Positions 1 through 55,996 of a stretch of DNA of 55,996 nt are shown piece after piece. Each line of letters begins with the position of its first letter. Within the stretch, counting starts at the first letter, position 1. The translations under genes were made by a program, and so were the position numbers. This DNA is from an uncultured Eubacteriales bacterium (GTDB lineage: Bacteria > Bacillota > Clostridia > Oscillospirales > Oscillospiraceae): NCBI GenBank assembly GCA_900321275.1, contig ONVI01000040.1, positions 1-55,996 on the forward strand, written 5' to 3'. The notes beneath the pieces were generated by a model. The model worked only from the letters and a program-made list of their open reading frames with translations, made no database searches and was not told the origin of the DNA.

Positions 1-589
1 AAAAGTTGGTCAAATTGCCCTTCCAACTACTGTTATAGAGTAGAGGGGTAATAATTCGTTTCACCGTGAAACGCATTATGTGGGACAACGTATGCTCTTT
101 TTGTAAAATCTTGACTTCTTTTGCGAATTTACGTTTTCTGAGACTTCTTCGTTGTTTTAGGTATACAGACAGAGAGACATAGAAAAGTAAATAAGGCAGG
201 CAGATACATTCTGCTTGCGGGAAGCCAGGCAGCGGGTGCGCCGGGATCGTCAGTCGGCAATGAGGTGAACAGATCGACGACGGAGCGAACAACACCACCG
301 CTGTATGTGGCCTATGGCATGGTCGCCGGTCATGATCCGCGAGCAGGTATAATGATACCTACGTTGATGGCACGTCACAGAGTCAAACGTCCCGCCATAA
401 GCATGGAGGGAGGCACAAATAAACATATCCTACGGAGCGGCCCGCCCCGCCGCCGTCTGTTTTTGCCTTTGAGTAAATCGTGATACTGGAAGCTTGCAGA
501 CGCCTTACGGCGCGAAATATGACGAAAAGACAGGTTTGGGGATATCGGCAGGCCTATTGGGGCATACTCTTCCCAAGAGGAGGGAATAC
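1..589. other. Stretch with no convincing gene; small palindromes
   Basis: No ORF here has a good ribosome site or a recognisable product. Bases 57-73 form a perfect 8-bp inverted repeat around one base (CGTTTCAC-C-GTGAAACG), a possible binding site. Bases 345-360 form a second palindrome (AGGTAT-AATG-ATACCT) that contains a TATAAT at 348-353. Either could be an operator or recombinase site inside the element; this is a guess from shape only. Confidence 0.3.
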
Positions 590-781
590 ATGGAAATTTC
601 AAAGCAAAAGCAGTATGATCTGGACGGCGGCAAAATCAGGATTCATCGACATTTCGGGCAAAAAGAGCGTCCAGCCGATCTTGTCCGAAATACCGTAATC
701 CGGTCAGCAAGAGAGCGCGAACTTTTGACAGCCGACAGCGCAAATGATATACTATCTATGAGTTTAAGAGAGCCGCAGTAA
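590..781 (+). CDS. Small element-encoded protein upstream of the recombinase
   Basis: This 63-residue protein starts at an ATG preceded by a strong AAGAGGAGGG ribosome site, which favours this start over longer in-frame ones. It ends 27 bp before the recombinase start, so the two are probably co-transcribed. The middle (DGGKIRIHRHFGQ) loosely resembles the short basic/aromatic stretch in TnpW-like proteins found beside large serine recombinases in clostridial elements. I cannot claim homology from this alone. It is rich in charged residues and has no membrane segment or signal peptide. It may be an accessory factor for the recombinase, or unrelated. Confidence 0.45.
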   Translation: MEISKQKQYDLDGGKIRIHRHFGQKERPADLVRNTVIRSARERELLTADSANDILSMSLREPQ

Positions 782-808
782 TACCGAAGGAGGTTTGACT
801 TAAACTCT

Positions 809-2476
809 ATGAAACGCATCAACGCGGTGAACATCGCGTATATCTATCTGCGGCTTTCCAATGAGGATCAGCGACAGGGCGAATCCGGCAGTATCACGAA
901 TCAGCGCAAGATTCTGGAGGATTACTGTACACGCAACAACATTGTCATAGCGCGGGAATTTGCGGACGATGACTGGTCGGGCGGCAACTTCAACCGTCCG
1001 GGCTTTCAGTCCATGATCAAGGCTTTGAAGTCGGACGGCAGAGTGAACATGGTTATTACCAAAGACCTTTCCCGCCTCGGACGTGATATGAGCGAATCCA
1101 GCTACTATGCGGAACGATATTTCCCGGAGCATGGTATCCGCTACATTGCCGTGTATGACAACTTTGACTCGGAGGAAGAAAACTTCCTGGCTCCGTTTCA
1201 GTTTGCCATCAATGACGTGTATCTGCGTGATTCCTCCAAAAAGATCAAGACCGCCCTGCACACGATGATGGATCGGGGGGAATACTGTTTTCGCGCTCCA
1301 TACGGCTACGAAAAGGACCCGCACGACAATCACAAGCTGCTTCCGAATCCCGAGACCGCCCCTGTGGTAAAGCGCATCTTCCGCATGGCGGTGCAGGGCT
1401 TCTCCACCTGGGCGATTGCCGAGGCATTGACCCGCGACGGCATCTTTCCGCCGCTCAAATACCGTGTTTATGAGATCGAGGGTATGGATTCCGGCAACGC
1501 GGAGGCCATGAGCGACGAGTGGAACAACACCACTGTCAAGCGCATTCTGAAAAATCCGGTGTATCTGGGTCATACCATGCTGGGGAAATCCAAGAAAGTC
1601 AGCCCCAAGTCTGAGGTCAAGCGCTCCGTCCCGCAGGACGAATGGCGCATCACGATGAATACCCATGAGCCGCTCGTCAGCCGGGAGGAATTTGACTGCG
1701 CGGCGAGGTATCTGGGGAAACGCCGGGCGGACTATGAAAAGCATGAGCATGTCCGCAAAAGTATCTTCGGCGGGATCGCCTACTGCTCATGCTGCGGCGC
1801 GCCTATGTGCAGCAGCGGCACCGTCTACAACGGAGAACGAGAAAAATACTGGTATCTGACCTGTCAGAACATCCCCAAGCGCAGCAAAAAGCCCTGTCCC
1901 AACGGCGCACGGATCAAATATGACGTTCTGCAGCGGGCCGTCTGTGAGGAACTGAATGACCTGATTCATCTCAGCGGCGAGGAGAAGCGTGAAATCACGC
2001 AGGAGGCCATGCGCATCGCCGGAGACACAGGGAGCCAGAAGGCCAGGCAGAAACGCATGACGGAGATCGAACAGCGCCAGAAGGCCATAGACAGCCTGCT
2101 CATGAAGATTTACGAGGACATGTACACCGGTCGTCTTCAGGAGGACACCGCCCAGCGTATGACGGAAAAATACCAGCAGGAAAGCTCGACGCTTTCCTCA
2201 GAATACGCCGAGCTTCAAGAGTGTCAACGGACAGCAGACGATACGAAAGCTGCCTATGATGAGTTTTTCGCCCTTACAGAGCAGTTTTCTGACGTGGACA
2301 AGCTGACCCCGGAGATCTTGTCAACCTTCATTGACCGCATCGAGGTCGAGCCGAAGGTCTATCCCCCCGGTGTCAAGGTCTATGCCCGGAGCAAAATCCC
2401 CTATGAGCAAACGATCCACATTTACTATAAATTTATCGGAGAAAGGCCCGGAACCATCTCCAGTAAGCCCGCCTGA
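809..2476 (+). CDS. Large serine recombinase (site-specific integrase/excisionase)
   Basis: This 555-residue protein has the layout of large serine recombinases. The N-terminal resolvase catalytic domain (about 8-155) begins YIYLRLSNEDQ, with Ser17 as the likely nucleophile, followed by KDLSRLGRD. A recombinase domain (about 165-290) contains PYGYEKDP and an arginine-rich tail. A zinc beta-ribbon holds the pairs CSCC and C...C (about 325-375). A long charged coiled coil (about 400-480) leads to the C-terminal tail. Length and order fit TnpX-like enzymes. The AAGGAGG ribosome site lies 15 bases before the ATG, longer than usual, but no better start is in frame. The protein should cut and rejoin attachment sites; the probable target is the SASP gene just downstream. 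Confidence 0.93.
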   Translation: MKRINAVNIAYIYLRLSNEDQRQGESGSITNQRKILEDYCTRNNIVIAREFADDDWSGGNFNRPGFQSMIKALKSDGRVNMVITKDLSRLGRDMSESSYYAERYFPEHGIRYIAVYDNFDSEEENFLAPFQFAINDVYLRDSSKKIKTALHTMMDRGEYCFRAPYGYEKDPHDNHKLLPNPETAPVVKRIFRMAVQGFSTWAIAEALTRDGIFPPLKYRVYEIEGMDSGNAEAMSDEWNNTTVKRILKNPVYLGHTMLGKSKKVSPKSEVKRSVPQDEWRITMNTHEPLVSREEFDCAARYLGKRRADYEKHEHVRKSIFGGIAYCSCCGAPMCSSGTVYNGEREKYWYLTCQNIPKRSKKPCPNGARIKYDVLQRAVCEELNDLIHLSGEEKREITQEAMRIAGDTGSQKARQKRMTEIEQRQKAIDSLLMKIYEDMYTGRLQEDTAQRMTEKYQQESSTLSSEYAELQECQRTADDTKAAYDEFFALTEQFSDVDKLTPEILSTFIDRIEVEPKVYPPGVKVYARSKIPYEQTIHIYYKFIGERPGTISSKPA

Positions 2477-2498
2477 CGGCAAAACAGGGGCTTTTTAA

Positions 2499-2639
2499 GA
2501 TGGTGGCGGGACCGCCGGAGAGGTCGGCGTCAACCTGAAGGACGGTTACAACGGCGAGCTTACCAGCCGTCAGGCCGGTTCCGTCGGCGGCCAGATGGTC
2601 AAGAAGATGATCGAGGCATACGAAAACGGCATGAAGTAA
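2499..2639 (+). pseudogene. 3' fragment of an alpha/beta-type small acid-soluble spore protein gene
   Basis: The frame ending at TAA 2637-2639 reads GEVGVNLKDGYNGELTSRQ followed by GSVGGQMVKKMIEAYENG, the hallmark C-terminal half of alpha/beta SASPs, which coat and protect DNA in the forespore. The frame is blocked upstream by TAA at 2496-2498, with no in-frame start, and the usual N-terminal half is absent. Homology appears to begin around 2515. A strong terminator follows at 2658. This is what one expects of a gene split by the recombinase element at its left. If the element excises precisely the gene could be restored, as with sporulation genes interrupted by skin-like elements; otherwise it is a dead remnant. 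Confidence 0.8.
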
Positions 2640-2657
2640 GCCTTGCGGCTTGATACG

Positions 2658-2691
2658 ATGCGGAACAGTTCGAGGACTGTTCCGCATTTTT
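2658..2691 (+). terminator. Intrinsic terminator of the SASP gene
   Basis: A perfect 12-bp stem (2658-2669 with 2676-2687; ATGCGGAACAGT and its complement) with a 6-base loop is followed by a T run. It lies 18 bp after the SASP stop. Confidence 0.9.
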
Positions 2692-2749
2692 GCATCAGGA
2701 CTCATCAAAGACTCACGGGCGTTTCAATAATTCCCCGCATGGGGGAGTT

Positions 2750-2777
2750 CAGAGGGGCCTCAGCCCCTCTGATTTTT
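2750..2777 (+). terminator. Second hairpin terminator
   Basis: An 8-bp GC-rich stem (CAGAGGGG at 2750-2757 with CCCCTCTG at 2764-2771) is followed by ATTTTTC. From here to the promoter at 2892 nothing else is recognisable. Confidence 0.65.
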
Positions 2778-2891
2778 CGCCTCGGAAGGTGAAAAGCAAA
2801 TGCAATCCGTTTTTTCCGGCGGCGTATACATAAGGTCATTTTTACGAAACGAACGTGAGCATGACAGTTTTTTGAAATATCGGAATGTTTA

Positions 2892-2964
2892 TTGACAGAA
2901 CAGGTCTTATAGATGTATCATATCAAGATGTAAGTAAATGCCTGAAAGCATCTTAAGGTGATAC
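2892..2964 (+). promoter_or_regulatory. Promoter and dyad operator of the P-type ATPase gene
   Basis: A TTGACA box (2892-2897) and TATCAT box (2916-2921) are 18 bp apart, a good sigma-A promoter. A large imperfect inverted repeat runs from the -10 box to the ribosome site: 2915-2930 (GTATCATATCAAGATG) against 2949-2964, 13 of 16 positions matching. The right arm contains the AAGGTG ribosome site at 2955-2960. It could be a repressor operator over the start point, or a hairpin in the leader that hides the ribosome site. Confidence 0.6.
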
Positions 2965-2967
2965 TGT

Positions 2968-4959
2968 ATGGGAAAGCATCTCGCGCCTAAAAAAAAGCAC
3001 GAGCTGAATTTCATAAAGAAAAGGGCATCAGATCAGACGGTGAAGGCGAAGGCGGAGCGCGCGCTTTTCAAAGCGGGAAAGGATCGCCTCAGGCGTGAGC
3101 GTCCTGCGGGGAAGATGCCGGAGCTGCCGTCATTCGGACGGCATACCTGGATTTTCCAGGCGCTTTCGCTGGCGCTGCTGATCGTGATCCGCTTTCTCCC
3201 TCTGGACGGCTGGATGGTTCCTGCGGCCTATGTGATCCCATTGCTTCTAACCTGCGCGGAGCAGATGGCGAACGCGTATGAGAAGCTGCGCGGCGGAAAT
3301 TTTTTGAATTCTTCACTCATCACCGTTGCGGCGTCCGTTCTTCTGTTCGCGACAGGGCTTTATACGGAGTCGGTGCTGCTCTGCCTTGCGACATGGCTTG
3401 CGGAGCAGGCTGAAAAGCACCTCGCCTCCAAATGCGAGGAGCGGCAGCGCAAGGTTTCCGAAATCCTGCCGGAGACGGCCGTTCTTGTCACCGGGGAAGG
3501 ATTTGAGCGCGTTGACCCCGCTTCCGTCGTCCCCGGGGATATTCTCTTTGTCGCGGCCGGGGAGAGGATTCCCCTCGACGGGGTTATCGTCGACGGGATT
3601 AGCACGATTGATACCGCCGCCGTCTCCGGACAGCGCTCTCCCTGGGCGGTCAACGTGGGATATAAGGTGTATTCCGGCTGCCGGAATCTTACAAGCGATA
3701 TCAGGATAAAGGTCTCCAGACCCTATGAACAGTCGACCGCAAGGCGCATTGTGTCCATCGCGGAATCTGCTGTGGATTTTCCCTCGGAGCAGGAGAGCGG
3801 CGCTGCCCGATTCGAACGCCTGTATTGTCCGATCGTGCTGGGGCTCGCTTTTCTGCTGGGCGTCGGACTGTCGGCACTGAAAGGCGGCTGGATTCAGAAT
3901 CTTCAAAGGGCGGCGGTGCTGCTGATTGCGTCGCGCGCCGTGCTCGAGACCTTCGCAATGCCGCTTCTGTACCGCAAGGCGCTGTCGCTTGCCGCGGATA
4001 ACGGTATTTTTTCAAAGGGAAAAGACTGCCTGGAAGCGATGGCAAAGGCGGAGACGGTCATATTTGACAAGACGGGAACCATTACGGAGGGGCGCTACGC
4101 CGTGACCGACGTATATCCCGTGAAAATGAGCGAGCGTCAGCTTCTCACCATCGCCGCCACGGCGGAGAGCTATTCCCGGCATCCCATCGCGGCAGCGATC
4201 CGGGAGGCGGCAGGAAAGCTGGATGACCGTGTGCTGAGGGTCATCAAAGTCCGGGATATCCCCGGAAGAGGCGTCAGCGCCTATGTGGGAAACCGGCAGG
4301 TCTATGTCGGAAACGCCGCGTTTTTTGAAGAGCACGGGATCAAGTATAACATTCCCTCACGCCCCGGGACGGCCGTACACGTTTCGGTAGACAATCGCTA
4401 CTGCGGATATATTCTGGTTACGGACAAGGTCAGACGGCGTGCGTTTGACGCTTTGGAGACGCTTCGCGTCAACGGAATCAAAAAGCTGGTGCTGCTGACG
4501 GGCGATACGCTTTCGGTCGCGCGCCCGATCGCGTCCCGGCTCAATTTCGATATGCTCCGCGCGGAGCTGGAGCCCGATAAGAAAGCCCAGGCGGTCGCGT
4601 ACCTGATGAAGAACAAGGGAGCGCGTGCGGCGATCGCGTTTGTCGGTGAGGGTGAAAACAGCGGAAGGATCATGTCCGGCGCCGATGTGGGGATCGCCAT
4701 GGGCTCTTTGGGCTCGGATCTCGCGCTTGCCTGCGCGGATGTGCTGATCATGGACCGGGACATTTATAAGATCCCGCGCATTTTTGTGCTCTCAAAGCTT
4801 GTCTATCGCGCCGCGTGGGAAAACTTTGCCCTCTGTGCGCTCGTCAACGCGGTAATGATTCTTTTCGGCATGTTCGGTTTGCTCTCGCCGCTTGCGGCGG
4901 TGCTGCTGAGCTTCGTCATGCATATCGCGCTTCTGGCCAATACCTTCCGAATCAAATAA
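2968..4959 (+). CDS. Degenerate P1B-type (heavy-metal) ATPase
   Basis: The 663-residue protein has the fold layout of a P1B cation ATPase: a basic N-terminus without a CxxC metal domain, four membrane helices (about 55-150), actuator domain (about 160-245), helices (about 285-345), P/N domains and two C-terminal helices. It keeps the phosphorylated aspartate (DKTGT, Asp367), the SRHPIA loop and a TGD. Key motifs are changed: the actuator TGE is SGQ (about 220-222), the membrane CPC/SPC metal site is ASR (321-323), and the hinge GDGxND is GEGENS (560-565). Metal transport by the usual mechanism is therefore doubtful. The frame is intact, so it may be a pseudoenzyme or a divergent family with another role. 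The stop abuts a repeat element. Confidence 0.85.
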   Translation: MGKHLAPKKKHELNFIKKRASDQTVKAKAERALFKAGKDRLRRERPAGKMPELPSFGRHTWIFQALSLALLIVIRFLPLDGWMVPAAYVIPLLLTCAEQMANAYEKLRGGNFLNSSLITVAASVLLFATGLYTESVLLCLATWLAEQAEKHLASKCEERQRKVSEILPETAVLVTGEGFERVDPASVVPGDILFVAAGERIPLDGVIVDGISTIDTAAVSGQRSPWAVNVGYKVYSGCRNLTSDIRIKVSRPYEQSTARRIVSIAESAVDFPSEQESGAARFERLYCPIVLGLAFLLGVGLSALKGGWIQNLQRAAVLLIASRAVLETFAMPLLYRKALSLAADNGIFSKGKDCLEAMAKAETVIFDKTGTITEGRYAVTDVYPVKMSERQLLTIAATAESYSRHPIAAAIREAAGKLDDRVLRVIKVRDIPGRGVSAYVGNRQVYVGNAAFFEEHGIKYNIPSRPGTAVHVSVDNRYCGYILVTDKVRRRAFDALETLRVNGIKKLVLLTGDTLSVARPIASRLNFDMLRAELEPDKKAQAVAYLMKNKGARAAIAFVGEGENSGRIMSGADVGIAMGSLGSDLALACADVLIMDRDIYKIPRIFVLSKLVYRAAWENFALCALVNAVMILFGMFGLLSPLAAVLLSFVMHIALLANTFRIK

Positions 4960-5118
4960 TACTATTATCCGATAGAACAGTTAGAATCTTTCCGGCCAGA
5001 TTTGTGCCAGGCTTCGTGATCGGACTTGACCATACACAAAGTATGCTCTGCGTCCGCTGCCTTGCCTGACGCAAATCTGTCTCGGAAATCTTTCAAACTG
5101 CCTTATCGGATAATAGTA
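4960..5118. repeat. MITE-like repeat family A, copy 1
   Basis: This 159-bp element is bounded by perfect 15-bp terminal inverted repeats (TACTATTATCCGATA and its complement) and closely matches bases 45159-45323. The inside is also partly self-complementary, so it could fold as one long hairpin. It starts directly at the stop codon of the ATPase gene. It encodes no transposase. Confidence 0.85.
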
Positions 5119-5133
5119 TAAAACGGTGAGCTT

Positions 5134-5697
5134 ATGAATACTTACGATTTCGACAAGACGATTTTTTACCCCGACAGTTCGGCCTGCTTCTACCGCTACT
5201 GCTTGCGCCGTTTTCCGCGGGCGCTGATCCCGACGCTTCCCGGGAGCCTGAAAATGGTGCTGCGGTATCGGCGGGGGGAGATCAGCGCCAGGGAGCTCAA
5301 GCAGCAGCTGTTCTCCTTCCTCCCCGCAATCGGGAATATTGATCGGACCGTCTGTGAGTTCTGGGACCGGAATGAGAAGCGGATCGGCAAATGGTATCTG
5401 GATCAAAAGCGCAGCGACGATCTGATTATCTCCGCCTCACCGCGCTTTCTGCTGCAGCCGGTCTGCGACAGGCTGGGCGTCAGACTGATCGCGACGGAGA
5501 TGGACAAGCATACCGGAAGAATCGCCGGGGAAAACTGTCACGATCATGAAAAAGTACGCAGGTTTTATGCCGCCGATCCCGCCGCGCACACCGAGGCCTT
5601 CTATTCGGACTCCCTGAGCGACAGCCCCATGGCGGAGATCGCGGACAGGGCCTATCTCGTCAGGAAGCACAGACTCTATCCCTGGCCGAAAAAATAA
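5134..5697 (+). CDS. HAD-IB family phosphatase
   Basis: This 187-residue soluble protein begins with the HAD motif I DFDKT (residues 4-8), has the motif II serine in SASP (about 101-104), and ends with motif III/IV region DSLSDSP. This matches the HAD-IB (phosphoserine phosphatase-like) group, which removes phosphate from small substrates through an aspartyl-phosphate. The true substrate is not shown by the sequence. A helical cap lies between motifs I and II. It follows the ATPase gene in the same direction with a repeat element between them. The ribosome site is weak (GGTGAG). A good terminator follows. Confidence 0.8.
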   Translation: MNTYDFDKTIFYPDSSACFYRYCLRRFPRALIPTLPGSLKMVLRYRRGEISARELKQQLFSFLPAIGNIDRTVCEFWDRNEKRIGKWYLDQKRSDDLIISASPRFLLQPVCDRLGVRLIATEMDKHTGRIAGENCHDHEKVRRFYAADPAAHTEAFYSDSLSDSPMAEIADRAYLVRKHRLYPWPKK

Positions 5698-5709
5698 TCC
5701 ATAGATCTC

Positions 5710-5741
5710 AAAAGAGTTCTGCCGGCAGGCAGGGCTCTTTT
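5710..5741 (+). terminator. Intrinsic terminator after the HAD phosphatase
   Basis: AAAAGAG (5710-5716) pairs with CTCTTTT (5735-5741), with an inner CTGC/GCAG stem. The A/T-rich arms could work in either direction. Confidence 0.7.
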
Positions 5742-5769
5742 CATATCCGCCGTTTTCTGCGCATAGATT
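5741..5769 (+). promoter_or_regulatory. Sigma-E-like promoter of the spoIIIA operon
   Basis: TCATATC (5741-5747) and CATAGATT (5762-5769) are 14 bp apart. This resembles the mother-cell sigma-E consensus (GNATATT, then CATACAAT about 14 bp later) and stands just before spoIIIAA, an operon known to be sigma-E dependent in Bacillus. The match is imperfect. Confidence 0.55.
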
Positions 5770-5787
5770 GTCCATGGAGATGATGAC

Positions 5788-6648
5788 ATGGATTCCTGGG
5801 CATTGGCAAGGAGCCTTCTTCCGGAAGCGCTTTCCGCCCGACTGGAGAAGTTTCCGAAGGCAGAGGAAATCCGCCTTCGGACGGGCAGACCGCCGTCCGT
5901 GATATGCGGCGGGAGTGAGCGCGTGATCGACCGGCAGACGAGCGACGAGCAGCTGCTGCTGCGCGTCATGGAGAAGGCGACGGGCGCGTCGCTGCATGCC
6001 GCGGCGCCGTCGCTCAGAAACGGGTTTATCAATTACCGGGGGATTCGTATCGGCGTCTGCGGCGAAGCGGTGTTCACCGGCGGAACGATGAGCGGGCTGC
6101 GCAGTTTCAGCTCCCTGGCGATACGTGTTCCGCATACGCTCCCATCCGGCTGCGAAGAGCTGATCGAAGGCCTGATTACTCCAAAACCGCGGAATACCCT
6201 GATCGTTTCGCCGCCGGGCGTCGGAAAAACAAGCTTTCTGAGGGAGTTGATCCGGCAGGCCGCGTCGCGCGGACGGCGCGTGTCGGTGATCGACGAGCGC
6301 AACGAGCTGTCGGCAAGCGTTTCGGGAAATGCGCAGTTTGATCTGGGGCAGGGAAGCGACATCATGGTCGGCGTACCGAAGACGCAGGCTGCGATCATGC
6401 TGCTTCGCGGGATGAACCCGGAAATCGTCGCGATGGATGAAATCACGCAGCGGGGGGATATCGGAGCCGTTGAGGAAATCATCGGCTGCGGTGTGCGCAT
6501 TTTTGCCGCCGCCCACGCGCGGGACGCCTCCGATCTCAGAAAAAGACCGCTGTACCGGACGCTTCTGTCAGGCGGAATTTTTGAAGAGCTTGTCACCATC
6601 CGCTGTCAGGACGGGAAACGCGTCTATACAAGGGAAACGCTGCCATGA
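5788..6648 (+). CDS. spoIIIAA: SpoIIIAA, stage III sporulation ATPase
   Basis: This 286-residue protein is the cytoplasmic secretion-type ATPase of the SpoIIIA-SpoIIQ channel, which links mother cell and forespore after engulfment. It has a Walker A motif (SPPGVGKTSFLREL, about 137-150) and a Walker B stretch (NPEIVAMDEITQ, about 211-222), with an N-terminal SpoIIIAA-specific domain. The size and first position in an eight-gene operon match the family. The start is an ATG with GGAG 8 bases upstream. It overlaps spoIIIAB by ATGA, suggesting coupled translation. Confidence 0.95.
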   Translation: MDSWALARSLLPEALSARLEKFPKAEEIRLRTGRPPSVICGGSERVIDRQTSDEQLLLRVMEKATGASLHAAAPSLRNGFINYRGIRIGVCGEAVFTGGTMSGLRSFSSLAIRVPHTLPSGCEELIEGLITPKPRNTLIVSPPGVGKTSFLRELIRQAASRGRRVSVIDERNELSASVSGNAQFDLGQGSDIMVGVPKTQAAIMLLRGMNPEIVAMDEITQRGDIGAVEEIIGCGVRIFAAAHARDASDLRKRPLYRTLLSGGIFEELVTIRCQDGKRVYTRETLP

Positions 6649-7157
6649 CGAAAGTGACGGGCTTTGTCCTTCTTCAGCTTTCGGCGCTGATGTTCCTGCA
6701 CCGCCGGCTTTTAGCCGAAAAGCGAAAGGCGGAAAGCGCGGCGTCCTTCCGTGATATGCTGGAGCAGCTGCTCGGCTTTCTTGAGCGGGAATCCTCTCCC
6801 ATGCCGGAGCTTCTGCAATTGCTGCAAAAACGCGTGCACGGCGCATCCGCCCTGTTTACAGCAACGCTGCAGGATTCTATGGACATGCTGGGCGAACACA
6901 GCTTCCGGGAGCTTTGGCGGCGTGCGCTGTATTCCCATTCGGAAGATATGGATCAGGAGCTGCTTCGTATTCTGGAAGAGCCCGGCGCCGTGCTGGGGCA
7001 TTTTGAACTGGCAAGGCAGCTTGACGCGGTCGGCCTCTGCCTGCATGAGCTGCGCCGGTACTGTGAAAAACAGCGGCGTGAGCAGCCGCAGAAGGCGCGG
7101 CTTGCGATCGGACTTACGCTGTCGGTCAGCCTTATGGCGGGCATTCTTCTTCTGTAG
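6645..7157 (+). CDS. spoIIIAB: SpoIIIAB, stage III sporulation protein
   Basis: This 170-residue protein has an N-terminal membrane helix (about 6-22), a long helical middle and a C-terminal membrane helix (LAIGLTLSVSLMAGILLL). This is the SpoIIIAB pattern, related to GspF-like platform proteins of secretion systems. It is expected to anchor the SpoIIIAA ATPase at the mother-cell membrane. The start overlaps the spoIIIAA stop by ATGA, and spoIIIAC follows after 8 bp. Confidence 0.92.
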   Translation: MTKVTGFVLLQLSALMFLHRRLLAEKRKAESAASFRDMLEQLLGFLERESSPMPELLQLLQKRVHGASALFTATLQDSMDMLGEHSFRELWRRALYSHSEDMDQELLRILEEPGAVLGHFELARQLDAVGLCLHELRRYCEKQRREQPQKARLAIGLTLSVSLMAGILLL

Positions 7158-7165
7158 GAGAACCA

Positions 7166-7360
7166 ATGGATGTTGATCTGATTTTTAAGATTGCCGCGGT
7201 CGGGATTCTGGTTGCGGTTTTGAACATTCTCCTTCAGCGCTCGGGCAGGGAAGAGCAGGCGCTGATGACAACGATTACCGCGCTTGTCGTAGTGCTGATG
7301 GTCGTCGTGCAGAAAATCAGCGAGCTTTTTCATATGATCAAGGCGCTGTTTAATCTCTGA
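7166..7360 (+). CDS. spoIIIAC: SpoIIIAC, small membrane protein of the SpoIIIA complex
   Basis: This 64-residue protein has two membrane helices separated by SGREEQALMTT, the usual SpoIIIAC form and length. An AGGAGA ribosome site precedes the ATG. It is similar in design to SpoIIIAD just downstream, and both are thought to be inner-membrane parts of the channel. The gap to spoIIIAD is only 2 bp. Confidence 0.93.
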   Translation: MDVDLIFKIAAVGILVAVLNILLQRSGREEQALMTTITALVVVLMVVVQKISELFHMIKALFNL

Positions 7361-7362
7361 GA

Positions 7363-7749
7363 ATGGAGCTGCTTCTGAAATGCGCGGCGCTGGCTGTTTT
7401 CAGCGCGCTTACCGGGCTTTTGCTGCGGCGCTTCAATCCGGAGCTGGCCTTTTGTCTGAGCACCGCGGCCGCTGCGGTCATTCTGCTTGCGGGCGGGACA
7501 CTGATCGGAGAGCTTCGCGGCCTGATCCATGAGACGGAACTGATCTTCGGCAATGTCGGGATGCAGATGAAGCCCGTGCTGAAATGCCTGGGGATTGCGG
7601 CGGCGAGCAAATTCGCCTCGGATCTCTGCCGGGACGCTTCACAGACCGCCCTGGCCTCGGCGCTGGAATATACGGGCGGGCTGTGTGCCGCCGCTGCCGC
7701 GCTGCCCGCTGTGCTGAACGTAATGAAAATGATAGGCGGTATGCTGTGA
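7363..7749 (+). CDS. spoIIIAD: SpoIIIAD, membrane protein of the SpoIIIA complex
   Basis: This 128-residue protein has about four membrane helices: the N-terminus, LAFCLSTAAAAVILLAGG, a middle segment with IAAASKFASDLCRDA, and a C-terminal ALPAVLNVMKMIGGML. It is the expected partner of SpoIIIAC in the membrane. Its stop overlaps the GTG start of spoIIIAE. No strong ribosome site precedes it, so translation probably relies on coupling to spoIIIAC. Confidence 0.92.
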   Translation: MELLLKCAALAVFSALTGLLLRRFNPELAFCLSTAAAAVILLAGGTLIGELRGLIHETELIFGNVGMQMKPVLKCLGIAAASKFASDLCRDASQTALASALEYTGGLCAAAAALPAVLNVMKMIGGML

Positions 7750-8840
7750 AAAAGATCCTGATCATGCTGGTGATTCTTCCGGCGTTCTTCGGGTGTGCCT
7801 GGGCCGAGGAAATCGACGGACAGGCTTTGGAGATCTTTGAGTCCGGAAAGATGGAACAGGGATTGAAGGAGCACGAGCTTGAAATCATCGGGAGCGTCGA
7901 GCCTGCGCAATTCGATGCTTTCCCGGCGCTCAGCAGGCTCTGGAACGCGTTTCTTTCCGAAATACAAAACCGGCTGCGGGAGAATCTGGGATTTGCCGTT
8001 GAGCTCTTTGGACTGATCCTTTTCTCCGCGCTGGCCGGCGCCCTCTGCGGCGATGAGAAAATCCGCGCAGCGGTCGAAATCCTCACCTTCTGTTTTGCGG
8101 CGTTCCTTCTGGCCGGGAATGTGGACAGCCTTGTCTCCCAGACGCTGGAGACGATCTATCGGCTGTCGGATTATTCCCGCACCGCGCTTCCCGTGACCTT
8201 TACCGCAGCAGCGGCGGGCGGTGCGGTCAGCTCCTCGGCCGTGCGCTATGCGGCGGCATATCTGGCAATGGACGTGATGATGTCGCTGTCTCAGAAGGCG
8301 GTGATCCCGCTGGTCTATGACGCGCTGGCGCTGGGGCTTGCCAATATCCTGTTCCCCAATCCCATTCTGAGCGCCATGGAGGCGCTTTCCAAATGGGCGG
8401 CGAAAACCATTATGACCTGGGCGGCGCTCGCCTTCACCGCCTACCTGAGTCTGAGCTCCGTCGTCAGCACGTCTGTCGACGCCGCCGCCATCAAAGCGAT
8501 GCGCAGCGTGGTTTCGGGCGTTTTGCCGGTGGTGGGCGGGATGCTGTCTGACGCTTCGGCGGCCGTCCTCTCCGCCGCTTCGGTGATACGCAGCTGTACG
8601 GGCGCGGTCGGGCTGATCGCCGTGAGCGTGGTGTGCGCAGGCCCCCTTGCCCTTTTGTGTGTAAAGCGCTTTCTTTTCAAAGCGGTTGCCGCCGCCGCGG
8701 AGGCCGTGCAGAACCCCAGACTGCAGAAGCTGTTTTCCTGCGTCGGCAGCGCCGCGGGCATGCTGATGGGCCTGCTCGGCTGCAACGCCATGATGCTTTT
8801 CCTCTCCTTTACCGCGGCGATGAAGGCGGTGTCCGCATGA
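7746..8840 (+). CDS. spoIIIAE: SpoIIIAE, polytopic membrane protein of the SpoIIIA complex
   Basis: I start this 364-residue protein at GTG 7746, which overlaps the spoIIIAD stop and gives VKKILIMLVILPAFFGCAWA, a clear signal peptide. An AGGCGG site lies 6 bases upstream. A longer in-frame start at 7584 would run through spoIIIAD and is not believable. The rest is a large multispan region from about residue 80 onward. SpoIIIAE is the largest membrane part of the channel and is essential for late forespore gene expression. It ends with an ATGA overlap with spoIIIAF. Confidence 0.93.
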   Translation: MKKILIMLVILPAFFGCAWAEEIDGQALEIFESGKMEQGLKEHELEIIGSVEPAQFDAFPALSRLWNAFLSEIQNRLRENLGFAVELFGLILFSALAGALCGDEKIRAAVEILTFCFAAFLLAGNVDSLVSQTLETIYRLSDYSRTALPVTFTAAAAGGAVSSSAVRYAAAYLAMDVMMSLSQKAVIPLVYDALALGLANILFPNPILSAMEALSKWAAKTIMTWAALAFTAYLSLSSVVSTSVDAAAIKAMRSVVSGVLPVVGGMLSDASAAVLSAASVIRSCTGAVGLIAVSVVCAGPLALLCVKRFLFKAVAAAAEAVQNPRLQKLFSCVGSAAGMLMGLLGCNAMMLFLSFTAAMKAVSA

Positions 8841-9316
8841 TCGAGGGATTAAAATCGCTTGTTGCGATCTCCTTGCTGAGCGGGGCCGCGCTGTGGCTCT
8901 GCCCGGAGGGGAGCGCGAAGCGCGTCACGCGCGTACTCTGTACGGCTCTTCTCGTCGCCGCCGTCGCCATGCCCCTGCGGGACTTCGATTTTGACGCACT
9001 CAGCCTTGCCGAGGCAAAAGTAAACAGCGCGCAGGCGGAGATCATAAACGGCGGCATGGAGCGCGAGAATCTCCTGCGGGAACTGGTCATGGCGCAGAAC
9101 TGTGAACAATACATTGTTGAGAAGGGAAATGCCCTCGGCCTGCGCGATCTTCATGCGACAGTTGAACTGAAAAAAGACGTAAACGGCGCATGGCTCCCCT
9201 GGGCGGCGACGGTCAGCGCATCGGGTCAGCCCGATTCTGTCAGACAACTTCAGCTTGTGATTCGCGACGACCTTGGAATTCCGACGGAAAGGCAGGACTG
9301 GAGCATCCATGAGTGA
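8837..9316 (+). CDS. spoIIIAF: SpoIIIAF, stage III sporulation protein
   Basis: This 159-residue protein has two N-terminal membrane helices (about 5-25 and 33-50) and a soluble domain that should fold as a ring-building motif, as in Bacillus SpoIIIAF. The ATG at 8837 overlaps the spoIIIAE stop; a much longer in-frame start at 8633 lies within spoIIIAE and is rejected. The stop overlaps the start of spoIIIAG by 8 bp, so the set is tightly coupled. Confidence 0.92.
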   Translation: MIEGLKSLVAISLLSGAALWLCPEGSAKRVTRVLCTALLVAAVAMPLRDFDFDALSLAEAKVNSAQAEIINGGMERENLLRELVMAQNCEQYIVEKGNALGLRDLHATVELKKDVNGAWLPWAATVSASGQPDSVRQLQLVIRDDLGIPTERQDWSIHE

Positions 9317-9638
9317 AGATCTGGCAGGGCTCCGCGCGGCGCTTGTAAAATGGAAATACCCGATCCTGATTCTGCTTGCCGGCTTGATGCTCCTGCTGCT
9401 TCCCGCAGCGGAAAAGAAACAGGAGCCAGGAGCGGAGAGCGCGCAGGAGGCGCTTGCGCAGATTCTGTCCAGGACCCAGGGGGTCGGAGAGGCGTGCGTC
9501 CTGATTTCCGACAGCGGCGTTGTGGTCGCGTGCGGCGGCGCTTCAAACGCCGCAGTCAGACTTGACATTATCCGCGCCGTCGGCTCATATACTGGTTTCG
9601 GTTCTGATAAAATCACGATCCTGAAATTATGCAATTAA
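9309..9638 (+). CDS. spoIIIAG: SpoIIIAG, ring-forming sporulation protein (short form)
   Basis: This 109-residue protein has one membrane helix (KYPILILLAGLMLLLLPAAE, about 16-35) and a small soluble domain with a GVGEACVLISDSGVVVACGG beta core. Bacillus SpoIIIAG is about twice as long, so this is a short form; the extra beta-insertion that builds the large ring there seems to be missing. The ATG at 9309 fits the overlap with spoIIIAF better than the in-frame start at 9273. Confidence 0.85.
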   Translation: MSEDLAGLRAALVKWKYPILILLAGLMLLLLPAAEKKQEPGAESAQEALAQILSRTQGVGEACVLISDSGVVVACGGASNAAVRLDIIRAVGSYTGFGSDKITILKLCN

Positions 9639-9660
9639 GCGGGGAGGAGAATATTGCCTT

Positions 9661-10200
9661 ATGAAGAATCGGAAACGGAATCTGACCATGCTGGCGGTAA
9701 TGATGTTTGTATGCGCGGCGGTCGCTCTGAACTGGAGCTACAACAGCCACTGGGGGAAACCCGACGCGGAGATGGTCTACGCGGAGGATGAGGCCATGGC
9801 GGCGGCTCAGATGGATTTTGAGAAAACCCTGATTACCTCCGGCACGGAGTATTTTGCGGAGGCGCGGCTTACCCGTCAGGTCTCCCGGGACGAGGCGCTT
9901 GAGCTTCTTCAGACGGCGGCCGCGTCGGAATCGGCCTCCCAGGAGACGATCGACGGGGCCATGAGCGCGATCACCAATATGGCGGCCTGCTCCATGCAGG
10001 AGGCGCAGATCGAGAATCTGCTGCTGGCCAAGAACTTTGCCGACTGCGTCGTCTATATCGGCACGGATAAGGTCACGGTTGCCGTGCCGGCGCCGATGGA
10101 GGGGCTGAGCGACGAGGCGGTGGCCAGGATCACGGATGTGATCTGCACGGAGACGAATTACCGGCCGGCACAGCTCAGCATCATTGAAGTAAAGGCATGA
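9661..10200 (+). CDS. spoIIIAH: SpoIIIAH, channel ring protein
   Basis: This 179-residue protein has an N-terminal membrane helix (about 8-25) and a soluble C-terminal domain. Its order, size and ring-building-motif region match SpoIIIAH, which binds forespore SpoIIQ across the intermembrane space. The middle is acidic (KPDAEMVYAEDEAM). It is the last gene of the operon; a terminator hairpin begins 4 bp after the stop. Confidence 0.92.
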   Translation: MKNRKRNLTMLAVMMFVCAAVALNWSYNSHWGKPDAEMVYAEDEAMAAAQMDFEKTLITSGTEYFAEARLTRQVSRDEALELLQTAAASESASQETIDGAMSAITNMAACSMQEAQIENLLLAKNFADCVVYIGTDKVTVAVPAPMEGLSDEAVARITDVICTETNYRPAQLSIIEVKA

Positions 10201-10203
10201 AGA

Positions 10204-10240
10204 ATTCAGGGGGCGTCGAGAGGCGCCGCCTGAATATTTT
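10204..10240 (+). terminator. Terminator of the spoIIIA operon
   Basis: ATTCAGG...GGCG pairs with CGCC...CCTGAAT (10204-10235), followed by ATTTTTGC. It separates the sporulation operon from the vegetative asp23/nusB genes. Confidence 0.75.
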
Positions 10241-10292
10241 TGCATTTTCAGGTCAAATTGCGAGAAAAGAGCTTCCTTTTTCACTTTATCTG

Positions 10293-10322
10293 TGGTACAA
10301 TAACATGATTTTATTTTGGAGG
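10293..10322 (+). promoter_or_regulatory. Extended -10 promoter and ribosome site of asp23
   Basis: TGGTACAAT (10293-10301) is an extended -10 element; no clear -35 is seen. A TTGGAGG ribosome site (10316-10322) lies 6 bases before the ATG at 10329, which decides the start. Confidence 0.5.
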
Positions 10323-10328
10323 TTCATC

Positions 10329-10691
10329 ATGGGCGAGAATTATATCAGCTGCCAGGTGGAAAAAGGCAGTATCAATATTTCGGAAGAGGTTATCGCCGGC
10401 GTTGTCAAATCCGCCGTCTGTGAAGTCGAGGGCGTTGCCGGGCTCTCTTATACCGCCGGCGCGGAGCTTGCGGAGCTGATCGGCCTCAAGACCGTCAACA
10501 AGGGAATCAAGGTGCAGTTTGTCGACGGGAAGATCATCATTGACGTCATTATCAATGTCATGTACGGCAGCAATATCGTGCAGGTTGCCCGCGATGTGCA
10601 GGAGAAGATCATAACGCTGCTGCAGGCCTCCACCGGCATTGAGCAGACCGAGGTCAATGTGCATGTTTCCGGCATCGCCTTCGATAAATAA
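10329..10691 (+). CDS. Asp23/Gls24 family protein (YqhY-like)
   Basis: This 120-residue protein has the Asp23 pattern: SISEEVIAGVVKSAVCEVEGV-type opening, a KGIKVQF..DGKIIIDVIINVMYG core, and a closing INVHVSGIAF-type strand (here VNVHVSGIAFDK). The position just before nusB matches yqhY of Bacillus, linked there to control of fatty-acid synthesis. The start at 10329 is set by its ribosome site; an in-frame start at 10197 would overlap the terminator. Confidence 0.9.
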   Translation: MGENYISCQVEKGSINISEEVIAGVVKSAVCEVEGVAGLSYTAGAELAELIGLKTVNKGIKVQFVDGKIIIDVIINVMYGSNIVQVARDVQEKIITLLQASTGIEQTEVNVHVSGIAFDK

Positions 10692-10812
10692 ATCCCCGCG
10701 TGCGTTAGGGGCGCATCTGTTCCGGCTGCCGCGCGGGCGGCGGGGAACGGGCGCTTCATCAAAACATGTCCGTGAAAGCGCGGCTTTCATGGTAAACCGG
10801 AGGTAGAGAGTT

Positions 10813-11262
10813 ATGACCAGAACCACGGCGAGAGAAATCGCCATTCAGCTCGGCTTTGCCGCTGCCGCCACGGGGGAAGCGCCGCAGGAACTTCTGGACC
10901 GCTTCTTCAAGCCTGAGCACTATGAAAGCCTTGCGCAGGAGGACGAGCTGTACGCGCAGCTTCCGGACAAGAAGCAGATGGAATACATTACCCGTCTCGT
11001 TACGCTTCTTGATGAGCACCGCGAGGAGATCGACGAACAGATCCGCCGCTTTTCCAAGGGCTGGAAGCTGGAGAGAATCTCCCGCACCGCGCTTGCGGTT
11101 TTGCGGGTCGCGCTGTGTGAGATCCTGTATATGGACGATATTCCCGACGCGGCCTCGATCAACGAGGCGGTGGAGCTTGCCAAGGGCTATGACGATCCGG
11201 ACACGGTGGCTTTCGTCAACGGCGTTCTGGGAGGCTTCATGCGCAGCCGGGCGGAGACATGA
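10813..11262 (+). CDS. nusB: NusB, transcription antitermination factor
   Basis: This all-alpha protein of 149 residues has the NusB signature ISRTALAVLRVALCEIL and the closing INEAVELAKGYDDPDTVAFVNGVLGG region. It joins NusE to boxA RNA in rRNA antitermination. A GGAGGT ribosome site precedes the ATG. It begins a tightly packed operon: its stop overlaps the xseA start by ATGA. Confidence 0.95.
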   Translation: MTRTTAREIAIQLGFAAAATGEAPQELLDRFFKPEHYESLAQEDELYAQLPDKKQMEYITRLVTLLDEHREEIDEQIRRFSKGWKLERISRTALAVLRVALCEILYMDDIPDAASINEAVELAKGYDDPDTVAFVNGVLGGFMRSRAET

Positions 11263-12467
11263 ATATGGAAAAAGCGCTGAGCGTTACCGAGCTTACGCTT
11301 TCTATCCGTGATCTGCTTGACAGCCAGCCGTTTCTGTCTCATGTGTGCGTGCGCGGCGAGCTGTCAAATTACAAAATCTATCCCTCCGGGCATCACTATT
11401 TTACGCTCAAGGATCCCGAGAGCAGTCTGAAATGCGTGATGTTCAAGGGAAGTGCCGGAAAGCTCCGTTTTCGTCCGGAAAACGGAATGAGCGTCACCGT
11501 ATGGGGGCGCGTATCCGTCTATCCGCGGGACGGGGTCTATCAGCTCTACTGCAGCCAGCTTATGCCGGAGGGAATCGGCGATCTTCAGGTCGCGTTCGAG
11601 CAGCTGAAGGCAAAGCTTGACGCCGAGGGGCTGTTTGATCCCGCTCACAAGAAACCTCTTCCGCGCTTTCCGGGGCGCATTGCCATCATCACATCCTCGG
11701 CGGGGGCCGCGATCCATGACATGATCCGTATCCTGGGGCACCGCTGGCCGCTGACAAAGGTCATCCTGCTTCCGGTCCGCGTACAGGGCGCGGAGGCCCC
11801 GGCGGAGATCGCAGGGGCGATCCGATACGCCAACGAATTTGACGTCGCCGATGTGATCATCACGGGGCGCGGCGGCGGTTCGATCGAAGATCTGTGGGCC
11901 TTCAATGACGAGCGCGTCGCGCGTGCGATTTACGCGTCGAGACTTCCGGTCATCTCTGCCGTCGGACATGAGCCGGACGTCACCATCTCCGATTTTGTCG
12001 CCGACAGGCGCGCCTCCACGCCGTCCAACGCAGCCGAGATCGCGGTGCCGGACTGCCGGGAGATTGCGGATCTGCTGACGGGCTTCGAGCTTCGCGCCTC
12101 CCAGGGAATGCGCAAGCAAATCTCACTCCTGCGCGACCGGCTTGAAAGCTGCTGTGAGCGCCGCGCGCTGACCGAACCGACGGCGGCGATCGATAACCGG
12201 AGGATGGAGCTTGACCGCTGCCGGGAACGCCTCTGCACCGCGCAGACGCAACAGCTCGGCAAATACAGACAGAGCTTTGTAGGCCTCGCGGCGTCGCTGG
12301 AGGCGATGAGTCCGCTCCGCGTGCTGACGCGCGGGTATTCGATCGCAAGCGACAAGGATGGCAATTGCCTTCACAGTGCTGCACAGTTCCATATCGGAGA
12401 TGAGATTCGGCTTCGGCTCTCCGACGGCAGCGCGGACTGCCGCGTGGAAAACGTAAAAAGGAGTTAA
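11259..12467 (+). CDS. xseA: Exodeoxyribonuclease VII large subunit
   Basis: The 402-residue protein starts with an OB-fold domain (FLSHVCVRGELSNYKIYPSG, about 26-45), followed by the XseA catalytic core (RIAIITSSAGAAIHDMI, then ITGRGGGSIEDLWAFNDE and ISAVGHEPDVTISDFVADRRASTPSNAAE), then a coiled-coil tail. With XseB it degrades single-stranded DNA to short oligonucleotides. A second ATG at 11265 is also possible. xseB starts 2 bp after the stop. Confidence 0.96.
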   Translation: MNMEKALSVTELTLSIRDLLDSQPFLSHVCVRGELSNYKIYPSGHHYFTLKDPESSLKCVMFKGSAGKLRFRPENGMSVTVWGRVSVYPRDGVYQLYCSQLMPEGIGDLQVAFEQLKAKLDAEGLFDPAHKKPLPRFPGRIAIITSSAGAAIHDMIRILGHRWPLTKVILLPVRVQGAEAPAEIAGAIRYANEFDVADVIITGRGGGSIEDLWAFNDERVARAIYASRLPVISAVGHEPDVTISDFVADRRASTPSNAAEIAVPDCREIADLLTGFELRASQGMRKQISLLRDRLESCCERRALTEPTAAIDNRRMELDRCRERLCTAQTQQLGKYRQSFVGLAASLEAMSPLRVLTRGYSIASDKDGNCLHSAAQFHIGDEIRLRLSDGSADCRVENVKRS

Positions 12468-12469
12468 CA

Positions 12470-12721
12470 ATGGCTACGAAAAAACAGACCATGAGCTTCG
12501 AGGAAGCGCTCGGCCGCCTGGAGGAAATCGTCCGCCATCTTGAGAAGGGCGACCTGCCGCTTAATGACTCCCTTGTGCTGTACGAGGAAGGCACGGGCCT
12601 GATCGCCTCCTGCAGCAAGATGCTGGACGAGGCGGAGCAGAAGGTTGTGAAGCTGAGAAAAGGCCCCGATCGCAGCCCGATCGAGAGTGAGTTTGAGGAA
12701 GAAAACGGAAATGACAACTGA
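12470..12721 (+). CDS. xseB: Exodeoxyribonuclease VII small subunit
   Basis: This 83-residue helical protein has the XseB signature SFEEALGRLEEIVRHLEKGD followed by SLVLYEEGTGL. It joins XseA in exonuclease VII. AAGGAG lies 8 bases before the ATG. Its last 11 bases overlap the start of the prenyl synthase gene. Confidence 0.95.
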   Translation: MATKKQTMSFEEALGRLEEIVRHLEKGDLPLNDSLVLYEEGTGLIASCSKMLDEAEQKVVKLRKGPDRSPIESEFEEENGNDN

Positions 12722-13580
12722 TGAATACAAAAAGGAAATCGAAACCGCGCTGGAGACGTACTTTAAACTCCCGGAGAGCATGCCGCAGGCAGGACTTGCG
12801 GAGGCGATGCGATACAGCCTGCTCGCGGGCGGGAAGCGTATCCGTCCGATGCTCGTCCTGGAGTTCTGCCGGATCTCCGGCGGGGATATCCAAGCTGCGA
12901 TGCCCGTCGCCTGCGCGGTCGAGATGCTGCATACCTACAGCCTGATCCATGACGATCTGCCCTGCATGGATAATGATGAGCTCCGCCGCGGTAAGCCCAC
13001 GAACCATGTCGTCTACGGGGAGTGTACGGCTACCCTCGCGGGGGACGCGCTGCAGGCGGAAGCCTTCGGCACGATCCTGCGCTGCGCCCTGCCTCCTGAG
13101 CGGAAGGCCGCCTGCGCCGAAATTCTGGCCGGCGCCGTCGGACTGGACGGGATGTGTGCCGGGCAGTATCTGGATATGCTCTGGGAAGGGCGCAACCTCA
13201 CGGAGCAGGAGCTCACCGAGATCAACAGCCGCAAGACCGGGGCGCTTTTGGCGGCCGCGTGTCAGATGGGCGTCGCGGCGGCGGGCGGTTCGAGACAGAT
13301 GCTCGACTGCGCCGGACACTTCGGCGCCGCGCTGGGGATGGCTTTTCAGATCCGGGACGATATGCTCGACGTTGTGAGCACGGCGGAAGAACTGGGAAAG
13401 CCCATCGGCTCGGACGAGAACGAGAACAAGAATACCTATATGGTGCTCATGGGCTTGGAAGGCTGCCGGAAGACCGTGGAGAAGCTTACGGAATTTTCCA
13501 AAAAGCTGCTGCAAGAAGCCTTCACCGATACCGCTTTTCTGTGCGCCCTTGCAGATGCGCTTTCTGTCAGAGAAAACTAA
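12711..13580 (+). CDS. ispA: Farnesyl diphosphate synthase (polyprenyl synthetase)
   Basis: This 289-residue isoprenyl synthase has the first aspartate-rich motif (HDDLPCMDND, about 82-91), RRGKPTNH after it, and the second motif FQIRDDMLD. It makes C15 (possibly C20) diphosphates from IPP and DMAPP for menaquinone and undecaprenyl lipids. The ATG at 12711 overlaps xseB; the in-frame start 8 codons earlier is less likely. The next gene is dxs, supplier of its precursors, so the two form an isoprenoid unit. Confidence 0.93.
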   Translation: MTTDEYKKEIETALETYFKLPESMPQAGLAEAMRYSLLAGGKRIRPMLVLEFCRISGGDIQAAMPVACAVEMLHTYSLIHDDLPCMDNDELRRGKPTNHVVYGECTATLAGDALQAEAFGTILRCALPPERKAACAEILAGAVGLDGMCAGQYLDMLWEGRNLTEQELTEINSRKTGALLAAACQMGVAAAGGSRQMLDCAGHFGAALGMAFQIRDDMLDVVSTAEELGKPIGSDENENKNTYMVLMGLEGCRKTVEKLTEFSKKLLQEAFTDTAFLCALADALSVREN

Positions 13581-13613
13581 AACCGTTCCGACGGGGTTAT
13601 TCAGAGGAATATT

Positions 13614-15467
13614 TTGAGTATATTAGAAACGATCAATTCTTCTGCGGATATCAAAAAACTGAATAAGAGCGATCTGCCTTTGCTCTGTGACGAGCTTCGA
13701 CGCTTTGAAATCGACAGCATCGCGCGGACAGGCGGACACCTTGCGTCCAACCTGGGCACGGTGGAGCTTACCGTCGCCATCCACAGGGTCTACGATACGC
13801 AAAGGGACAGGCTCGTTTTTGACGTCGGGCATCAGTGCTATACCCACAAGATCATCACCGGGCGGCGGGATGACTTTCATACGCTTCGTCAGGCGGGCGG
13901 CATCTCCGGCTTTCCGAAGCCGAACGAGGCTGTCGACGACGCCTTCATCGCGGGACACGCTTCCGCGTCTGTTTCCGTTGCCGTCGGCATGGCAAAGGCC
14001 CGCACCCTGCAGCATGAGGATTACGACGTCGTGGCGCTGATCGGCGACGGCGCGCTGACCGGAGGCCTTGCCTACGAGGGCCTGTGCAACGCCGCATCCA
14101 GCGGCGAGCCGCTTGTCATTATTCTGAATGACAACACCATGTCCATCAGCAAAAATGTGGGCGGCACGGCGCAGCTTTTACAGGCCATGCGGATCAAGCC
14201 CGGATATCTCAATTTCAAGAAATGGTTTCGCAGCGCTTCCAGGCATACGCGCGGGATCTATGATTTTGTCCACGAATCCAAGGAGAAGCTCAAAGCCTGG
14301 CTCCTGCCGAGCAATATGTTCAGCGACATGGGCCTTTACTATCTGGGACCCGTGGACGGTCATGACGTCGACCAGCTTGAAAATGCCATCCGGCTTGCCA
14401 GGGAACTGAGGCAGCCGGTGCTTCTCCACGTGCTGACAAGGAAGGGAAAAGGCTGTCCCTATGCCGAAGCGCACCCGGATAAATATCACGGCGTCGGGCC
14501 CTTCAATCCCGATACGGGGGAGCTTGCGCCCGTCGGTGTCGGCTTTTCCGACAGGGTGGGGGAATTCCTGTGCCGGTATGCCGAGCAGGACAGCCGGATT
14601 GTCGCGATTACGGCGGCGATGGCCGGCGGCACCGGGACGGAGTGCTTTGAGGCGAAGTTCCCAAAACGCTTTTTTGACGTCGGCATCGCGGAGGGGCATG
14701 CCGTCACCGCGGCCTCCGCAATGGCCAAGCAGGGGCTTATCCCTGTTTTCGCGGTATATTCAAGCTTTTTGCAGCGCAGCTTTGATATGCTGATCCATGA
14801 TATGTCTCTCCAGAAGCTGCATGTGGTGCTGTGCGTGGACCGCGCCGGACTTGTCGGGAGCGACGGGGAAACGCACCAGGGGCTTTTTGACATCAGCTAT
14901 TTGGGGACAATCCCGGGCATGACCTTGATGTGCCCGGCCAGCTTTGCCGAGCTGCATGACATGCTGGGCTCCGCGCTGCACGATGTGGCGGGACCTGTCG
15001 CCGTCCGCTATCCCCGTGGGGGCGAGGGGCGCTATACGGACTGTGCCATGGGCGCAGAGACAGTGCTGCGGGAAGGCGGCGATATCAGCATTGTGTGCTA
15101 CGGCACCATGATCAACGAGGCGCTGGACGCTGCCGACAAGCTTGCAGCGCAGGGAATCTCTGCTGAGATCATCAAGCTCGGCATTGTCTTTCCCAACCGC
15201 TATGAGCTGTGCCGGTCTTCCGCAAAGAAGACCGGGCGCCTCTTGATCGCGGAGGAGGTCTGCGCCGCCGGATGCATCGGCAGCCGCATTCTCTCCGCCT
15301 GCATGGAAAACCGCATATACCCGAAGGCTGCCGTGCTGCTCAATCTCGGCGACGGGATCGTTGCCCACGGAACGGTGGACGAGCTCCGGCATGACGCCGG
15401 AATCGACGCGGACGGGATTGTCCGCACGGCAAAGGACATGTGCGGCTGCGGCGCGGAGGAAGCATGA
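13614..15467 (+). CDS. dxs: 1-deoxy-D-xylulose-5-phosphate synthase
   Basis: This 617-residue thiamine-diphosphate enzyme joins pyruvate and glyceraldehyde 3-phosphate in the first step of the MEP isoprenoid pathway. It shows GGHLASNLG, FDVGHQCYTHKI, the ThDP motif GDGALTGGLAYEGLCNA..NDN, and the C-terminal DRAGLVGSDGETHQG region. The start is TTG 13614, set by AGAGGA about 6 bases upstream; no ATG near the conserved N-terminus fits. It overlaps tlyA by ATGA. Confidence 0.96.
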   Translation: MSILETINSSADIKKLNKSDLPLLCDELRRFEIDSIARTGGHLASNLGTVELTVAIHRVYDTQRDRLVFDVGHQCYTHKIITGRRDDFHTLRQAGGISGFPKPNEAVDDAFIAGHASASVSVAVGMAKARTLQHEDYDVVALIGDGALTGGLAYEGLCNAASSGEPLVIILNDNTMSISKNVGGTAQLLQAMRIKPGYLNFKKWFRSASRHTRGIYDFVHESKEKLKAWLLPSNMFSDMGLYYLGPVDGHDVDQLENAIRLARELRQPVLLHVLTRKGKGCPYAEAHPDKYHGVGPFNPDTGELAPVGVGFSDRVGEFLCRYAEQDSRIVAITAAMAGGTGTECFEAKFPKRFFDVGIAEGHAVTAASAMAKQGLIPVFAVYSSFLQRSFDMLIHDMSLQKLHVVLCVDRAGLVGSDGETHQGLFDISYLGTIPGMTLMCPASFAELHDMLGSALHDVAGPVAVRYPRGGEGRYTDCAMGAETVLREGGDISIVCYGTMINEALDAADKLAAQGISAEIIKLGIVFPNRYELCRSSAKKTGRLLIAEEVCAAGCIGSRILSACMENRIYPKAAVLLNLGDGIVAHGTVDELRHDAGIDADGIVRTAKDMCGCGAEEA

Positions 15468-16258
15468 AGAAGATACGATTGGATCAGCTTCTGTTTGAGC
15501 GCGGACTGACCGAAAGCCGGGAGCGCGCCAGGACCACGATCATGAGCGGCCTTGTCTTTGTCAACGGACAGCGCGTGGACAAGCCGGGAACCGCGGTTGA
15601 TCCCGAAGCAAAAATCGAGCTGCACGGAGAGGCGCTGCCCTTCGTCAGCCGCGGCGGCTTTAAACTCGACAAGGCCCTGAAGGTTTTTCCCGTGGACCCC
15701 GCCGGAAAGATATGCCTTGACTGCGGCGCGTCAACGGGCGGATTTACGGACGTCCTGCTCCAGCATGGGGCAAAGAAGGTATACGCCGTCGATGTGGGCT
15801 ACGGGCAGCTCGCCTGGAAGCTTCGGACGGATGAGCGCGTCGTCAATCTGGAGCGCACCAATCTGCGCTATGTGACACAGGAACAGATCCCCGAGCCGAT
15901 TGAGCTTGCGGTGATGGACGTCTCCTTTATCTCCATCAAGCTGGTGATTCCCGTCGTGAAAGCGCTTCTCTGCCCGGACGCTGATTTTATCTGCCTCATC
16001 AAGCCGCAGTTTGAGGCCGGACGCGAGGATGTCGGCAAAAAAGGCGTCGTCCGCGACAGCGCCGTGCACGAGCGCGTGATCCGGGAGATACTGGATTTCG
16101 TACCTCAAGCCGGTCTCTCGGCCGTGGGGCTGGATTACTCTCCGATCAAGGGTCCGGAGGGAAATATCGAATATCTTTGCCATCTGAAAAACACCATGGG
16201 TCAATCCCGGGTATTTGACATTTCGTCCATCGTTGCCTCTTCCCATACGTCGCTGTAG
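15464..16258 (+). CDS. tlyA: TlyA-family S4/FtsJ RNA methyltransferase
   Basis: This 264-residue protein has an N-terminal S4 RNA-binding domain (LDQLLFERGLTESRERA, about 5-60) and an FtsJ-like methyltransferase domain with LDCGASTGGFTDVLLQHGA (about 83-101) and IKPQFEAG. TlyA relatives 2'-O-methylate rRNA; some are called hemolysins. The equivalent YqxC sits in the same place in Bacillus. ATG 15464 overlaps the dxs stop. A promoter-like element lies just past its stop. Confidence 0.93.
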   Translation: MKKIRLDQLLFERGLTESRERARTTIMSGLVFVNGQRVDKPGTAVDPEAKIELHGEALPFVSRGGFKLDKALKVFPVDPAGKICLDCGASTGGFTDVLLQHGAKKVYAVDVGYGQLAWKLRTDERVVNLERTNLRYVTQEQIPEPIELAVMDVSFISIKLVIPVVKALLCPDADFICLIKPQFEAGREDVGKKGVVRDSAVHERVIREILDFVPQAGLSAVGLDYSPIKGPEGNIEYLCHLKNTMGQSRVFDISSIVASSHTSL

Positions 16259-16260
16259 TA

Positions 16261-16269
16261 TGCTATAAT
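16261..16269 (+). promoter_or_regulatory. Extended -10 promoter before nadK
   Basis: TGCTATAAT is a perfect extended -10 box, 75 bp before the nadK start. No clear -35 is seen. It probably gives nadK-argR-recN their own transcription. Confidence 0.55.
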
Positions 16270-16343
16270 CCTAACAGTATGCGGTTATTTGTTGTATCGA
16301 CCGTGCATGTTCTCAGACAGGGCGCTTCAGCCCGGAGGTTTAT

Positions 16344-17189
16344 ATGATCGCAATTTGTCCGAATCCCTTCCGCGACAAAGGCTGTGAGCTCAGCAAGCGC
16401 GTTGCGGAGCTTCTGAATGCAAACGGATTTGAAACCTGCTTCTGCCCGATCTTTGCCGATGAGGGGGACGAAATCCTCCCGGAGGGGTTCAATTTTGCTC
16501 CGCTCTCTTCGCGGGCGCCGAACTGCACGCTGATTGTCGTGATCGGCGGCGACGGGACGATCCTCCATGCGGCGCGGCAGATCCATCCGCATACGGTTCC
16601 CATGCTCGGCATCAATCTCGGCACCAAGGGGTTTATGGCGAATCTTGAGCCGGAGGAATATGAGTATGTTCTCCGGGCGGCAAAAGGGGACTATAAACTC
16701 AGCCGCCGCATGAAGCTGGACGTGACGCTCTGGCGAAACGGCAAGGAGATCCTGCGCGATCAGGCGCTCAACGACGTCGTCATGCACGGCTACGGCGACT
16801 GCATCAAAATCACGGCCCTGTGCAACGGCAACAGTATCACGGCCTTTTCCGGCGACGGCATCATCCTCTCCACGCCCACGGGCTCGACCGGATATTCCAT
16901 GTCGGCCGGCGGGCCGATCGTGGAGCCGGAAGCGCAGGCGATCATTATCAGTCCCATCTGCGCGCACATGATGAGCTCGCGCAGCTTTGTTCTCGGCTCG
17001 GGAAAGGTGATCACCGTTGAGATGGAAAAACAGCACGACCGGCGCGCCTATCTCTCGGTCGACGGATATTCCGTCACGGATCTTGCCGGCGGTGACAAAA
17101 TCGTTGTCCGCAGATCCGAAATCTATACGCATATGGCAGACCTCGGACTCAGAAACTTCTACGCAATTGCATTTGAAAAATTAAGGTAA
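16344..17189 (+). CDS. nadK: NAD kinase
   Basis: This 281-residue enzyme phosphorylates NAD to NADP. It shows the GGDGT motif (VVIGGDGTILHAARQ, about 69-83), LGINLGTKGFMANLEPEE, and the NAD-site region STPTGSTGYSMSAGGPIVEP. Length and motifs are standard. In Bacillus this exact slot is not nadK, but nadK before argR-recN is common in Clostridia. argR begins 17 bp later. Confidence 0.96.
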   Translation: MIAICPNPFRDKGCELSKRVAELLNANGFETCFCPIFADEGDEILPEGFNFAPLSSRAPNCTLIVVIGGDGTILHAARQIHPHTVPMLGINLGTKGFMANLEPEEYEYVLRAAKGDYKLSRRMKLDVTLWRNGKEILRDQALNDVVMHGYGDCIKITALCNGNSITAFSGDGIILSTPTGSTGYSMSAGGPIVEPEAQAIIISPICAHMMSSRSFVLGSGKVITVEMEKQHDRRAYLSVDGYSVTDLAGGDKIVVRRSEIYTHMADLGLRNFYAIAFEKLR

Positions 17190-17206
17190 ACAAAACAGGA
17201 GGACAC

Positions 17207-17659
17207 ATGATGAAACTCGGCAGACAGAGCGTTATCATGGAAATCATCAGCGAAAGAGACATCGAGACCCAGAACCAGCTTTTGGAGGCCCTCGCGGAGC
17301 GGGGCGTCAAGAGCACACAGGCGACCCTTTCACGCGACATCCGGGATATGCGTCTTGTCAAAGAGCTTGGACCGAAAGGAAACTACCGATATGTTGCGGC
17401 GGCAAAGCAGGAGACGCCGGATCTGGATCAGAGACTCAAAAAGATTTTCAAGGAAAGCATCATTTCCTATGATCTTGCGCAGAACATTCTGGTGATCAAA
17501 ACGCTGCCCGGGCTTGCAAACGGCGCATGCTCCGCGTTGGACGGGATGGAGATCGAGGGGCTTGTCGGCACCCTGGCCGGCGACGACACCGCCTTCCTGG
17601 CCATGAAGGACAATGCGTCTGCCGTGAATCTTTATAAGGAAATTGACCAGCTTTTCTGA
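17207..17659 (+). CDS. argR: Arginine repressor ArgR/AhrC
   Basis: This 150-residue protein has the winged-helix N-terminal domain (QNQLLEALAERGVKSTQATLSRDIRDM) and a C-terminal arginine-binding hexamer domain with GLANGACSALD and GTLAGDDTAFL. The AGGAGG site is 4 bases from the first ATG and 7 from the second (17210), so the second may be the real start. ArgR controls arginine synthesis and breakdown genes, none of which is nearby; the position beside recN is a conserved Bacillota trait. Confidence 0.95.
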   Translation: MMKLGRQSVIMEIISERDIETQNQLLEALAERGVKSTQATLSRDIRDMRLVKELGPKGNYRYVAAAKQETPDLDQRLKKIFKESIISYDLAQNILVIKTLPGLANGACSALDGMEIEGLVGTLAGDDTAFLAMKDNASAVNLYKEIDQLF

Positions 17660-17677
17660 TCGTACAGGGGGCGGAAC

Positions 17678-19369
17678 ATGCTCAACGAACTCCACATTGA
17701 GAATATTGCCGTTATAGAGAAGGCCGACATCGCCTTCGGACGCGGCCTGAACATCCTGACCGGCGAGACGGGCGCGGGCAAATCGATCGTGATCGATTCC
17801 ATCGGCGCCGTACTCGGCGAGAGGGTCAGCCGCGAGCTCGTTCGCCGCGGCGCAGAGAAAGGCATGGTCACGGCCGCTTTCGATGTGGAGGGCTGTGAAG
17901 CCTGGCTGAAAGAAAACGAAATCGAGGCGGAGGATGAGCTGATCATCCAGCGCCGCATCAATTCTGACGGAAAGAGCAGCTGCCGCGTGTGCGGAAATCC
18001 CGTTACCGCGGCACAGCTCAAGGAGCTTGCGGCCCTGCTTGTGGATATCCACGGGCAGAACGACGGCAGGCAGCTCATGGACGAGCGGCGGCACAGAGAA
18101 TATCTTGACCGCTTCGGTACGGATCCTGCGCTCCTTGCCGCCTATCGGAGCGCCTATCAGCAGTACAGCGGCATCAAAAAGGAACTCTCCGCCCTCGAGA
18201 TGGACGAAATCGAGAAGGAACGCCTGAGCGACAGCCTCAGCTATCAGATTCAGGAGCTGGAGCGGGCCGAGCTGAAAGCGGGGGAGTACGACAGCCTCTG
18301 CGCGAGGCGGGATCTGCTCCGCAACGCAGAAAAGCTGAGCGAGGCGCTGGACTCGGCATTGGCCATGCTTGCCGGCGATGAGGACAACGCCCAGACCCTG
18401 ACGCAGAATGCCGCCTATTATGTCGGCAAGGCCTCCGCGTATGCGCCCGAGCTGGAGAGCGCCGGGAAAAGCCTGAACAGCGCCGCATTCAGTCTTGCGG
18501 ACGCGGCGGAGAGCCTGCGGGATTTCCGCGAAAACCTCGACTTTTCCCCGGATGAATACGACAGCCTGGAAACCCGCATTGCCCTGCTCGGAAAGCTGCA
18601 GAGGAAATACACCCGCGACGAGGAGGATCTGATCGCCTACCTTGCCGCGTGCAGAGAAAAGCTTGACAACATCCAGTACGCGGACGAGCGCAGCGAGAAG
18701 CTGAAAAAGCAGCTCGCGGCGGCGGCAGAAAACTGCCGTGAAGCGGCCGCGCGCCTGAGCAAAAACAGACAGGAGACGGCAAAGCTTCTGGAAGAGCGCA
18801 TTATCAGTGAGCTCCGGCAGCTCAACATGCCGTCGGTTCGCTTTGCGGTGGAGTTTGCGCCCCTTGGCGACGATCCCGGTTTCGATTCTGACGGCTGTGA
18901 TGAAATCCGCTTTGTCATGTCGGCAAATGCCGGAGAGGAGCTTGGGCGCATCAGCCGCATTGCCTCCGGCGGTGAGCTGAGCCGCATCATGCTGGCCATG
19001 AAAAATGTTTTTGCCGAAAAAGATCCGGTAGCCACCATGATTTTTGACGAAATCGACACCGGCGTCTCCGGCATCGCCGCGCAGAGAGTGGGGGAGAAGC
19101 TGTACTGCGTATCCCTCGGCAAGCAGGTCATGTGCGTGACGCACCTGCCGCAGATCGCGGCCATGGCGGATCAGCATTATCTCATCCGCAAGCAGGAGCG
19201 GGACGGCAGAACCTATACCGACGTTTTTCCGCTCGATCGGGAGGGACGCCGGCAGGAGCTTGCCCGACTCCACGGCGGCGAGAATATCACGGAGACGACG
19301 CTTCTGAGCGCGGAAGAGCAGCTTGAGGGCTGCGAGCGCTTTAAGGCGGAGATCGGTGTGAAAGCATAA
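17678..19369 (+). CDS. recN: DNA repair protein RecN
   Basis: This 563-residue SMC-like ATPase has Walker A (LTGETGAGKSIVIDSIGAVLG, about 27-47), two long coiled coils, the ABC signature (IASGGELSRIMLAMK, about 430-445) and Walker B (TMIFDEIDTGVSG). RecN acts early in double-strand break repair. Length is as expected. Spo0A/SpoIVB genes that often follow recN in Bacillota are not found here. Confidence 0.96.
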   Translation: MLNELHIENIAVIEKADIAFGRGLNILTGETGAGKSIVIDSIGAVLGERVSRELVRRGAEKGMVTAAFDVEGCEAWLKENEIEAEDELIIQRRINSDGKSSCRVCGNPVTAAQLKELAALLVDIHGQNDGRQLMDERRHREYLDRFGTDPALLAAYRSAYQQYSGIKKELSALEMDEIEKERLSDSLSYQIQELERAELKAGEYDSLCARRDLLRNAEKLSEALDSALAMLAGDEDNAQTLTQNAAYYVGKASAYAPELESAGKSLNSAAFSLADAAESLRDFRENLDFSPDEYDSLETRIALLGKLQRKYTRDEEDLIAYLAACREKLDNIQYADERSEKLKKQLAAAAENCREAAARLSKNRQETAKLLEERIISELRQLNMPSVRFAVEFAPLGDDPGFDSDGCDEIRFVMSANAGEELGRISRIASGGELSRIMLAMKNVFAEKDPVATMIFDEIDTGVSGIAAQRVGEKLYCVSLGKQVMCVTHLPQIAAMADQHYLIRKQERDGRTYTDVFPLDREGRRQELARLHGGENITETTLLSAEEQLEGCERFKAEIGVKA

Positions 19370-19403
19370 TCTGTATTGTCGCAGCAGGCGAAAGGAGCTT
19401 CCC

Positions 19404-19811
19404 ATGACCATCGAAGAATTGGCCGTTGCTTATCATAAAAAGGGCTTCAACTGCGCGCAGAGCGTTCTGTGCGCCTGCGGAAGATACACCGGGCTGGACG
19501 AGAAAACCGCCCTGGCTGTCTCCGGCGGCTTTGGGGGCGGGCTTCGCTGCGGCGAGGTCTGCGGCGCGATATCCGGCGCTGTGATGGCCGCAGGGCTGTG
19601 CTTTCCGTACAGCGATTCGGAAAACCTCGAAGCCAAAGAGACAATTGCAGCGCTTGCCAGAGAGCTGACGGGCGCCTTTCGGGAAAAATACGGCGCTGTC
19701 CGCTGTGAGGAAATCAAGGTCGATACGGCCCGCTGCAATGAATTCATCGCCTTCATGGCCGAGCTTGCCGGACAGATGGTGCAGAACCGGCTAAAAGCGA
19801 CGGAAGCGTAA
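19404..19811 (+). CDS. C_GCAxxG_C_C family redox protein
   Basis: This 135-residue protein has the family cysteines: GFNCAQSVLCACG, then GGLRCGEVCGAISGAVMA (about 47-64), and a last cysteine in ARCNEF. Proteins of this family are thought to bind metal or take part in redox chemistry, but have no settled role. It follows recN after 34 bp, with its own AAAGGAG ribosome site, and a terminator comes after. Confidence 0.9.
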   Translation: MTIEELAVAYHKKGFNCAQSVLCACGRYTGLDEKTALAVSGGFGGGLRCGEVCGAISGAVMAAGLCFPYSDSENLEAKETIAALARELTGAFREKYGAVRCEEIKVDTARCNEFIAFMAELAGQMVQNRLKATEA

Positions 19812-19862
19812 TCCTTGCCGGATACGAAAAACAGACAATCAAAAGATCGTTTAAAAATGACT

Positions 19863-19893
19863 GCTGCAGGGTGTTTTGCCTTGCAGCTTTTTT
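19863..19893 (+). terminator. Terminator of the nusB-recN block
   Basis: GCTGCAGG (19863-19870) pairs with CCTTGCAGC (19879-19887, one bulge), followed by a run of six T. Confidence 0.75.
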
Positions 19894-20003
19894 GCAGTTT
19901 ATGGTTTTTTCCTTTCGTACAGGGTAGAAATCAGGAGCGCCGTGTGCTATTATACATATAATAGGGTAGTTATAATCAAATGAAGAAACGAGGCTTTGAT
20001 ACT

Positions 20004-20136
20004 AGTCTTCCATAAAACGCTTTAAAAAGCGTTTTATCGCACCGGAGGTGCGGGAAGACTGTATGAGACGTGTTTTGCGCCTTTCGGCGCAAAACTGGCG
20101 ATACCTTTTCAATAAAATGAAGCATTTTATTGAAAA
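20004..20136. repeat. Dense cluster of perfect hairpins before the GGDEF operon
   Basis: Four perfect stems lie here. AGTCTTCC (20004-20011) pairs with GGAAGACT (20053-20060) and encloses two helices without unpaired joints: ATAAAACGCTTT/AAAGCGTTTTAT (20012-20037) and CGCACC/GGTGCG (20038-20052), a clean three-way junction. Two more stems follow: TTTTGCGCC/GGCGCAAAA (20073-20094) and TTTTCAATAAAAT/ATTTTATTGAAAA (20106-20136). The flanking gap (19894-20180) also holds two TATAAT boxes (19957-19962, 19971-19976). It could be an RNA leader of the operon at 20181 or a palindromic mobile repeat. It does not match the c-di-GMP riboswitch consensus I know. Confidence 0.7.
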
Positions 20137-20180
20137 ATAGTATGAATCTTTATCCATAAAGCGAAAAGAGGCTGCAAGGT

Positions 20181-22622
20181 ATGTACTATTCTGCGATCGG
20201 TCTGTTGGCGGTGCTGATCCTGCTGATCGAAAATCAGGACGTGATACTGAACCAGGAGGGCGCGTTTGAAAAGCCCGCCTGGAGGGTATACAGGCGCTTC
20301 CTGTTCGCTGTGCTGGCGTATTACATACTGGACATATGCTGGGGCGTCGTTGGGAGCATGAAGCTGCCGAACCTGCTCTTTGCCAACACGACCTTATATT
20401 TTATCGCGATGGCGGTCGGCGTGCTGTTCTGGGTTGAGTATACGGTGGTGTACCTTGACGAGGAGAGCGGCTTCGGAAAGAGCCTGGTCCTGGCCGGGCT
20501 CGTCCTGGCGGGATTCATCACCGTTTTCGCCGTCGTCAACATCTTCACGCCGGTGCTTTTCACCATCGACGGCCAGTGCGTATACAGGGCCCTTCCGCTG
20601 CGCTCTGTCCTGCTTGCCTGCCAGATCCTGCTGCTTTTGCTCATCGCGGTTTACGCTGTTGTGTCGATGTTCCGCAGTCACGCGGAGAAACGGGGCAAGT
20701 ACCGCACCCTGGGACTTTTCGGCCTGTTGATGGCGGTGCTGCTGTTCATCCAGATCTGGTATCCGCTGCTGCCGCTGTATACCATTGCCTACATGCTGGG
20801 CACCTGTCTGCTGCACACCTTCGTCGTCAACGAGGAGAAGGCGGAATTCAAACGCGGGCTTGAGGAAGCGGCGAAGGACAAGCAGCTCAAAAGTACCATC
20901 GAATCCCTTCTGAACAACTTGCCGGGCATGACCTTCACCAAGGATGCCGGGACCGGGGGTTATCTAGCGTGCAACAGGGCCTTTGCGGAGGCTGCCGGTC
21001 AAAAAACCCCGGAGGCTGTGATCGGCCGCACCGATGCCGAGCTCTTTGACGAGGAGATGGCGCGGCACTTTGCCGATGATCAACGCGTGGCGATGTCCAT
21101 GGATGAGCCTTATATTTTCTATGAGGACGAGGTGGACGAAAACGGACGCCGCCTGCAGGTGCAGACCACGCTCATAAAATACAAGGACGACGCCGGACGG
21201 CTGTGCCTGCTTGGCATCAGCCAGGACGTGACGGACATGGTGCGCATCCAACGGGAGAGCGCCACCACGAAAGAGGCCTATGAAAAGGCGCGCAGCACCG
21301 GCCTCATGTATTCCCACATTGCCCAGTCGATGACACGCGGCTACCGGGATATGTATTACGTCAATGTCGACAGCGAGGAGTTCATTGAATACAGCACGGA
21401 TGAGGCGGGCGGCGCGCTCACCGAGCTGAGACGCGGCTGGCATTTCTTCGAGGAGTGCCAGATCGAGGCTGAGCAGTATGTGTATGCCGACGACCGCGCC
21501 GCTTTTATCAAGGCGCTGGATCGAAAGACGCTTATGGACATGCTCGATCGGAACAAGACCTTTGTGATGACCTACCGCCTGATCGCGGAGGACGGCCCAA
21601 CCTACGTCAGCATGCGCGTCTCCCGCATGGAGGATGATGAGCGCTATATCGTCATCGGCGTGACGGACGTGGACGAGCAGGCGAAGCAGCGCCTTGCGGA
21701 GGAACGGATGAAGGAGGAGCGGACGGCCTACACGCGGCTCAGCGCGCTGGCCGGCGATTATCTCTGTATCTATGTAGTCGATCCGGAGACCGGGCACTAT
21801 CGGGAATTCAGCTCGTCCGCGCGCTTCGAGAGCTTCGCGCAGACGAAGGAGGGCGGCGATTTCTATCATACCGTGCTGGAAACGGCCCGCGTATACTGCC
21901 ATCCGGAGGATCTGAACCGCTTTTTCTCCGCCTTCTCCAGGGAAAACATTCTGTCAGAGATCGCCCGCCGCGGCATTTTCACACTGAGCTACCGCATCAT
22001 GATAGAGGGAGAGCCCCGCTACGTGGCGCTCAAGGCCGCCATGGTGGAGGAGAAGGAGGGCAAGCACCTGATCGTCGGCCTCAACGACATCGACGCCCAG
22101 GTTCATCAGGAGGAGGAATATGTCCGGAGTCTTGCCAAGGCGCGCAGGGAGGCCAATACCGACGCGCTGACCGGCGTGAAGAACCGCCACGCCTATCTGG
22201 AGGCGGAGGATCGGCTGAACCTTCAGATCGCGGAAAACCGCGCACCGGCATTTGCCGTGTCGATCCTGGACGTGAACGACCTCAAAAAAGTCAACGATAC
22301 CGAAGGACACGATGCCGGGGATCGTTTCCTGCGCGACGCCTGTATGATCGTCTGCAATATTTTCAGTCACAGTCCCGTCTTTCGCATCGGCGGCGACGAG
22401 TTTGCGGTCATCTCACAGGGCGGCGACTACGCCTGCATCGACGAGCTGATCGGGCGCGTAGGCGAGCATAACCGGGAAGCGATGCACAGCGGCGGCATCG
22501 TGATCGCCTGTGGCACGGCGAAATATGATAACGACGGGAGCGTCGCCTCCGTGTTTGAGCGGGCAGATCAGAACATGTATGAGAACAAGAGCATGCTGAA
22601 AGCGCAGAAGGGAGGGATATGA
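20181..22622 (+). CDS. 7TM-PAS-GGDEF diguanylate cyclase-like sensor
   Basis: This 813-residue membrane protein has about seven helices in residues 1-220 (histidine-kinase 7TM-like), a PAS fold (about 240-350, LNNLPGMTFTKDAG), further PAS-like domains to about 640, and a C-terminal GGDEF domain (NTDALTGVKNRHAY at about 655, RIGGDEF at about 735). The GGDEF is intact, so c-di-GMP synthesis is likely; the RxxD inhibitory site usually 5 residues before it is absent. Residues about 240-500 closely match the kinase encoded next door. The stop overlaps that gene by ATGA, so the two are probably co-translated and sense related signals. Confidence 0.88.
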   Translation: MYYSAIGLLAVLILLIENQDVILNQEGAFEKPAWRVYRRFLFAVLAYYILDICWGVVGSMKLPNLLFANTTLYFIAMAVGVLFWVEYTVVYLDEESGFGKSLVLAGLVLAGFITVFAVVNIFTPVLFTIDGQCVYRALPLRSVLLACQILLLLLIAVYAVVSMFRSHAEKRGKYRTLGLFGLLMAVLLFIQIWYPLLPLYTIAYMLGTCLLHTFVVNEEKAEFKRGLEEAAKDKQLKSTIESLLNNLPGMTFTKDAGTGGYLACNRAFAEAAGQKTPEAVIGRTDAELFDEEMARHFADDQRVAMSMDEPYIFYEDEVDENGRRLQVQTTLIKYKDDAGRLCLLGISQDVTDMVRIQRESATTKEAYEKARSTGLMYSHIAQSMTRGYRDMYYVNVDSEEFIEYSTDEAGGALTELRRGWHFFEECQIEAEQYVYADDRAAFIKALDRKTLMDMLDRNKTFVMTYRLIAEDGPTYVSMRVSRMEDDERYIVIGVTDVDEQAKQRLAEERMKEERTAYTRLSALAGDYLCIYVVDPETGHYREFSSSARFESFAQTKEGGDFYHTVLETARVYCHPEDLNRFFSAFSRENILSEIARRGIFTLSYRIMIEGEPRYVALKAAMVEEKEGKHLIVGLNDIDAQVHQEEEYVRSLAKARREANTDALTGVKNRHAYLEAEDRLNLQIAENRAPAFAVSILDVNDLKKVNDTEGHDAGDRFLRDACMIVCNIFSHSPVFRIGGDEFAVISQGGDYACIDELIGRVGEHNREAMHSGGIVIACGTAKYDNDGSVASVFERADQNMYENKSMLKAQKGGI

Positions 22623-25600
22623 GCATGGAAACAGGTAAACCCGGCATCTCATCGGGTGTGTACAGGGAGAACCCGCCGACCGGACTGCGCCCGCAGTTTT
22701 CGCCCCTCGGCATGTGGGCCTTCTCCATCGGCACCAGCATCGGCTGGGGCTCCTTTATCGTTACCTGCAATACCTATCTGCAGAAATCCGGCCTGCTTGG
22801 AACTGTCTTCGGGCTGCTGATCGGCATGGCGGTCATCCTCGTGATCACCTGGAACCTGCAGTATATGATTCGGACGATGCCGGGCGCGGGCGGCATCTAT
22901 TCCTTTGAAAAAAAGGTCGGCGGCAAGGATCTGGGCTTTCTCGCCTTCTGGTTCGTTCTGCTGACCTATCTCGCCATCCTCTGGGCCAACATGACCTCGC
23001 TGCCGCTGTTCGCCCGCTTTTTCCTCGGAGATCTCTTCCGCTTCGGCTTTTGCTATACGATTTTCGGCTATCAGGTCTGGCTGGGCGAGGCGCTGCTGAG
23101 CATGTGCGCGGTGCTTCTCATCGGCCTTTTGTGCGCGCGGAGTACGCGGCTGTGCAATCACGTGATGATCGCCGCAGCCCTGATCTTCGCTCTCGGCTTC
23201 ACGGTCTGTGCCGTAATCGCCCTGCTGCGGCACGATGGGGGCGCTTACAGCTATGAGCCCATGTACGTGGAGGGCTCGGGCGCTTTTGCGCAGATCGTCC
23301 ACATCGCGGCGATCTCCCCCTGGGCCTTCATCGGCTATGAGAATATCTCCCATTTCTCCGAGGAGTACCGCTTCCCGCTCAAAAAGGTGCGCGGCGTACT
23401 GCTCAGCTCCGTGCTGGTTACGACGCTGATGTATATCTTCGTGTCTCTGCTCTCCGTCTCCGCCTACCCGCCGGAGTACGAGAGCTGGTTTGCCTACATT
23501 CGCGACATGGACAATCTCGAGGGATTCAAGGCTGTCCCCGCATTCTACGCCGCCGAGCGCTATATGGGCAAAACCGGCGTCATGGTGCTGATGCTGTCCC
23601 TGTTCGGCGTCATCCTCACAAGTCTCATCGGAAACCTCATGGCCCTGAGCCGCCTGCTCTTCGCCGCGGGGCGGGGAGGCGAGGCGCCCGCCGCGCTGTC
23701 CGTGCTCAATTCCCGCGGCATCCCGTCCAGGGCCATCGCCGTTGTCGTCGCGGTATCCTTCTTTATACCCTTTCTCGGCAGAACAGCGATCGGCTGGATC
23801 GTGGACGTTACCACGCTGGGCGCAACGCTGATCTACGGCCTGATCTCCCACGCGGTCTACCGCGACGCCCAGCAGAAGCGCCGGGTGCCGGAAAGTATTT
23901 CCGGCGCTGTCGGCCTGCTGCTGATGCTGGCCTTCGGCCTTTTGCTGCTGGTGCCGAGCCTGCTGCCCTTCCACGCGGTGGCGACGGAGTCCTACGCCCT
24001 GTTTATCATCTGGTCTGTGATGGGCCTGATCTATTTTCGCACCCTGCTTCGGCGCGACCGGCACAACGAGCATGAGCAGCGCCTTGTCGTCTGGGCTTTC
24101 CTGCTGATATTGATACTCTTCGCCGCGATGATGTGGGTATCCCGACATACGGAGATCGCCGCCAACGACGCGGTGGACCGCATCTATGCCTACCATCAGG
24201 CCCATCCGGAGCACGACTCGTTGGAGAGTCAGGAGGAGAGAACCGATTTTCTGCGTGAGCAGGCAAAATCGGTCAGCAGCACCAACACGCTCTATACCAT
24301 GGTGTCTCTGGGCCTCTTCCTCGTGATCTTCACCATGCTCCTGAACAATTATAAGGAGACACAGGAGCTCGGAGAAAAGCTCGCGGAGGCGGAAAACGAG
24401 GCGATCGCAGCCCGAAAGATCGCGGAACTCAAGGAGTCTATCTCCTCCCTGCTCGACAATATGCCGGGCATGACCTTCACCAAAGACGCCGAGACCGGCG
24501 TGTACCTCGCCTGCAACCAGGCCTTTGCCGACTATGCCCACAAGGAGACCCCGGACGGCGTGGTCGGGCTCACCGACGCGGAGATCTTCGATGCGGAGAC
24601 GGCTGCCCACTTCGTGGAGGACGACAAGCTTGCCCTCTCCATGGACAGACCCTATATTTTCTATGAGGACGTCCCGGACGCCGCCGGCAATCAGATGCAG
24701 CTTCAGACCACGAAGCTCAAATTCATAGACTCTACCGGCCGCGTCTGTCTGCTGGGCATCTGCCGGGACGTCACCGAGATGGTGCGCATCCAGCATGAAA
24801 ATGCCATGACGAAGGAGGCCTACGAAAACGCCGTCAACTCCGGCATCATGTATACCCATATTGCCAAAACCCTCGCCCGCGACTATACGGACATGTTTTA
24901 TGTAAACCTCGACACGGAGGAGTTCATCGAGTACCGCCGGGGGAGCGAGAGCAGCGCGCTCTCCGAGATGCGGCGCGGCTGGCATTTCTTCAGCGACTGC
25001 AAGGCGGAGCTGGCTGGGCATGTGTACCCCGAGGACCGGGAGGCCTTTCTCAACGCGATGAACCGCCGAAACCTCGTGGCGGCACTGGAGCGGAAGGACA
25101 CCTTTATCATGACCTGTCGCCAGATCGGGGACAACGGTCCGGTCTACGTCAGCATGAAGGTCTCCCTGATGGAGGACGACAAGCACTTCATCATCGTCGG
25201 CATCACAAACGTCGACGCCGAGATGCGTGAGGCCATGGCGAAGAGCGAGGCGCTTGCCGGCGCCCTGACCGCAGCGGAGGAGGCGAACAAGGCCAAGACC
25301 TCCTTCCTCTCCAGCATGAGCCATGAGATCCGCACGCCCATGAACGCCATCATCGGGCTCGATACGCTTGCCCTGCGGGATCAGACCATCAGCGGGCAGA
25401 CACGGGATTATCTGGAGAAGATCGGGGAGAGCGCCAAACATCTGCTCAACCTGATCAACGAGATTCTTGACATGAGCCGCATCGAATCCGGGCGCCTGGT
25501 GCTGCGCAGAGAGGTGTTTTCCCTCAGCGCCATGCTGGAGCAGATCAATACCATGGTCATGTCTCAGTGCGGCGACAAGGGGCTTGCCTATGAATGCCGC

Positions 25601-26857
25601 ATTCTCAACCGGGTGGATGACGCCTATATCGGCGATGATATGAAGCTCAAGGAGGTGCTGATCAATATCCTCTCGAACGCCGTCAAATTCACCGAGGCGC
25701 CCGGCAGCGTCACAATGACGGTAGAGCGGACGGCGGAATTTGAAGATCAGTCCACGCTCTGCTTCCGCATCAGGGATACCGGCATCGGCATGGACAAGGA
25801 ATTCATCCCCAAAATCTTCGACGTTTTTTCCCAGGAGGACGGCAGCCGCAAAACCAAATACGGCAGCACCGGCCTCGGCATGGCCATCACAAAGCGCATT
25901 GTGGAGATGATGAACGGCTCCATCAGCGTCGAATCCGAGAAGGGCGTCGGAACCGAATTTGCCGTGACGGTCACGCTGCGAAACTGCGATCAAAGGGGCG
26001 CGGACAGAGACAGCAAAGTCGATCCGCACGACCTGTTTGTCCTGGTGGTGGACGACGATAAGATTGCGGCGGAGCATGCCAGAATGGTGCTGGACGAGGT
26101 CGGCATCCGGGCCGACATCTGCACAAGCGGGGAAGAGGCCCTGCGCATGATGGAGCTGCAGCATACAAAGCACAGGCCTTATAATCTGGTACTGATGGAC
26201 TGGAACATGCCGGGGATGAACGGCCTGGAGGCTTCCGCCGAGATCAGAAAACAGTATGACAGTGAAACGACCGTCGTCGTCCTGACGGCATATAACTGGG
26301 ACGACATCCAGGAGGAAGCGCACCGCGTCGGTGTGGACAGCTTTCTTGCAAAGCCGCTGTTCGCCGCAAATGTCATCGAGGAATTCGAGCGGGCCGCGCG
26401 CAAGAACAACATGGTCGTCAAGGAGAAGAACCGCGCCGATCTTTTCGGGCGGCGTATCCTGCTGGCGGAGGATATGGAGATCAACGCCGAGATCATGATG
26501 GACATTCTTGAGATGGAAAACATGCAGGCCGACCACGCCGAGAACGGCAGAATCGCGGTCGAAAAATTTGCCGAAAGCGCCGTCGGGGATTATGCGGCGA
26601 TCCTGATGGACGTGCGTATGCCGGAGATGGACGGACTGGAGGCCGCGTCGGCGATTCGCGCCATGAACAGGGAGGACGCAAAGAGAATCCCGATCATCGC
26701 GCTGACGGCCAACGCCTTTGACGAGGACGTGCAGAGATCGCTCCAGGCGGGGATGAATGCCCATCTCACAAAGCCCATTGAGCCGAACCACCTCTACCAG
26801 GCGTTGGGAGAGCTGATCTATCAGGCGGAACATAGAAATGAGGTACAGAAAACATGA
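22619..26857 (+). CDS. APC amino-acid permease fused to a hybrid histidine kinase
   Basis: This 1412-residue protein starts with an APC-superfamily permease (about 25-475; helix 1 region IGTSIGWGSFIV, then PGAGGIYSFEKKVGG, about 12 helices). Two further helices (about 488-508 and 557-575) flank a short outside loop. PAS domains follow (about 605-850), then HisKA (SHEIRTP, His902), HATPase (DDMKLKEVLINILSNAVKF, DTGIGM, GSTGLGM; about 1000-1120) and two receivers with Asp1194 and Asp1331. Phosphate would pass inside the same protein, with no DNA-binding output. The layout recalls CbrA-type transporter-kinases, but with an APC rather than SSS module. It lies between a GGDEF sensor and an amino-acid enzyme, with ATGA overlaps at both ends. 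I infer that it senses an amino acid. Confidence 0.9.
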   Translation: MSMETGKPGISSGVYRENPPTGLRPQFSPLGMWAFSIGTSIGWGSFIVTCNTYLQKSGLLGTVFGLLIGMAVILVITWNLQYMIRTMPGAGGIYSFEKKVGGKDLGFLAFWFVLLTYLAILWANMTSLPLFARFFLGDLFRFGFCYTIFGYQVWLGEALLSMCAVLLIGLLCARSTRLCNHVMIAAALIFALGFTVCAVIALLRHDGGAYSYEPMYVEGSGAFAQIVHIAAISPWAFIGYENISHFSEEYRFPLKKVRGVLLSSVLVTTLMYIFVSLLSVSAYPPEYESWFAYIRDMDNLEGFKAVPAFYAAERYMGKTGVMVLMLSLFGVILTSLIGNLMALSRLLFAAGRGGEAPAALSVLNSRGIPSRAIAVVVAVSFFIPFLGRTAIGWIVDVTTLGATLIYGLISHAVYRDAQQKRRVPESISGAVGLLLMLAFGLLLLVPSLLPFHAVATESYALFIIWSVMGLIYFRTLLRRDRHNEHEQRLVVWAFLLILILFAAMMWVSRHTEIAANDAVDRIYAYHQAHPEHDSLESQEERTDFLREQAKSVSSTNTLYTMVSLGLFLVIFTMLLNNYKETQELGEKLAEAENEAIAARKIAELKESISSLLDNMPGMTFTKDAETGVYLACNQAFADYAHKETPDGVVGLTDAEIFDAETAAHFVEDDKLALSMDRPYIFYEDVPDAAGNQMQLQTTKLKFIDSTGRVCLLGICRDVTEMVRIQHENAMTKEAYENAVNSGIMYTHIAKTLARDYTDMFYVNLDTEEFIEYRRGSESSALSEMRRGWHFFSDCKAELAGHVYPEDREAFLNAMNRRNLVAALERKDTFIMTCRQIGDNGPVYVSMKVSLMEDDKHFIIVGITNVDAEMREAMAKSEALAGALTAAEEANKAKTSFLSSMSHEIRTPMNAIIGLDTLALRDQTISGQTRDYLEKIGESAKHLLNLINEILDMSRIESGRLVLRREVFSLSAMLEQINTMVMSQCGDKGLAYECRILNRVDDAYIGDDMKLKEVLINILSNAVKFTEAPGSVTMTVERTAEFEDQSTLCFRIRDTGIGMDKEFIPKIFDVFSQEDGSRKTKYGSTGLGMAITKRIVEMMNGSISVESEKGVGTEFAVTVTLRNCDQRGADRDSKVDPHDLFVLVVDDDKIAAEHARMVLDEVGIRADICTSGEEALRMMELQHTKHRPYNLVLMDWNMPGMNGLEASAEIRKQYDSETTVVVLTAYNWDDIQEEAHRVGVDSFLAKPLFAANVIEEFERAARKNNMVVKEKNRADLFGRRILLAEDMEINAEIMMDILEMENMQADHAENGRIAVEKFAESAVGDYAAILMDVRMPEMDGLEAASAIRAMNREDAKRIPIIALTANAFDEDVQRSLQAGMNAHLTKPIEPNHLYQALGELIYQAEHRNEVQKT

Positions 26858-27801
26858 GAGAATTGGACAGCTTCCCGAAGGTCTCCCTCGGCGTATTTCC
26901 CACGCCGGTGCATAAGCTGGAGAATATCAGCAGGCTTTTGGGGACAAATGTTTTGATCAAGCGTGACGATCTGACCGGCCTCGGCCTGGGCGGCAACAAG
27001 ACCCGGAAGCTGGAATACCTTCTTGCCGACGCCCAAAAGCAGGGGGCGGAGATCGTTTTCACCACCGGCGGCGCACAGTCCAACCACGCCATGCTGACCG
27101 CTGCCGCAGCCGGAAAGCTGGGGATGAAGCCGATTCTGATCCTGAAAAAGCGCGGCGTAACCGAGCGGCTGGGCAATCAGCTCCTGGAGCATCTGATGGG
27201 AACGGACGTGCGCTTTGTCGATACCGATGATTATGCCGACATATACGCGGAGATGGATCGGGTCGGAAAGGAGCTCGGCAGGCCCTATTACAAAATCCCC
27301 TGCGGCGGCTCGAACGCGCTGGGATCGCTGGGATATGTGGAATGCGCAAGAGAGATACGGGATCAGGGCATTCCGGTCGATCATCTGATCTGCGCCGAGG
27401 GCAGCGGCGGAACGATGGCTGGCCTTGCGCTGGGGGCAAAGCTCTATCTGCCGGATACAAAGGTATACGGCATGATGGTGGATACCGATCCCTTCGATCA
27501 GATCACCCCGGCGCTGATGAGAGAGGCGGCCGCCCTGCTGGAGGCCGATGTGACGGTCGAGGCCTCCGACTTTACGCTGCGGGATATGTGCGGCCCGGGA
27601 TACGCGATCGCCTCAAAGGCCGGGAACGACGCGGTTGCGCTGATGGCGAGGCAGGAGGGAATTTTCCTGGACCCTGTCTATACCGGGAAAGCCTTCGCGG
27701 GCCTTCTGGAGATGGCCGGGGAAGGCCGCTTCGGATCGGGAGAGAATGTGTTGTTTCTCCACTCCGGCGGCGCAGGCGGCCTGTTCGCGATCAGGATGTA
27801 A
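26854..27801 (+). CDS. D-cysteine desulfhydrase / ACC deaminase family PLP enzyme
   Basis: This 315-residue type II PLP enzyme has the family start (FPTPVHKLENIS), the lysine in LGGNKTRKLEYL (about 48-59), TGGAQSNHAML, and the phosphate loop in CAEGSGGTMAGLALG. Relatives split D-cysteine to pyruvate, sulfide and ammonia, or deaminate ACC or other D-amino acids; sequence alone does not decide. Its start overlaps the stop of the permease-kinase by ATGA, so it is translated with that sensor. This suggests that the permease domain handles the substrate of this enzyme. Confidence 0.88.
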   Translation: MRELDSFPKVSLGVFPTPVHKLENISRLLGTNVLIKRDDLTGLGLGGNKTRKLEYLLADAQKQGAEIVFTTGGAQSNHAMLTAAAAGKLGMKPILILKKRGVTERLGNQLLEHLMGTDVRFVDTDDYADIYAEMDRVGKELGRPYYKIPCGGSNALGSLGYVECAREIRDQGIPVDHLICAEGSGGTMAGLALGAKLYLPDTKVYGMMVDTDPFDQITPALMREAAALLEADVTVEASDFTLRDMCGPGYAIASKAGNDAVALMARQEGIFLDPVYTGKAFAGLLEMAGEGRFGSGENVLFLHSGGAGGLFAIRM

Positions 27802-27827
27802 AGAAGAGACTGTACCATGCAAAATCA

Positions 27828-28078
27828 AGGTGCCGATGTTCTCTCATCGGCACCTCAGACTGTAGACAAACCCTTGCAAACCAAGTTGGTCTTGCAAGGG
27901 GGATCTGTGAAGGGGGACGGGGAGTCCCCCTTCACGTACAATCCATGCAAAAAGGGAACTTTTTCGGAAGTTCCCATTTTTGCCTCTCAAGCTGTCGACA
28001 CTTTGTCGAGAGCTTGAGGGGCCGATGTTCTCTCATCGGCCCCTGCGATTTCGCATGGTTATGCATTTTGATACGCCC
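27828..28078. repeat. Array of six consecutive hairpins between dcyD-like gene and topB
   Basis: Six stems stand one after another: 27828-27855 (11 bp), 27871-27900 (9 bp), 27907-27935 (12 bp), 27947-27983, 27986-28018 and 28018-28043 (10 bp). The first and last share the core CCGATGTTCTCTCATCGG. The tail to 28078 (GGTTATGCATTTTGA) matches the end of repeat family C at 40547-40594, so the right part looks like a partial copy of that family. The rest of the gap to 28178 holds no gene. Confidence 0.75.
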
Positions 28079-28178
28079 CTTTTCGCAGCCATGCCCTTGC
28101 CCCGCAGGGGGTGCGTATGGTAAAATAAAGCTGCTGTCCGACCGGACGGCATACAGGACGAAGAAAGGCGAAAACGAC

Positions 28179-30359
28179 ATGGCAAAAACATTGGTTTTGG
28201 CGGAGAAGCCCTCCGTCGGGCGTGAGCTGGCCCGCGTGCTGGGCTGTGCAAGAGGCGGAAACGGATATATGGAGGGGGACCGGTACATCGTGACCTGGGC
28301 CCTCGGCCATCTCGTGACCCTGGCCGACCCGGATGTATATGAGAAAAAATGGGAAAAGTGGGACATGGAGGATCTCCCCATGCTCCCCCAGACCATGAAG
28401 CTGGTGGTGATCCCGGAGTCGCGCAGACAGTACCAGACGGTCTCCGGCCTCATGAAACGGGGCGATGTGGCGGAGCTCATTATCGCCACCGACGCCGGAC
28501 GCGAGGGGGAGCTCGTCGCCCGCTGGATCATGCAGAAGGCGGGCTGGAAGGGCAAAACCCGGCGCCTGTGGATCTCCTCCCAGACGGATAAGGCCATCCG
28601 CGAAGGCTTTCAAAATCTCAAGCCTGCCGCGGAATACGACAGCCTTTACCGCTCCGCGCAGGCCCGCAGCGAGGCGGACTGGCTGGTTGGCCTGAACGTC
28701 ACCCGCGCCCTCACCTGCAAGTGGGGCGCGCAGCTCTCCGCCGGCCGGGTACAGACGCCGACGCTTTCTCTCATCACGCGGCGGGAAGAGGAGATCCGGC
28801 GCTTTATCCCCAAGGAATACTGGGGCGTCTCGGCGAAGCTGGACGGCTTTACCGCGTATTGGCGGGACGGGAAGGGGAACGCCTCCATCTTTGACAGACA
28901 GAAGGCGGAGGAGCTGGCCGCGAAGCTCAAGGGCAAGAGCGCGCTGCTGACCAGGGTGGAAAAGACCTGGAAGCAGACGCCGCCGCCCGCCGCCTACGAC
29001 CTCACGGAGCTGCAGCGTGACGCGAATAAGAAATACGCCTACTCCGCAAAAGAGACGCTTGACATCATGCAGCGGCTTTACGAGCAGCACAAGCTCCTGA
29101 CCTATCCGCGCACGGATTCCCGTTACATCTCCGACGATGTGGTGCAAACCCTGCCGGAGCGCCTGCAGAGCTGCATGGTGGACATCTACAAGCCGCTGGC
29201 GCAGGAGATTTACCGCAGGCGGCCATTGCAGGTCAAATATCTGGTAAACAACGCCAAAGTCACCGACCACCATGCCATCATCCCCACCGAGGAACAGCCG
29301 TATCTCTACAATCTCAGCGGGCCGGAGCGGAACATCTACGATCTGGTGGTCCGCCGCTTTCTCGCGGTGCTGATGCCGCCGTTTGAATATGAAGAAGTCA
29401 GGCTTACCCTCAATATCGGGGGTGAAACCTTCACCGCGCGGGGCAGGCATGTGCTCAATCAGGGCTGGCGCGCCGCCTATGACCGCAGCTTCAGCATGGA
29501 AGAGGAGGCGGAGGAGGAAGAGGAGCAGCGGCTTCCGGCGCTGCGTCAGGGGGATAAGCTGCCGGTTGCCGCCGTAACGCTCCGGCCGGGGAAAACCAAG
29601 CCGGCCGCCCGCTATACGGAGGCGACGCTGCTGTCCGCCATGGAGCATCCCTCCGCCACCGTCAGCGACAGGAACCTGTCCAGAATCCTGGAGGAGACCT
29701 CCGGCCTCGGGACGCCCGCGACGCGGGCGGACATTATCGAGAAGCTGTTTTCTTCTTTTTATATCGAACGCCGCGGCAAAGAGCTGGTACCTACCTCCAA
29801 AGGGCTGCAGCTGGTCGAGCTGGTCCCGGAGGAGCTGCGCTCTGCGGAGATGACAGCCCGCTGGGAGGACAAGCTGGCCGCGATCGCCAAGGGGAAGGCC
29901 AGCGACAAGCAGTTTGTCACCGATATGCGCGAATACGCGGCGGAGCTGGTCAAAGAGGTCAAAGCCAGCGACAAGACCTTCCATCACGACAATCAGACCC
30001 GCTCCCCGTGCCCGGAGTGCGGGAAGATGCTGCTCAAGGTGAAGGGGAAGCGGGGCGAGATGCTGGTCTGTCCGGACCGCGAATGCGGCTACCGGCGCAG
30101 CATTACCCAAATCACCAACGCGCGCTGTCCCAACTGCCACAAAAAGATGGAGCTGCGCGGCGAGGGCGAAAAGCAGATGTTTGTCTGTATCTGCGGCTAC
30201 CGGGAGAAACTGACGGATTTCAGGGAACGCCGCGCAAGCGCCGGGGCCAACAAGCGCGAGGTGCAGAAATATCTGGCGAATCAGGATCAGCCTGCCGGCA
30301 GCAGCGCCATGGCGGATGCCATGGCCAGGTGGCTGGAAGCGAATAAAAAGGGCCGATAA
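28179..30359 (+). CDS. topB: DNA topoisomerase III
   Basis: This 726-residue type IA topoisomerase has the TOPRIM domain (LVLAEKPSVGRELA, later ATDAGREGEL) and the catalytic tyrosine in LTYPRTDSRYIS (Tyr309). The C-terminal zinc modules are CPECGKM..CPDRECGY and CPNCHKKM..CICGY. It cuts and passes single DNA strands. I take ATG 28179 as the start because the TOPRIM motif begins at once; the open frame continues upstream through the hairpin array without homology. The ribosome site is weak (GAAAGG). The full-length core and zinc tail suggest the chromosomal enzyme. Confidence 0.94.
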   Translation: MAKTLVLAEKPSVGRELARVLGCARGGNGYMEGDRYIVTWALGHLVTLADPDVYEKKWEKWDMEDLPMLPQTMKLVVIPESRRQYQTVSGLMKRGDVAELIIATDAGREGELVARWIMQKAGWKGKTRRLWISSQTDKAIREGFQNLKPAAEYDSLYRSAQARSEADWLVGLNVTRALTCKWGAQLSAGRVQTPTLSLITRREEEIRRFIPKEYWGVSAKLDGFTAYWRDGKGNASIFDRQKAEELAAKLKGKSALLTRVEKTWKQTPPPAAYDLTELQRDANKKYAYSAKETLDIMQRLYEQHKLLTYPRTDSRYISDDVVQTLPERLQSCMVDIYKPLAQEIYRRRPLQVKYLVNNAKVTDHHAIIPTEEQPYLYNLSGPERNIYDLVVRRFLAVLMPPFEYEEVRLTLNIGGETFTARGRHVLNQGWRAAYDRSFSMEEEAEEEEEQRLPALRQGDKLPVAAVTLRPGKTKPAARYTEATLLSAMEHPSATVSDRNLSRILEETSGLGTPATRADIIEKLFSSFYIERRGKELVPTSKGLQLVELVPEELRSAEMTARWEDKLAAIAKGKASDKQFVTDMREYAAELVKEVKASDKTFHHDNQTRSPCPECGKMLLKVKGKRGEMLVCPDRECGYRRSITQITNARCPNCHKKMELRGEGEKQMFVCICGYREKLTDFRERRASAGANKREVQKYLANQDQPAGSSAMADAMARWLEANKKGR

Positions 30360-30384
30360 AAGGAAGAAGAAAGGAGATATCAGC

Positions 30385-30894
30385 ATGGAATTTCTGGAAC
30401 TTGCAAGAAACCGGTATTCTGAGCGCAGCTTTGCGGCAAAGCCCGTCGAAGAAGAAAAGCTCTATAAGATCCTGGAGGCCGGACGCATCGCGCCGACCGC
30501 GTGCAACAATCAGCCGCAGCGCTTTTACGTTTTGAAGAGCAGGGACGCCCTGAACAAGGCGGCGAAGCTGACCCATACGTATAACGCGCCCGTGGTGATC
30601 CTCGTCTGTTACGTGGAATCCGACGCCTGGCATAACCCGCGCGACGGCTTCTGCTCCGGCGATATGGACGCCAGCATCGCCGCAAGCTCGATGATGTTTG
30701 AGGCGGAGGATCTGGGCGTGCACAGCATCTGGCTGAGAGGCTTTGACAGTGATGCCGTGCAGACTGCCTTTGAGCTTCCGGCCGGCACGATCCCGTCCCT
30801 GATGCTGGCGCTGGGCTATCCGACCGGGGACGCGGCGCCGTTCAAGCTGCATGGGGAGAGAGAGCCCATGGAAGAATTCGTGGTGGAGCTGTAA
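30385..30894 (+). CDS. Nitroreductase family protein
   Basis: This 169-residue flavoprotein has the family opening ARNRYSERSFAAKPV and the FMN-binding ILEAGRIAPTACNNQPQRF stretch, then an active-site region near the middle and a closing LALGYPTGDAAPFKL. It is the short single-domain form. It should reduce nitro or quinone compounds using NAD(P)H, with unknown natural substrate. AAGGAG sits 8 bases upstream of ATG 30385. It runs between topB and an SGNH hydrolase with short gaps, probably one transcript. Confidence 0.92.
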   Translation: MEFLELARNRYSERSFAAKPVEEEKLYKILEAGRIAPTACNNQPQRFYVLKSRDALNKAAKLTHTYNAPVVILVCYVESDAWHNPRDGFCSGDMDASIAASSMMFEAEDLGVHSIWLRGFDSDAVQTAFELPAGTIPSLMLALGYPTGDAAPFKLHGEREPMEEFVVEL

Positions 30895-30900
30895 AGACTT

Positions 30901-31542
30901 ATGGTCAATATTCTTTGTTTCGGTGATTCCAACACCTTCGGGACCAATCCCTCAGGCGGACGCTGGCAGCTTCATGAGCGCTGGCCTGGCGTTCTGCAGG
31001 AGCTGCTGGGCGGGGATTTCCGCGTCATGGAAGAGGGCCTGGGCGGGAGAACGACCGTCCTTGACGACGAGCTGGAGGGAGACAAGAGCGGACGGCGCCA
31101 CCTCCCCATGCTTCTCCGTTCTCACCGGCCGCTGGATCTGGTCATCATCATGCTCGGCACCAATGATATGAAGCATCGCTTCTCCATGCTGCCGGTGGAC
31201 ATCGCAAAGGGCGCGGCAGAGCTTGGTCGTATTGCGGAGCGCTATGACTACGGCCCGGCTTATCCCGTGCCGCGCGTCCTGCTGGTCAGCCCCATCCGCA
31301 TCCGCGAAGGAATTGAACACAGCGTCTATACCGGGTTCACCGAGGACGCGGCCGCAGTCTCCGGGCAATTGGCCCCCCTGTATCAAAAGCAGGCCGATGC
31401 AAACAACTGGCTGTATTTTGACGCCGCATCGGTCGCCGCGCCAAGCGAACGGGACTGCCTGCACATGGAGAAGGAGGATCACCGGAAGCTTGCGGAGGCG
31501 CTGTCGAAAATCATCGTACAGTGTTTTGATAAGGGAAGATGA
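30901..31542 (+). CDS. SGNH/GDSL-type hydrolase
   Basis: This 213-residue enzyme has the block I GDSNTFG (Ser10), the block III GTND (about 82-85) and the block V DCLHMEKEDH with the catalytic Asp and His. It lacks a signal peptide, so it acts in the cytoplasm. The family cleaves esters of lipids or acetylated sugars; the substrate here is not known. It is close to the arylesterase-like branch, which has EGLGGRTTV after block I. A terminator follows. Confidence 0.9.
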   Translation: MVNILCFGDSNTFGTNPSGGRWQLHERWPGVLQELLGGDFRVMEEGLGGRTTVLDDELEGDKSGRRHLPMLLRSHRPLDLVIIMLGTNDMKHRFSMLPVDIAKGAAELGRIAERYDYGPAYPVPRVLLVSPIRIREGIEHSVYTGFTEDAAAVSGQLAPLYQKQADANNWLYFDAASVAAPSERDCLHMEKEDHRKLAEALSKIIVQCFDKGR

Positions 31543-31560
31543 AGCTGTATAACCGATCAA

Positions 31561-31595
31561 AAAAATCGCCGCCCTCCGGGGCGGCGATCGTGTAA
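31561..31595. terminator. Shared terminator between convergent genes
   Basis: ATCGCCGCC (31565-31573) pairs with GGCGGCGAT (31580-31588) and an A run lies on the left, so it can stop the htrA transcript on the minus strand best. Confidence 0.75.
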
Positions 31596-31626
31596 TCAGG
31601 CGGCAGCCTGCATGGGTTTTTCCAAA

Positions 31627-32829
31627 TCAGTAGCCGAAATAGAAGTCGAAGAAGTCTTGGAAGGGGTTGGCGTTCCAGCCGGGGATACCCTGCTGCCACT
31701 CCTGCGGCATCTGCTGCTGGGGGGCGGGCGTCGCTTCCGCGGCTTCCTCCTCTTCATCCTTCAGCGCGGACTCGGTCTTGGAGCCGATCTCGACGTCGAG
31801 CTTGATCTCCTCGCCCTGGCGGTAGACGGTGAAGGTCTTCACATCGCCGGGGTTGGCCTTGGAGACTGCCTGCACCAGCGTGTTGGAGTCCTTGATATCA
31901 AGGTCGTCGATCTTCACAATAACGTCGTGAACCTTGATACCGGCCTGATCCGCAGGGGCTCCCTCGGTGACGTCCTGCACCACCGCGCCGGACTTGATGC
32001 CGGTGATGCTGGCGGTTTCATCAGAGAGCGGGGCTACCGTAATGCCGATGTAGGGCTTGAGGACATAGCCGTTTTCAATGATGCTGGTGACGATGCGTGT
32101 AACGCTGTTGACCGGGATGGCAAAGCCGACGTTGTCGATCTCAGCCTCGGAAGTGAAGCCGGAGGCGGAGTACTTGGCATTGGTAATGCCGACCACTTCA
32201 CCGCGGCTGTTGAAGAGCGCGCCGCCTGAGTTGCCGGAGTTGATGGCGCAGTCTGTCTGGATCAGGTTCATCGTATGGGAACCGGTTGTGACGTTGCGGC
32301 TCAGGGCGCTCACAATGCCGTGGGTCAGGGAGAAGGTCAGCTCGCCGAGGGGATTGCCGATGGCGTAGACGGTGTCGCCGACGCGCAGCTTGTCGGAATC
32401 GCCGATGGTGACAGGCTTGAGATTCTGCGCCTCGATTTTGAGGATGGCGATGTCGTTGCTCTCGTCGTAGCCGATGACCTTCGCGTCATAGGTCTCGTCG
32501 TCAAAGGTCGCGACAGTGACGGTGTCGGAGTCCTCGACGACATGGTGGTTTGTAAGGATGTACCCGTCCTCGGTGATGATGAAGCCGGATCCTGCGGCCT
32601 GGAAGGTGTAGCCGTAACCGTAACGGCTGTCGGTCTTGCCGCTGGTGGTGATACCGACGGTGGAATTGACATTCTGTTCATACAGATCCGCAGGGGAGAG
32701 CTCAGGGGATTCGGCGGACGCGGCCGTCGCGCCGCCCATGAGGATGCAGCTTGCGAATACTGCGACAAGAAGGAACAGACTCAGCGTCTTTTGAAGAACA
32801 GGACGGGAAAAAACAGCGGATGCTTTCAT
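31627..32829 (-). CDS. htrA: HtrA/DegP-type S1C serine protease
   Basis: This 400-residue protein has an N-terminal signal or anchor segment (about 12-38), a trypsin-like domain with triad His96 (TNHHV), Asp126 (SNDIAIL) and Ser201 (GNSGGA), one PDZ domain (about 255-350) and an acidic and proline/glutamine-rich tail ending in aromatic residues. It should degrade or refold damaged envelope proteins outside the membrane. Tandem direct repeats lie about 110-150 bp upstream and may control it. Confidence 0.94.
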   Translation of the reverse strand: MKASAVFSRPVLQKTLSLFLLVAVFASCILMGGATAASAESPELSPADLYEQNVNSTVGITTSGKTDSRYGYGYTFQAAGSGFIITEDGYILTNHHVVEDSDTVTVATFDDETYDAKVIGYDESNDIAILKIEAQNLKPVTIGDSDKLRVGDTVYAIGNPLGELTFSLTHGIVSALSRNVTTGSHTMNLIQTDCAINSGNSGGALFNSRGEVVGITNAKYSASGFTSEAEIDNVGFAIPVNSVTRIVTSIIENGYVLKPYIGITVAPLSDETASITGIKSGAVVQDVTEGAPADQAGIKVHDVIVKIDDLDIKDSNTLVQAVSKANPGDVKTFTVYRQGEEIKLDVEIGSKTESALKDEEEEAAEATPAPQQQMPQEWQQGIPGWNANPFQDFFDFYFGY

Positions 32830-32940
32830 TTACAGAGACCTCTTTTCGTGTTTTTTGTTTTTCAGCTTTCTGCCGATGGGGATATGTTTTCCTGTTGTGC
32901 CAATTAAACGACAAAATTATGAAGAAATCCGAAAGGAAAG

Positions 32941-32979
32941 TTGAAGGATTTGTCAAGCTTGTTTGAAGGATTTGTCAAG
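32941..32979. promoter_or_regulatory. Two direct repeats upstream of htrA; 547-bp gap
   Basis: TTGAAGGATTTGTCAAG occurs at 32941-32957 and again, identical, at 32963-32979: a 22-bp period, about two turns of DNA. That is typical of tandem sites for a response regulator. The sites lie between divergent genes (htrA on the left, secreted protein at 33377 on the right). The rest of 32830-33376 is AT-rich with no convincing gene; a 65-codon ORF at 33143-33340 lacks a good ribosome site. Confidence 0.5.
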
Positions 32980-33376
32980 GAAATATGAACATTTTTTGAT
33001 AAAGCTTTTTTGACGGTGCGGGGACTGATATCGGGAAAAAATCCATTCATATTACAATCATAATATTATATCATTCCCGGAGCAAAAACACAAGAAAAGA
33101 AACACATTAAAATGGAAAGACCCATGCGGAGGCTGACAAGCAATGCGAAGAAAGGACATAGATTGTCCTTGCCAATCTGACGAAAACAGACTATACTGGT
33201 TGCAGGAAACCGGGCTCAGCGGGGCAATTCATACGGAACAGATGTATGGCGCCCGGGCTTTGGGGCGAAGGCAGTCGTTGAATGCGCCTGATCAGACAAT
33301 TGCACGGAAAGCCTGTGCCGCTATTGATCGGCGTTTATAAATAGAACAAAAAATATAAAGAAGGAAGGAAAGCAAT

Positions 33377-35035
33377 ATGAAAAAGATCGTATCTGTGATG
33401 ATGATGCTCTCGCTGCTGCTGTCCGCTGCGGCGTTCGGCGGCGCGGCCGCCTATGCTGCGGACATCCCCAACATCACCATGGACCCGTCTGACGAGGATC
33501 AGCAGCTCACGCTTATTTCCTCGAAGCTCGCAGACCTCAAGCAGCCTGACAGCGAGCACCCCTGGTATTACACGGTGACCGACCTTGATCATGACGGGAA
33601 CCTCGAATTCATTGCGGCTTCCCAGCACCCCGTGGACCGCTCCACCAATCTGCGGATCTGGGAGGTCACCGCGGATCGAAGCGCACTGACAGAGTGCCGC
33701 CTTGACAAAGACCCGGAGGAGTCCTTCCCGGATATCCTGACCGATGTTTCCGATACCTACTTCGATGCCGCGACCGATACCTGGTATTACATGCTCTATG
33801 ACAACATTATCATCTCCGATTCGGAGGTCTATACCATCAAGACCGCCGTTCATCTGAAGGATGGCGTCATTGACTATGTCCCTTATGCCGTCGAACATAC
33901 CGTGGTGCAGAATGGAGTCCGCAGCGTTTCCCATACGGATATCAACGGCATGAACATCTCCGCAGAGCAGTACAACGCCTCCGGCGATAACGCGATGGCG
34001 GGCATGACGCACAGCAACACAAGCTTTGAGTGGCTCAAGTCGGCGGAGATCGACAGCCCGACCCTCCTGGCGGACAGCTTCCTGGTATTTATGGGGCAGA
34101 AGGCCCCGACCGAGACCTTCCCTGTTCCCAAGCCTGCTGCGCTTGAGGCTCCCGAGGCTTCGCCCGCGCCCGCGCCGACAGCTGCACCCGCTCCGGCGCC
34201 CGCGCCTCAGCCTCCGGTATATCTGACTGTGACCAAGAATCCCACCAATGAGAACAGGACAGAGGGGGATACCGCGTACTTCGTCTCTGCCGCCAGCGCC
34301 TATGAATCTCTGACCTGGACCTTTGTTTCCCCCGACGGCGGCGAATACTCCGCCCAGACCATGCAGAGCAGATGGGGCACCATCGACGGCCTGAGCAGCA
34401 CCACCCTGTCCATCTCCGGCGTCAGCACCGACATGAACGGCTGGGGCACCTACTGCACCTTCTATTACAAAGGCCAGACCGCCCGCACCACCACGGCGTA
34501 CCTGTATGTCGCCGCGCAGCCTGCGCCGCAGCCCGCACCCAGCGGAAGCTATCCCGGTACCGTCACGGACTGGAATTACAGCAGCGTGACCGTTTTTGTC
34601 GCCGGTACCGTCACCGTTACGATCCCCAGAAGCATCTGCACCATTGACGGAGACCTCTACTACGGCGCGGACGCCACCGTCTATTGGGACGGCAGCGATG
34701 TCACATACTGCTACATTCAGGGCGATCAGCCGGCTCCGACGCCCACCTACGGCTCTATGAGCGGCACGGCATACGAGGGCGGCGGCGGATATGCCATCAA
34801 TCTGTCGAACGGCAGCCAGGTGTATGTCGACGCCTGGAAGTGCAACGTGGAAGGCCAGTTCTACGACGGCTGCTCCGCAGTGGTTTATTACACGGACTAC
34901 CCCAGCAGCGAAAACATTTACCAGGCGGATATCTTCGGCAATCAGGGCCTCATTATACCTGACCATGCCACGGGCTTTGATCCCGGCCTTCTCCCCGGAG
35001 ACGGGCATGCCACGGGCTTCGGCTTCGGCGGCTGA
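33377..35035 (+). CDS. Secreted Ig-like protein of unknown function
   Basis: This 552-residue protein has a clear signal peptide (MKKIVSVMMMLSLLLSAAAF, cleavage near residue 30). The N-terminal domain (about 30-250) has an odd FDAATDTWYYMLYDN-like beta pattern and a calcium-like DLDHDGNLEF stretch. A proline/alanine linker (about 250-280) leads to an Ig-like domain (about 280-380, with SLTWTFVSPDGG and WGTYCTFYYKGQTA) and then two similar small beta domains separated by another proline linker. No anchor is seen. It probably works at the cell surface. An AAGGAAGG ribosome site precedes the ATG. Confidence 0.75.
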   Translation: MKKIVSVMMMLSLLLSAAAFGGAAAYAADIPNITMDPSDEDQQLTLISSKLADLKQPDSEHPWYYTVTDLDHDGNLEFIAASQHPVDRSTNLRIWEVTADRSALTECRLDKDPEESFPDILTDVSDTYFDAATDTWYYMLYDNIIISDSEVYTIKTAVHLKDGVIDYVPYAVEHTVVQNGVRSVSHTDINGMNISAEQYNASGDNAMAGMTHSNTSFEWLKSAEIDSPTLLADSFLVFMGQKAPTETFPVPKPAALEAPEASPAPAPTAAPAPAPAPQPPVYLTVTKNPTNENRTEGDTAYFVSAASAYESLTWTFVSPDGGEYSAQTMQSRWGTIDGLSSTTLSISGVSTDMNGWGTYCTFYYKGQTARTTTAYLYVAAQPAPQPAPSGSYPGTVTDWNYSSVTVFVAGTVTVTIPRSICTIDGDLYYGADATVYWDGSDVTYCYIQGDQPAPTPTYGSMSGTAYEGGGGYAINLSNGSQVYVDAWKCNVEGQFYDGCSAVVYYTDYPSSENIYQADIFGNQGLIIPDHATGFDPGLLPGDGHATGFGFGG

Positions 35036-35143
35036 GACAGGACGGCCATCTGCCCGGACTGCGGCCCTCCGGCCACGCATTATCGGGCGTCAAATACGGA
35101 TTCAATGTGAGTTTTATTTTTACATGAATAAGGAGGAAACAGC

Positions 35144-35350
35144 ATGAGCACGGAAAAGCTTGCAATCCATGATGAGCAGCTCAATCAGACCAGCGGCGGT
35201 ACGCTGCTTCCATACCGTGTCAAGCCCGGCGACAGCCTCGCGGCGATTGCGGAGCAGTATCATGTCAGCGTGAGTGATCTTGCGCGCTGGAATAATATTG
35301 AGAATCCCGATATACTGACAGTCGGCCAGCAGCTCGTTATTAAATACTGA
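35144..35350 (+). CDS. Tiny LysM protein with a double-glycine leader
   Basis: This 68-residue protein has no classical signal peptide. Instead it opens with MSTEKLAIHDEQLNQTSGG: an acidic stretch with spaced leucines ending in Gly18-Gly19, the form of bacteriocin-type leaders cut by PCAT peptidase-transporters. The remaining 49 residues are one LysM domain (YRVKPGDSLAAIAEQYHVSV and DILTVGQQLVIKY), which binds peptidoglycan sugars. The start has a perfect AAGGAGG site. No PCAT transporter lies in this window. It follows the secreted Ig-like protein by 108 bp and a repeat element begins 1 bp after its stop. Confidence 0.85.
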   Translation: MSTEKLAIHDEQLNQTSGGTLLPYRVKPGDSLAAIAEQYHVSVSDLARWNNIENPDILTVGQQLVIKY

Positions 35351-35351
35351 A

Positions 35352-35515
35352 GGAAACGCCGATTAAATCCCCCCCGCGTACGGCTTGACGGCATATTTCC
35401 CGTCTGTCTTTGGCTGAAAAACTTGAAATACACAAAGTATTCCTGCGTTTTTCAGCTTTCGACAGCCGAAAAATCTGCTCGCCAATCCGCACACGTCAAT
35501 TTAATCAGCGCTTCC
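35352..35515. repeat. MITE-like repeat family B, copy 1
   Basis: A 164-bp element with ends GGAAACGCCGATTAAAT and ATTTAATCAGCGCTTCC, near-perfect inverted repeats. The centre shares CTTGAAATACACAAAGTATT with the copy at 49417-49538. It starts directly after the LysM stop codon. No ORF. Confidence 0.8.
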
Positions 35516-35572
35516 TGAACACAATGACAGCGCAGCGGAGACTGCGCGGAAATCGGAGGGAAACGAAAGTCT

Positions 35573-36226
35573 ATGGAAGAAAAAACAAAAAGCCAGATTC
35601 GGAAAGAGGAAAAACAGGCAAAGAAGGAAGCAAAGAGACAGAAATACCAGAACGCCCCGGCGCTGGTACGGGCATGGCATATGTGGCTCAAGTATGTGGT
35701 GCTGGTTCTGGTTATTATTGCCCTGCTGTTTTGCGGTTTTGTATACGCGTCCTACCGATATGTGATGTATGAAGCGGAGAAGCTCGCGGAAAACATCGTT
35801 CCGGCAGCGGAGGGCGACCTCCTGAAATTCACGACCAAAGACCTGGACGGTAACGAGATCAACAGTGAGGATCTGTTCCGCGGGCATGAGCTTACCATGC
35901 TCAATGTCTGGGCTACCTGGTGCGGCCCCTGCAAGAGAGAGCTGCCTGATCTCGGTAAAATGGCAAAGGACTTTGAGGCGAAGAACTGTCAGATTGTCGG
36001 GCTCTGCCTGGATGGGGACGAGGAGGCCGAAACGGCGAAGAAGCTTCTGAAGGAAGCCGGAGTAGAATACCTGAACATCATCGCGCCCGGGAACATGATG
36101 GATGTGCTTCCGGTCGTCAACATCCCCACGACATACTTCCTGAACAGCGAGGGCTGTGTCGTCGGCGAGCCGATTGTGGGCGCCTACGTGGAGGAATACC
36201 CGAAACGGCTCGAGGGTCTGAAGTGA
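35573..36226 (+). CDS. Membrane-anchored thioredoxin-like protein (TlpA/ResA type)
   Basis: This 217-residue protein has a strongly basic cytoplasmic start, one membrane helix (about 43-62), and an outside thioredoxin fold with NVWATWCGPCKRELPDL (Cys117 and Cys120) and the cis-proline region VNIPTTYFL. The family reduces disulfides outside the membrane, for example in cytochrome c or spore-envelope biogenesis, or works with peroxide defence. The partner is not shown here. The upstream repeat element separates it from the LysM gene. Confidence 0.9.
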   Translation: MEEKTKSQIRKEEKQAKKEAKRQKYQNAPALVRAWHMWLKYVVLVLVIIALLFCGFVYASYRYVMYEAEKLAENIVPAAEGDLLKFTTKDLDGNEINSEDLFRGHELTMLNVWATWCGPCKRELPDLGKMAKDFEAKNCQIVGLCLDGDEEAETAKKLLKEAGVEYLNIIAPGNMMDVLPVVNIPTTYFLNSEGCVVGEPIVGAYVEEYPKRLEGLK

Positions 36227-36310
36227 ATTTTTGAGTTTCGTAATCTTGAGCAGGAGGGCAGAACCGGACTTTCCGGTTCCGTCCTCTGCTTCATACAGTG
36301 AGGGAATAAA

Positions 36311-37126
36311 ATGGCAGAACATGTTCAGATTAAAACCGCAAAATGGGATGGTGCGGAGATGGATTATTTCTGCTTCGGCCGCGGGAAAGAAACGCTTGTG
36401 ATCGTGCCCGGACTCAGCGTACAGAGCGTCATGGGCGCGGCGGATGCCGTTGCGCGGCAATACGCTTCGCTGACGGATGCTTACACGATCTATGTGCTTG
36501 ACCGCAGAAAAGACCTGCCCGCCGCGTATCCCATGCGGGATATGGCGGAGGATACGGCGGGCGCGCTGCAAGCCCTGGGACTCAGACAGGTAAACCTCTT
36601 CGGCGCGTCCCAGGGGGGCATGATTTCCATGCAGATCGCCATACACCATCCGGAGCTTGTGAAAAAACTGGTTCTCGGCTCCACGACAGCCTGTGTGACC
36701 GACGGGCAGTTTGTGCTGTTTGATCAGTGGATTCGCCTCGCCGCGGCCGGAGACGCGCAGGCGCTGTACCTCGCGTTTGGTGAGGCACTCTACCCGAAGG
36801 AGATATTCGAAGCCTCGCAGGAGCTCTTGAAGGACCTGGCAAAATCCGTAACGGAAGAGGAGCTGCGCCGCTTTGCCGTGATGGCGAAGGCTTTGAAAGG
36901 CTTTGATATCACGCGGGAACTTTCGGAAATCCGCTGCCCGGCGCTGGTGATCGGTTCTGAGGACGACCGGGTGGTCGGCGGGGAAGCGAGCCGGATCATC
37001 GCGGAGCGCCTGAGAGGACACTCGGGCTGTGAGCTTTTTATGTATGACGGTTACGGACACGCCGCCTATGATACCGCGCCGGATTACAGAGACCGCATCG
37101 CGAGATTTCTTGCGAAAACTGAATAA
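36311..37126 (+). CDS. Alpha/beta hydrolase
   Basis: This 271-residue enzyme has the nucleophile elbow GASQGG (Ser100), oxyanion region IVPGLSVQS, an acid in EDDRVVGGE and the closing histidine in GYGHAAYD. It is soluble and of the haloperoxidase/esterase-like type. The substrate is not known. The start is an ATG with a GAGGGAA ribosome site. The stop is only 2 bp from a family C repeat. Confidence 0.88.
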   Translation: MAEHVQIKTAKWDGAEMDYFCFGRGKETLVIVPGLSVQSVMGAADAVARQYASLTDAYTIYVLDRRKDLPAAYPMRDMAEDTAGALQALGLRQVNLFGASQGGMISMQIAIHHPELVKKLVLGSTTACVTDGQFVLFDQWIRLAAAGDAQALYLAFGEALYPKEIFEASQELLKDLAKSVTEEELRRFAVMAKALKGFDITRELSEIRCPALVIGSEDDRVVGGEASRIIAERLRGHSGCELFMYDGYGHAAYDTAPDYRDRIARFLAKTE

Positions 37127-37128
37127 TC

Positions 37129-37276
37129 GGGCTGTCTCAAAATGCATAACCATGCGAAATCGTAGGGGCCGATGCCCTCATCGGCCCGCTGTTTTACGAC
37201 AATGTGCGTAATGCAACGGGTCGATCTGGGGATCGACCCCTACGGTTTTGGGTTAACATGCATTTTGAGACAGCCC
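37129..37276. repeat. MITE-like repeat family C, copy 1
   Basis: A 148-bp element bounded by perfect 19-bp inverted repeats GGGCTGTCTCAAAATGCAT. Inside it has two palindromic blocks, GGGGCCGATG..CATCGGCCC and GGGTCGATC..GATCGACCC. The same element lies inverted at 40447-40594. Confidence 0.9.
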
Positions 37277-37301
37277 TGCCGGCGGAATGGCTGTCGCGCA
37301 G

Positions 37302-37832
37302 TTATGTTTGGGAGTCGAGCAGCTCCTTTGCTTTCTTCAGTACAGGTATTTCTCTGTTTGCGATAAGCCTTCCCAATCTTGTACAGCCGCATCTCTCATA
37401 TTCATTCAGCGCATCAATATATGTTAGCTTCAAAGTTGACAAATGATAGTTTTCTCTTTCCTCTTTTGTCAGATGCTTCTCTCCAAAGGATACAATCCGG
37501 CATAGGAAATAATGGTTGATGTTATGCCTGCGGATCAGATTGTAGTAATCGCTGACAACGCCGATTTTGCAGATCACATCAACGCTTACGCCGAGTTCTT
37601 CATGAAGCTCGCGCCTGATTGCGGCGTCCGGGTCCTCGTTGGATTCTACGCCCCCGCCGGCGGTTTCAATATACGCGGCCTTTTCAAATTCATCATCTCT
37701 TTCCACTCTGACAAAATAGAAATCACTGTCATTGTCTACCACGATCGCCCGGGCAATGATCCTGTCATGGTCTATTGCCGTAAGCGGCCATTCCGTGTCT
37801 TCCAGCTCCAAAAGCCACTCTCCCTGTTTCAT
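37302..37832 (-). CDS. Nudix hydrolase
   Basis: This 176-residue protein has a full Nudix box GGGVESNEDPDAAIRRELHEELGV (GX5EX7REUXEEXGU), preceded by a beta region with YFVRVERDDEFEKAAYIET. It should hydrolyse nucleoside diphosphates linked to another group. The substrate is not shown. A possible minus-strand promoter with TTGACG (37928-37933) and CATTAT (37905-37910), 17 bp apart, lies upstream. Confidence 0.88.
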   Translation of the reverse strand: MKQGEWLLELEDTEWPLTAIDHDRIIARAIVVDNDSDFYFVRVERDDEFEKAAYIETAGGGVESNEDPDAAIRRELHEELGVSVDVICKIGVVSDYYNLIRRHNINHYFLCRIVSFGEKHLTKEERENYHLSTLKLTYIDALNEYERCGCTRLGRLIANREIPVLKKAKELLDSQT

Positions 37833-37969
37833 GATGATTTCCGCCTTTCACGAATCCCGATTGATCGAAACACTGTTCATTGATTTGCATAATTGTACAG
37901 CAGTATAATGCACGATAAGAGAAGAAACGTCAAGATTAATCAATTTTTCAGTCGGCCCTGTACACAGGA

Positions 37970-37998
37970 TTGCCATGAGCATATAAAAATGCTAAAAT
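37970..37998 (+). promoter_or_regulatory. Promoter of the small membrane protein / two-component operon
   Basis: TTGCCA (37970-37975) and TAAAAT (37993-37998) are 17 bp apart, 47 bp before the ATG at 38045. Confidence 0.65.
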
Positions 37999-38044
37999 GT
38001 TCACAGCGTTGAGATGAAAGCAAACAGACAGGCGGTGAAGCAAT

Positions 38045-38509
38045 ATGAGTGCGTTCTTCGGAAAAGAGGAACTGGAGAATCTGAAAAGCCTGAAGCACGA
38101 TCTGGTTGATCCGGTGAAGAGCTTCACAAATGAGGTTTACAGGGATACGGTCGGCGATGCCGGAAGCTTTTATGCGGACAAGGCGCGCAAAGCGCAGCAC
38201 CGTGCGAAGCTTACACAGGAAAAGACAAAGGCGCGGATGGCGGCGATTCGGCGCGAGCAGGAGGAAATGAAGCAGCGGAGAAACGCGACCATGAAACGAG
38301 CCGCGATCATCTTGGCTGTTCTTGCGCTGTTCGCTATTGTCGTTATCTCTGCGGCCATTTCCGCCCACGCCGAAGAGCAGAATGTTCTCGGCCTCGGGGA
38401 CGCCTGCCTGATCCAATCCTGCTATAACGATACAGATGATATTTTCTCCCGCCCGTGCTATACTGGAAACGAGGTGAGGCCCGATGCGACTACTGTATGC
38501 CGAAGATGA
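38045..38509 (+). CDS. Small membrane protein preceding a two-component system
   Basis: This 154-residue protein has a helical, highly charged cytoplasmic part (about 1-80, with AHRAKLTQEKTKARMAAIRR) and one membrane helix (about 86-106), then a short outside tail. I do not recognise it. It overlaps the response regulator start by 26 bp; the last residues may be affected by that overlap. It has a good promoter, so I consider it real. Its place suggests a sensor helper or a target of the two-component system. Confidence 0.6.
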   Translation: MSAFFGKEELENLKSLKHDLVDPVKSFTNEVYRDTVGDAGSFYADKARKAQHRAKLTQEKTKARMAAIRREQEEMKQRRNATMKRAAIILAVLALFAIVVISAAISAHAEEQNVLGLGDACLIQSCYNDTDDIFSRPCYTGNEVRPDATTVCRR

Positions 38510-39158
38510 AAAATCCCTGGCCAGAGCCGTCTCGACGATTCTGGTCAAGAACAACTATTCCGTCGATGTCGTCTATGACGGCGAAAGCGCGCTGGACTAT
38601 CTCTCAACGGAGAACTACGACGGCGCGATCCTGGACGTGATGATGCCGAAGCTGGACGGTATCGAGGTTCTCCGACGCATGCGCCGGCGCGGCGACAGCA
38701 CGCCGGTTCTGCTGCTCACAGCCAGGTCGGAGATCGACGACCGGGTTACAGGCCTCGACAGCGGGGCCAACGATTACCTGACAAAGCCCTTCGACATGAA
38801 AGAGCTGCTGGCCCGCATCCGCGCGATGACGCGGGTGCTGTCCGTTCAGCCGGATAAAACCATATCCTTCGGCAAAGTCACGCTCGACTGTGCAAGCTAT
38901 GATCTGAGCGGGCCGGGCGGCAGCACAAAGCTTGCCGGAAAGGAATTCCAGATGATGGAGATGCTGATGCGCAATCCCCGCAAGCTCGTTTCCACCGAGA
39001 CGTTCATGGATCATATCTGGGGCTATGACAGCGAGGCGGAGCTGAACATCGTGTGGGTATATATCTCCACCCTGCGAAAGAAGCTGAAGGGGATCGACGC
39101 GGATATCGAGATCAAGGCTCAGCGCGGCGTCGGCTATTATCTGGAGGTGCGCGCATGA
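38484..39158 (+). CDS. OmpR/PhoB-family response regulator
   Basis: This 224-residue regulator has a receiver with Asp51 (LDVMMPKLDG), Thr in LLLTAR and Lys in DYLTKPF, then a winged-helix DNA-binding domain (LAGKEFQMMEMLMRNP, VWVYISTLRKKLK). GAGGTGAGG precedes the ATG. The stop overlaps the kinase start by ATGA. The likely targets are envelope genes nearby, by inference only. Confidence 0.95.
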   Translation: MRLLYAEDEKSLARAVSTILVKNNYSVDVVYDGESALDYLSTENYDGAILDVMMPKLDGIEVLRRMRRRGDSTPVLLLTARSEIDDRVTGLDSGANDYLTKPFDMKELLARIRAMTRVLSVQPDKTISFGKVTLDCASYDLSGPGGSTKLAGKEFQMMEMLMRNPRKLVSTETFMDHIWGYDSEAELNIVWVYISTLRKKLKGIDADIEIKAQRGVGYYLEVRA

Positions 39159-40432
39159 TACGCAAGCTCCGAAAAAAGATTGTCGCCGCGGCAATCATCG
39201 CGGTTTTCCTTGTCCTGTTCGTGCTGATCGGCTCGATCAACGTGCTCAACTACAGGAATCTGATCTCCGACGCCGACAGCACCCTGCAGATCCTCGCGGA
39301 TAACAAAGGCGCCTTTCCCCGGCAGATGTTTCGTGCGCAGGATCGGCCGCCGGAGCTGCAATCCCCGCCGAACGAGGGGAAGAGTATTCCCTTCGGCGGA
39401 AGGCGCGGCGGCAGCGGAGAACTGGCTTACCAATCACGCTTTTTCACGGCGTGGTTCTCTGACGGCAGTCTCAGCCGGATCAATCTGGACAACCTTGCCT
39501 CTTTGACCGAGGAAGAAGCCGCGGCTCTTGCGGAAAGCGTGTACGCCTCTGGACGGGGAAAGGGCTTTGCGGAGGAATACCGTTATTGCCGCGTCCTCAG
39601 CGATGGCGAACCCATGCTGGTGTTCCTCAACTGCCAGCGAGAGCTTGGAACCTTCCGCAGCTTTCTGTACGCCAGCATCGGCATCTCCGCGCTGGGAATC
39701 CTCGGGGTTTTCCTGCTCCTGCTGGTGTTCTCCGACCGGATCGTACGCCCGGTCGCGGAGAGCTATGAGAAGCAGAAACGCTTCATCACGGACGCGGGGC
39801 ATGAGCTGAAAACACCGATCACGATCATCCGGGCTGACGCTGACGTTTTGGAGTCCGAGCTGGACGGAGAAAGCGAGTGGATCTCGGATATCCGCAAGCA
39901 GACAAATCGGCTGGCGGAACTCACCGAGGATCTCATCTACCTGTCCAAAATGGAGGAAGAGAATGCTGCGCTGCAGATGCAGAGCTTTTCCTTTTCCGAG
40001 CTTGTCGACGAGACCGCGCAGTCCTTCCAGTCGCTCGCATTCTCAAAGGGAAAGAACTTTTCCTTTTCCGTCACGCCCGATCTGCGCGTGAACGGGGATG
40101 AGAAGGCACTTGCCAAGCTGGTCTCCATCCTGCTGGATAACGCCATGAAATATTCGCCGGAAAACGGGATTGTGGAGCTCCGGCTGGAGCAGAGCGGCAG
40201 GCTTGCCCGGCTTATGGTCAGAAACAGCACGCCACCGATGGAAAAGGGAAACGCGGATCGGCTGTTCGAGCGATTCGCCCGGGAAGACCGCTCACGCAAT
40301 TCGGAGTCAGGCGGCTTCGGCCTGGGCCTGGCAATTGCGAAGGCCGTGACGGAAGCGCACAAGGGGACGATCCACGCGGAATCCGAGGACGGTGTTTCGC
40401 TGACCGTGACGGCGGAGCTGCCGCTTTGCTGA
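39155..40432 (+). CDS. Sensor histidine kinase
   Basis: I start this 425-residue kinase at ATG 39155. It has a membrane helix (about 11-32), an outside domain (about 33-165), a second helix (about 170-195), HisKA (TDAGHELKTPIT, His216), and HATPase with the N box NAMKYSP and GGFGLGLAIAK. It is the partner of the regulator just upstream. The outside domain has a proline- and glycine-rich stretch (DRPPELQSPPNEGK) and no known ligand. A family C repeat follows 15 bp after its stop. Confidence 0.94.
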   Translation: MIRKLRKKIVAAAIIAVFLVLFVLIGSINVLNYRNLISDADSTLQILADNKGAFPRQMFRAQDRPPELQSPPNEGKSIPFGGRRGGSGELAYQSRFFTAWFSDGSLSRINLDNLASLTEEEAAALAESVYASGRGKGFAEEYRYCRVLSDGEPMLVFLNCQRELGTFRSFLYASIGISALGILGVFLLLLVFSDRIVRPVAESYEKQKRFITDAGHELKTPITIIRADADVLESELDGESEWISDIRKQTNRLAELTEDLIYLSKMEEENAALQMQSFSFSELVDETAQSFQSLAFSKGKNFSFSVTPDLRVNGDEKALAKLVSILLDNAMKYSPENGIVELRLEQSGRLARLMVRNSTPPMEKGNADRLFERFAREDRSRNSESGGFGLGLAIAKAVTEAHKGTIHAESEDGVSLTVTAELPLC

Positions 40433-40446
40433 TTCCTCCCAAAAAA

Positions 40447-40594
40447 GGGCTGTCTCAAAATGCATGTTAAACCAAAACCGTAGGGGTCGATCCCCGGATC
40501 GACCCGCTGCATTACGCACATTGTCGTAAAACAGCGGATCGATGAGGGCATCGGCCCCTGCAATTTTTCGTGGTTATGCATTTTGAGACAGCCT
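40447..40594. repeat. MITE-like repeat family C, copy 2 (inverted)
   Basis: A 148-bp element nearly identical to the reverse complement of 37129-37276, with the same GGGCTGTCTCAAAATGCAT end. It lies between the convergent kinase and beta-helix genes and is the only thing in that gap. Confidence 0.9.
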
Positions 40595-40610
40595 GTTGGT
40601 TTCAAGGATT

Positions 40611-42143
40611 TCAGGGACGCATACCGCGGCGGCCTCCGCCGAAGTCTCCCTGGACGCCGTGGCCTTCGCCGAAGTCTCCCCGGCCGCCGGGGCCGCCACT
40701 GAAATCACCCTCCTGATCGCCGAAAGCACCATGGCCGCCGAAGCCGCCCTGACCGCCAAAGCCGCCCTGGCCGCCGAAGCCGCCCTGGCCGCGGCCCATC
40801 ATCTGATTGGGGATCGTGCTGACCTGCTGGCCGTTGATATAGACCGTCCCCCCGGTGAAGCTGACGCTGCCGTCGCAATCAAAAGCGGATTGGCCGTTGA
40901 CGCTGATCGTTCCGCCGCTGATGATGATATTGCCGTTGGAGTCGATGCCGTCGGTGTCTCCCGCGCCCATCGTGACGGAAACAGTACCGCCGGTGATCTC
41001 CACGGTCGGGGTAAGGGAAGAGGACTTGTGCGCCGCATTGATGCCGTCACCCGAGGAAGCGATTGTGATGTCCCCGCCGCTGATGAGAATATAGCTTCCC
41101 TCAATTCCCTCATATGCCGTGATGCTCAGCGTGCCGCCGGAGATTGTGACCTTCTCATTCGCGTGGATAGCGTCGTCCGGGCTCAGAAGTGTGAACACAC
41201 CGTCACTGATGAGGATCGAGCCGTCTGTGTGGATGGCGTCGTCGAGAGAGTCGATCCGATAGGTGCCGCTGCCGATCGTGATGGCGTTTCCGGCCTTGAT
41301 GCCCTTGCAGGATTCCTCCGCGCTGCCGCTGCGCGCGCTGCTTCCGCCGCCGGAAATAATACTGACACCGGCGTTTTCAGCCGTGAAAACCGTTGCGGCC
41401 TGGATGCCGTCGTTGCCGGAGACGATGCTGAGCGTTGAATCGGCAGCGGAGACAAAGCCCTTGGCTGCGTCCGTGTCATTATCCGAGCGAACGCCGTCGC
41501 TGCCCGCCGTGATGCTGACAGCCGCCTCGGAAAAACTGACGGAGTCTTTGCCGCTGAGACCGACATTTTTCGCATTCACGGAGAGATCCTTCGCCGTGAT
41601 CACAAGATCGTCCTTGGAGACAAGCGCGTGCTTGCAGTTGCCGTTGATCGTAAGCCTGCCGGCGCCGTTGACCGTGAGATCGGCTTTGCTGAACACAGCC
41701 GCGTCCGGGGTGGTATCGCCGTCTGTAAACGTATAATCCGAGCCGTCGGAGATTTCATTGACCGTACCCTCCGCCGCGGTGAGAAAGACCTTATCCGCGC
41801 TGCGGACATAGATCGCAGGGCCGTTTTCGTTGGTGATCGCCGCGTTTTCCAGCACGAGCTGAACCTTCTCTTCTTCTCCGGCCTCGACAACGAGCATGCC
41901 TTTATAATTGCCGGAGAGAATGTACGTACCGGCTGACCTGATCGCCAGATCCCCGTCCGGGGAGAGAGTCACCGCTTCGGATGCGTCGTATGCGCCCGAG
42001 GCGTCACGATCGGAGACTGTGGGCTCCGGCGCGGTATAGGCTGCGGAATAACTATCCGCAGCGTTTGCGGGGGCGGCACAGCATCCGATCGGCATCAAGA
42101 GCGCGAGCGCGCAGACCAGCGCAATCTTCAAAGACTTCTTCAT
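40611..42143 (-). CDS. Secreted beta-helix, carbohydrate-binding-like protein
   Basis: This 510-residue protein has a signal peptide (about 1-29), then rows of short repeats with aspartate/glycine turns (SGNDGIQA, IDSLDDAIHT, SPDDAIHAN, ITAYEGIEGSY, ASSGDGINAA) that mark a right-handed beta-helix of the Cthe_2159 (DUF4353) group, which can bind acidic polysaccharides. The C-terminal 60 residues are glycine-rich with repeated GGQGGFGG. It has no anchor. It is the third gene of an operon with DUF4956 and VTC-type proteins; the ATG overlaps the DUF4956 stop. Confidence 0.88.
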   Translation of the reverse strand: MKKSLKIALVCALALLMPIGCCAAPANAADSYSAAYTAPEPTVSDRDASGAYDASEAVTLSPDGDLAIRSAGTYILSGNYKGMLVVEAGEEEKVQLVLENAAITNENGPAIYVRSADKVFLTAAEGTVNEISDGSDYTFTDGDTTPDAAVFSKADLTVNGAGRLTINGNCKHALVSKDDLVITAKDLSVNAKNVGLSGKDSVSFSEAAVSITAGSDGVRSDNDTDAAKGFVSAADSTLSIVSGNDGIQAATVFTAENAGVSIISGGGSSARSGSAEESCKGIKAGNAITIGSGTYRIDSLDDAIHTDGSILISDGVFTLLSPDDAIHANEKVTISGGTLSITAYEGIEGSYILISGGDITIASSGDGINAAHKSSSLTPTVEITGGTVSVTMGAGDTDGIDSNGNIIISGGTISVNGQSAFDCDGSVSFTGGTVYINGQQVSTIPNQMMGRGQGGFGGQGGFGGQGGFGGHGAFGDQEGDFSGGPGGRGDFGEGHGVQGDFGGGRRGMRP

Positions 42144-42811
42144 AATTCATCTCCTCCTTCTGCTTCGTTCAGAATCGCAATTTCAAGGTTCCCGTTCCGG
42201 CAGCGCAGGGCGTCCAGAAATTCCTGCGCGGCGGCGGGATCCTTCATTTCAATTTTATAATCCAGCTTATACAGGCTTCCCATATTGGAGGTCTTCGCCT
42301 TCACAAGCTTCCGGCTTTTCGTGTACTGCTCAAAGAGGTCGTCAAAGGCGTCGGCAAAGTGCAGCGACTCGGGAACCGTGATATGAAGCGCAACAAAGCG
42401 GTCGCAGCTCATCGGAATGCGGGAAAGCAGCAGCATGACGCCGGAGGCAATCAGCGTGAACAGCAGCGCTACAGCGCCGTATCCCGCCGCGCAGGTGAGA
42501 CCTGCGGTCATGACCAGGAAGATTGCGGATATATCTCTGGCTTTCCCGGCTGCCGAACGGAAACGCACCAGCGAGAAGGCGCCCGCCACGGCGATGCCGG
42601 TACCCACGTTGCCGTTGACCATCAGGATCACCGTGGTGACAATGATCGGCAGCACGACCAGGGAGATCAGAAAGCTGCGGGTGGCATTGCTTTCGCGGCT
42701 CAGCGAGAGCGCGGTGATCGCGCCGCACAGTCCTGCAAAAAGCAGACTGAGCAGGTATTGACCGAGCGAAAAGCTCCCGGTCAGAATGAAACTGTTATAA
42801 ATTGACGACAT
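42140..42811 (-). CDS. DUF4956 membrane protein
   Basis: This 223-residue protein has about four or five membrane helices in residues 10-130, then a soluble C-terminal domain (about 135-223) rich in charged residues. The motif GAFSLVRFRSAAGKARDI between helices is the family hallmark. Function is not known. It is commonly found beside VTC-type polyphosphate polymerase genes, as here, where the start overlaps that gene by 17 bp. Confidence 0.88.
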   Translation of the reverse strand: MSSIYNSFILTGSFSLGQYLLSLLFAGLCGAITALSLSRESNATRSFLISLVVLPIIVTTVILMVNGNVGTGIAVAGAFSLVRFRSAAGKARDISAIFLVMTAGLTCAAGYGAVALLFTLIASGVMLLLSRIPMSCDRFVALHITVPESLHFADAFDDLFEQYTKSRKLVKAKTSNMGSLYKLDYKIEMKDPAAAQEFLDALRCRNGNLEIAILNEAEGGDEL

Positions 42812-43541
42812 GTTTTTCTCCTCCTTTTTCTTCTATCATGGAAACAGAACGCTGCTTTTCTTCCAGCGCGTGCAGATAGGCGGTACCGTATTTGGAGAAG
42901 CTGCCCGGCAGGATTGCCTCCGCGTCCAGCGCATCCGCAAGCCACAGGGGCATGGCGCCGGCCGTTTTGATCTCGAGCAGCACCGTGCCTCCCGGCAGCA
43001 GGCGGATCCCCGCGGAGCCGCGGTCAAGGCGCAGCTCGTTTTCGCGGTACCGGATATCCCTGTCAAAGGTCAGACGCAGATCGGGGTGCTCCTCATCAAA
43101 CCAGGCTTCGCGCTCACAGGCGATCAGCATCGCGCCCGTGGGCCTTCCGTATAGCCGCATGGCCCAATCGAGCTCGGACATGATCTGGCTCTCAAAGGGC
43201 CTGATTCCCGTCCGCAGATAGCGTTCCGCTTCCTTCAGCGTCATCGCCGCGCGGCGCTTGTACACCACGCCGCCGAACTTTTTCTTGAGCTCCAGAAACA
43301 CGGTGGAATCCGCTCCGGCCGTGCCATAGCTGCGAAGGCGCAGCTTTTCTTTATAGTCCACAGCTTCCATAGAGCTTCGTATGATGCGCCTGTCCGGTGT
43401 GTCCAGATAGAGGCTCAGCACCGTGCTGCGGCCGTATTTATCCGGCTTCAGGTATGAGCCGATCTCTTGAAACAGCGCGTTGTACTGCGCTTCGGAGAGA
43501 AGATACTTCTTCTCGATCCTCTTGAAAACACAGGTTGCCAT
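42795..43541 (-). CDS. VTC-domain (polyphosphate polymerase-like) protein
   Basis: I start this 248-residue protein at ATG 43541, which has AAGGAAGG upstream; a longer frame to 43658 is not conserved-looking. The VTC-domain pattern is clear: FKRIEKKYLL near the start, SLYLDTPDRRII, YKEKLRLRSYG, VFLELKKKFGGVVYKRR and TFDRDIRYRENEL. In yeast this fold makes polyphosphate from ATP inside a tunnel lined with basic residues. In bacteria its role is not settled. First gene of the operon with DUF4956 and the beta-helix protein. Confidence 0.88.
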   Translation of the reverse strand: MATCVFKRIEKKYLLSEAQYNALFQEIGSYLKPDKYGRSTVLSLYLDTPDRRIIRSSMEAVDYKEKLRLRSYGTAGADSTVFLELKKKFGGVVYKRRAAMTLKEAERYLRTGIRPFESQIMSELDWAMRLYGRPTGAMLIACEREAWFDEEHPDLRLTFDRDIRYRENELRLDRGSAGIRLLPGGTVLLEIKTAGAMPLWLADALDAEAILPGSFSKYGTAYLHALEEKQRSVSMIEEKGGEKHVVNL

Positions 43542-44009
43542 TGCGTATGACCTTCCTTCCTCGTTTCTGTGGCCATCATAGACACTTAAACTAAATCCAA
43601 CTTTAAAGGAAACGCTGGTTCCTATGTCCTCGGCGCGTCGGCAAACTGTTGCCGGCACTGCGGCCGGAATTGTAACGCTGCAGGCGCAGCGGCGGAAACC
43701 TCAGCTTCTGCTTGACGAAACCGAGGTAGAAGAGTATCTTAATACAGGCATAATCCTGCGTACCGTCCCCATCGGCTTGAAGTTTGCTTCGCTGTCAAGA
43801 GCCGTGAGGACTAAGGCAACGGAAAGCAAAAAAATAATTATGGGTATCGGCTTGACACAGCAAGCTTCTCTGTATGACCGTAGGGGCGATTCACGAATCG
43901 CCCGGCGGCAGAGGCCGCGTCCGGCGAATGCGCCAGACGGTGTGCATGTTGGTTGTTTGCTGAATAAACCCGATACCCAGAAAAATAATTTTGAAAAGGA
44001 GATATTATC
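43542..44009. other. Gap between divergent genes with one relic hairpin
   Basis: No gene is supported. Bases 43884-43903 form a stem (GGGCGATTC/GAATCGCCC) preceded by CCGTA, like the palindromic blocks of repeat family C, so this may be a relic. An AAAAGGAGA ribosome site for the dehydrogenase is at 43995-44002. Near 43605 GGAAACGCTGG resembles the end of repeat family B but has no partner. Confidence 0.4.
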
Positions 44010-45158
44010 ATGGCAAATCGCATCGTACTCAATCCTGTATCTTACCACGGTGTCGGCGCTGTCAAGGAGATCGGCGGTGAGCTGGGCCGCCGCGGCTTTA
44101 AACGCGCCTTCATCGCCTCCGGCCGCCACGTTGTCAAGTCCGGTGAAATCAAAAAGATCACCGACGTGCTCGACGAGATCGGCGTTTCCTACACCTTCTA
44201 CACCGACATCAAGCCCAACCCCACCATCGAGAACGTCCAGAACGGCGTCAAGGCTTTCAAGGAGTTTGACGCTGACTGCATCATCGCCGTCGGCGGCGGC
44301 TCCGTTATGGACACCTCCAAGGCCATCGGCATCATCGTCAACAACCCTGAGTTTGCCGACGTCCGCTCCCTTGAGGGCGTGGCCCCCACCAAGCGGCACG
44401 CGGTCTTCACCATCGCCGTTCCAACCACCGCCGGCACTGCCGCCGAGGTTACGATCAACTATGTCATCACTGACGTGGAGAAGAAGCGCAAGTTCGTCTG
44501 CGTCGATACCAATGATATCCCCGAGGTCGCCGTCGTCGATCCCGAGATGATGTACTCCATGCCCAAGCCCCTCACCGCCGCCACCGGCATGGACGCCCTG
44601 ACCCACGCCATTGAGGGCTACATCACCAAGGGCCACTGCGCCATCTCCGATATGTTCCATCTCGAGGCCATCCGCCTGATCGCGAAGAATCTGCGCGCCG
44701 CCGTTGAAAACGACGAAGCAGGCCGCGAGGGTATGGCGCTCGGCCAGTATATCGCCGGCATGGGCTTTAGTAACGTCGGCCTCGGCATCGTCCACTCCAT
44801 GGCTCACGGCCTGAGCGCCCTGTACGATACCCCGCACGGCGTTGCCTGCGCGATTCTGCTGCCTTTGGGCCTTGCGTACAATATGCCCGCCGCCGGTGAG
44901 CGCTACCGTGCCATCGGCCGCGCCATGGAGGTTCCCTATATCGACAGCATGAACGATGAGGAGGCGGCAAAGGCTACCATCGCCGCCGTCAAGAAGCTGG
45001 GCGCCGACGTGGGTATCCCCGCCGACCTCAAGGAGATCGTCAAGGACGAGGATGTGCAGTTCCTCTCTGAGTCCGCCTTTGCCGACGCCTGCTGCCCGGG
45101 CAACCCCCGCGACACCAGCGTCGAAGAGATCGCTGCCCTCTACCGCAGCCTGATGTAA
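44010..45158 (+). CDS. Iron-containing alcohol dehydrogenase
   Basis: This 382-residue enzyme has the NAD-binding glycine motif AVGGGSVMDTSKA (about 93-105), the phosphate-loop region VPTTAGTAAEVT and the metal ligands in DALTHAIEGY (about 195-204) and the histidines near HSMAHGLSALYDTPHGVA. It reduces aldehydes to alcohols in fermentation. Its codons favour C in third position (ATC, GTC, GCC) more than neighbours, a sign of high expression. A repeat element begins directly at the stop. Confidence 0.95.
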   Translation: MANRIVLNPVSYHGVGAVKEIGGELGRRGFKRAFIASGRHVVKSGEIKKITDVLDEIGVSYTFYTDIKPNPTIENVQNGVKAFKEFDADCIIAVGGGSVMDTSKAIGIIVNNPEFADVRSLEGVAPTKRHAVFTIAVPTTAGTAAEVTINYVITDVEKKRKFVCVDTNDIPEVAVVDPEMMYSMPKPLTAATGMDALTHAIEGYITKGHCAISDMFHLEAIRLIAKNLRAAVENDEAGREGMALGQYIAGMGFSNVGLGIVHSMAHGLSALYDTPHGVACAILLPLGLAYNMPAAGERYRAIGRAMEVPYIDSMNDEEAAKATIAAVKKLGADVGIPADLKEIVKDEDVQFLSESAFADACCPGNPRDTSVEEIAALYRSLM

Positions 45159-45323
45159 TACGATTATCCGATAGAACAGGTTGAACCTTTCCGGCCGGAT
45201 TTGTGCCAGGCTTCGTGATCGGACTTGACCATACACAAAGGATGCTCTGCGTCCGCTGCCTTGCCTGACGCAAATCTGCCTCGGACTCGGAAATCTTTCA
45301 AACCGCCATATCGGATAATAGTA
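45159..45323. repeat. MITE-like repeat family A, copy 2
   Basis: A 165-bp element matching 4960-5118 with ends TACGATTATCCGATA and TATCGGATAATAGTA (one mismatch between the ends). A 6-base direct duplication (CTCGGA) accounts for its extra length. It starts directly at the stop codon of the dehydrogenase gene. Confidence 0.88.
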
Positions 45324-45334
45324 TAAACTGGAAA

Positions 45335-45376
45335 ACGCCCGTCGACTGCCTGCTTTTCAAAGCTGCCGACGGGCGT
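45335..45376 (+). terminator. Hairpin after the dehydrogenase, possible terminator
   Basis: ACGCCCGTCG (45335-45344) pairs with CGACGGGCGT (45367-45376). There is no T run, so termination is uncertain. Confidence 0.45.
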
Positions 45377-45436
45377 AATACTAACTTTCAATGCATAGAC
45401 GCGGGCAAGGACATCCTGCAGCGGGAGTCCGGTGAA

Positions 45437-45465
45437 TTGCACGAAGGGAGAAAAGAGAGTATACT
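45437..45465 (+). promoter_or_regulatory. Promoter of the Y-family polymerase gene
   Basis: TTGCAC (45437-45442) and TATACT (45460-45465) are 17 bp apart, 33 bp before the ATG. No LexA box was recognised. Confidence 0.65.
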
Positions 45466-45497
45466 GAAAAAAACTGTTGGAACAGGAGGCCGCAGAG

Positions 45498-46791
45498 ATG
45501 AACGAACGGCTTATCTTTCATGTGGATGTCAACAGTGCCTTCCTGTCCTGGGAGGCAGCGCGGCGCGTCAGAAACGGCGAGCCCGATCTGCGCCTGATCC
45601 CGTCCTGTATCGGGGCCCGATCTGCGCCTGATCCCGTCCTGTATCGGGGGCGACCCGGAATCCAGAAGGGGAGTCGTGCTTGCAAAGTCCATCCCGGCGA
45701 AGGCTTTCAAAATCAAGACAGGTGAGCCGATCGCCATGGCACTGAGAAAATGCCCCAGGCTTGTGATCGCAAAGCCGGACTTTAAGCTGTATTCGGCCTG
45801 TTCCAAGGCGTTTAAGGACATCTGCCGCGGCTATGCCCCGGTCGTGGAGGAATTCTCCATCGATGAATGCTTTATGGACATGACCGGAACCGGACACATG
45901 TACCCCGACCCTGTCGCGCTGGCGCATACGATCAAGAACAGGATCCGGGATGAGCTCGGCTTTACGGTGAATATCGGCATCGGGCGCAACAAGCTCTGCG
46001 CCAAGATGGCAAGCGACTTTGAAAAGCCGGATAAGGTACACACGCTCTATCCGGAGGAGATCCCTGAAAAGCTCTGGCCGCTGTCAGTAGGGGACTTGCT
46101 CTTCGTGGGCGGTGCCTCCGCAAATCGTCTGCGGGAAGAACGTATTTTCACGATTGGGGAGCTTGCGCACGCAGACCCGGAGCTCCTGCGCAGGATCCTC
46201 GGCGACAAAATGAGTCTCCAGGCCCGCAATTACGCAAACGGCATCGACAATTCTCCCGTCCGGGCAGAGCCCGAAGAGGCCAAGGGCTACAGCAACTCCG
46301 TGACGCTTGAGGAAAACGTGACCACGCTGGAGGCAGCGGACGCGATCCTTCTGGCCCTTTCGGACAGCGTCTCCGCCCACATGCGTTTTGACGGGGCAAA
46401 GGCCTATTGTGTGGCAGTATCCATCCGCTATCTGGACTTTAAAAACCGATCCCATCAGTGTAAGACAGACCATCCGGTGGAATCCACACGGGAGATCTAT
46501 GAACTGTCGAAGCGGCTTCTCCGGGAACTATGGAAAGATCACAGACCGCTGCGGCTCATGAGCATCGCCCTTTCCAACCTGACAAGAGAAGACGAGGGCG
46601 GGCAGATGTCGCTGTTCGGAGAAGAGGACAGCGGCAGACGGAAACGCGATGTGAAACTGGACAAAGCAGTGGACGCATTGCGGAGCAAGTTCGGTTCCGA
46701 CATCATTCAGCGCGGCACGGTTATGAAGGACGGTCTCCACATTGCCCGCAAGTTCAAGGGCAGGCAGGCGTCCGAGCAGGAAAAACCGTAA
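45498..46791 (+). pseudogene. dinB: Y-family DNA polymerase IV (DinB/UmuC), frameshifted by a tandem duplication
   Basis: The start (ATG 45498, AGGAGG upstream) gives NERLIFHVDVNSAFLSWEA with the first catalytic aspartate, then the frame shifts. A 34-bp unit beginning GCCCGATCTGCGC is present twice in tandem (45581-45614 and 45615-45648). With one unit removed the frame reads PSCIGGDPESRRGVVLAKS straight into the rest: SIDECFMD (second catalytic site), the helix-hairpin-helix thumb and the little-finger domain to 46791, about 420 residues. As written, the product is a short peptide. The internal frame from 45676 lacks the first active-site aspartate. The repeat could be lost by slippage, restoring the gene. 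Confidence 0.88.
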
Positions 46792-46814
46792 AGGCAGCAC
46801 CGCATAATAAGCTA

Positions 46815-46862
46815 AGGCAACACCGCACTACTCATTTTCTGTGCGGTGTTGCCTATAGTTTT
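46815..46862. terminator. Terminator between convergent genes
   Basis: A perfect 14-bp stem (AGGCAACACCGCAC at 46815-46828 with its complement at 46841-46854) is followed by ATAGTTTTTT. Its GCAACACCGCA arm also appears in part just upstream (46795-46803). Confidence 0.85.
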
Positions 46863-46869
46863 TTATGCT

Positions 46870-47406
46870 CTAAACTTCTTTTCCCATCCTGTACGCCAGA
46901 TCCAGCGCGGGGTGCGCCGGGTTTTCCCCTGCTGCGGTGACACCTCCCATGAAAACAGTCCCGGCAAGCTTCGCGTGCTCGAAACATTCTATCCAGCCCT
47001 CCACGCCGCTCACAGCCCGCCGGGGAACCTGCTCCTCGTCTTCGGCGGCGGATGTCAGCAGATAAACGTCGCGGAAGGCGTAGTCGCTGGGGAAGAGCGG
47101 ATTCAGACGGTCAAGCAGGGTCTTGAGCTGGCCTGACATCTCATAGTAATAGATGGGCGTAGCAAAGACCAGCACGTCGGCCTCCAGCGCCTTTCGGCAA
47201 ATCACATCTGCATCGTCGCGGATCACGCAGCGCAGCTTCTCCTGACATACAAAGCAGCCGCGGCAGAAGTTCACGGTCTTGCCGCGCAGGGAAATCAGCT
47301 CCGCTTCATGGCCCGCCTCCTGTGCGCCTCTGGCGAAGGCCGTTGCCAGAGCTTCGGAGTTGCTGTTTACGCGGGGGCTCGTCGATACGATCAGTATTTT
47401 TTTCAT
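46870..47406 (-). CDS. Flavodoxin-fold NAD(P)H-dependent oxidoreductase
   Basis: This 178-residue protein has the FMN phosphate loop ISTSPRVNSNSEAL-like start (IVSTSPRVNSNSEALA, about 6-21), the cysteine pair CRGCFVCQEKLRC (about 48-60) typical of iron-sulfur flavoprotein relatives, and FATPIYYYEMSGQLKTLLDR. It probably moves electrons from NAD(P)H to an unknown acceptor. It is the last gene of a minus-strand run with the aldo/keto reductase and hydrolase upstream. Confidence 0.9.
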   Translation of the reverse strand: MKKILIVSTSPRVNSNSEALATAFARGAQEAGHEAELISLRGKTVNFCRGCFVCQEKLRCVIRDDADVICRKALEADVLVFATPIYYYEMSGQLKTLLDRLNPLFPSDYAFRDVYLLTSAAEDEEQVPRRAVSGVEGWIECFEHAKLAGTVFMGGVTAAGENPAHPALDLAYRMGKEV

Positions 47407-47477
47407 GTGTTCCTCCTGTTATTCTAATGTCACGTCACCATTTTCCCGCGGCTCGGTCAGCTCCGGCGCGGTCTTGT

Positions 47478-48395
47478 TCAGTACCAATCGTGTTTTTCGC
47501 CCCGATCCAGTGCAGCCATGGCATCCATCTCCGCCGCGGTAAGCGCGAAGCCGAACAGATCGAGGTTTTCTTTGATATGCTCCGGATTGCCTGACCCCGG
47601 GATCACCACGACGCCGCGCTGCAGATCCCAGCGCAAAATCACCTGTGCCGCGGAGACGCCGTGCGCGTCGGCAATGGCGCAGATGGTATCATCCTGCAGC
47701 AGCGCAGCCGTGTATCCGCGCCCGCCCAGGGGATACCAGCACTGAACCACGATGCCCTTTTCCTGAATGAACGGCACGACGTCCTGCTCCTGATAATATG
47801 GGTGGATTTCATTCTGCACCAGCGCGGGGGTGATCGAAACCTGAGGCAGAAACGAGCGCAGCTCCTTTACATACCAGTTGGAAAGACCCAGAGAGCGGAT
47901 TTTTCCCGCCTCCACATAGCGCTCCATGGCTTTGTATGCCTTCACATCATCCGTGCCCGGATGGTGCAGCAGCATCATATCGATATAACCGATATCCAGC
48001 TTATCAAGCGCCATGTCGATGGCGGCTTCCGGCTCATGGAACTGGTTGGGGTAAATCTTCGTGATGACAAAGATTTCCTCTCTGTCTATTCCGTACTCTG
48101 TCATAGCCTGACGCACACCCTCGCCGACGGCGTCCTCGTTTCCGTACATGTATGCCGTGTCGATCAGTCGTCCGCCGTTTTGAAGCAGTGTCTTGACAGA
48201 ATTGACGCAGGTATCATAATCCAGCGCGTAGGTACCGAGTCCAAGAATCGGCATCTCATAGCCGCTGTTCAGCAGCACCGTTTTCGTTTCAAAATCAAAC
48301 ACGCCGGTTTCCTCCGCAAATCCGAAATCTGTTCTGCTCATAAGAAGCACAAGCAGCAATGCAGAAGCCGCAAGGCATTTCCTTATTTTTCTCAT
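47478..48395 (-). CDS. Aldo/keto reductase with an apparent signal peptide
   Basis: The 305-residue protein is a normal aldo/keto reductase barrel from about residue 38 on (NSGYEMPILGLGTYAL), with the tetrad Asp79, Tyr84, Lys113 and His144 and the cofactor loop IPGSGNPEHIKENL. Unusually, a basic-hydrophobic segment (RKIRKCLAASALLLVLLMS, then FGFA) precedes it, like a Sec signal peptide with cleavage near residue 27. Export would separate it from its NADPH; alternatively the true start is later, but no other ATG with a ribosome site fits. Its start lies 1 bp after the hydrolase stop. Confidence 0.88.
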   Translation of the reverse strand: MRKIRKCLAASALLLVLLMSRTDFGFAEETGVFDFETKTVLLNSGYEMPILGLGTYALDYDTCVNSVKTLLQNGGRLIDTAYMYGNEDAVGEGVRQAMTEYGIDREEIFVITKIYPNQFHEPEAAIDMALDKLDIGYIDMMLLHHPGTDDVKAYKAMERYVEAGKIRSLGLSNWYVKELRSFLPQVSITPALVQNEIHPYYQEQDVVPFIQEKGIVVQCWYPLGGRGYTAALLQDDTICAIADAHGVSAAQVILRWDLQRGVVVIPGSGNPEHIKENLDLFGFALTAAEMDAMAALDRGEKHDWY

Positions 48396-48396
48396 C

Positions 48397-49395
48397 TCAG
48401 TTCAGATACAGATCGAAAAAGCCCTGAATCCTGTCAAAGGGGATGGCGCCCCTGCCGCCGCCGTCATAGAGGTCAGTATGCACCGCGCCGGGAATGATCA
48501 TCAGCTCTTTGTTGTCCGCGTATTTGCTGTCGCGCACCATGTCGGCATAGGCGTCGCGGCTGAAATAGCAGGAGTGAGCCTTGTCACCGTGGATCAGCAG
48601 CACGGCCGAGCGAATCTCGTTGGAATAGTGCAGGATGGGCTGATTGATGAAGCTCTCGCAGCCGATCACGTTCCATCCTCCGTTCGAGTTGAGGGAGCGG
48701 GGATGATATCCGCGCGGCGTCTTGTAATAATCGTAGTAGTCCTTCACGAAGAAGGGCGCGTCCTCGGGCAGCGGATCGACAACACCGCCGCCGAGCTTGT
48801 ATTCGCCCGCCTTCAAATCGGAAAGGCGCTGGGCGCACATGGCCGCCTTTGCCTGATAACGCGCTTCCTCACTGTCGGCAGAGTCGAAATATCCCTTGGC
48901 ATTGACACGGGTCATATCGTACATGGTCGCCGCCACTGTTGCCTTGACGCGGGTATCCAGCGCGGCGGCGTTGAGCGCCATACCGCCCCAGCCGCAGATG
49001 CCGATGATGCCGATACGCGCGGGATCGACCATATGGTGCAGGGAAAGGAAGTCCACCGCAGCCATGAAATCCTCTGTATTGATATCCGGAGAGGCCATAT
49101 AGCGGACGTTGCCGCCGCTCTCGCCGGTGAAAGAGGGATCAAAGGCCAGCGTCACAAAGCCGCGCTCCGCCATCGTCTGGGCGTAGAGACCGGAGCACTG
49201 CTCCTTGACTGCGCCGAAGGGACCGGAAACGGCGATTGCGGGGAGTTTTCCCTCCACACCCTTGGGAATATACAGATCTGCCGCCAGGGTAATGCCGTAG
49301 CGGTTGATAAACGTGACCTTGCTGTGATTGACCTTATCGCTCCGCGGAAAAGTCTTGTCCCATTCCCGTGTGAGCTTCAGTTCTTCGAGTTTCAT
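48397..49395 (-). CDS. Alpha/beta hydrolase (dienelactone hydrolase/YcjY-like)
   Basis: I start this 332-residue enzyme at ATG 49395, with AAAGGAGA upstream. The frame extends to 49497 but enters the family B repeat. It has the nucleophile region GICGWGGMA (the usual GxSxG serine is replaced: Cys in position 2 and Trp where Ser is normal differ between relatives), a HGDKAHSCYFSRDAY acid loop and a closing PGAVHTDLYD histidine. The catalytic cysteine reading would fit dienelactone hydrolase-like enzymes. Substrate unknown. First gene of the three-gene minus-strand run. Confidence 0.82.
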   Translation of the reverse strand: MKLEELKLTREWDKTFPRSDKVNHSKVTFINRYGITLAADLYIPKGVEGKLPAIAVSGPFGAVKEQCSGLYAQTMAERGFVTLAFDPSFTGESGGNVRYMASPDINTEDFMAAVDFLSLHHMVDPARIGIIGICGWGGMALNAAALDTRVKATVAATMYDMTRVNAKGYFDSADSEEARYQAKAAMCAQRLSDLKAGEYKLGGGVVDPLPEDAPFFVKDYYDYYKTPRGYHPRSLNSNGGWNVIGCESFINQPILHYSNEIRSAVLLIHGDKAHSCYFSRDAYADMVRDSKYADNKELMIIPGAVHTDLYDGGGRGAIPFDRIQGFFDLYLN

Positions 49396-49416
49396 TCTGC
49401 CTTCTCCTTTACCTGT

Positions 49417-49538
49417 GGAAACGCTGAATAAATCGCCGCGCACGTCTTGACGACATCTTTTCCGCCTGACTTTGCCTGAAAAACTTGAAATACACAAAGT
49501 ATTCCTGCGCTTTTCACTCCGATTTAATCAGCGCTTCC
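49417..49538. repeat. MITE-like repeat family B, copy 2
   Basis: A 122-bp shorter copy of the element at 35352-35515, with ends GGAAACGCTGAATAAAT and ATTTAATCAGCGCTTCC. It overlaps the last codons of the small gene at 49524. Confidence 0.8.
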
Positions 49539-49751
49539 CTGTTTTTTTGTTTCGCGGATCAGCTTGTCCAGCCTGTCCAGTTGTCTCTGCTTTTCGTGGA
49601 TCTCCTGCAAAGCATCACAGCGGCATGAACGCAGGCAATGGATCAAATCCTCGGCACTGCCGCTTTGATAGAAGTGTTCGGCGCGCCGTATCGTTGACTC
49701 GCTGCAGCCCGCGTCATTCATGCACTCCCTCATGCTTGCCCAGTCGACCAT
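49524..49751 (-). CDS. Small conserved helical protein
   Basis: This 75-residue protein is mostly helical, with MRECMNDAGCSESTIRRAEHF, then LIHCLRSCRCDALQEIHEKQ and a charged helical end. The paired cysteines RSCRC stand out. I have seen similar small proteins beside hydrolases and regulators in gut Firmicutes, but no function is known to me. Its last codons and stop lie inside the family B repeat, so the C-terminus (GSAD) probably comes from the insertion. It is divergent from the LysR gene. Confidence 0.65.
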   Translation of the reverse strand: MVDWASMRECMNDAGCSESTIRRAEHFYQSGSAEDLIHCLRSCRCDALQEIHEKQRQLDRLDKLIRETKKQGSAD

Positions 49752-49795
49752 ATCGGTTTCCTCCCGCTTTGTCCTTGCGAATAGAGAATACCATA

Positions 49796-49840
49796 TTGCA
49801 AAGCAGAGCGCTAATAGCTATAATGAATATCATGATATTC
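49796..49840 (+). promoter_or_regulatory. LysR gene promoter with a palindromic operator
   Basis: TTGCAA (49796-49801) and TATAAT (49819-49824) are 17 bp apart. A perfect 16-bp palindrome GAATATCATGATATTC (49825-49840) follows directly and covers the likely start point, a good site for autoregulation. Confidence 0.65.
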
Positions 49841-49867
49841 TGAAACGGCATATCAAAGGAGGGCTCC

Positions 49868-50749
49868 ATGGAAATCCGCACGCTTCGCTACTTTCTCGCC
49901 GTCGCCCGGGAAGAGAACATGTCCCGCGCTGCCGAGCAGCTTCATGTGACACAGCCTACCCTGTCAAAGGCGCTGAAATCCCTGGAAGATGAGCTCGGGA
50001 AGAAGCTCTTTTTAAGGCACAGCTTCAGCATTGCCCTCACGGAAGAGGGAGAGCTTCTCCGCAGCCGCGCGGAGGATCTCATCTCCATGGCGGATAAGAT
50101 CGAGCAGGAGTTTTCATCTTTGGACGACATCACCGGCGGGGATATTTACTTCGGTCTCGCGGAGTCCTATCAGATCCGCTATCTTGCCAGAGAGGTCCAT
50201 GCGTTCAAAGAGCTCTATCCTGACCTGCGCTATCATATCACAAGCGGGGATACGGAGCAGGTTACGGAAAAGCTGGACAAGGGCCTGCTGGATTTTGCCG
50301 TGATCTGTGAAACGCCGGATGAGAAAAAGTATCGCCATATCCTCTTCCCCGAATCGGATCATTTCGGCGCTGTTTTCTCTCAGGATTCTCCGCTTTCCCA
50401 AAAGGAGATGATCACCGCGGAGGATCTTGCAGGGCTGCCTCTTTTTACCTCCGAGCAGAGCTGGGAGAATGATATCCGGCCCTGGGCGAAGGAGACCTTC
50501 TCCGCGCTCCGGCTGGAGGGCTCCTTCCGCCTTGCCTTCAACGGCTCCATGTTTGCAAGGGAGGGGCTCGGCATTCTTCTGACACTGAACAATCTGATTG
50601 ACACTTCGCCCGAAAGCGGTCTGGTTTTCCGCCCGCTGTATCCGCGGCTTGAAATGAAAATGTATCTGATCTGGAATAAATACCAGAGCTTCACCCCGAT
50701 TGCGGAACGCTTCCTGAAACAGATCAAGAACTCTTTTGCCGGTGGCTGA
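49868..50749 (+). CDS. LysR-family transcriptional regulator
   Basis: This 293-residue regulator has the N-terminal helix-turn-helix (LRYFLAVAREENMSRAAEQLHVTQPTLSKALKSLE) and a substrate-binding domain of two lobes. AAAGGAGGG precedes the ATG. It is divergent from the small protein and the hydrolase/reductase run, which it probably controls. The ligand is not known. The 200-bp gap after it holds no gene. Confidence 0.94.
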   Translation: MEIRTLRYFLAVAREENMSRAAEQLHVTQPTLSKALKSLEDELGKKLFLRHSFSIALTEEGELLRSRAEDLISMADKIEQEFSSLDDITGGDIYFGLAESYQIRYLAREVHAFKELYPDLRYHITSGDTEQVTEKLDKGLLDFAVICETPDEKKYRHILFPESDHFGAVFSQDSPLSQKEMITAEDLAGLPLFTSEQSWENDIRPWAKETFSALRLEGSFRLAFNGSMFAREGLGILLTLNNLIDTSPESGLVFRPLYPRLEMKMYLIWNKYQSFTPIAERFLKQIKNSFAGG

Positions 50750-50949
50750 CCTCGCGCCGGGCGGACATACAAGTCCAGAAATTGCCCTATGTGAAAAAAG
50801 GCTGTGTCATGTCATTTTCGGGGGCGTTTTTGTTATTTTCGGGATGGAAATTTTTTCCGAGCTGTGTTATTATAAAGGATAAGGTTAAGAGGGATGATTT
50901 CGGGGCGCTTTTCCGTAAACCAGGCAGAAAGAAAGGTTGGTGACATAAG

Positions 50950-53163
50950 GTGGCAGATAAGCTGAGAAAGGACACGCTCATGCAATTGCAGGTCAGCCTG
51001 TCAAAGAAAATCGTCATAACGGTGTTAATCATGGCTGCACTGATCCTGCTTGTGTTTTATTGCGATATTCCCAATCCGAATATGATTCTGATCGCGGGAC
51101 TTGTCCTGTGCTCCGCGCTGTTCGGATATGGAGGCGGGATTGTCGCGGCGGCGATCATGTTCGGCTACACATTATTCTTTTTCTCCACGGATCACAGCTT
51201 TACGCGCTTTACGCCCCAGAATACGCAGAAGGTCATTGTCTCCATTATTGGCATTGTCGCGGATATGCTGCTTGTCTGCGATTTGAAAAGAGCGGAGATC
51301 CGTCAATTCAAAGCCGTTGATGCTCTGAATGCCGAATTGCAACGCGAAGCCGCTTCTCTCGATACCATTCACGAGATGCTCTCGTCGGGCAGATGGGCTA
51401 TGGACTTTAATAAAGAGGGCGTGATGGTCGGGGTCAAATGGAGCGACGAGTTCCGGAGAATGCTGGGCTACCACAGCAGGGAGGACTTTCCGGACGTTCT
51501 GGAATCCTGGTCCGACCTGCTGCATCCCGACGACAAAGAACGGGTGCTGAAGGAGTTTCAAGACACCATCTCCGACTACACCGGTCAGAAGACCTATGAC
51601 GTGGAATACCGCCTGCTGACGAAGAACAGAGGCTACCGCTGGTACCGGGCTGTGGGCAAGCTCATACGCCGCCCCGACGGCTCTCCCGTCACCTACGTCG
51701 GGATCTTTATCGACATCACGGAACGAAAGGAGACCGCGCAGAATCTCTCTGCGGCCAGGAGAATGGCGGATATCGATTCCCTGACGGGCGTCAAAAACAA
51801 GCATGCCTATACGCAATGGGAAGAGATAGTCAATGAGGGAATCAAAGGCGGGACGCAGGAACCGTTTGCAGTCGTGGTTTGTGATATCAATAATCTGAAA
51901 TCCGTCAACGATCTGTATGGGCATAAGGCGGGGGACAGCTGTATTCAAAGCTGCAGCTCGAAGCTCTGCAATATCTTCACCAACAGCCCTGTATTCAGGG
52001 TCGGCGGGGATGAGTTCATCATTTTCCTGTCCGGTGAAGATTATTACCGGCGCAATGAGCTGATGACACGGGTCAACGCAATTCCGAAGGACCCCGCGAA
52101 GATCAGAATGGGAGAAACCGTGTCCGCCGGTATGGCCGAATATGACAAGGATAAGCACAGGTCTCTTCTGAATGTTGTCGAAGAAGCCGACAAAGCCATG
52201 TATGCGAGAAAACAATATCTGAAAGAGACCGTACTGAAAACTGATGATAAACCTGAAAGTGAAACAGCTTCAGATTACATTCCGGTCATCCATGCCCGCA
52301 AGGCCGTTCTGATCGCCGACGACATCGAAATGAACCGCGAGATCCTCGGCGACCTGCTCGAAGAGGATTATGACATTTTCTATGCCGCGGACGGCGTCGA
52401 GACCCTGCAGGTGCTGCGCGACCACGCAGGAGAGATCGACCTTGTGCTGCTCGATCTGATCATGCCGAACATGTCCGGACGGGAGGTGATCGCGGAGATG
52501 CAGCTCGATGAAGAATTGGTGTCGGTCCCGGTGATCATCCTGACCACGGACCAGAAGGCGGAGCTTGACTGCCTGCGCATCGGCGCGATGGACTTCATCC
52601 CGAAGCCTTATCCGGATATTGAGATCGTCAAGGCCCGCATCAACAAGTGCATCGAGCTGTCCGAGGACCGTGACCTGATCCGCCACACGGAGCGCGACAA
52701 GCTCACGGGACTGCTGAACAAGGACTATTTCTTCCGCTACGTCTACCGCCTCGACCATATCTACAAGGACACGACGCTGGACGCCGTCGTCTGCGACGTG
52801 AACCGTTTTTACGCGATCAATCAGCAATACGGCAGGAAATTCGGCGACCGGGTGCTGAGCGACATCGGCGCTGCCCTGCGGAAGCTGGCGCGGCAGATCG
52901 GCGGCATCGGCTGTCGGCAGGGCGGCGACACCTTCCTGCTTTACTGCCCCCATCAGGAGGATTATGCGTCTTTGCTGCGGCAATTCACCGCCGACATATT
53001 TGCGGAGGAAGAGACGGCGGACAAGGTCAGCCTGCGCTTCGGCGTCTTTGCAAACGCGAAGCGTGAGCCGGATGCGGAAGAGCGCTTCGCCCGCGCATCC
53101 GCCGCGGCGGAAAGAATCAAGGACGATCCCGATACGATCTGCGGATACGACGACGAAACCTGA
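50950..53163 (+). CDS. Membrane PAS-GGDEF-REC-GGDEF signalling protein
   Basis: This 737-residue protein starts at GTG 50950 (a later ATG at 50980 is possible). It has three or four membrane helices (about 18-100), a PAS/PAC (about 135-260), an intact GGDEF domain (RVGGDEF at about 350), a receiver (ADDIEM, Asp498/499 in LVLLDLIMP, about 452-570) and a second GGDEF-like domain (about 580-735) whose motif is changed to GGDTF. So one diguanylate cyclase is likely active and one degenerate. No RxxD site precedes the first motif. A hybrid kinase starts 63 bp after the stop, a likely phosphate donor. Confidence 0.88.
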   Translation: MADKLRKDTLMQLQVSLSKKIVITVLIMAALILLVFYCDIPNPNMILIAGLVLCSALFGYGGGIVAAAIMFGYTLFFFSTDHSFTRFTPQNTQKVIVSIIGIVADMLLVCDLKRAEIRQFKAVDALNAELQREAASLDTIHEMLSSGRWAMDFNKEGVMVGVKWSDEFRRMLGYHSREDFPDVLESWSDLLHPDDKERVLKEFQDTISDYTGQKTYDVEYRLLTKNRGYRWYRAVGKLIRRPDGSPVTYVGIFIDITERKETAQNLSAARRMADIDSLTGVKNKHAYTQWEEIVNEGIKGGTQEPFAVVVCDINNLKSVNDLYGHKAGDSCIQSCSSKLCNIFTNSPVFRVGGDEFIIFLSGEDYYRRNELMTRVNAIPKDPAKIRMGETVSAGMAEYDKDKHRSLLNVVEEADKAMYARKQYLKETVLKTDDKPESETASDYIPVIHARKAVLIADDIEMNREILGDLLEEDYDIFYAADGVETLQVLRDHAGEIDLVLLDLIMPNMSGREVIAEMQLDEELVSVPVIILTTDQKAELDCLRIGAMDFIPKPYPDIEIVKARINKCIELSEDRDLIRHTERDKLTGLLNKDYFFRYVYRLDHIYKDTTLDAVVCDVNRFYAINQQYGRKFGDRVLSDIGAALRKLARQIGGIGCRQGGDTFLLYCPHQEDYASLLRQFTADIFAEEETADKVSLRFGVFANAKREPDAEERFARASAAAERIKDDPDTICGYDDET

Positions 53164-53226
53164 GCGGAGCCTCCGCGACGCGCATCTGAAACAGGCAGAC
53201 GAAAATGTGGGAAACGGGGAAGTTTA

Positions 53227-55996
<2,770 letters not shown>

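Follow-up and report, generated by a model that had tools for sequence, protein, structure and literature searches.

An APC permease joined to a hybrid histidine kinase belongs to a large family of putative permease-derived sensors with many outputs

The window (the whole stretch of DNA that was analysed, 55,996 nucleotides), from a gut-type bacterium, encodes a protein in which an amino-acid permease of the APC type is joined to a hybrid histidine kinase. Sequence comparison places this fusion in a large family in which one putatively permease-derived sensor is joined to many outputs, most of them predicted to make or destroy c-di-GMP. The family appears to be undescribed so far: among the matches listed in the open-access literature, none dealt with a fusion of APC to GGDEF or to a kinase (which does not imply absence from print), and the word "permease" does not occur in the main text of a census of sensory inputs to c-di-GMP signalling published in 2022 (PMC8846402). 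We consider it probable that the APC part acts as a permease-derived membrane receptor—a "transceptor" module—whose signal passes through a helical hairpin and PAS region to the kinase and on to c-di-GMP.

How is the fusion built? Its gene is a single unbroken frame from ATG to stop, lying between a GGDEF gene and a gene for a PLP enzyme, with 4-base ATGA overlaps at both junctions. The features of this three-gene unit are as follows.

19863..19887, + strand: terminator-like hairpin before the unit, predicted by consensus scan
20181..22622, + strand: membrane-anchored GGDEF protein of 813 aa, with a hydrophobic N-terminal part, a PAS region and a GGDEF domain
22619..26857, + strand: fusion of APC permease, PAS, hybrid histidine kinase and two receivers (REC - REC), 1412 aa
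22679..24058, + strand: APC (LeuT-fold) domain, residues 21-480, with helices 1 and 6 broken
23333..23353, + strand: helix-6 signature GYENISH, residues 239-245
24080..24430, + strand: extra hairpin of two helices (488-528, 535-604) behind the permease, showing two hydrophobic peaks, from the hydropathy of 82 rows and the model
24419..25258, + strand: PAS region, residues 601-880 (PAS_4 at 612-722 and a second stretch, 736-880, that has no Pfam name)
25259..25993, + strand: HisKA and HATPase_c, with the phospho-acceptor motif SHEIRTP
26009..26404, + strand: receiver domain 1, LVLMDWNMP
26453..26824, + strand: receiver domain 2, AILMDVRMP
26854..27801, + strand: PLP enzyme of the D-cysteine desulfhydrase / cysteate lyase family, 315 aa, overlapping the kinase stop by ATGA
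27954..27975, + strand: terminator-like hairpin after the PLP gene, predicted by consensus scan

The domains thus follow one another in the order APC permease, helical hairpin, PAS region, HisKA, HATPase and two receivers. The earlier note had proposed a full APC domain joined to a hybrid histidine kinase, with the APC match to be sought in residues 25-475, and this is what we found: the core scores above the curated cutoffs of both APC permease families, with AA_permease (PF00324) covering residues 34-445 (80.4 bits, cutoff 24.6) and AA_permease_2 (PF13520) residues 28-445 (77.6 bits, cutoff 27). Pfam further places PAS_4 at 612-722, HisKA at 892-958, HATPase_c at 1005-1120 and two Response_reg stretches behind them, so that the elements of a hybrid histidine kinase (HisKA with its His, HATPase, receivers with their Asp) are all present. 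A DNA-binding output is absent among these matches, as the same note had stated. Could so large a frame be a sequencing or assembly error? No point in favor of this came to light, the frame is uninterrupted, and identical architectures recur in independent genomes. Because the best orthologue, from another genome (L064), has the same architecture, the same upstream GGDEF gene and an APC part that is 84% identical, we reject an artefact and give that explanation virtually no credence.

How widespread is this arrangement? A scan of genome contigs returned at least 585 relatives of the APC part, of which the best 78 loci in named genomes were analysed. Each of these 78 loci, mostly from rumen and gut assemblies, carries a fusion, and every one of the 81 relatives whose APC match is near-complete is joined to an output; since the loci are the best-scoring of at least 585 relatives, "all fused" applies to this sampled top of the list. 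The outputs are GGDEF (38), GGDEF-EAL (19), histidine kinase (13), PAS-GGDEF (8) and HD-GYP (3), and in 68 of the 81 proteins the fusion to GGDEF, EAL or HD-GYP is direct. Ruminococcus sp. YE71, for example, encodes an APC-HD-GYP protein (L131:8956-11334). Among the histidine kinase fusions without PAS in the genome contigs set (n = 5), only 2 matched a strict H-box pattern. In a tree whose stand-alone rows were chosen by their helix-6 pattern, with L027 added and the long-branched stand-alone L038 left out, a fully supported branch splits 105 fused proteins from 28 stand-alone permeases, and outputs have been swapped repeatedly among the fused proteins.

What might the APC part do in such proteins? 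A structural model of it (pLDDT 92) has the SLC7/AdiC fold followed by the helical hairpin; the core is predicted to adopt the entire LeuT fold with helices 1 and 6 broken, and the hairpin extends into the PAS region as a signalling helix. Core positions of the fused type are conserved with stand-alone permeases. This conservation and the complete predicted fold would both suit a working transporter that acts as a flux sensor, in which the APC domain still moves its solute and transport, not binding, sets the kinase. The same has been considered for CbrA, whose SSS domain reportedly transports histidine (excerpts of PMC7918813). The two types nevertheless differ. At helix 6 the fused type carries E241 and H245 where stand-alone permeases mostly have D and Q, although the rows for this comparison were themselves chosen by the helix-6 pattern, and L035, a distant stand-alone protein found at 40 bits, breaks the rule with E..PQ. 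Nine positions switch consistently between stand-alone and fused permeases, including G335S, which played no part in choosing the rows; this switch suits a change of role and counts against a flux sensor, which we regard as possible without expecting it.

The PAS region, in turn, occurs both in the fusion and in the upstream GGDEF protein, where it shares 54% identity with residues 574-876 of the fusion. It might be the PAS region that senses, with the APC domain serving only as a membrane anchor and dimerisation platform. We judge this decidedly unlikely: in 65 of the 81 relatives the APC domain is not followed by any match to the first PAS stretch, conservation runs through the APC core, and a complete core of 12 helices, its broken helices conserved, would be an expensive way of building an anchor.

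The reading as a membrane receptor draws on the architecture, homology, predicted fold and motifs, as well as on the conserved GGDEF partner and on HPt genes that lie beside APC fusions. The partner's GGDEF domain has an intact motif, as expected by sequence of a diguanylate cyclase, and of the 8 orthologous loci that include upstream sequence, 7 have its gene ahead of the fusion. Together with the prevalence of direct fusions to c-di-GMP enzymes, this conserved neighbor upholds the earlier suggestion that signalling may pass through the GGDEF protein, in so far as it concerns a link to c-di-GMP. Since the partner lacks a receiver domain, however, direct signalling from the kinase to it is left unexplained. 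A plausible route, judged from gene content, would begin when the LeuT-fold core binds or moves a small solute resembling an amino acid. The resulting change of conformation would travel through the hairpin (488-604) and the PAS region and set kinase activity; phosphate would then pass from His to the receiver Asp, on to an HPt protein and then to a receiver carried by an EAL or GGDEF-EAL enzyme. Through this enzyme and the co-encoded GGDEF protein, c-di-GMP would be the endpoint of the signal. Both HPt genes found in the organism's own genome (assembly 93% complete) adjoin other APC-fusion genes, on other contigs. These HPt genes could also serve other kinases. In the window, no Rfam riboswitch scored above its gathering score.

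Is the PLP gene part of the device? The earlier note had read the kinase and PLP genes as a sense-and-degrade unit, in which the permease part would detect or take up the amino acid that the coupled enzyme degrades; D-cysteine, cysteate and similar amino acids are the candidates. The ATGA overlap between the two genes is real, and the enzyme, a PALP protein, exceeds the cutoff of the D-cysteine desulfhydrase family TIGR01275 (298.2 vs. 289.4 bits). In its motif VYTGK, the T aligns with D-cysteine desulfhydrases, whereas the ACC deaminase 1rqx carries E at this position. The enzyme falls below three equivalog cutoffs: CuyA cysteate sulfo-lyase (NF052482; 300.2 vs. 450 bits), the PRK03910-type D-cysteine desulfhydrase and ACC deaminase (TIGR01274; 181.9 vs. 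392 bits), the last of which we rejected as its function. As strong evidence of function, moreover, the overlap had to be dropped, as 14 of 62 codirectional pairs in six stretches of the same genome overlap by four bases (the kinase-PLP pair not counted). The linkage itself was seen in this genome only: the PLP gene lies near the fusion in 0 of 100 other loci, some of them near-copies. Among eight genomes with a PAS-histidine kinase orthologue, we found no close PLP homologue in five, and in the other three it does not stand beside the fusion. From the opposite side, 13 of 13 loci of close PLP relatives have no signalling neighbor within four called genes. With the PLP gene unconserved and such overlaps common, sense-and-degrade is not supported as a conserved feature; the survey, which gave the outcome that the note had named as refuting its idea, goes against the enzyme as a functional partner, and we hold the unit unlikely. 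Most likely, the PLP gene is a lineage-specific neighbor rather than part of the device.

Do the stand-alone sisters hint at a ligand? A stand-alone sister permease in a genome unrelated to this one lies directly behind a true cysteate lyase (CuyA) gene (544 bits, cutoff 450), which favors sense-and-degrade and makes it still conceivable that PLP enzyme and permease share a substrate class, an idea that thereby keeps weak residual support. Among 20 stand-alone loci of the helix-6 D/G..PQ type, 4 have marker genes (L195, L196, L197 and L199) and 16 have none, a count that describes rather than tests, because those four loci were themselves the source of the markers. Two of the four contain a curated organosulfonate enzyme (Xsc in L195, where the stand-alone sister permease lies at 7264-8715, and CuyA in L197). 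For the aminotransferase in L195, the top match is 6jix, a taurine:2-oxoglutarate aminotransferase of solved structure (526 bits; next 262). TauE/SafE-type exporters were confirmed near two others, L208 and L210. Fused loci other than the window contained none of these marker genes at E ≤ 1e-15. The taurine or cysteate genes at two sister loci are a weak ligand lead. The possibility of taurine as a nutrient of the organism itself led nowhere or only part of the way; its genome gave no match to Xsc at E ≤ 1e-30, nor, in a search run without a positive control, to the L195 taurine aminotransferase at E ≤ 1e-20. A broader scenario, which we find doubtful as a whole, is that a single ancestral fusion turned an aminosulfonate or amino-acid permease (with taurine/cysteate-type sisters) into a dedicated receptor family, with helix-6 changes of Asp to Glu and Gln to His. 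Gut and rumen bacteria would then have attached it to c-di-GMP enzymes and phosphorelays as an all-purpose plug-in input, placing surface behavior under the control of a sulfonate or amino acid from diet or bile, and in the window the PLP gene would have coupled this receptor anew, and locally, to a lyase acting on the same class of substrate.

How does the fusion relate to known systems? Among bacteria, transporter-kinase "transceptors" are considered rare, the word that the abstract of PMC13022988 applies to CbrA. Other membrane folds on kinases are more remote: Sensor Kinase-MFS fusions (TCDB 2.A.1.34; table in PMC3924187) put a transporter fold on a sensor kinase, but from the unrelated major facilitator family, and 5TMR/LytS-type receptors (excerpts of PMC11109136) use a transporter-like fold as a kinase receptor, but that of an ECF S-component. 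Compared with the APC transporters AdiC, ApcT, GkApcT, LAT/y+LAT and CAT, the APC part is 13-18% identical in structure alignments to chains preselected by Foldseek, in which the hairpin 488-604 is barely covered for known folds, and the fusion adds that hairpin and the signalling domains. The closest analogue is the SLC5-STAC kinases (CbrA, CrbS/MxtR), which likewise carry an N-terminal LeuT-fold transporter on a histidine kinase with PAS (and REC in CrbS); STAC proteins, according to excerpts of PMC5715377, PMC7918813 and PMC13022988, occur also with GGDEF outputs. The analogy with CbrA drawn at the outset is sound in this respect, the output being C-terminal to the transporter in both. The transporter, however, is of the APC/SLC7 type, not SLC5 (no SSS family is listed for the fusion at E 0.01), and where STAC stands the fusion has its hairpin, modelled as two long helices rather than a four-helix bundle. 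The APC-fusion loci analysed are, moreover, mostly from gut and rumen Bacillota, with GGDEF, EAL and HD-GYP as the commonest outputs. APC permeases would thus be a second, separate transporter family put to CbrA-like use, and one whose many outputs on a single input, set beside stand-alone sisters, open the change from transporter to receptor to direct study.

Is the permease really joined to a kinase? The window, which is the entire contig C38 of a 2.74-Mb genome (101 contigs, 93% complete), carries at 22619-26857 a single open frame from ATG to stop. Its 1,412 residues comprise AA_permease/AA_permease_2, PAS_4, HisKA, HATPase_c, and two Response_reg domains, in that order. Every domain from the permease to the receivers scores above its Pfam cutoff, confirming the fusion to a hybrid histidine kinase that the earlier note had proposed. 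Two genes adjoin it:

20181-22622, GGDEF gene, its 3' end inside an ATGA overlap with the kinase gene
26854-27801, PLP gene, its 5' start inside an ATGA overlap with the kinase gene

The first encodes a GGDEF protein whose N-terminal part is hydrophobic and whose PAS region shares 54% identity with the kinase's; the product of the second is a PALP enzyme from the D-cysteine desulfhydrase family. Terminator-like hairpins (consensus matches only), one 5' and one 3', are consistent with a three-gene unit. Beyond the 5' hairpin lies a gene for a putative redox-active C_GCAxxG_C_C protein (19404-19811, + strand).

How widespread are such fusions? The APC part, used as a query against 200 genomes from the window's taxonomic family, found matches in 29. 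From 20 fetched regions and the two other loci of the window's own genome we obtained 23 alignable fusions from 14 genomes, the window counted. The own genome holds three, on C38 and on two further contigs:

C22, APC-GGDEF-REC-EAL, 1461 aa
C54, APC-HK-REC-REC, 1119 aa

A named genome collection held at least 585 relatives of the APC part, the best 80 of which gave 78 loci, the top of the similarity list and not a representative sample of all APC relatives. Rumen and gut assemblies labelled Bacillota predominate among these loci, alongside Treponema, Coriobacteria, Chloroflexi, and other labels, although taxon labels on metagenome assemblies may be wrong. All 81 proteins from these loci whose APC match spans 430 residues or more run on into an output domain:

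Outputs among the 81 proteins
GGDEF, 38
GGDEF-EAL, 19
PAS-HK, 8
PAS-GGDEF, 8
HK without PAS, 5
HD_5, 3

The last three received no label from the reference set and matched Pfam HD_5, an HD-GYP-type domain. The 81 exclude shorter APC matches (e.g., L075, L085, and the first gene of locus L065), and gene selection dropped the APC frames in L076, L086, and L140. An all-frame scan found an APC frame with a tail of more than 150 residues in 72 of the 78 loci; the remaining six (L098, L100, L103, L121, L133, and L135) are APC-GGDEF proteins in which the APC match extended into the GGDEF part. Fusion genes also stand in clusters. At L044 in G174, a genome of the same genus, three APC fusions stand in tandem (5333-17475, - strand), with GGDEF, GGDEF-REC-EAL, and HK-REC-REC outputs, followed by HPt and REC-EAL genes; in L100, L115, L133, and L135 a recurring cluster is formed by adjoining PAS-HK-REC(-REC), APC-GGDEF, and REC-EAL genes.

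In a quick-method tree of 133 APC domains, one branch (SH-aLRT 100) separates 105 fused domains from 28 stand-alone ones, the latter being L027 and rows with the helix-6 D/G.IPQ pattern from fetched stretches (long-branched L038 omitted). The output label changes at least 18 times on a 104-row tree, compared with 6 if the seven labels, stand-alone included, each arose once. A carefully built 58-row tree, in which 57 rows share 50% or more pairwise identity with the window and one outgroup row was added, gives 11 against 4. Because a single PAS-HK origin is not rejected on the 58-row tree (p-AU 0.495), no repeated gain is claimed for PAS-HK. The 21 rows of the window's own set (support 100/94) mix PAS-HK (9), PAS-GGDEF (7), GGDEF (3), and GGDEF-EAL (2). 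Judged from sequence, the distribution of outputs is the pattern of a putative input module with exchangeable outputs.

Where might the signal go? The earlier note had pointed to the GGDEF neighbor, and a GGDEF gene lies directly 5' of the PAS-HK fusion in seven of eight testable loci, the window not counted:

L064, L065, L077, 4-base overlap
L070, L109, L075, 33-79 bases between the genes
L067, directly 5'

In L066 no GGDEF gene was found 5' of the fusion, L068 falls outside the eight for want of upstream sequence, and in L077 the N terminus of the partner differs. Right behind the closest orthologue, L064 has a 100-aa ORF (13218-13520, + strand) without a Pfam match, whose 'ALEDVAGG' stretch, on visual inspection, resembles a peptide leader. 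The kinase, which has receivers, lacks an HPt of its own; its GGDEF partner lacks a receiver domain. Two HPt genes score above cutoff in the own genome. One lies on C22, in a stretch (L009, 4207-9355, - strand) where it shares bases with the stop of the APC-GGDEF-REC-EAL gene, a single-receiver gene comes next, and 4-base overlaps join all three; the other lies on C54 between a REC-GGDEF-EAL gene and the APC-HK-REC-REC gene. Since HPt genes thus sit beside APC-fusion genes and the kinase has receivers only, the likeliest route for its signal, going by gene content, would be a phosphorelay in which HPt proteins pass phosphate from APC kinases to REC-EAL enzymes. A search of the own genome found one PilZ protein. 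Near the contig end stand two more signaling genes, a further, APC-free branch of the fusion's network:

50950-53163 (+), PAS-GGDEF-REC protein, 5' of the next gene
53227-55996 (+), running past the contig end, second kinase, sharing the fusion's type of PAS region, with 58% identity to the fusion over residues 600-1028

Is the PLP enzyme a partner of the fusion? The earlier note had joined the two in one transport-and-sense unit, a partnership that is not upheld. Searched against all frames of at least 120 aa, the enzyme (P0002) matched itself in the window but had no hit in the 100 other loci, of which 98 lie around APC matches and two are C22 and C54; a few nearly duplicate one another, flanks extend at most about 10 kb, and many contigs end sooner. 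Among eight genomes with a PAS-HK orthologue no adjoining PLP gene was found: three carry a homologue (77-79% identity) away from the fusion, and the other five, the one with the closest orthologue (L064) among them, yielded no close homologue, the assemblies being incomplete. Nor did a signaling neighbor appear within four called genes on either side at any of 13 loci carrying PLP homologues (57-82% identity). NTGA-type overlaps are also common, joining 14 of 62 codirectional neighbor pairs in six stretches of the own genome. The kinase-PLP overlap is real in this genome but, for these reasons, weak evidence of function.

A hint of the ligand comes from stand-alone sister permeases, found in other families:

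L195 4756-11709 (+), Xsc, two APC permeases, aminotransferase
L197 3936-8624 (+), hisD-family dehydrogenase, racemase-like gene (named by eye), CuyA cysteate lyase, APC permease

Xsc of L195 is a sulfoacetaldehyde acetyltransferase (TIGR03457, 772 bits, cutoff 676) and the aminotransferase is closest to taurine:2-oxoglutarate aminotransferase, making the two permeases between them candidate taurine permeases. The L197 row, with its permease after CuyA (544 bits, cutoff 450), is a possible cysteate or sulfonate operon; CuyA is reported to double as a D-cysteine desulfhydrase (PMC10507020). Class-III aminotransferases also occur near three stand-alone permeases in L196, with alanine dehydrogenase, and near one in L199, with aldehyde dehydrogenase; no taurine enzyme was among the solved relatives listed for that of L196. 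Marker genes of these types are absent from 16 of 20 stand-alone loci, and neither Xsc nor an L195-type aminotransferase was found in the own genome. An aminosulfonate ligand is a testable lead, nothing further.

How do these proteins compare with known systems? Among the matches listed from open-access full-text literature, none described APC-kinase or APC-GGDEF fusions, and a census of c-di-GMP inputs does not use the word 'permease' in its main text. Of the known systems, the SLC5-STAC sensor family comes closest: CbrA is reported to transport histidine and is termed a rare transceptor (PMC13022988, PMC7918813), and GGDEF outputs are also reported on STAC proteins (PMC5715377). The APC fusions resemble these sensors in their predicted way of working but stand outside the family, as the transporter family differs and the linker, judged from its predicted structure, appears unlike STAC. 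They are a real, large, and new variant of transporter-derived receptors, with the receptor role predicted.
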